From a virus: 29,552 bases of DNA. Where the stretch lies: IMG/VR virus record IMGVR_UViG_3300020468_000046, positions 1 through 29,552 of that record; one strand, 5' to 3'. The notes under the pieces are model-generated. The model saw only the letters and a list, made by a program, of their open reading frames with translations, was not told the origin of the DNA and made no database searches. The first letter of the stretch is position 1; each line of letters starts with the position of its first letter. This document shows, piece after piece, positions 1-29,552 of this stretch. Both the position numbers and the translations under genes were made by a program.

Positions 1-47
1 TCAAACCAAGGATCATATGGTATTTTATAAGGTTTTGGATATCCCAT
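1..47 (-). CDS. N-terminal 15 codons of a gene downstream of gp14 (truncated by window edge)
   Basis: An ATG at 47-45 directly follows the gp14 stop codon (TAA at 50-48) with no spacer. A good Shine-Dalgarno, GGGAG (minus strand, 59-55), lies 7 nt upstream and is encoded by the last codons of gp14. The visible peptide is MGYPKPYKIPYDPWF, rich in Pro and Tyr. In T4 the next gene after 14 is 15 (tail terminator), but this N-terminus does not resemble the gp15 start I know, so the gene may be a small accessory protein or a divergent protein. The frame is open to the window edge. No function is assigned. Confidence 0.6.
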   Translation of the reverse strand, partial: MGYPKPYKIPYDPWF

Positions 48-1460
48 TTAAAAACTCCCGAATGGATTTGATTCTGTAAAGTCAACAATAGAGTCTGCTT
101 CTGATTCAAATATGTCACCTTCATTGTATTTATCGGTAGTATCATCCTCATTAAATCTTGAAAGACTGTATATTGCACCAGATGATAGTCCTTTTATGTC
201 TTCACCAGCGAAGAACCCTGTAATTGTTCCCCCAATACCAATATTTGAAACAGAGAGAATATCTGTGTCCGTATCCCAATTTTTGACTCTTGCTTGAGTT
301 CCTGAACGCATTCCCTGAACAATCTCATTAAATTCAAAATTACCAGTTCCATTAATTGTCTCTGGATCAGATATTGTAACTGTAGGTTGAAGTGTATATC
401 CTTTTCCTGCGTTCTGTATGTATATTGATTTAACTTCATTAAATCCTGCACTATCTACACCTATTGAAGCAATACCAACTGCCTTATCAGCAGCAGTTCC
501 ACCCGCAGGATTAGATACTGTTACTGTTGGCACTGTTCCAAAACCAACACCACTATCAGACATAGTAAATCTTACAACACCTTGTGATGATGTTTCAATT
601 GAACAAGTTGCTGCTGCACCCGTACCACCGCCACCAGAAATTGTTATAATGGGAAGAGTTGTATAATTTGCACCTGCATTTGTCATAAGAATTTTTTCTA
701 TTGACCTCACACCTGCTCTTTCTGTTGTAAAGGCAACTGCAGTCGCATTATCACCTGCTAGACCACTAGGAGAAGTACTGATTGCAACCGTAGGAGTGCT
801 TGTAAATCCTGAACCATCATTATTTAAAAATATCTCACGAATATATCCTGTTCCACGAGATACAGTTGCTTGTGCAGTACGACCAACACCAACTAATTGA
901 AGTGTGGAGATATATCCTTCTTCTTGAACCTGAGTATCAATAGCATCAATTGAAGTATCGATAACTTCGTTCTCATATTCAAATAACTCACATTTTAGTT
1001 TGTAAACATAATTTTTACCTAATTGATAGAAAGGTTCTTCATGTTCTACAAATTTAACTTCAAATAATCTTTGACCAAGTGGAAAAAATACTAAGTCTCC
1101 TTCTCTTGGTCTTGATGCTAATTCTATATCATCAGATGCAGTCATGAAAGGTGCTATAAAATCTTCAAACCTTTCTTTTGAAATTGTTAATTCTACTTCA
1201 TCTCTTAGACTCATTCCAAATTTTGTTAATACATCACCTGCACCAGAATAACCATCATATGAATTGACATATGCTTCTAATACAAAATTATCATCAAATT
1301 TTGATGATTGTACTTCTTCTATAATTGATTGTTTATTTACATACTTACGAGGAATATATGTGATATCTAATCCATATATTTTTAGTTGTTCATTTATAAG
1401 ATCCTGAACTAATCTCTGCTCAGATTGGGAACCATGTAAAAAGTAGGAATTTCTTGCCAT
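48..1460 (-). CDS. gp14: gp14-like neck protein enlarged by an internal beta-repeat insertion
   Basis: This is a head-completion/neck protein that, with gp13, closes the DNA-filled head and prepares the portal for tail joining. Residues about 5-175 match the T4 gp14 family: the IYGLDITYIPRKYV segment, the AYVNSYDGYSGAGD...FGMSLRDEVELTIS block, PREGDLVFFPLG...LFEVKFVE and EPFYQLGKNYVYKLKCELFEY. The last residues, FTESNPFGSF, resemble the T4 gp14 tail. T4 gp14 is 256 aa, whereas this protein is 470. The excess lies at about residues 176-455 and consists of four GxGY/GxGF beta-repeats (about 207-364) followed by a Gly-rich SG-x-A module (about 375-440). The start at 1460 lies 4 nt after the gp13 stop and has AGGATGA-type ribosome binding sequence just upstream. 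It is cotranscribed with gp13. The family assignment is strong; the function of the insertion is unknown. Confidence 0.9.
   Translation of the reverse strand: MARNSYFLHGSQSEQRLVQDLINEQLKIYGLDITYIPRKYVNKQSIIEEVQSSKFDDNFVLEAYVNSYDGYSGAGDVLTKFGMSLRDEVELTISKERFEDFIAPFMTASDDIELASRPREGDLVFFPLGQRLFEVKFVEHEEPFYQLGKNYVYKLKCELFEYENEVIDTSIDAIDTQVQEEGYISTLQLVGVGRTAQATVSRGTGYIREIFLNNDGSGFTSTPTVAISTSPSGLAGDNATAVAFTTERAGVRSIEKILMTNAGANYTTLPIITISGGGGTGAAATCSIETSSQGVVRFTMSDSGVGFGTVPTVTVSNPAGGTAADKAVGIASIGVDSAGFNEVKSIYIQNAGKGYTLQPTVTISDPETINGTGNFEFNEIVQGMRSGTQARVKNWDTDTDILSVSNIGIGGTITGFFAGEDIKGLSSGAIYSLSRFNEDDTTDKYNEGDIFESEADSIVDFTESNPFGSF
369..842 (-). repeat. Four tandem GxGY-type beta-repeats inside gp14
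   Basis: Protein-level repeats lie at residues about 207-228, 254-275, 296-317 and 343-364, roughly 43-47 residues apart. Each has the pattern I-x-x-I-x-h-x-N/D-x-G-x-G/N-Y/F-T-x-x-P-x-h-x-I-S. The cores are NNDGSGFTSTPTVAIS, TNAGANYTTLPIITIS, SDSGVGFGTVPTVTVS and QNAGKGYTLQPTVTIS. Gly/Ala-rich linkers separate the units. The DNA copies are clearly diverged, so these are not recent duplications. Confidence 0.85.
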
Positions 1461-1464
1461 AGTA

Positions 1465-2307
1465 TCATCCTATCATATCAAGAGGAGGAGTTTCATATTC
1501 CTGCTGCATTCTTTGTTTGATTGAATCTAAATCTCTTATAGCATCATCATATATTTCTCTTCCATTTAATTCTATGCCACCTGGTAATTTAGTTCCTCTA
1601 AATTTAATCAAATTTTGTCCCCATTGTCTTTTAATTAATGCTGTCAAATATAATTTTATGAATGGATCGTTATAAACTTGGGTAAATGTATCAGGGTCAA
1701 GAGCACGAAAACAATCGATTACCATAAAATCACCTAATTGTTGTGCACCCCAATCAATGTCTAAGTATAATCTATCTTGTCTCTGATTAAATCTTATTTG
1801 TTTTTCTGTTGTTAATAAATGATCTATATCTTCTAAGTAAGTTTTTGTCATTGCATATTGCAATAAATTTACTGAATTAAAATAATATAGGTCATTTAAA
1901 AATAATTGATATTTAATACTAAACATTCCACCCGATATGGAACTAGTATCAAACTTAAATATTTTATTTACTCCTATTACGTGATCTGGAACTGCTAAAA
2001 AATTTGAACTTTCGTAAAAATTACTTGTAACTGCACCATATCCACTTACATTTTGTGTTCCAGTGGTAGTAACAATTCCTACACCATCTGTTCCTTTTCC
2101 TGTACCTCTATCAATATCCTCTTGAGTAATTTTATACTTAAGAAACATTCTCTCAATACCATTATAATGACGTTCATTATAGTACTGAATTGTATCGTCA
2201 ACTAAATCGTCAACCTGATCATCATCAACATTTATTTCCAATACTGGTGCACCCAGTTTACGAAAACAATAGTCGATTAATCCTTGTCTAGTTGATGGTT
2301 TAGCCAT
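1465..2307 (-). CDS. gp13: gp13-like neck protein
   Basis: This is the head-completion/neck protein partner of gp14, a homologue of T4 gp13 (309 aa; here 280 aa). The N-terminus MAKPSTRQGLIDYCFRKLG is followed by an acidic VDDDQVDDLVDDTIQYYNERHY segment typical of the family. Other family-like segments are the YQLFLNDLYYFN region and the C-terminal KLPGGIELNGREIYDDAIRDL stretch. The start codon overlaps the stop of the 57-aa gene by one nucleotide (TAATG), and an AAGGTG Shine-Dalgarno lies about 6 nt upstream within that gene, pointing to translational coupling. No repeat insertion is seen, unlike gp14, gp8 and gp7. Confidence 0.9.
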   Translation of the reverse strand: MAKPSTRQGLIDYCFRKLGAPVLEINVDDDQVDDLVDDTIQYYNERHYNGIERMFLKYKITQEDIDRGTGKGTDGVGIVTTTGTQNVSGYGAVTSNFYESSNFLAVPDHVIGVNKIFKFDTSSISGGMFSIKYQLFLNDLYYFNSVNLLQYAMTKTYLEDIDHLLTTEKQIRFNQRQDRLYLDIDWGAQQLGDFMVIDCFRALDPDTFTQVYNDPFIKLYLTALIKRQWGQNLIKFRGTKLPGGIELNGREIYDDAIRDLDSIKQRMQQEYETPPLDMIG

Positions 2308-2480
2308 TATTCACCTTTATGATTTGCTATTTGCTCAAGAAGTTCATTTCTTTCTTTTTCAAAATCATTTCTTAGAGTTTGTAATTTTGCCTCTAATAAT
2401 ACGTTTTGATTTAATGCTGCTGCTAATTTAGAATTATATAAATTGATGAGAACATTAACATCCACTTCACTGTTTTGCAT
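2307..2480 (-). CDS. 57-residue coiled-coil protein in the position of T4 wac
   Basis: A short reading frame begins at the ATG at 2480-2478 and ends at TAA 2309-2307, giving MQNSEVDVNVLINLYNSKLA and continuing to a charged C-terminus ending IANHKGE. From about residue 10 to 50 it has regular heptad-like spacing of Leu/Ile/Val with alternating Lys/Glu/Arg, so it is probably one long coiled-coil helix with no signal peptide or membrane segment. A strong GGAGGA (2498-2493) lies 12 nt upstream, inside the end of the fibre gene. Its stop overlaps the gp13 start. In T4 the gene just before 13 is wac (fibritin, a whisker coiled coil). This protein is far shorter, so any link to fibritin is inference from position and coiled-coil character. 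Confidence 0.75.
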   Translation of the reverse strand: MQNSEVDVNVLINLYNSKLAAALNQNVLLEAKLQTLRNDFEKERNELLEQIANHKGE

Positions 2481-2483
2481 TTT

Positions 2484-4121
2484 TTAAAAAGTTCCTCCGT
2501 CTAGGGTTGAAGTCCAATGTGGTTTATTTGTATATACCACTGTAACAGTATTAGGTACAGATGACAAGTTAAATATGGCACCATTGTTACCTTCTTTACG
2601 TAAATTGTTAGAAGTATTGAATGTTCCTTCAACACCGATTAGATTTACTGAGGCAGAACCAGTAACACTAGTCTCAACAACACCAAATGCACCTGTGCTA
2701 TCTTGTTTAATAATATCACCTGCAGCTGCAGTGATAGCAGCATTTAGAGCGAGTGTATTTTTAGTTATTGCTGTTAATATCTGTTTTGATGTTACAACTG
2801 GTGATTGAGGATTATTGGTAGACTGCTGTAGTCCTTCACTATCAAACCAAACCACACCACCTGAGTTAAAGTCCCCTGACTGATAGTAGATACCTTTAAT
2901 ATCAAGGAAACCTTTTGTTCCAGCAACTACACTGTTTGATATAGTTGCATCAGGAACATATGTCCATCTTCTACTGTCATCACCGTGTGTTCCGTGATTG
3001 CCAGCACCAGCAGTGCTTGATGCAATTGAACTATCATCAAATCCAAAGAAACCTTCTTTTGCATTTGCGGTTCCAACACCAACGTTATAAGTGTAACTTA
3101 ATCCACGGTCAGTATTGGTATCTATTGCATGAGTAACTGTTAATTGTTGACTAGTAGCGATACCTGCAACTGTTACACCTTGGAATGTTAATGTCTTAGT
3201 ACCTGTATTAACATTTGTAATCGTTGTAATACCACTTAATGATAAACTTCCATGCTGTATAGTATCATTAACATTGATTCCTATTATCGAATCAACTACA
3301 ACTGTAGATGCACCTGCGTTCACAGTTTGCATAACAGTTCTTGAACTAGTAGCATCACCAACTGATAGTATAGGATCGTTTACAGTTGCTTGTGTGGAGT
3401 TAATTGTTGTAGTTGTACCATCAACTTGTAAGTTACCTTTGATGATAACATCACCTTCATTACTTAATCCATCTGGAAATGGATCGATGAATAGTTTAGT
3501 AGTACCACCCAGAGTTTGAATGCTATTATTACTAATTTGAACTTGTCCAAGAGTAGCATTGCTTCCCTGAACAACTAATTGACCACCAACAATAACTCTA
3601 GTTGTATCGAATTTTACATCTGCTCCAGCAAATTTTAACTGATCATCTCCATTCTCATCATATTCAATGGTTGCATCTGCAGCTGATGTTCCATTTGCAC
3701 CTCCACCAAATCCAAGTTTGGTGTCATCGGGAACCATTACCTCACCAGATCCATTTGGATTGAAGATTATATCTCCATCTGTATCAGTAGAGGATAAGGT
3801 ATTTGCATCTAAAGTTAAGTTATCTACATTCCAAAGATCTATTTTTCTACTACTATCAAGTACTGCTACAATACCACCGTCACTATTTCTTGCGTTTGTT
3901 ACACCATTCAAAGCACCAGGTGTGTGCTCCATCATGGATGTATAGTAATGTCCACCTACTGGATTGACGTTTGTACCGTCATCTCCTAAAAATATTCTAT
4001 CTTTGTATTGGTTTGTGCCACCATATTGACCTATACCAGTCACATACGCCATTTCACCCCAATTCAAACTAGCAGGTTTGGCCGTACCCGATGATCGTTT
4101 GATTCTAATTATACTAGCCAT
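2484..4121 (-). CDS. Tail-fibre-like virion structural protein (545 aa)
   Basis: This is a probable tail fibre or fibre-like appendage protein. The N-terminus (residues about 4-45: IRIKRSSGTAKPASLNWGE, then an RIFLGDDG element) has the R-x-K-R-S-S...L-x-x-GE-x-AY pattern seen at the start of many phage fibre and receptor-binding proteins, including Mtd-type N-terminal domains. Residues about 223-255 (GDVIIKGNLQVDGTTTTI, then DPILSVGD) are a fibre motif that recurs in marine T4-like phages. Residues 338-420 contain DRGLSYTYN, GFFGFDDSS and YVPDATISN segments, also common in such fibres. There is no chaperone or peptidase domain at the C-terminus, which ends in DGGTF. It starts 1 nt after the preceding 76-aa gene, with GGAGGA at 4137-4132. 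It lies where T4 carries genes 9-12 and wac. Exact equivalence to any T4 protein cannot be claimed. Confidence 0.7.
   Translation of the reverse strand: MASIIRIKRSSGTAKPASLNWGEMAYVTGIGQYGGTNQYKDRIFLGDDGTNVNPVGGHYYTSMMEHTPGALNGVTNARNSDGGIVAVLDSSRKIDLWNVDNLTLDANTLSSTDTDGDIIFNPNGSGEVMVPDDTKLGFGGGANGTSAADATIEYDENGDDQLKFAGADVKFDTTRVIVGGQLVVQGSNATLGQVQISNNSIQTLGGTTKLFIDPFPDGLSNEGDVIIKGNLQVDGTTTTINSTQATVNDPILSVGDATSSRTVMQTVNAGASTVVVDSIIGINVNDTIQHGSLSLSGITTITNVNTGTKTLTFQGVTVAGIATSQQLTVTHAIDTNTDRGLSYTYNVGVGTANAKEGFFGFDDSSIASSTAGAGNHGTHGDDSRRWTYVPDATISNSVVAGTKGFLDIKGIYYQSGDFNSGGVVWFDSEGLQQSTNNPQSPVVTSKQILTAITKNTLALNAAITAAAGDIIKQDSTGAFGVVETSVTGSASVNLIGVEGTFNTSNNLRKEGNNGAIFNLSSVPNTVTVVYTNKPHWTSTLDGGTF
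2493..2498 (-). promoter_or_regulatory. Shine-Dalgarno GGAGGA embedded in the fibre gene's last codons
   Basis: The sequence GAC GGA GGA ACT TTT TAA encodes the terminal DGGTF of the 545-aa protein and also supplies a consensus ribosome binding site 12 nt before the ATG at 2480. It supports the short 57-aa gene as real. Confidence 0.7.
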
Positions 4122-4122
4122 T

Positions 4123-4353
4123 TCAGAAATTTCCTCCGTTGATGTCTAAATTCTGTGCTGCACCTGGCGTTAATTCTAAAGTCGCATCAAATTTACTTGT
4201 TGCACCATTATATACAAGCACCATACCATTTTGCAAGGCACCAGTTATGTTCACATCACTTAATTCCGCTAAAGATAGGGTCTGGGCACCTGCCAGTGAT
4301 GAGATCACTTTTGTGGCACTTTGCTGTCCTACTCTGACTTTTATATCTGCCAT
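4123..4353 (-). CDS. Small 76-aa structural protein, fibre-associated
   Basis: This small protein begins MADIKVRVGQQSATKVISSL. Residues about 26-60 carry an LAELSDVNITGALQNGMVLVYN segment followed by a K-F-D-A-T stretch, a short motif that recurs inside phage tail fibres (LSDV...L-x-x-G-x-V-L-V-Y-x-x-x-x-x-K-[FW]). It ends in INGGNF, much like the DGGTF ending of the next protein. It is probably a small virion or fibre-attachment protein translated together with the 545-aa fibre, whose Shine-Dalgarno lies in its last codons. It is the first gene after the promoter at 4386-4393. Unusually, no Shine-Dalgarno precedes its own ATG; a run of nine T sits there instead. The specific role is unknown. 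Confidence 0.7.
   Translation of the reverse strand: MADIKVRVGQQSATKVISSLAGAQTLSLAELSDVNITGALQNGMVLVYNGATSKFDATLELTPGAAQNLDINGGNF
4132..4137 (-). promoter_or_regulatory. Shine-Dalgarno GGAGGA embedded in the end of the 76-aa gene
   Basis: AAC GGA GGA AAT TTC TGA encodes the C-terminal NGGNF and places GGAGGA 10 nt before the fibre ATG at 4121. This fixes the fibre start and parallels the arrangement at 2493-2498. Confidence 0.7.
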
Positions 4354-4385
4354 CTAAAAAAAAATAAGTATTCAGATCTAAAAAG

Positions 4386-4393
4386 TATTTATA
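4386..4393 (-). promoter_or_regulatory. T4-type late promoter octamer TATAAATA
   Basis: The 44-bp gap between the 67-aa and 76-aa genes contains the exact octamer TATAAATA on the minus strand, 5 nt after the upstream stop codon and 32 nt before the ATG at 4353. In T4, this octamer is the late promoter -10 element recognised by gp55 with gp33 and the sliding clamp. It would start the transcription unit for the 76-aa protein, fibre, 57-aa protein, gp13 and gp14. Confidence 0.75.
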
Positions 4394-4397
4394 TTTA

Positions 4398-4601
4398 CTA
4401 AGACGTTATCTTTGAAGCAAGATCATTTAACATAGATTTAAGATTTTCAATCTCATCTTTCATAGAATCAATCTCTGCTTTTTTAATGATATTTCTCTTT
4501 TTATCTTCAAGATAACTTAAATATGAACTATTATCGCAATTAATAATAGCACCCGTGTTTTCATCACGAAACAAATTTTTATGTCCTTCTACTGGTATCA
4601 T
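4398..4601 (-). CDS. Small conserved 67-aa protein with C-terminal coiled coil
   Basis: The N-terminus MIPVEGHKNLFRDENTGAII resembles a short protein type found widely in T4-like marine phage structural clusters (MIPVE-x-H/Y-x-x-L-x-R-D-x-x-x-G-A-I). Residues about 35-65 are rich in Lys/Glu with Leu/Ile at heptad-like spacing (EIDSMKDEIENLKSMLNDLA), so a coiled coil is likely. It starts 6 nt after the giant 2491-aa gene with only a weak ribosome binding site, suggesting coupled translation, and it is the last gene before the promoter gap at 4354-4397. I do not know its function. A virion-associated or assembly role is inferred only from the operon. Confidence 0.75.
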   Translation of the reverse strand: MIPVEGHKNLFRDENTGAIINCDNSSYLSYLEDKKRNIIKKAEIDSMKDEIENLKSMLNDLASKITS

Positions 4602-4607
4602 AATACT

Positions 4608-7600
4608 TTATGCTAATGCGATTGCTCTAAAGTCTTTTAGACGAATTGGAACAGATTCGTTAGTAGATGACATTACAATCTTAATTTTAAATCCGTTAAA
4701 CTCTTCTAATTCATCAATACTGAATTGATACTCAGAGAATTCACCTATACTATCTGCAGTAACAAAAGCATCTGGTCTACCATCATTCATAGCGACATCA
4801 ATGATTTGATCTCCAAATCCATCACCAGAAGTGTCAGTCATATTTTTATAACCTGGAAATGGTCTATAAGTTTGAGATATTCCACTTGAATCAAAACTGA
4901 ATAAGCGATAAAATACTCTGAAATCTGCTTCTGGTTGTCTACTTGCTGCAACAAGCACCTTAAGAGATGTGGCAGGATTTTTTAATGTTACAAGTTTAGA
5001 TATGAATACTGAACCATGTGGATCACCTCTCAATGCTCTAGGTTTTTCATTTGATGCATAGTTTTCAATACCAATTGGATTATTAATTTTATTTCTACCT
5101 AAAATAAAGGTTGCATTCTTAACATCCAAAACTGGTGATAAGTTAGAATCAGTTGATGACATATTTACATTTAATGTCAAAGATTTATTTTTTGGTAAAG
5201 TAGTTAATCTCTCTGCTTCATTTGTTAATGATGCAACTATTCTAGGAGATGAAAGGAATGCAGTTTTATTTAATGTAACTGGTTCAAATCCTTGATCTAT
5301 AAACGATACTTCATTACCTCCAGAACTTGTACCACTAACTGTTCTTATATTAGTATTAACATTTGTAGATTTACCAGGTGTAATTACATTAAGTTGAGGA
5401 TTAATTGTACTGAACTGATGATTCTGGGATATTTGAACATTCTTTCCACCAAATGCTTTTTCATTAGAGAAACAAATCAGTTTGTCACCTGTTCTATTTG
5501 CATCTAAAGCTGTAACATCAACTTTTAGATAGTAGTTGTCTATTCCATCATCTAATGTTGTTATATCAAACGATGTGTTAATACCTACAAGAGAGATACC
5601 TCCAGATTCATAAGTTTGAATATCAGCACCTGCATCATGAGATGTTGGTGTGGTGTTAAACTGACCTCTAACAATATTTAATTTGCCTGATACACCAGCA
5701 GGAATTGAATAAGTTACAAGTTCACTTCCTATTAACGCTGAACCAGTTGTTGTGGTTATGCCATTGAATGAAGTAAATGGTGTTGAATCAACAATTTCAA
5801 CCTCTGTTGAATCAGATGCTATTGTTGATGTTGTTTGAACTTTTAATGTGTCTGGTTTTACATTTTTAACTAATACCTTATTATTCGCACCATGATGTGC
5901 ATGATTATATTGAGTAACCTCAAATACGTCACCAGTATATAATTCACCATTAACTGTTGATGATGCAATTTGGGAATTTGTTATCAAACTCTTTGGTGTT
6001 GTATTACCATTAGTATATTTTACAAGTTTTCTATTTACAGTAAACTGTGAACCTTGAACATTAGTTAAGAATATTGTATCGAATTGAGTGTTTATAACCG
6101 ATACTGTACACTTAAATCCAACACCACTTGTAATATCAGAGTCACTAGCGTTATCTATTGTCAATACATCTCCAACTTGATATCCAGTTCCAAGTGTTGT
6201 AATACTAATCCCACTTATTGCTCCAATAACACCATCAACTGCACCAACTGTTATAGTAGCGACTGCACCAGAACCACTTCCTGTTAAAGATTTAAGAGGC
6301 ACAGCAGTTATGTTACCAGAACCAGGATAACCAGAACCATTTGTAACGATTGATGTTGAAGAAGATGAACTGATAGATGATCCTTGACCTTCAATAATAC
6401 CTGTTATGGAATTATCATCATTAGAATTGATTCCGTCAACTATAGCGTTAGTTGCGTCAGCCATCGTAATCTTATCACCTATACCTAAATTTGCATTAAT
6501 ACAATCAGATGAGGCAGATCCTGATGCAAGACCAATTTTAAGTTTTCTTGGTAGAGCATGAACTGGATTGTCAGATAGTTTTTGAGAATTTAAGTTACCT
6601 GGAGTGACTGGTGTATTATAAAATGTAGTAGTTCCAGATTCTACAAAAGATGCCTTACGTAACTTGAATGTTAAATCTTCATATTGACTTGGTGTCCAAA
6701 TTGTTCCATTTTGCGATTTAAATAAACTACCGCCAATATACTGTTTTGATACCACAACATCTTCTACATCAGGAAGAAGAGTTGTTCTTACTGTTTTCTC
6801 ACCCATACGAGCCACCCACATTTCATATAAGTCTGATGCAGGTGATAAAAATACGATTGCATATTCCTTATCTGGTTCTAGATAAACAGGAGATGGGAAA
6901 CTAATTGTGGTAGGGACTGATGCGTCATCAGATATATTAACTTGATTTGGATTTAACGCTACCTGAGTATAATTCTGTACAAGGAATTCTGTAGGTGTAC
7001 CAAGTTCCATATGTCTAAGTTCTACGAATACTTTAGCATTTGGATCCTTAGAAGCAAAGTATACATCAAATGAAGTTAAGAACGCTCCTGTTTCATCAAC
7101 TCTAAATGATTGAGCTAATGGATCTCTATGAGGTGCCCTAACAAATTTTGTATCTATAATATCTGTTTTAACGTTTATTCTCTCAGTAAATGAATTAGCT
7201 CTCTGAGGAGGTGCTGCAGGGTTTCTAACCTGTACGTTAGCATTAGTTTGTGTGACAATAACCCCAGTGCCTGTAAAGACTCCTGAAGCGTCACTAGCGA
7301 GTGCTGTAGAACCTGTTAATTGTATTGAACCCTCAGAAGCAGCAGTTACTCTAAAAGTTTTTGCACCAGTTCTAAAAGTAACTGGTGGTTTAGGAGTTGT
7401 ATTTGCATCTCTAAAGAAGAATGAACCAATTACATCACCCCAGTTATCAGATACTAAATCTATACTGGTGATTTTTGCAATCGCACCACTGGTTTCACCA
7501 ATTATCAATGCACCTTTTACAGCATATCCATAGTATTTTTCCTCACTTGCCAATGAACTAACATCAATATTAATTAATTTTGATGTTGCAGAATATGTAT

Positions 7601-10600
7601 CTGAAGGTGCTGGTCTTGAAGAATCATAAGGATCAACAGAGTAATTCTCAACACTAACAGATGGTGTTCCTAATCCAGCACCAACATCTGGTCTTGAACT
7701 ATCACCAAATTTATGATTTGGTCTCTGAATTCTAACATAACCTATTTCTGGATCATCACTTAAACTGACTAATTCAATTCTTGCATCTTCAAAGATAGTA
7801 AACGAACCAGAAACCATTTCAATTTCTATTAATTTTGGAACGATATCGGGTGATTGACTATCAAGATAGTGGAAATGTTTAGTAGATGGTTTAAGACCAT
7901 TTGCTGAAAAGTATACATTTCTAGATCTCATGAATGGATCTACTTGACTATCAATTTTTGTACTTTCTATGTAATCTCTCTCTTCTGCAGCACCTACTAA
8001 AGTATTGGTAAATTGTCTTTCTACTTTTAGTGTTTGTCTATTGGTTTGTACAGTATCGATTTTTAACTGAGGATACATGTCAGTAACTCTTTGTCTATTG
8101 GTTATATCTTCTTTTACAACCGTGGTGGTAACAACATTTGATTGTTCAGCCCAAGTATTACCTGTTGATTCAACTCTATAATTATCCAAATAAATGGTTC
8201 TTGACCAATTATCTGATGGTGGATCTAAAAGAATTCCACCTGCAAATGTAATAACATTAAATGGGTTTACATTTTCTACTCTTGTTGCTTGTGGTTGATC
8301 AATCCAATCAATTTCAGTATAATCGAGAGTTATTAAATCACCTGTTTTTTTACAGTTTGAATCTAATAATTGTAAATTAGAGTTTAAGTCAGCAGATGCA
8401 AGTTCAATGTTTGGATTTAGTGCAAGTTCTGCTCTCATAGACCAGAAATCAACCGCACTTATTAATTCTCTAGTTTCTACATTGACATCACATTTAGAAC
8501 CTCCATCACGACTGAAATCAATAAAACTTCTATTTTTAAAGTTATTAACTACAAAACCTGTTTTGAATCTATTAAGACCATCAGCATCTTTAACTTCTAT
8601 AGTTTTAGTATCTAATTCTAAAGCACTTAATGATGTGAATTCCTCTAAATTTTCAATTCTTTTTTCTAAAGAACCAATATCTCTCATCGTAAAACGACGA
8701 TTATCAAACATTCTTATTTGAGGTTCTCTGACAGTATCATACAAATATGGAGGCAATGTAATCTGAGCAATTTCCATTGCATTACCAACTTCTGTAGGAG
8801 GAGAAGGTTCCTCAGATGATACTCCTTTGATTAATTTTACCTGTTCATATTCATCAATAACAAGTCTATCAATACGTGGGAGATAGAAACTATATCCAAT
8901 AATAGAACTTTCATTTGGTGTAATTACAAATGGATTAGTCTCTTCAAATTCACGACTAGAGAATGCAAATGGTGATGCATTAGTTGCAGTAAACTCTTTT
9001 ACTCTTGGTCTTGAATCTAGAATATCAGTTGCTCTATCGCCTGTTATGTCTGCTATATCTTTTGAATATCTATCAGAGGTAAATGAATTTACTGTAAATA
9101 AATCACCTTTATTTCCTGTTGGTACTTCATACTGGTCAAATATAACCAATAATCGTTTTGCGGGAATCGCAGATCCTTCTTTTCGTACAATTCTTGAATA
9201 ATCTGATATTTGCTTGGTATGTCCTTGGTCTAGTAGGTAATTATCAGTTCTATCAACGTAGTTTCCGTTTACTACTTCTTGAGCAGTAGCGGTTATAGAT
9301 GATTCTTTAAATTTAATATTTTCATTAACAATAAATCTATTTGCATTTAAGTAAACAAAACTTATATCAGTTGCAGTTCTTTCTACAATTTGACCTATTG
9401 CTCTACTTTCTTCACCACTTATTTTTTCACCAACAACTGATGCAGTATCTAGATTTAATCCTGATACAAATTTCAACTTATCATAAACTGGTTTAGATGT
9501 ATTTTTTGATTCATAAATTGCAATTATTTTATTTACATCTGGCACATTTAGAGAAATCTCTTCATCTTCAATTCTTAGTCCGTATGAATCATTCGTGGTC
9601 AAACTAGAATCTGCAGATAAACCTGTCGTTCTTGTAACTTCTAATTGTTTACTTCTCGTATAATTTTTTGATTTACTGGTAACTCCAATTTTTTTAAGTG
9701 TTACATTTATTGAGCAAGTTGTATTTGTTTTAGTTAATCCTGTAAATGAAACATCATTACCACCATTTGTGATTGATACTTTATCTTCTGTTAGTGGCTC
9801 AACGGTACCATCACTATATGTTATAGTATATTTTTCTGCATCAAATGGTTCAAAGAATGCACTTGTGAGACCTACATTCGCATCTAAAGCATCCTGAGAC
9901 GTTATTGATAATGTATTTGTACCACTTGTACTCTTTCCTGTTACTTGAGTGGTAATTACTAAATTAGAATTAGAAGAATTTAGATTTGAGATATTTCTTC
10001 TAGGTAATTTAGTATACAATCCAGCATCATCAATATTTGATATTAATGGAACTCTTGCACGAAATACACCAGTTGTCGAACCAGCACTTACAATAGCACC
10101 ATTATTAACACCTGTAACACTATTAACCGCAGTTAATGTTAATGTCTTACCATCATTGCTTATATCAGAAATCTTATTATAAACAGGATCAGTGAATCCA
10201 CCTGCAGCGTAAGATATAATCGCATCTGTATTAATACCCACCTTACCAGCAAAATTACGTCCTGGTATTGAAGCAGTATTAAATGAACCAGCAATTTTAC
10301 TAACATTTAATTGATCTGATGGAGAAAATCCTTGTAAAACACGGTCATATAAAACTGAATCTGCTAAAAAATCTGATACTAATCCACTTCCAGAAATATT
10401 ATTGGCATCTTGATAAACTCCTTTAATATCAAATACTGTATATGCATTAATTTTTATTATAGATGATTTTGTAGTAGTTGTTTTCTCATTATATATTAAC
10501 TGTTCTCCAACTATAAAAGTACCAGAAGTAGTTGATACATTAATTTCATCTGCAGCACTTGTTCCTGAAATTTCTGCCAAGTATCCTATAGCACCACTAG

Positions 10601-12083
10601 ATAAACCTCTAACTCTAGTTCCTTTTGCTTGTGATGATACTAAATTAGATATTTTTAGTGTAGTATATGTTTGTATATCAAATAAATGTAAATCAAATTG
10701 AGTTGAAGATCCTGTATATGGTGCATCTGATACAGCAAATGAATAAACTCTTGCTTGTCCTATTTTTAATCCATTTGGACTACTACCACTCAACCTCTCA
10801 TTATAAAGATCAACAGTATTTGTATTATCTCCACCTAAGTTGATATATGGTGTTCCAAATACATTATTTACTCGAAGCAAACTACCCATGCTAAATGGTA
10901 TAGATGCAGAGTCTACATCTTTGACATCTCTTGGTTTATCAACATCTAAAACAGTTGTGCCATTTAGATATACATCATATCCCTTCACATATGCTTTACC
11001 TGGTGATAATTTAACACACATGGTATCTTCTGAAGGTTTATTGCCTTCATCAGTTAACTGATCTTCAGTATATAATCCATCTGATTCAATTTCATCATTT
11101 AATGAATTTTGTAAATTAACACGGAATGGTTCTACAGAATAATTTCCAGACTCGTCGTAAGTTCTTTTAGCAAAATATTTTTTAATCTGCGAGTATACTG
11201 AATCGTCTTGTAATTTCTTAGTTACACCTTCACTAACTTTGAATAGTTCAACAAAAGAAGTATCATTGAAATCATTTATAGATTTCTTGGATAATTTGAC
11301 TGATATTTTAAATCTATCAGCACCAGGTGCAGCGTAATTAGTAAATCCTTTTGCATTATCAAACAAAGATGAATCATCATTAGCATTTACCACTTCTTCA
11401 AGAATATCAAATCCAACTCTATATGATGGATTGTTATCATAAGGATCTAATATTAATAAAGATGTTGGTACATCGACAAAAGTACCACGAACAAAATATA
11501 CACCTTCACTTACTCCAAAGGCAGAACCTGTTGCAGAAGCATTTTCTAATGCTAAAGTTAATACTGTTTCACCTACATTTAAAGTAGTGTTCCCGTAAGT
11601 TACACTTTCCTCTAATATGAGAACTTCACCATTTGGAAAAGAAACACTTTGCGAATCTGTTCCAGATTCATTATATTTTACAAAAATAGTAGGTTCACTT
11701 ACACCTTCATTAGGTGGAAGAACATAATTTTTTATAGTTGCAATAATGCCAGAATTTTGACCTCTTACTCTTGTACCTTTACCATTATTTTTTGCAATTA
11801 TACTATCTAAGTAAATTGAAACGTCTAAACCAAGATGGTTTGGATTAATTTTACAAGAAAAATAAGTTGTATCATACTCAATGCCACCTGGTATGACCAT
11901 CGAACCTTCTTTGAAGATATGTTTTCCAAAGGATTCAACCTGATTTTGTAATATTGATTGTAATCCAGATAATTCTCTTGCCTGTACTGGACTTCCAGGT
12001 TTAAAAAGAACTTTATAAAAATTTTTTGCCTTATCAAAGTCGTCATAATAAGGACTTATATTTAGATTTGTCTTTTGTGGCAT
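4608..12083 (-). CDS. Giant 2491-aa baseplate/tail structural protein with DUF4815-like N-terminus
   Basis: The N-terminal segment (residues about 12-65, including YYDDFDKAKNFYKVLFKPG, QARELSGLQSILQNQ and GKHIFKEGSMVIPG) matches the start of DUF4815 family phage proteins. The DUF4815-like body seems to continue through SLEKRIENLEEFTSLSALEL (a short helix at about 1131-1165) to a PLAQSFRV...FLTSFDVYF beta-sandwich-like region near 1660. After about 1800 the protein changes character: Ser/Gly-rich linkers, a GxGY beta-repeat (TLGTGYQVGDVLTID, about 1965), an RG-x-x-x-T-x-x-x-H-x-x-G module (about 2100-2160), and a C-terminal domain with a RVFYRLFSFDSSG segment. There are no transmembrane segments. 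It lies between gp8 and the fibre genes, where T4 carries genes 9-12, so it may replace several of those peripheral baseplate proteins. The position points to the baseplate rim; the exact role is unknown. Confidence 0.8.
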   Translation of the reverse strand: MPQKTNLNISPYYDDFDKAKNFYKVLFKPGSPVQARELSGLQSILQNQVESFGKHIFKEGSMVIPGGIEYDTTYFSCKINPNHLGLDVSIYLDSIIAKNNGKGTRVRGQNSGIIATIKNYVLPPNEGVSEPTIFVKYNESGTDSQSVSFPNGEVLILEESVTYGNTTLNVGETVLTLALENASATGSAFGVSEGVYFVRGTFVDVPTSLLILDPYDNNPSYRVGFDILEEVVNANDDSSLFDNAKGFTNYAAPGADRFKISVKLSKKSINDFNDTSFVELFKVSEGVTKKLQDDSVYSQIKKYFAKRTYDESGNYSVEPFRVNLQNSLNDEIESDGLYTEDQLTDEGNKPSEDTMCVKLSPGKAYVKGYDVYLNGTTVLDVDKPRDVKDVDSASIPFSMGSLLRVNNVFGTPYINLGGDNTNTVDLYNERLSGSSPNGLKIGQARVYSFAVSDAPYTGSSTQFDLHLFDIQTYTTLKISNLVSSQAKGTRVRGLSSGAIGYLAEISGTSAADEINVSTTSGTFIVGEQLIYNEKTTTTKSSIIKINAYTVFDIKGVYQDANNISGSGLVSDFLADSVLYDRVLQGFSPSDQLNVSKIAGSFNTASIPGRNFAGKVGINTDAIISYAAGGFTDPVYNKISDISNDGKTLTLTAVNSVTGVNNGAIVSAGSTTGVFRARVPLISNIDDAGLYTKLPRRNISNLNSSNSNLVITTQVTGKSTSGTNTLSITSQDALDANVGLTSAFFEPFDAEKYTITYSDGTVEPLTEDKVSITNGGNDVSFTGLTKTNTTCSINVTLKKIGVTSKSKNYTRSKQLEVTRTTGLSADSSLTTNDSYGLRIEDEEISLNVPDVNKIIAIYESKNTSKPVYDKLKFVSGLNLDTASVVGEKISGEESRAIGQIVERTATDISFVYLNANRFIVNENIKFKESSITATAQEVVNGNYVDRTDNYLLDQGHTKQISDYSRIVRKEGSAIPAKRLLVIFDQYEVPTGNKGDLFTVNSFTSDRYSKDIADITGDRATDILDSRPRVKEFTATNASPFAFSSREFEETNPFVITPNESSIIGYSFYLPRIDRLVIDEYEQVKLIKGVSSEEPSPPTEVGNAMEIAQITLPPYLYDTVREPQIRMFDNRRFTMRDIGSLEKRIENLEEFTSLSALELDTKTIEVKDADGLNRFKTGFVVNNFKNRSFIDFSRDGGSKCDVNVETRELISAVDFWSMRAELALNPNIELASADLNSNLQLLDSNCKKTGDLITLDYTEIDWIDQPQATRVENVNPFNVITFAGGILLDPPSDNWSRTIYLDNYRVESTGNTWAEQSNVVTTTVVKEDITNRQRVTDMYPQLKIDTVQTNRQTLKVERQFTNTLVGAAEERDYIESTKIDSQVDPFMRSRNVYFSANGLKPSTKHFHYLDSQSPDIVPKLIEIEMVSGSFTIFEDARIELVSLSDDPEIGYVRIQRPNHKFGDSSRPDVGAGLGTPSVSVENYSVDPYDSSRPAPSDTYSATSKLINIDVSSLASEEKYYGYAVKGALIIGETSGAIAKITSIDLVSDNWGDVIGSFFFRDANTTPKPPVTFRTGAKTFRVTAASEGSIQLTGSTALASDASGVFTGTGVIVTQTNANVQVRNPAAPPQRANSFTERINVKTDIIDTKFVRAPHRDPLAQSFRVDETGAFLTSFDVYFASKDPNAKVFVELRHMELGTPTEFLVQNYTQVALNPNQVNISDDASVPTTISFPSPVYLEPDKEYAIVFLSPASDLYEMWVARMGEKTVRTTLLPDVEDVVVSKQYIGGSLFKSQNGTIWTPSQYEDLTFKLRKASFVESGTTTFYNTPVTPGNLNSQKLSDNPVHALPRKLKIGLASGSASSDCINANLGIGDKITMADATNAIVDGINSNDDNSITGIIEGQGSSISSSSSTSIVTNGSGYPGSGNITAVPLKSLTGSGSGAVATITVGAVDGVIGAISGISITTLGTGYQVGDVLTIDNASDSDITSGVGFKCTVSVINTQFDTIFLTNVQGSQFTVNRKLVKYTNGNTTPKSLITNSQIASSTVNGELYTGDVFEVTQYNHAHHGANNKVLVKNVKPDTLKVQTTSTIASDSTEVEIVDSTPFTSFNGITTTTGSALIGSELVTYSIPAGVSGKLNIVRGQFNTTPTSHDAGADIQTYESGGISLVGINTSFDITTLDDGIDNYYLKVDVTALDANRTGDKLICFSNEKAFGGKNVQISQNHQFSTINPQLNVITPGKSTNVNTNIRTVSGTSSGGNEVSFIDQGFEPVTLNKTAFLSSPRIVASLTNEAERLTTLPKNKSLTLNVNMSSTDSNLSPVLDVKNATFILGRNKINNPIGIENYASNEKPRALRGDPHGSVFISKLVTLKNPATSLKVLVAASRQPEADFRVFYRLFSFDSSGISQTYRPFPGYKNMTDTSGDGFGDQIIDVAMNDGRPDAFVTADSIGEFSEYQFSIDELEEFNGFKIKIVMSSTNESVPIRLKDFRAIALA

Positions 12084-12084
12084 T

Positions 12085-13683
12085 TTAGAACTCTAGTATG
12101 ATTTTTATATCCTCTTTTTGTCGAGTGCTTCTTACAATTTCTGGTCTATTGTCTAAGTAAATTATTTGTCCCGACCCTTTATTTATCTCAGAATTAGATA
12201 ACCCTGCTTGAAACCTAGTTCCTAAGTTAATAAGTTTATTACCAGTTGGATTAGTGGAGATACCTGAAAAATTAACCGCTATACTACCCGAAAATCCTGA
12301 TTTTTCACCATTTATATTATTTCCTGTTGGTGCAGGAGCACTTTCAAATTGATATATTCTTGCAGCTGTAGTTATTCCAACATAATCTGTATGATCGTAT
12401 GATGTATTATTAAAATAAAGTGACCTGTCTCTAAAGTATTTTAAAACTTTAGTGTCTTTATCAAAAGACGCAACAAATCCTGTAGCAATTTTTCCTGCGT
12501 TTGGAGTTATTGTCAATAATTGATTTATTTTTTCACCAACTTCTGGTGTACCATTGAAACTGTCTGTAAACTTCACCGCCTGTAATGATGAAAATGTATT
12601 ATCATCATAGATAGTTGTAGTTCCAGACTTAGTTGGATTTTTTACAACCCCAACCTGTGCAAATGTAGTATCACTTGGAAAATCTTTTGTGGAATCATCA
12701 AATCTACAATAAATTATAACTTTATCTGTTCCTAATTCAGTGTAAATATCATCTCCATGACCTTTACCAGGTGGAATCACAGGTATTAATTTTGCCTTTC
12801 CATTTGTTGGAACATTAGAATTTAAAGTATCTAAGTCAACAATACCATAAGTATACTCTTTTCCACCAGAACTTACAGTTATATTCGTGATAGTTCCACC
12901 AACAACATCTACTCTCGCTTTTGCACCTGTTCCATCGCCCAATATATTTACCTCTTGAGATAAACCATTCTTATAATTGGTACCACCATTCTCAATATAA
13001 ACATGTTTTATTTGATTTAGATTCACATCAGAATTTGCATTTTCTCTTACTGTCCTTATTTGAGAATCAGTTGATGATGACCAATCATTTGGAACAGTAA
13101 TGAATTCTGTTGAATCAAATTTTATTATGTCACTTGGGGATACTGTAAATATATACTTCCACCTATACCCATCACCACTATTACCTGCTTTTGATGGTTC
13201 TAAATCAGTAAATGTAGGTTCGTCTTGAGATACATTTCCTAAAGGATTAGTTCCAGATGAACCATTATCAATACAAACATAGACTTTAAACTCAGAGTTC
13301 ATAACATAATAATTTGCATCATATAATCTATTGGATTTTGTTATAGGACTTTGATTATCAGCACTATAATCATCTCTATAAATTTCATATCTATTACCAG
13401 ATACCCAATCTACTCTTCTAATAAGTCTTCTTATATTGCCAGAGGATACTTTTTTACCAAACATCATCGTATCACCAGCATGTTTTCGATAAGAAAAACT
13501 ATCTATTGGTGCAGGAGTGTTTGTATTCCAACCTGTTGATCTACCAAATCCTACTAAACTTTCTGCTCCAGTTGGATTTGCTAGTCCTAAAAATACATAA
13601 TATGAATTATTTGTATCTTCTACTGACGCTACAAAATTATTAGCATTTAAAATTCTAAATTGATCAGTAACAATTGCCGACAT
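12085..13683 (-). CDS. gp8: gp8-like baseplate wedge subunit with repeat insertion
   Basis: This is a homologue of T4 gp8, the baseplate wedge protein that joins gp7 and gp10. Family signs are AIVTDQFRILNANNF near the start, YYVFLGLANPTG...FGRSTGWN, a RRVDWVSGNRYEIYRDDYS stretch, DGYRWKYIFTVSPSDI, FITVPNDW, FPSDTTFAQVGVVKNP (about 331-347) and the C-terminus GQIIYLDNRPEIVR ending IILEF, which parallels the T4 gp8 C-terminus (IYMENRPPI...ILFTF). T4 gp8 is 334 aa, whereas this is 532. Part of the excess is an insertion at about residues 226-310 with two repeat-like units (NGGTNYKNG and SGGKEYTYG) of the type also found in gp7 and gp14. It is the first gene after the late promoter at 13709-13716, and the 2491-aa gene follows 1 nt after its stop. 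Confidence 0.88.
   Translation of the reverse strand: MSAIVTDQFRILNANNFVASVEDTNNSYYVFLGLANPTGAESLVGFGRSTGWNTNTPAPIDSFSYRKHAGDTMMFGKKVSSGNIRRLIRRVDWVSGNRYEIYRDDYSADNQSPITKSNRLYDANYYVMNSEFKVYVCIDNGSSGTNPLGNVSQDEPTFTDLEPSKAGNSGDGYRWKYIFTVSPSDIIKFDSTEFITVPNDWSSSTDSQIRTVRENANSDVNLNQIKHVYIENGGTNYKNGLSQEVNILGDGTGAKARVDVVGGTITNITVSSGGKEYTYGIVDLDTLNSNVPTNGKAKLIPVIPPGKGHGDDIYTELGTDKVIIYCRFDDSTKDFPSDTTFAQVGVVKNPTKSGTTTIYDDNTFSSLQAVKFTDSFNGTPEVGEKINQLLTITPNAGKIATGFVASFDKDTKVLKYFRDRSLYFNNTSYDHTDYVGITTAARIYQFESAPAPTGNNINGEKSGFSGSIAVNFSGISTNPTGNKLINLGTRFQAGLSNSEINKGSGQIIYLDNRPEIVRSTRQKEDIKIILEF
12826..13008 (-). repeat. Two GxxY beta-repeat units inserted in gp8
   Basis: Residues about 226-285 contain IKHVYIENGGTNYKNG, then GAKARVDVVGGTITNITVSS, then GGKEYTYGIVDL. 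The pattern is hydrophobic strand, GGxxY turn, hydrophobic strand and GTGA linker, as in the gp7 and gp14 repeats. T4 gp8 has no such element at this place. Confidence 0.7.
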
Positions 13684-13708
13684 CGTATCTAAACTTTTCT
13701 TTTCCTTT

Positions 13709-13716
13709 TATTTATA
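13709..13716 (-). promoter_or_regulatory. T4-type late promoter octamer TATAAATA
   Basis: In the 46-bp gap between the gp7 stop (13730) and the gp8 start (13683), the minus strand reads CACTATAAATAAAAGGAAAA. It holds an exact TATAAATA, preceded by C, 25 nt before the gp8 ATG. A purine-rich stretch (AAGGAAAAGAAAAG) follows and may serve for ribosome binding. This would start a late transcript for gp8, the 2491-aa protein and the 67-aa protein. Confidence 0.78.
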
Positions 13717-13729
13717 GTGGTTTACCATA

Positions 13730-16700
13730 TCAAGTTAAAACAGCCCTAATTGAACCACTAGATCTGTGCCCACGCTCACCAATATTATCATAACTCTTTC
13801 TTTGTATTGTGGGGAAAGTTGTGAGTCCACTATTTACGGTCAATCCAGTAACACCAATAGAAATTGGATTACTCGAACGTGCCACATCATTACCATACAA
13901 TCTACCCCAACTTAGAGTTCCTAAACTTGTAGTTAATCCAATTATGGTAGGATCAAAGAACCCTTCAGTATTAATACCACTAATAGAACTAGCACTATTT
14001 GTATGTACATGACATACGACAGTTCCATTTGAACCGTTAGATGTTATAGAATGAACAACGTAAACATTATCAAGGAAAGTTGTGCCAACGCCAACGACTG
14101 ATGCATTACCAGGTTCTACAGATGTAAGTCCATTTCCCACTTTTGTATCAGTAATTAGAATTGGATATCCTACTTTTAGTGTATTTGCTTGAGCAACATC
14201 ATACTCACTGTTACTATTTTTGGTTACTGCGTAGTAATCAAACCTAAGTGCTGGACCTCCACCACTTCTAGTAGTTTGAGTAATGCCAGTGATAATTCCA
14301 GTGTAACCTTGGAAATTAGATATTCCAGTTAATTTTTCTGTTTTAAATTTAGGTAGATCGATTATTACCTCTGGTGGATTACCAGAACTATATCCCAATC
14401 CAACATTAGTTACCGTATGTCCAGTTATTTGTCCATTTGTAACAGTTAGAGTTGCTGTTGCTGTTGTTCCTACACCAACACCAATCCCAGAAGGTGGTGC
14501 TGCTATTCTTACGTTTACTACACCTTCATACCCAGAACCTTGTTCAGTAATGTTTAGAGAAGAAACATATTTTTGAGTACCAACTCCAGCAATAACTGCT
14601 TCTGCAGATGCGGGAGTATGAATCTCACCAGATGTAATCAAAGCATCAACTGAGTCAACTGTAAATCCAGAATACTTATTCTCATAGAATAATGAAATAG
14701 CATCGTCAACAAATATTCCATCATTATTTCCAGTACCCTTTCCAGATATAGTTGACAAATCTCCAATTATTTTTGATGTAGGATAAATTTGAGGTTCTAA
14801 TATAGATCTTGATGTGTCAATTACCTGACCATTAATCTTAATAGCAGTTTTTTGTTTTGTCCATCTCACTGGTTTTTCATGAACTTCATCAATACCTAAA
14901 CCTGTGTAGATATCAGTATCAAGTAAATCTGTATTAAGAATTTCTTTTACTATTCTTTCACCAGATTGTGAAGTTGTTATTCCAGGTAGAGAATCATTTT
15001 TAAAGACTTTTAAATTATCACCTATTTTTATACTTTCAGAGACATTTTCAATTTGAACATCTATACCATCAATTCCCTTATAAAAGTAAATATCAACTTT
15101 ATCATTATCATTAAGACCACTACTAGACTCACCACTAGGTGGTTCTGTAAATGAGAATGTAGTTCCACCTTGGAATTGATATGCTTCACCAGGTTTCTGT
15201 AACACACCATTAATAAAAATCAGTAATACAGCATCTAAGTCAATTAAAGCAGAACGTGGATCAGTTAATACTTTTTCAAAACTCAATAATTCACCATTAA
15301 AGAATAATGGGAATCTTGTTCTTACACCATCTTGAAGAATTTTAATACTATCAATAGCATCTAGTTCACCAAATTGCCAAGCAGAGAATTTATCATTAAA
15401 TATTTCTAATACTTCTAATTCAAATTCCTGTATTGGTGATGTTAAGTGAGCAGCAGTGACTAATCCTACAGGTTTGAATTTATCTCCTTTTTTGAATGAG
15501 TGTCCTGCTCTTGCAATTTCAAAATCTTTAATTTGGAATGTTGTAGATCCAATTCCAACAGTGGTTGATGCAGCACTAACTCCAACATTTAATAATAGAT
15601 TTAATCCAGTATCAGTAGTAGCACCAACTCCCAATCTAGATACACCCACAACTTCAAGATTCTCATAAACTGGTTCAGGTATGATTATTTCTGGATTTAC
15701 ATAACCTCTACCTGTATCAACTATATTAAAGGATAGGGTACCTCCAACACCCACAGTTGCCTCTACAACTGCACCTGTTCCTCCTCCACCACCTTGACCA
15801 ACATTTATTATAATTGTATCTGTTGTAGTTGCTATTATAGCAGTTTGTATTCCAGCAATAGGATCAGAGTTAGGGAAACTTGTTTTAGATACTGCACGAG
15901 GATATGGATGGTTTGAGAAGTAATTATCTTTAGAACATTGGAATATTAATCCACTAGTATCAATACCAACTGTATCACTTGTTGTTAATGTATGACTTGG
16001 TATTGTTAGTATAAGTTTACCTGAATGTGATTCATAAACTGCGTCAGTTGCAGTAAACGCATCTCCAGCAAAAGTACCTTTTCTTATTGAACCAATACCT
16101 GCACTTACAAATTTATGTACGTATGCAATGTCAGTAACACCTATCGCAACACTACCTCCTCGATAACCAGAACCAAATGTTAAATCTTCATAGAATTCAT
16201 ATGCATAACCACCACCTTGATAAGTATGTGGTATTGTGCTGGCACCTGCTCTTACCTCAAAACTTCTCTCAGATACAATACCAACAACAAATAATGGTCT
16301 TTCGTGGTCTTGGAAGATGGTTGTTGTAACTCCAACATATCCACCACCACCAATTGTTTGAACTGCAGTGGCAGTTGCTGAAACAAAGGTATGAGGATAA
16401 ACATCACCTGGATTAGATGCACCAACATTTACTCTAAATGTATTTGTAGTAACGTTGCTTACTGTTAAATATTGATTTGCAGCAGGGTCAGTTGCTCTTG
16501 GATAGTATTTGGTTGATACATTACTGTCTAATGTACATGTGAACCCGATTGAATCTGTTTCAAGAACTACAGCATCACCATTTACTAACCCATGATTTGC
16601 AATTGTTATTGTAGAGATACCAGTTACACCGTCGTAAGTAGCATTAGTAGGTTGTCCAACGACAGTCTTAGGACATCTAAATTCTAATCCCTTTAATTTA

Positions 16701-19700
16701 ACTGAAGTGGGTCTATCTAATGCAAATCCATGAACATCATTAGTTGTGACAGTGATTATTCCAGTATTATTATCATAATCAGCAGTTTGAATACCTATAT
16801 TGAATCCCGATGATGTGCCAATACCTACAATACCTGTCAATTCACCATCACTATTTTTCTCTGCCCTTACTTTAGCACCATTTAATGGAGCATATCCTGT
16901 ACCTTCAGTAGAACCAAGAGAAACGATAAGACCACCTCTAGGTATCTGGTTTTGATTAATATCAGAGTCTGATACTATAAACTGTCCATTTTCAGAAGTT
17001 ATGCCTGTAAATCTAATTGTTGAAACTCCAGCAGTTGTATCAGCAAGAATATCGTAATTATTTGGATTTCCTGTATTATTGTTTGTATCTGGAGTTTGGA
17101 AAACTCCATTTATGAATACAACTCCATTTCCTAATCCAATACCTGCAGATGTATGTGCTCCACCAACTTTTAAATCATATGCTGTGGTAAGACCAGTAAA
17201 AGTATCTGAAATATCATCAAATAACATATTTGTGGTATAATCTTGTCTTAAGAAAGTTCTACCACTAAAGTTTGCTTTTACGAAAGGTATTTCACTATCA
17301 GTTCTTCTTGAACGAGTATTTCCTTTAGGTGGATCAATAAAATGAATATCACTATCAACAATATTAAATGATCCTCTATTTACCCTGATAGTATCACCAT
17401 TAGTGTGTGAAGTAGCAGCAATTCCTAGAACACCTCTTTCAACTCTAACTGTTGGTATTGTTGAAATTCCTAGAGAAATATTTAATTGATCATCTATCTT
17501 TTCACTTCCATCTGATGTACTTGAAAAACCAACTTCAATAATTTTCATATATTCATTGTCAATTTTTAATACATCGAATGTTGATATTGAACTAATACCA
17601 CTCAATGAGAATTGTGTAGTTGCAGCACCGATGTTTACATCTAATGTATAATTTAAATCTGTAAATGTAATCGGTTGTTGTACTACACCATCTAATCCAA
17701 TAATTGTTTTTGACAATTTATTCGACATATTCAACTTATGAGCATTACCAGCACCGATACCAGTAAATGTTATTGCAACACCTGAAGTTACATCCTCTTT
17801 TGTTGGGAATAATTGAAATCTATTTTCATCTAATGATTTTGCAAATACAGTTGTAGGTAAAATATCAGTAGTAACGCCAGCATTATTAACTGTTGATCCT
17901 ATTGATATTGCAGTAGCAGCAATTCCAATAAATGTTGATGTTGGTTCATACGTAAGTTCTTCGTTTGTATTGAAGAAGTGATTTGAAATAGTAAATATTC
18001 CTGTACTCTTAGCAAGACCAGCACCATCAGGATTGAATGTTTTAGTGTATATTGGTGTGCCTTCAAATTGTAAATCAAATTTAGTTTTATTTGCTCTTCT
18101 ACCCTCTAGTCCATCATATGAAGATAATATAACATCTGTCTCTACAGCACCATATTTTAAAATACCTGGAATATTATCAAAATCGGATGCTGAATATAAA
18201 ACTTGATTATAAGCTTGAACAGTAACTGCATCAGTAAATTCTGCATCAGGAACAAAAAGTAATGAGATATTATCACCATTTGTATCTGATATGAAAGAAC
18301 CAATTCCAGATGTTGAACCTAATGAAACATATGGATACTGAACAACTAAGACATCTGAAGCATCACTGATTGCAATAACTTGATGAATAGCTGAAGTTTG
18401 TCCAGTAGATACCTTAACTAATGATTTTACGGAACCATCTATTGTTTTGTCAAGATTAGCATAAGTAATAGAAGTACCTGTGCCAACATTGACTGTAGAT
18501 TCAAATCTCGCACTTCTTTCAGCACCTATAGGTTGTCCTGTTGTTAAAAATCTATATGTGCCAATTCCAGCAGTTATTGTTCCTAAACCAATTATATTTG
18601 CTTTTGCGTCTAGTGTAGTAATTCTATCATTTTCAATTTGCAATTTAACAAAATTATTTTCCATTCTGGCAGTTAGTACACCAACACTATTTGTAGTAAC
18701 AGAACCCCCATCATCAATATAAACTTGTGATGTAGTGGTGTCTACACCATCAAAATCAATTGTTATTTCGTTATAATTAAATTCTTTAGTAACTGAGTCT
18801 TGAACAAAAATAGTTGCATGTAATCCATTAAATTCATCTTTATCAAATTGGGCAACTGTTGTAGTAACAAACCCTGTTGTAGCAGACGCTATTCCTACGT
18901 TTGCACTTACTAGTTTTATACTTCCAAGAACACTAGTTGTAACACCCAAAGTATCATTATCGTAGAAAGTTTTGACCATTTTAATATCATGGTCTTTCGT
19001 AAATTTTTCAACAGGATTGAATAATAAATTTTTAGTTCCGTCAGTTTTTACTTCAGTATCAAAACTTCCTAATAATATATTTGCATCAACACTATCTGAA
19101 CCTATTCCAACTCCAGTGCTATCTGATGATTTTTCTAATAATAAAACATCATTTTCTGTTGTAAGGAGAACTAATTCAGTTAATTGTGTATCAGATGTAT
19201 CAGGATCAGTTATTTGAATTAAATAATGTACAAATTTACCATTAATTTCATTTAAAACAGTAGAATTTGCAGCAAATCCTACACTTGAAAACTCATCACT
19301 AACATCATCATGAATAAGAACTCTATTTGAGATACATTTATTAAAATTCGTTAATTTTTTCTCTGATAATATTAGAGATTTTGTTTTATTTCCTGATCTA
19401 TTAAAATCTAATGCATTATCAAAATTATTAATAGCATCAACTCTATTATCATCGCTAAGTACATCAAGAATCGTAACATCTATTGCTGATCTAGAAGTAC
19501 CAATTCCCACATTAGTTTTGGTTTCTATAAATGTATCTGCAAAGTTTTTTAAACCTGCAGGGTGTAATATACTATTCAAACTATTTGAGAATTTATCCCA
19601 AGCAATAGGACTCTTTACAGAATATGATAAGTTTTGATAATAATCATTATTAGGAGTTACTTGAGTATCATCACTTAATTTACCTATATCATCAATCCAT

Positions 19701-22700
19701 CCAATATCTTGACGATTTGAGAAATCTGTTTCAAATTTGCCTTTATTATGTTTTAAACCAACAATCTCTGCTGATACACCAGTAGCTCTTCCTTCAATTC
19801 TATCACCTTTCTTAAGGTACTCTAATCCATCCAATTTAACATAGTCATCTCTTATTTCAACTACAGTAAGTTCAGAATCCTCATTATTTAAAAGAATTGG
19901 TTCATTATCTTGAAAAACACCTCTAGTTTGAATTGGACGTATATCTGGATAATTTTTTCTATTGATGATTGATGCAAATCCAGATTGGAATGATTTTGCA
20001 ATACCAGGATTTGTAGTAACACCTGCTACGCTAAATTTTACAATGGTAGTGCTGCCTGGAGTGTATGATTGAACTGTAAAGAACTGGAAACTGTGGTCAG
20101 CAGAGTTAAATCCCTCTCCTAGAACTTCTCCACTACTAGCATCTCCATTAGACGTGCCTGTACTTAATCCTGATATTCCTCCTTCTCCAACTCTTTGTAT
20201 TCCCTCTACATAAATTTCATCACCAACTTGAAATGGTTGTGGATCAAGGAAACCGTTAAATGGTGTTTCCATGAAACAAGTAACTAATCCTCCAGAACTA
20301 GTTTGCATTGAATTAATTCCTATTCCATTTGAATTATTAATCGCAAAAATCTTATGCTCAACAGAATCTAAACCATTTATTGGTGCAATAATATCAACAT
20401 CAGCGATTGTTTGACTAGGAACTTGAGGACTTAAAGAAGAATTATCTACAATTGTGTTAGAGGTTGGATTAAAGAGTATTAAACTTGGTGGAGTTGTATA
20501 ATCTGTACCACCATTTACTATTTCAACGTCACTTAATTGATCTAAATTATCAATATTAATAATTGAAGGAATGTATACTTCGGGTTCTAGAGTCTTATCT
20601 GATGAATACTCATAACCAAGATCTACTATTCTAAGACTTTCTATTTTACCTATATTTTTTGAATCAGCGACTAAGTTAGCGTTAGTGCCATTATCTGAGA
20701 TTACTTCCTTAAATACGGGTACTTTTTTATAATTAAATCCTTTTGATAATATCCTGATATTTTTAATTGCACCATTTACATTCTTTGATTTCGTTGAATA
20801 TTCAAGTGTTTCGCAATCTGCTTCTTCATAACGCAAAAATTCAGGTACCTTTGGTGAAAAATCAAATGTTTCATTTGTCACATTCGATATTTTATACTCA
20901 CCATTATATAAACTATCAACAAAAATAATTTGTGAGTAATTTTGCACACCAGTATCTGCTGTGCTTATAAATCCACCCTTAGTTAATCCATAATATAGAA
21001 TTGGTGGTGTTGAAGTAGTTGGTTGTAAAGTTAAAGTCGCACCAACAGGATCACTACTATCTGTTCCCAAACCTATTGTTCCTTGTGTTTGAACATTGAA
21101 TATTGTTGAATCAAGAGAACTTAGATATTCATTTTCACCATTTTCATAGAAAATATTAAAGTCAAAATCTGCAAGATTGGTTGTTGATAAACCAAATGTA
21201 AGTTTAGAGTTTTTATATACTTTGATTTGAGGATTAATAGGTGATATAACTTGATTATTTCCACCACTATTTGATGTAATATCAATCAATTTTATTGGAT
21301 CTGCATATAAATCATTGTAAGTTTCTGCAAGTTGGAAATATCTACTGCTTACTTCATGAACAAAATAAGAACCATTAGGTATTCCAGTACCATCACCTGT
21401 GTAAAAAACTTTATCTCCTGTTTTGAATCCATGATTTGCAATATCAATCCTATTTGTTTCTACATCTGAGCTAACAAATTTTATTGGATTTATAATTAAT
21501 TTTTCAAACTCTGAATTATAGTCAACTTGTATAGGTGTTGTTGTATCAATTCCAACAGGTAGATTCGGTACAACATTTATTGTAACAATATCCCCATTTT
21601 GCAAATTATGAGTCGTTGTATTCGCAGCAGCAACTTTTGTAGTCAAAGTGCTTATAACTTTATCAATATCACCAGTCACCTGTTCAAATTGTGATGTTAT
21701 ATTATAAAGATGTGTATTAATACCACTAACATTACTTGCATTTGATTTGAAATAAAGTCCCTCTGATGTAGCACCAACCCCAATGGTTGTAAGACCAATA
21801 TAATCATTACTTTTTTTAATTACAAATAAATCAATTGAGTTGTCTGTATTAAGGAATGGTAACGAAAAATTTCCATCCGAATCATTAGGATCATCAGTAT
21901 TTGCAACATTTATCTGTTTATTAGCAACACCAGGAACATTAAGTTTTACTTTTTGTCCCGTGACAAATGGATGATTAGGAAGATAAATTTGTCTGTTTGG
22001 AATAGATATTGATTTAATTGTTTCTCCAACGACATAATTTGTTGATATTGCCTCTCCATCAGTTCCAACTCCAATTTGTTGAGGTGCGTTGAAGTAAACA
22101 ACATCATTTAATTGAGACTCAAATTTCTTTGTTTTTACAGGTAATGATATAACTGTGTTTAATATATCAACATTTGATCCGTATGTGTGTGCAACTCCAG
22201 CACCTCTAGAGACACGAATTATTTTTTCTGCAGGGAATATATTAATTACTTCGACAGTTTCATCAATTGTTCCTGATTGGAATTCAGATGTATTTCCAGA
22301 ACCAATTCTTATGATTCCACCAACTGAAACATCATTAGGTATCTTATTAACAAAAACATCTTCTATCGCTACATTGCCAGATGTTACTGTCTTCATTGGT
22401 GAAATTAAAGACACACGAGAAGTATTGATACCAATTTCAAATGAATTTGTTAATCCCTGAATTGAAGTACTCAAACCAGAAACTAAAACATAATCTTTGT
22501 GATTTAATTCAACATATGGTAAATAATTTGCTCTTACTTCATTATTACTAATCCAAGTAAACACTAAATTTTCAAATGTAGTAAGATTAGTTTCAATAAA
22601 AGATACTCCTAAACCAACTATATCACTTACCTGTGCATTTAATCCTGTACCATTTGTATCTGTATTATCAAAAGATGTGTAATCACCAACCTTATATCCA

Positions 22701-25700
22701 GTTCCTGGGTTTAATATAGTAATGTCATCAACTTCACCTTTTGATACTGATAATACTTGTGATGATTGTCTAATAGTTTCATTAGACTCAATAAGGAAAT
22801 CATTATCAGCAAATTCTTCATTTACATTATAAGGATAAGTATTTCTAGATAAATTTGAATTATTAAAGTCAAATTCATGATTTAATTTAAGATTATCTTG
22901 TATTAAAGGTAATCTAAATGATTTTCCTATAAAATAAGGATATGCTCCAACTAATTTACCATTAATGTCAACTTCTGCAGTTGCAAAGTAAGCATATATT
23001 CCATTTGGAAATTCTGGGGTTTTACAGAATCTTCCATTATGTACATCTAAATCTCCAGAATTGTTGAATATATAATCGTTAATAAAATACCCATCATCAA
23101 AACCAGATGGTCTATTATCAACTTTACTAACATCTTTGATATAGGATGAACTTATTAATTTTAAAGCAGAACTAATATTATTTGGATCCGTATATCCAAA
23201 TGGTCCATAAATTGGATTTCCATCATATGCCCAACCAATTATTGATGAGTGTTTTGTTGGTTTGTCAAAATCACCATTACTTAAAACATCGAAACTATCT
23301 TTTTCTAAATTTGTAAGTAATTCCTGATTACAACCTATAACTCCAAAACTTAAAAAGTCACCTCTTGAGACTAATGTAGTGTCACCAGATTTACCCTGTT
23401 CGTTAATTTGTAATTTTCTTACAGTAGTATCAAATGCACCATTGATACCAATGTTAGAAACAGTTGCATCTGTAGTGCTCTGACTGTACCCTATACCAGC
23501 GTTTACAACAACAGTGCTGATAAGTTTACCATTTTCAATTACAGGTCTTACAATGGCACCTGAACCCTTATCAGTAGATGTTATTAATATTTCAGGATTT
23601 GAGTAGTAATTTTCACCTTGATCAAGTACAACCACCTCTTCAACCCTTCCATTAGAGATTATTGGTCTAATTTCTGCATATTTTCCACCATCAATAGTAA
23701 TAGATGGTTTTGCTATATTGTTTAATATAGTTGAACCGTAATTAGATCCACTCTCATATAGATAAGCACCAGTAAACGAACCTTTAACGTAAGGTGTTAT
23801 GGTAAAATCACCAGTCACTGTACCCCCATAACCTACTTCAAGGTTAACTTTAATATCAGGATATTTAAAAGTTTGATAACCTGTTCCAGTAGAATTCAAT
23901 CCAACAATTTTACCTCTTTCAAAATCTACAGAAGATGTGCCACCTACACCAGCATTTGCTAGTTTGAATGAATTATCATCAACTTTCATCACATAATAAG
24001 ATGATGATGTTGATAGACCCTGAATTTCTCTTGGCATTGTTGAACCAATACCAACCATAGGTGTGTAATTAATTAAATCACCATGATTAAACCCATGATT
24101 AATAAAATTAACAGTATCAAAAGAAGTTGATATTCCAGATGGTTTGACAATTAATTTGCGATGTTGATATCCTTCTCCCGATTCAATAACTTTAATATCA
24201 ATTATTGTATTTTTTGATATGGTTCTAAAGATATGCGTACCAGCTGCTGCAGTATCAGTTGATAATCCAACTGTATTGATTCCTGAAAGAGCATCATTTT
24301 GCGTATTGTAGATTCTAACAGTCGAAGTATTGACAACTCTTACATAATAAGGATCTCCACTTGCTAAAGTTCCAGTTATAGTATTAGTTCCATCATAAGC
24401 AGCACCTATTCCTATTGACGGATTACCGTTATTTAAGTAATATACTAATTCCCCATTCTCTAAATTATGTTTCTTTTCAAATGTGATTGTCTCGTCAACG
24501 ATATCAATACCACCACCAAAGAATATATCTCTACTGTCAAAGGTTAATTCTCTATATCTATCCCCTGTTACTGCTTCTAAGACACATCCTGTTCCATTTC
24601 CACCAGTTAACGAAATATTCTTGACTGATTCAATATCAAAATCTTGCTGATCTATGAGAATCTTTTCAACAGATCCAGATAAAATAGGTTCTACCAGTGC
24701 TTGATCACCAGTGCTAGTTTCTACAATTATTTTTGGTGGATTGATAATATCATAATTCGATCCACCATTTATCACTTCTACATCAGATAAACCACCATAA
24801 TTTATGAAATCCTCTGATACTGGAGATCTTAACTCTACACCATCTTTTAATATTCCAATATCACCAATGTTTTCATCATTATTTGATGAATTGATTAAAT
24901 TTTGAGTTAAAGGAAATTTTCTTAAAACTTTATTAGCACTTATCTTCTTATCATGATGTCTCTGTATAGTAAATACGTGTTGATCTTTAGTAGATACTCC
25001 TAATCCAATTTGTACAGTGCTTGCTGTCCCAATTTGTGCTCTAGACAAATATAGTGCTATTTTAGTAATATCTGTACCAGGTGCCTCTACTTGTGGGTCA
25101 ACATAATATAATTGTCCATCATTTAAACCAGGAGGAACTTCAGATGGATCAGTATTTGCAGAATTGGGATCTTTAATTGAATTATATACAACAGCATCAC
25201 CTTGTATAAATTTTATATCTCTATTTGTGTCGAACTTAAATCTAAGAATGTTATATAATCCATTAATATCATCTTGACCTTCAAGTGCAAAATTAACAGT
25301 TGTTTGTGCTATACCAATAATTTTTTCACTGATGACTTGATCTGTAATATCATAACTTGGTAATGAGTTTGATGCGACATAACCATCTGTATTACCATCA
25401 ACATATACATTTAATACATCAGATATAATCTTATCATTTCCTTCTCTTATTTCAAGTCCCGTACTAGATGCCTTTTTAATTACTCTACGTATATCATACT
25501 GTTCACCTGAAACAGGAGTAAACCCTAAATTAGTTAAAGTTATTTGGTTTGAATTAGGACTAACACCACCTTCAGCGACTGTAAAAGTACCATCTACAAC
25601 TTGTTCATTCCTTCTTAATACTTGAAATAGATCACCCTCTGTTATAGAAGATTTATCAAGTTTAACACCCAAATCAAGTGTTGCACCAACGTCATCTGTT

Positions 25701-27076
25701 GCAATACCAACTTGGAATCTTGAACTTGTATTATAAATCCAACTATTCGCAAATTTTTGTTTATAATCTAGAGATTCATTTAATATCTTTTCACCAATAT
25801 TTTTTACATATATATTTTCTCCCTCTTTAACTAAAGTAACATCATCATCAGTTACTAATTTAGATAAGACACCAGTAGTTCTTAATTCAATTTTTTTAGT
25901 TATATCACCATTTTCATAACCAAATACAAAATCATCACTTCTAATGTTATCTGCAGTATTAATTGGAATTGTTATACCTGAACAACCAAAGAACTGATTA
26001 ATAGATTTAGATTCATAGTTAATTGTATTAGTTCCACTTTTAAGAATTCCTGTATTGCCAAATCCAATAGTTGAATCAACTGATATAATAGTGTCAGTTG
26101 TTGATACTCCAGATAAAACTTTTGTATTTGGATTAACTGTAAATATACCTTTTATTAAATCACGATCACTATATCCTACAAATAATGAGATACGATAATA
26201 AGATTTACCATCTCTGCTGAATATTTCAACCTCAGATACAGACGCATTAGTCTCTAAATCTCCATTTTTATATAATGTTTGTCCTACTAGGTTTTGAGGA
26301 TCTCCACCAGATATTAAATCACAAATAATAATTTCTCTTCTTATATACTCAGCATCAGATGGTTTTATTAAATTACTTTCAAGGTCTAAAATTCTTGACT
26401 CTACTCCATATAATACCTTAAATAAAACTCTAATTGACTCTTCTATACCTTTTGATTGGTAGAATGAACGAGCAAATTTTACAAAATTACCTACGTCCAA
26501 ATCTGAGGTTAAAGTTGAATCCTCAAAACCAGGTAAAAATGTTTTCTTTAATTTTCTATAAAATTCCTGTAAAAATAAAACAGATAGGTTCTGAAGTGAT
26601 GATCCATCAGTATGAGAAGATGCTGTAGTATCTTCAAACTTTAAACTCTCTTTATTAACATCGATAAGTGAAGATGATACACCAACGTTATAACCTGTCA
26701 CTCCACTAAATCCACGAATACAACCAGTGAATGAAGTAGATGTTATGCCAGTATAAGATATTATTTCATCGTCTATCTTTAATAAACCATACTCTGAGGG
26801 AAATCCTTTAGTGCTTGGAACGTTGATTGTGGTATCTGTTGAATCTATACTAGACGTAATAGATGTTAGACCTACAACAACTTCTGGAACTAAATTATCA
26901 ACTTTTAAATATTGATCAAAATTACTTATTAAATCACTTGTACCTCCTTGAAATTCTTGTGAAATATAATATTGTTTAAAAAATTCGACTGCATTAGGAA
27001 AATCAGCTGAGATAAACTCAGGCAACTGATTCTCAATAATAGTATTGACCTTTATTCTTTTGTCAATTTGTGACAT
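13730..27076 (-). CDS. gp7: Giant (4448 aa) gp7-like baseplate wedge protein with massive beta-repeat expansion
   Basis: T4 gp7 (1032 aa) starts wedge assembly with gp10 and gp8. This protein sits in the gene 7 slot between 6 and 8. Residues about 15-60 (QLPEFISADFPNAVEFFKQY...LISNFDQYL), 203-226 (FYQSKGIEESIRVLFKVLYG) and about 259-270 (NLVGQTLYK) resemble the C-terminal part of T4 gp7 (FYSTKGIEASYKFLFKVLY; DLVGQTIY). The expected next piece, LSYSVKSPIAWDKF...ILHPAGL, appears only at 2479-2510. Between them lie about 2100 residues of Gly-rich GxGY repeats, NHGF-x-x-GD repeats and a YHYH-like domain (about 1276-1386). After them come about 1900 further residues with YPR modules (about 3500-3740), INGV-x-Q-x-P modules and a terminal FPTIQRK segment. 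No signal peptide or membrane segment is seen. The start at 27076 has AGAGGAAA upstream in the gp6 tail. The gp7 assignment rests on recalled motifs plus synteny. It could alternatively be named only as a giant tail protein. Confidence 0.77.
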   Translation of the reverse strand: MSQIDKRIKVNTIIENQLPEFISADFPNAVEFFKQYYISQEFQGGTSDLISNFDQYLKVDNLVPEVVVGLTSITSSIDSTDTTINVPSTKGFPSEYGLLKIDDEIISYTGITSTSFTGCIRGFSGVTGYNVGVSSSLIDVNKESLKFEDTTASSHTDGSSLQNLSVLFLQEFYRKLKKTFLPGFEDSTLTSDLDVGNFVKFARSFYQSKGIEESIRVLFKVLYGVESRILDLESNLIKPSDAEYIRREIIICDLISGGDPQNLVGQTLYKNGDLETNASVSEVEIFSRDGKSYYRISLFVGYSDRDLIKGIFTVNPNTKVLSGVSTTDTIISVDSTIGFGNTGILKSGTNTINYESKSINQFFGCSGITIPINTADNIRSDDFVFGYENGDITKKIELRTTGVLSKLVTDDDVTLVKEGENIYVKNIGEKILNESLDYKQKFANSWIYNTSSRFQVGIATDDVGATLDLGVKLDKSSITEGDLFQVLRRNEQVVDGTFTVAEGGVSPNSNQITLTNLGFTPVSGEQYDIRRVIKKASSTGLEIREGNDKIISDVLNVYVDGNTDGYVASNSLPSYDITDQVISEKIIGIAQTTVNFALEGQDDINGLYNILRFKFDTNRDIKFIQGDAVVYNSIKDPNSANTDPSEVPPGLNDGQLYYVDPQVEAPGTDITKIALYLSRAQIGTASTVQIGLGVSTKDQHVFTIQRHHDKKISANKVLRKFPLTQNLINSSNNDENIGDIGILKDGVELRSPVSEDFINYGGLSDVEVINGGSNYDIINPPKIIVETSTGDQALVEPILSGSVEKILIDQQDFDIESVKNISLTGGNGTGCVLEAVTGDRYRELTFDSRDIFFGGGIDIVDETITFEKKHNLENGELVYYLNNGNPSIGIGAAYDGTNTITGTLASGDPYYVRVVNTSTVRIYNTQNDALSGINTVGLSTDTAAAGTHIFRTISKNTIIDIKVIESGEGYQHRKLIVKPSGISTSFDTVNFINHGFNHGDLINYTPMVGIGSTMPREIQGLSTSSSYYVMKVDDNSFKLANAGVGGTSSVDFERGKIVGLNSTGTGYQTFKYPDIKVNLEVGYGGTVTGDFTITPYVKGSFTGAYLYESGSNYGSTILNNIAKPSITIDGGKYAEIRPIISNGRVEEVVVLDQGENYYSNPEILITSTDKGSGAIVRPVIENGKLISTVVVNAGIGYSQSTTDATVSNIGINGAFDTTVRKLQINEQGKSGDTTLVSRGDFLSFGVIGCNQELLTNLEKDSFDVLSNGDFDKPTKHSSIIGWAYDGNPIYGPFGYTDPNNISSALKLISSSYIKDVSKVDNRPSGFDDGYFINDYIFNNSGDLDVHNGRFCKTPEFPNGIYAYFATAEVDINGKLVGAYPYFIGKSFRLPLIQDNLKLNHEFDFNNSNLSRNTYPYNVNEEFADNDFLIESNETIRQSSQVLSVSKGEVDDITILNPGTGYKVGDYTSFDNTDTNGTGLNAQVSDIVGLGVSFIETNLTTFENLVFTWISNNEVRANYLPYVELNHKDYVLVSGLSTSIQGLTNSFEIGINTSRVSLISPMKTVTSGNVAIEDVFVNKIPNDVSVGGIIRIGSGNTSEFQSGTIDETVEVINIFPAEKIIRVSRGAGVAHTYGSNVDILNTVISLPVKTKKFESQLNDVVYFNAPQQIGVGTDGEAISTNYVVGETIKSISIPNRQIYLPNHPFVTGQKVKLNVPGVANKQINVANTDDPNDSDGNFSLPFLNTDNSIDLFVIKKSNDYIGLTTIGVGATSEGLYFKSNASNVSGINTHLYNITSQFEQVTGDIDKVISTLTTKVAAANTTTHNLQNGDIVTINVVPNLPVGIDTTTPIQVDYNSEFEKLIINPIKFVSSDVETNRIDIANHGFKTGDKVFYTGDGTGIPNGSYFVHEVSSRYFQLAETYNDLYADPIKLIDITSNSGGNNQVISPINPQIKVYKNSKLTFGLSTTNLADFDFNIFYENGENEYLSSLDSTIFNVQTQGTIGLGTDSSDPVGATLTLQPTTSTPPILYYGLTKGGFISTADTGVQNYSQIIFVDSLYNGEYKISNVTNETFDFSPKVPEFLRYEEADCETLEYSTKSKNVNGAIKNIRILSKGFNYKKVPVFKEVISDNGTNANLVADSKNIGKIESLRIVDLGYEYSSDKTLEPEVYIPSIINIDNLDQLSDVEIVNGGTDYTTPPSLILFNPTSNTIVDNSSLSPQVPSQTIADVDIIAPINGLDSVEHKIFAINNSNGIGINSMQTSSGGLVTCFMETPFNGFLDPQPFQVGDEIYVEGIQRVGEGGISGLSTGTSNGDASSGEVLGEGFNSADHSFQFFTVQSYTPGSTTIVKFSVAGVTTNPGIAKSFQSGFASIINRKNYPDIRPIQTRGVFQDNEPILLNNEDSELTVVEIRDDYVKLDGLEYLKKGDRIEGRATGVSAEIVGLKHNKGKFETDFSNRQDIGWIDDIGKLSDDTQVTPNNDYYQNLSYSVKSPIAWDKFSNSLNSILHPAGLKNFADTFIETKTNVGIGTSRSAIDVTILDVLSDDNRVDAINNFDNALDFNRSGNKTKSLILSEKKLTNFNKCISNRVLIHDDVSDEFSSVGFAANSTVLNEINGKFVHYLIQITDPDTSDTQLTELVLLTTENDVLLLEKSSDSTGVGIGSDSVDANILLGSFDTEVKTDGTKNLLFNPVEKFTKDHDIKMVKTFYDNDTLGVTTSVLGSIKLVSANVGIASATTGFVTTTVAQFDKDEFNGLHATIFVQDSVTKEFNYNEITIDFDGVDTTTSQVYIDDGGSVTTNSVGVLTARMENNFVKLQIENDRITTLDAKANIIGLGTITAGIGTYRFLTTGQPIGAERSARFESTVNVGTGTSITYANLDKTIDGSVKSLVKVSTGQTSAIHQVIAISDASDVLVVQYPYVSLGSTSGIGSFISDTNGDNISLLFVPDAEFTDAVTVQAYNQVLYSASDFDNIPGILKYGAVETDVILSSYDGLEGRRANKTKFDLQFEGTPIYTKTFNPDGAGLAKSTGIFTISNHFFNTNEELTYEPTSTFIGIAATAISIGSTVNNAGVTTDILPTTVFAKSLDENRFQLFPTKEDVTSGVAITFTGIGAGNAHKLNMSNKLSKTIIGLDGVVQQPITFTDLNYTLDVNIGAATTQFSLSGISSISTFDVLKIDNEYMKIIEVGFSSTSDGSEKIDDQLNISLGISTIPTVRVERGVLGIAATSHTNGDTIRVNRGSFNIVDSDIHFIDPPKGNTRSRRTDSEIPFVKANFSGRTFLRQDYTTNMLFDDISDTFTGLTTAYDLKVGGAHTSAGIGLGNGVVFINGVFQTPDTNNNTGNPNNYDILADTTAGVSTIRFTGITSENGQFIVSDSDINQNQIPRGGLIVSLGSTEGTGYAPLNGAKVRAEKNSDGELTGIVGIGTSSGFNIGIQTADYDNNTGIITVTTNDVHGFALDRPTSVKLKGLEFRCPKTVVGQPTNATYDGVTGISTITIANHGLVNGDAVVLETDSIGFTCTLDSNVSTKYYPRATDPAANQYLTVSNVTTNTFRVNVGASNPGDVYPHTFVSATATAVQTIGGGGYVGVTTTIFQDHERPLFVVGIVSERSFEVRAGASTIPHTYQGGGYAYEFYEDLTFGSGYRGGSVAIGVTDIAYVHKFVSAGIGSIRKGTFAGDAFTATDAVYESHSGKLILTIPSHTLTTSDTVGIDTSGLIFQCSKDNYFSNHPYPRAVSKTSFPNSDPIAGIQTAIIATTTDTIIINVGQGGGGGTGAVVEATVGVGGTLSFNIVDTGRGYVNPEIIIPEPVYENLEVVGVSRLGVGATTDTGLNLLLNVGVSAASTTVGIGSTTFQIKDFEIARAGHSFKKGDKFKPVGLVTAAHLTSPIQEFELEVLEIFNDKFSAWQFGELDAIDSIKILQDGVRTRFPLFFNGELLSFEKVLTDPRSALIDLDAVLLIFINGVLQKPGEAYQFQGGTTFSFTEPPSGESSSGLNDNDKVDIYFYKGIDGIDVQIENVSESIKIGDNLKVFKNDSLPGITTSQSGERIVKEILNTDLLDTDIYTGLGIDEVHEKPVRWTKQKTAIKINGQVIDTSRSILEPQIYPTSKIIGDLSTISGKGTGNNDGIFVDDAISLFYENKYSGFTVDSVDALITSGEIHTPASAEAVIAGVGTQKYVSSLNITEQGSGYEGVVNVRIAAPPSGIGVGVGTTATATLTVTNGQITGHTVTNVGLGYSSGNPPEVIIDLPKFKTEKLTGISNFQGYTGIITGITQTTRSGGGPALRFDYYAVTKNSNSEYDVAQANTLKVGYPILITDTKVGNGLTSVEPGNASVVGVGTTFLDNVYVVHSITSNGSNGTVVCHVHTNSASSISGINTEGFFDPTIIGLTTSLGTLSWGRLYGNDVARSSNPISIGVTGLTVNSGLTTFPTIQRKSYDNIGERGHRSSGSIRAVLT
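14340..14580 (-). repeat. C-terminal GxGY beta-repeat pair in the gp7-like giant
   Basis: Two adjacent units read SSLNITEQGSGYEGVVNVRI and GHTVTNVGLGYSSGNPPEVI, joined by a Gly/Val/Thr-rich linker. They share the strand-GxGY-strand pattern with the gp14 and gp8 repeats. Confidence 0.75.
15880..16570 (-). repeat. Two related F-x-C...YPRA modules in the gp7-like giant
   Basis: Two modules share the order: T/S-x-x-x-GF-or-GLIF-x-C-x-x-D-x-x-x-x-x-x-YPRA, about 20 residues, then a strand ending in hydrophobic-x-V-N-VG. Module one (about residue 3500) holds IGFTCTLDSN and YYPRATDPA. Module two (about residue 3710) holds GLIFQCSKDN and PYPRAVSK. A third partial copy, LKGLEFRCPK, lies upstream near 3460. 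The type is familiar from marine T4-like phage structural proteins. Confidence 0.65.
19517..19642 (-). other. Second, displaced piece of the gp7 core
   Basis: Residues about 2479-2520 read YYQNLSYSVKSPIAWDKF, then NSILHPAGLKNFADTF. In T4 gp7 a similar stretch (RSYYVMKIKSNLP...VHPVGF) lies only about 100 residues after the LVGQT motif, whereas here it is about 2200 residues away. HPAG is at residues 2505-2508. Confidence 0.65.
22919..23251 (-). other. YHYH-like domain inside the gp7-like giant, histidine motif lost
   Basis: Residues about 1276-1386. IIGWAYDGNPIYGPFGY (W1282, D1285) matches the family's W-A-x-DG-x-P-I-Y-GP signature. DVHNGRFCKTPEFPNGIYAYF and a later YPYFIG match the second half, where the family is named for a YHYH tetrapeptide. 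Here the tetrapeptide is YAYF (1361-1364), so both defining histidines are absent, while the NGR-x-x-x-T-P-E framework and H1346 remain. The domain is common in large phage and secreted proteins; its function is not established. Confidence 0.72.
23440..23775 (-). repeat. Cluster of three GxGY/GxNY beta-repeats in the gp7-like giant
   Basis: Three consecutive units show the strand-GxxY-strand pattern: GAYLYESGSNYGST, EVVVLDQGENYYSNPEILI and STVVVNAGIGYSQ, linked by GSGA and NGK turns. Further scattered units include EVINGGSNYDIINPPKIIV, KVIESGEGYQ, TILNPGTGYKVGD, RILSKGFNYKKVP, EIVNGGTDYTTPPSLIL and NIVDTGRGYVNPEIII. At least a dozen such units occur along the protein. Confidence 0.75.
26087..27076 (-). 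other. N-terminal gp7-like core of the giant protein
   Basis: Residues about 1-330 hold the conserved helical-looking region with SKGIEESIRVLFKVLYG and NLVGQTLYK. Within it, an inserted beta module at about 87-129 has the YGLLKIDDEIISYTG...CIRGFSG pattern. This is the part most likely to contact gp8 and gp10-type proteins, by analogy with the T4 gp7 C-terminal half. Confidence 0.65.
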
Positions 27077-27079
27077 AAA

Positions 27080-29056
27080 TTATTTCCTCTCTAAAACTCC
27101 ATTTGAGTAACTTGAGGTATAGTAGTCTCTAGTAAATACAACACCTGATACATCTTCTCCTGATGCGATTACGTCCTTAACCATATTTATGGTACTATTA
27201 GAAATGTCTAAACTGACAAATAAATCTTTAAGACCTATAACATCGTTTGAATCGGGAAATGCTTGTATTTCTATTATGTTGTTTTGAGAGATGGTTGAAG
27301 TGATATTGATTGTATTTAATATCACTTCACCTTTTTTGTAATCGACAGAACCCGCTTCTTTTAAAAGCACTTTAACGTTATTTTTTTGGTCTTTAGTTAC
27401 AACACTAATAGTTCCCTTCATGCTAGTGTCAAGATTACCAGCAGCATCTTTATTTGGAATATCAGTAAAGTACGCTATTGATGTACTACCTGAAATAGTA
27501 AATCCAGTGCTCTTAATATTGTATCCAGCAGGATTTATATAAAACTTATTACCAAAGCATAATTCATATTGAGCAAATTGATTAATTAAAGCATTTAAAT
27601 CTCTTCTAATAATAACTTTAGTGATATTTGATGTTATACCATTATCAATACGGTCAATTAGTTGATTTACCTTACTATACTTGAATCTTCCACCAAATTT
27701 ATTCATCTCAACATTATCTGCATAACTTTGCAATGCACTCAAAATATTTGTTCTTAAATCAGTTGATGAACCTACTTTTATTGGGTCATAGTATACATAT
27801 GAGTCAACTTCAACATAAAGTATTTTAAGATCAATTATCTCTGAGTTAATTCCTGCAATCGCATAACTTTTTAATTTATTTTTAATTTGAGATTTATCAA
27901 AATCTGATATAAAAGTACCATTTTTTGGTTTGATACTTATCTGTACTTTTCCAAACTGTGGTGGATCTAATTCTTCACCACCAATAACTGCAACAGATTC
28001 TGTTTGAGGATAAATTTGATTTATTATTGCTTCATAATCTCTTGATGTAACTGCTCTATGCTGTGCTGAGTAAAGTCTTGGTGCAAAATACTTAATAGAA
28101 GACACATCTTCAACTTCTGCCCCGTTAGAAGCGTTTGTAACGGTAGTTATAGTTACACTATCTGTTGGTGTAAAGAATGCTCCATCATCTTTTGAGAAGG
28201 TTCCTTGGAAACTAAAATTACTTGGACCGTTTCCATCCTTTCCTTCAGTTACAATATAAGTTGCAGTAACTCTTGAACCATTTTCAAGTTTTTTACCAAA
28301 AAATCCATCTCCAAACAAAATTTCATATTTTTCATCTTGAACTTCTTGTGAAAGATAAATTTCAGAGTTTTTATTTAAATTTAAAATATTATCTACCTTT
28401 GCATACTTTCTTCCAATCGTAACTTGGTTTGGATCTGCAACATATACAACCAAAGTTGATGCATCGATGCCAGGACTGTCAATTATAAACCTTTGATCTT
28501 GTGATGTATCAATTCTGTATACACGAGATAGATATGTTCCTTCATATACTGATATATTATCACTAAATTGAGCAAATGAGTGAATTATATCATTTCCATT
28601 TGAATCTGTACCTACACTTTTACTTACAATTCCCGTTGATGTAATATTTTCGGGTATTGAGAATCGATAAGTTGTATTTTCACTATTTCCAACGCATACA
28701 AGACCCGATCTAAGTGTTAATTTCTTTGGTGTAGCATTATTTGTTAATCCTAAATCAACTTCTTCAAGTTTTATTGTTGCAATTGCTGATCTTTTTGAAC
28801 GTGGTACATATCCAATGTTTCTTGCAAGTGAAACCACGTTTTCACGAATGGTTGCAGAGTCTAAGAATGCTTCATTTGCAACTAAATTCGCATTAAATGA
28901 GTTAATATAAGTATTATACGCTAAAGTATCAATTAAAACAGAAAAGTTAGACCCCTCAAAGTCAAAATCCTGAAAATTTGAGTTTGAACGGAGAAAATCC
29001 TTAATTTGTGCTTTGATATTTTCAAAGTCTAAACTAGTATACTGAGTAAAGGGCAT
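27080..29056 (-). CDS. gp6: gp6 baseplate wedge subunit
   Basis: This is a homologue of T4 gp6 (660 aa; here 658 aa), of the baseplate J-like family. gp6 forms the ring that joins wedges around the hub in the contractile-tail baseplate. The N-terminus MPFTQYTSLDFENIKAQIKD and the following DFEGSNFSVLIDTLAYNTYI and SATIRENVVSLARNIGYVPR blocks are hallmark gp6 sequence. A later SAQHRAVTSRDYEAIINQIY block near residue 330 is typical of the J/gp6 fold. Unlike its neighbours it has no expansion and no GxGY repeats. It starts 1 nt after the gp25 stop and ends 3 nt before gp7, and its last codons supply the Shine-Dalgarno for gp7. Part of the 25-6-7 late operon. Confidence 0.95.
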   Translation of the reverse strand: MPFTQYTSLDFENIKAQIKDFLRSNSNFQDFDFEGSNFSVLIDTLAYNTYINSFNANLVANEAFLDSATIRENVVSLARNIGYVPRSKRSAIATIKLEEVDLGLTNNATPKKLTLRSGLVCVGNSENTTYRFSIPENITSTGIVSKSVGTDSNGNDIIHSFAQFSDNISVYEGTYLSRVYRIDTSQDQRFIIDSPGIDASTLVVYVADPNQVTIGRKYAKVDNILNLNKNSEIYLSQEVQDEKYEILFGDGFFGKKLENGSRVTATYIVTEGKDGNGPSNFSFQGTFSKDDGAFFTPTDSVTITTVTNASNGAEVEDVSSIKYFAPRLYSAQHRAVTSRDYEAIINQIYPQTESVAVIGGEELDPPQFGKVQISIKPKNGTFISDFDKSQIKNKLKSYAIAGINSEIIDLKILYVEVDSYVYYDPIKVGSSTDLRTNILSALQSYADNVEMNKFGGRFKYSKVNQLIDRIDNGITSNITKVIIRRDLNALINQFAQYELCFGNKFYINPAGYNIKSTGFTISGSTSIAYFTDIPNKDAAGNLDTSMKGTISVVTKDQKNNVKVLLKEAGSVDYKKGEVILNTINITSTISQNNIIEIQAFPDSNDVIGLKDLFVSLDISNSTINMVKDVIASGEDVSGVVFTRDYYTSSYSNGVLERK

Positions 29057-29057
29057 A

Positions 29058-29459
29058 TTATCTGGTTGGTTCTAGTATAAAACTGAAAGATTGAGTTGGA
29101 ACTTCTAATCCAATAATCTCAAAAAGTACCTTAACCTCTATTTCATTCCGATCAGGTCTTCCATCTACCTCTACACCAAGTTCACCAACTCTAGGTTCAA
29201 AATTATATACTGTTTCACGTATTTGATCCTCAATTACAGCAATTGTTGTTCTTGAGTAATTATCAAACAATGATTCTCGTATATCTGTGCCTATAAGAGA
29301 GTTAAAAAACCTTTCAGTGGGTATTGTTTCAACTAAATTCCTCACTGATCTAACAATTGCACGTTCATTAAGTAGCACAGGAAGGTCTTTTGTCACTGGA
29401 TGAGGTGAAAAAGACAGACTTATATCCTTAAATGCTCTTGATTTGCGTGTGATCGCCAT
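29058..29459 (-). CDS. gp25: gp25 baseplate wedge subunit (lysozyme-like fold)
   Basis: This is a homologue of T4 gp25 (132 aa; here 133 aa), part of the conserved gp6-gp25-gp53 wedge core that nucleates sheath polymerisation. Visible signs are the N-terminal KDISLSFSPHPVTKDLPVL, RSVRNLVETIPTERFFNSLIG, and the family EPR motif (residues 88-90, in YNFEPRVGELGVEV). Despite the lysozyme-like label used for the family, these wedge proteins have no known enzymatic activity in the baseplate. The start at 29459 lies 18 nt after a TATAAATA promoter, so the 5' leader should be very short, and no strong Shine-Dalgarno is visible. First gene of the 25-6-7 unit. Confidence 0.93.
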   Translation of the reverse strand: MAITRKSRAFKDISLSFSPHPVTKDLPVLLNERAIVRSVRNLVETIPTERFFNSLIGTDIRESLFDNYSRTTIAVIEDQIRETVYNFEPRVGELGVEVDGRPDRNEIEVKVLFEIIGLEVPTQSFSFILEPTR

Positions 29460-29477
29460 TATTGATACTTTTAGATT

Positions 29478-29485
29478 TATTTATA
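29478..29485 (-). promoter_or_regulatory. T4-type late promoter octamer TATAAATA
   Basis: The 31-bp gap between the upstream stop codon (29493-29491) and the gp25 ATG contains the exact octamer TATAAATA on the minus strand, preceded by GGGG and followed by AATC. The spacing to the ATG is 18 nt. Together with the sites at 13709 and 4386, it marks the start of one of three late transcription units. Confidence 0.75.
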
Positions 29486-29490
29486 CCCCA

Positions 29491-29552
29491 TCAAGGAGTA
29501 TATTCATACCCATACTTCTGTAGATATTCCTCAAATTCATCATCAGGGACTA
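29491..29552 (-). CDS. C-terminal end of an unidentified gene upstream of gp25
   Basis: The minus-strand frame entering from the window edge encodes VPDDEFEEYLQKYGYEYTP and stops at TGA (29493-29491). It is acidic and Tyr-rich. In marine T4-like phages gp25 usually follows another baseplate or hub gene such as 5, 48 or 53, but 19 residues are too few to say which. It lies just before the gp25 promoter. Confidence 0.65.
   Translation of the reverse strand, partial: VPDDEFEEYLQKYGYEYTP

Follow-up and report, generated by a model that had tools for sequence, protein, structure and literature searches.

Why should a protein that closes the neck of a virion carry a large, partly repetitive domain between two conserved ends? 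The question is raised by a single ORF of 470 aa (48..1460, minus strand) in the window, as the whole stretch of 29,552 nucleotides analysed here is called, a 29.5-kb IMG/VR fragment of a P-SSM2-like T4-type cyanophage. Neck proteins are usually regarded as a passive, conserved seal. The evidence leads to a reading that is probable, if not strongly so: the ORF would encode an ordinary T4-type head-closure protein (neck/stopper protein, gp14) with an accessory decoration arm, an exposed and dispensable binding surface.

Judged by its sequence, the protein is a homologue of T4 gp14 and belongs to the family PHROG 460 / Kyanoviridae head closure Hc2. Residues 11-176 match Pfam T4_neck-protein PF11649 (E 7.5e-32; 111.2 bits against a cut-off of 25), residues 12-170 match T4 gp14 directly (E 1.5e-25), and PHROG 460 (head closure Hc2) is matched with E 1e-125, as is PHROG 679, also head closure Hc2. 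The Pfam and T4 gp14 matches bear out, over core residues 11-176, the N-terminal likeness to T4 gp14 noted in the preliminary description. The gp14 of P-SSM2 likewise has 470 aa and is 68% identical over its full length. Upstream, gp14 adjoins the neck adaptor gp13, of 280 aa (1465..2307, minus strand; phrog_211, E 5e-46); the position of gp15, which adjoins gp14 in P-SSM2, falls beyond the window edge. Other large genes of the window encode gp25-, gp6-, gp7- and gp8-like baseplate proteins, in the same order as in P-SSM2.

The conserved core, comprising the T4 beta-barrel and the stopper-loop region, occupies residues 1-176 (933..1460, minus strand; dN/dS 0.04-0.05). It is defined by the T4 gp14 alignment, and its model, of moderate pLDDT, matches T4 gp14 in 9lu7 with Z 11.3 over 130 residues. 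A conserved C-terminal tail, residues 441-470 (51..140, minus strand), ends in DFTESNPFGSF; its motifs recur in 266 gp14s and its dN/dS is 0.05-0.06. Core and tail are separated by a beta domain of ~260 residues. The insert had been placed at 96-935, which correctly gives residues 176-455 of the one 470-aa ORF on the minus strand, and had been sized at 280 residues; the insert is real, while its excess over T4 is nearer ~220 residues (294 against 72 after the core). Cyanophages among themselves keep the tail strongly, as (D)F(T/S)E.NPFG; of the T4 likeness claimed for it just a short PF motif is left.

Repeats had been described over residues ~176-455. Four tandem units of ~43 residues each, here called A modules, were found over residues 204-371, with individual E values of 1e-16 to 1e-13 and the consensus V..I..TN.G.GYT..PTVT.S......A.A. 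All on the minus strand, they are A1 (residues 204-249, 714..851; 1.9e-16), A2 (residues 251-292, 585..710; 1.8e-16), A3 (residues 293-334, 459..584; 5.9e-13) and A4 (residues 341-371, 348..440; 3.5e-16). The profile match of A4 spans 341-383, and from ~371 A4 passes into the next domain. Because the profile was built from units of eight gp14s, the window's own units among them, an independent repeat test was run on the four window units; their summed pairwise score was 329, against at most 184 in 2,000 shuffles.

The remainder of the claimed repeat region, residues 182-200 and ~371-440, is a separate small barrel domain (B). In its larger part, residues ~371-440 (141..350, minus strand), scored by profile in 44 gp14s, the pattern F..GE.i.G..SG..A.V occurs twice. 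Structural matches to small barrels cover ~57-65 residues scattered across positions 1-246 of the insert model. From these discontinuous matches we infer that residues 182-200 (861..917, minus strand), corresponding to AITVGLV in Syn19, give the first strand or strands of barrel B, so that the A modules would be inserted inside B. AlphaFold2 of the insert alone (182-445) predicts one folded domain (pLDDT 88.3, pTM 0.74). The Pfam scan of the insert gave no known domain above noise, no sequence relatives of insert or module were found in the PDB, and in Foldseek no PDB entry matched the insert alone at E<=0.001. Lysenin and other Foldseek matches to the insert had probabilities of at most 0.1 and were set aside as not credible.

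The insert is present in frame in 77 complete IMG/VR relatives and in cultured P-SSM2, whose gp14 has the same four modules, barrel B and tail, with no difference of substance. By this survey the repeat insert is common to the whole cyanophage lineage and not peculiar to the window phage. Comparing gp14 lengths across related phages, as had been proposed, shows the long form to be lineage-wide: annotated lengths are 212-219 aa (Bhz51, Maynard, BX-1), 256 aa (T4), 263 aa, 278 aa, and 292-762 aa in cyanophages, the range over all sampled cyanophage gp14s being 292-767 aa. In profile counts over 44 gp14s, barrel B was present in all cyanophage gp14s scored and in 0 of 6 others; the gp14s of T4, Ackermannviridae and Rhizobium and Stenotrophomonas phages are without it. 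The number of A modules in sampled cyanophage gp14s is 0, 2-5, 8, or 5-6 plus an extra domain, and the four-module layout is retained across a broad clade. The head-closure protein of very abundant ocean viruses thus tolerates 0-8 added modules with its conserved ends kept. Pelagibacter phage HTVC008M, classed in the Kyanoviridae, was read by eye and left out of the barrel-B scoring; its gp14 of 290 aa is without A modules. In that protein (record L396) a different, acidic stretch separates the core from the NPFG tail.

Barrel B is contiguous in Syn19 and S-RIM44, with zero A modules; in S-ShM2, ACG-2014i and L222 it is broken by an A pair of ~80 residues at another loop, the one that separates GETITG from AEVKSW. 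As aligned, A-type modules therefore occupy one or the other of two barrel B loops, depending on the clade. In the core tree Syn19 (no A) pairs with L222 (two A; support 86/96), and their gp14s differ by a clean ~80-aa indel inside barrel B. One such module pair can be the difference between phages whose cores are nearly identical. From this pairing it follows that modules were gained or lost recently.

Selection was compared by the Nei-Gojobori method among 78 sequences (the window and the 77 IMG/VR relatives). For pairs of at least 90% identity dN/dS was 0.038 (core), 0.156 (A), 0.104 (B) and 0.046 (tail), and for pairs of 80-90% identity 0.051, 0.236, 0.116 and 0.060, all values being uncorrected for recombination and pair kinship. 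The A modules change at ~4x the rate of core and tail, yet under purifying selection (0.16-0.24 against 0.04-0.06), and to judge from these ratios they are clearly not neutral. Core and tail are under equal constraint despite the >200 residues between them. This fits T4 gp14, whose residues 178-256, the site of the insert, lack order until the tail attaches and in the virion bind gp15 (PMC12270204); by analogy with those residues, the tail of the window protein would be the gp15-docking side. Positive selection has been reported on gp14 (PMC5112629). That claim was discounted, as its authors themselves describe the signal as indistinguishable from false positives.

On the preferred reading, that of an accessory arm, gp14 would form a hexamer as in T4, with its barrel gating the DNA channel and its C-terminus docking gp15; with core and tail kept, closure, gating and docking would be unchanged. 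Six copies of the insert would then stand out as arms from the neck, level with gp14/gp15, and take no part in the gate; they could adhere weakly to glycans, whether on the cell surface or in the environment, or dock folded-back tail fibres. Module exposure, arm number and outward projection are extrapolated from T4. The earlier proposal that the insert loops out from the neck is consistent with the retention and equal constraint of core and tail and with the prediction of the insert as one folded domain.

Relatives of the modules were sought elsewhere. In tblastn of the insert against 50,697 phage records, the matches listed were solely gp14s of cyanophages and related marine viruses. Within the window, an HMM of the gp14 units gave just weak matches in the gp7-like protein; the stronger link comes from the repeat part of PHROG 460, which matches residues 1127-1202 of the gp7-like baseplate wedge protein (23471..23698, minus strand; phrog_460 positions 221-288, E 6e-12) and residues 204-279 of the gp8-like baseplate wedge protein (12847..13074, minus strand; E 3e-4). 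The module profile also matches gp7-type giant proteins, gp8 and tail-fibre-like proteins of P-SSM2, S-CAM9, Syn19 and S-ShM2, as well as two places in a Rhizobium phage; there was no match in the T4 and Maynard genomes. The gp7-like protein of the window (13730-27076, minus strand) has 4448 aa and carries several weaker repeat matches besides the one PHROG 460-repeat stretch; P-SSM2 gp7 is of similar giant size. Among 14 control genomes run, PHROG 460 also matches in Synechococcus elongatus, perhaps through its repeat part matching a host protein.

In the gp14s of the S-SSM7 clade (760-767 aa) a laminin-G-like, lectin-type domain lies between A modules. Laminin-G-like matches were obtained in 14 of 20 proteins scanned (15 of the 20 being of the S-SSM7 clade) at E<0.01, the best at 6.3e-7. 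Against the Laminin_G_3 cut-off of 27.6 bits, at least one S-SSM7-type gp14 lies above, with 28.6, and S-SSM7 itself falls just below, at 26.6. The S-SSM7 protein has 762 aa (L095:1486-3774), with the laminin-G/ConA-like domain at residues 323-448, and most clade relatives are alike. In the window gp14, Pfam gave no match to Laminin_G_3 or any glycan-binding family. That baseplate and fibre-like proteins have modules of this type too, together with the lectin-type domain in one clade, favours the A modules as an exposed surface, and the suggestion that fibres or adhesins are placed at the neck sits well with the same observations, as an adhesive or docking role. A bolder version is on the unlikely side: the gp14 hexamer of marine T4-like cyanophages could be an evolvable neck display platform, with barrel B as a socket that gains and loses beta modules or a lectin-type domain, giving six adhesive arms. 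If true, these arms would sit far from the baseplate. P-SSM2, with the same gp14 arrangement, exists in culture.

Joint reinforcement, with the arms packed on gp13, gp15 or the uppermost ring of the sheath as a clamp on the junction of head and tail, is an unlikely alternative to exposed arms that nonetheless has several observations behind it. The insert adjoins the gp15-docking tail, barrel B occurs in every cyanophage gp14 scored and is under tighter constraint than the A modules, and the neck decoration proteins of phage 812 have been proposed to act so. The module number, from 0 to 8 and differing between phages with near-identical cores, speaks against a clamp, as does the fourfold faster evolution of the A modules relative to core and tail. 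The clamp idea suits barrel B, which may be structural, better than the A modules. Close relatives can differ in whether they carry A modules at all, and this, with the faster evolution of the modules, favours an exposed binding surface for them.

Quite unlikely, as a specific form of the arm reading, is that the A modules hold folded-back tail fibres, a job that T4 splits between fibritin and Domain I of the sheath protein gp18. Residues 208-290 (A1-A2) superpose on T4 gp18 Domain I (Z 5.8-5.9, 76 residues, rmsd 3.4-3.5, 18% identity), which protrudes and binds retracted long tail fibres, retraction being blocked by G106S, S175F and A178V (PMC3004832). With the initial Met counted, PGSNY has its glycine at gp18 residue 107 (the published G106), and the motif resembles the surroundings of the invariant glycine of the module; S176 and A179 match the published S175 and A178 at the same one-residue offset. 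The absence of Fibritin_C from six cyanophage genomes points the same way. However, a Z below 8 lies in the range of common arrangements, hhalign of the modules against gp18 Domain I gave a probability below 3%, and iterated HMM searches were never significant. Homology of the modules to Domain I thus fell short of significance, and the match was kept as a structural lead alone. The two have in common a small beta domain, protruding in gp18 and probably so in gp14, inside a conserved virion protein; they differ in location, sheath rather than neck, and neither sequence nor profile comparison links them significantly. Sheath proteins often bear additional beta domains that face outward, for which adhesion or stability has been proposed (PMC9230969).

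The modules could also be a mobile beta repeat that tends to enter loops in the virion proteins of cyanophages, its presence at the neck being tolerated and serving no specific role. Their occurrence in gp7, gp8, tail-fibre-like proteins and gp14, and at two different barrel B loops in different clades, is what such spread would produce. Purifying selection, with dN/dS about 0.2 rather than 1, and the keeping of the four-module layout across a broad clade argue for function and make this very unlikely. That an assembly or annotation artefact joined gp14 to a separate repeat gene has practically no probability: the frame is uninterrupted in the window, the 77 complete relatives and P-SSM2, the repeats were looked for as a separate adjacent gene in close relatives, an arrangement named beforehand as one that would refute the insert, and not found, and no point in favour emerged.

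The accessory arm can be compared with several known systems. T4 gp14 (PF11649; PDB 9LU4-9LU7, 9MKB) shares the core fold, the stopper-loop-aligned region, the gp13 neighbour and a tail after the core; it differs in having 72 residues after the core, without barrel B and A modules, and the window gp14 is without ~25 N-terminal residues of T4 gp14. The stopper of Staphylococcus phage 812 has an external beta-sandwich that is missing in E217 and Pa193, and the neck of this phage is decorated (PMC12886913). This stopper resembles the window gp14 in closing the head and in bearing an added beta domain that its relatives lack; it differs in having one beta-sandwich, with no variable-number repeat array reported, and in that its decoration proteins and putative whiskers come from separate genes. 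For an external beta domain on a stopper, phage 812 is thus a precedent. The insert itself is already in databases (P-SSM2 gp14, PHROG 460); the open-access papers found to mention cyanophage gp14 yielded no published description of it. Cyanophage neck appendages with a distal carbohydrate-binding module are found in Anabaena phage A-1(L), where they are separate proteins, gp80-gp82, on a 15-fold ring and not an insert in the head-closure hexamer. The neck-fibre module of A-1(L) did not bind the host (PMC10966104), which was counted against the adhesive-arm reading.

The insert had further been suggested as a different route of neck decoration, replacing fibritin. T4 fibritin (wac) likewise decorates the neck; it is a separate trimeric fibre protein on domain III of gp13, the domain that binds it (PMC12270204), and the alignment of window and T4 gp13 shows a gap there (T4 190-239). 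As the window is only a fragment, Fibritin_C was scored on relatives' genomes and was absent from those of P-SSM2, S-ShM2, Syn19, S-CAM9, S-SSM7 and S-T4; it was found in T4. Replacement is nevertheless unsupported. The gp13s of Maynard, BX-1, Bhz51 and RHph_Y68 are also without domain III and their gp14s are without the insert; Fibritin_C was absent from Maynard, the sole insert-less genome of other families tested. The repeats are absent, too, from some cyanophages (Syn19, S-RIM44) and from HTVC008M. One-for-one replacement was rejected on the four phages without both insert and domain III, and since domain III is also missing in insert-less phages and Maynard is without Fibritin_C, the insert cannot be called a whisker replacement. 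The neck is a candidate adhesion or fibre-docking site in phages without fibritin.

The next large gene before gp13 encodes a protein of unknown function of 545 aa (2484-4121, minus strand; phrog_15769, E 1e-123) and sits roughly where T4 has wac. At that position in S-ShM2 lies a YadA-domain protein of ~2,200 aa, and in P-SSM2 a protein of ~530 aa is encoded nearby. The 545-aa protein is a better candidate than gp14 for a true neck fibre. The gp13 of S-CAM9 (L093:816-1937), of 373 aa, carries an insertion of ~90 residues unseen in the other gp13s aligned.
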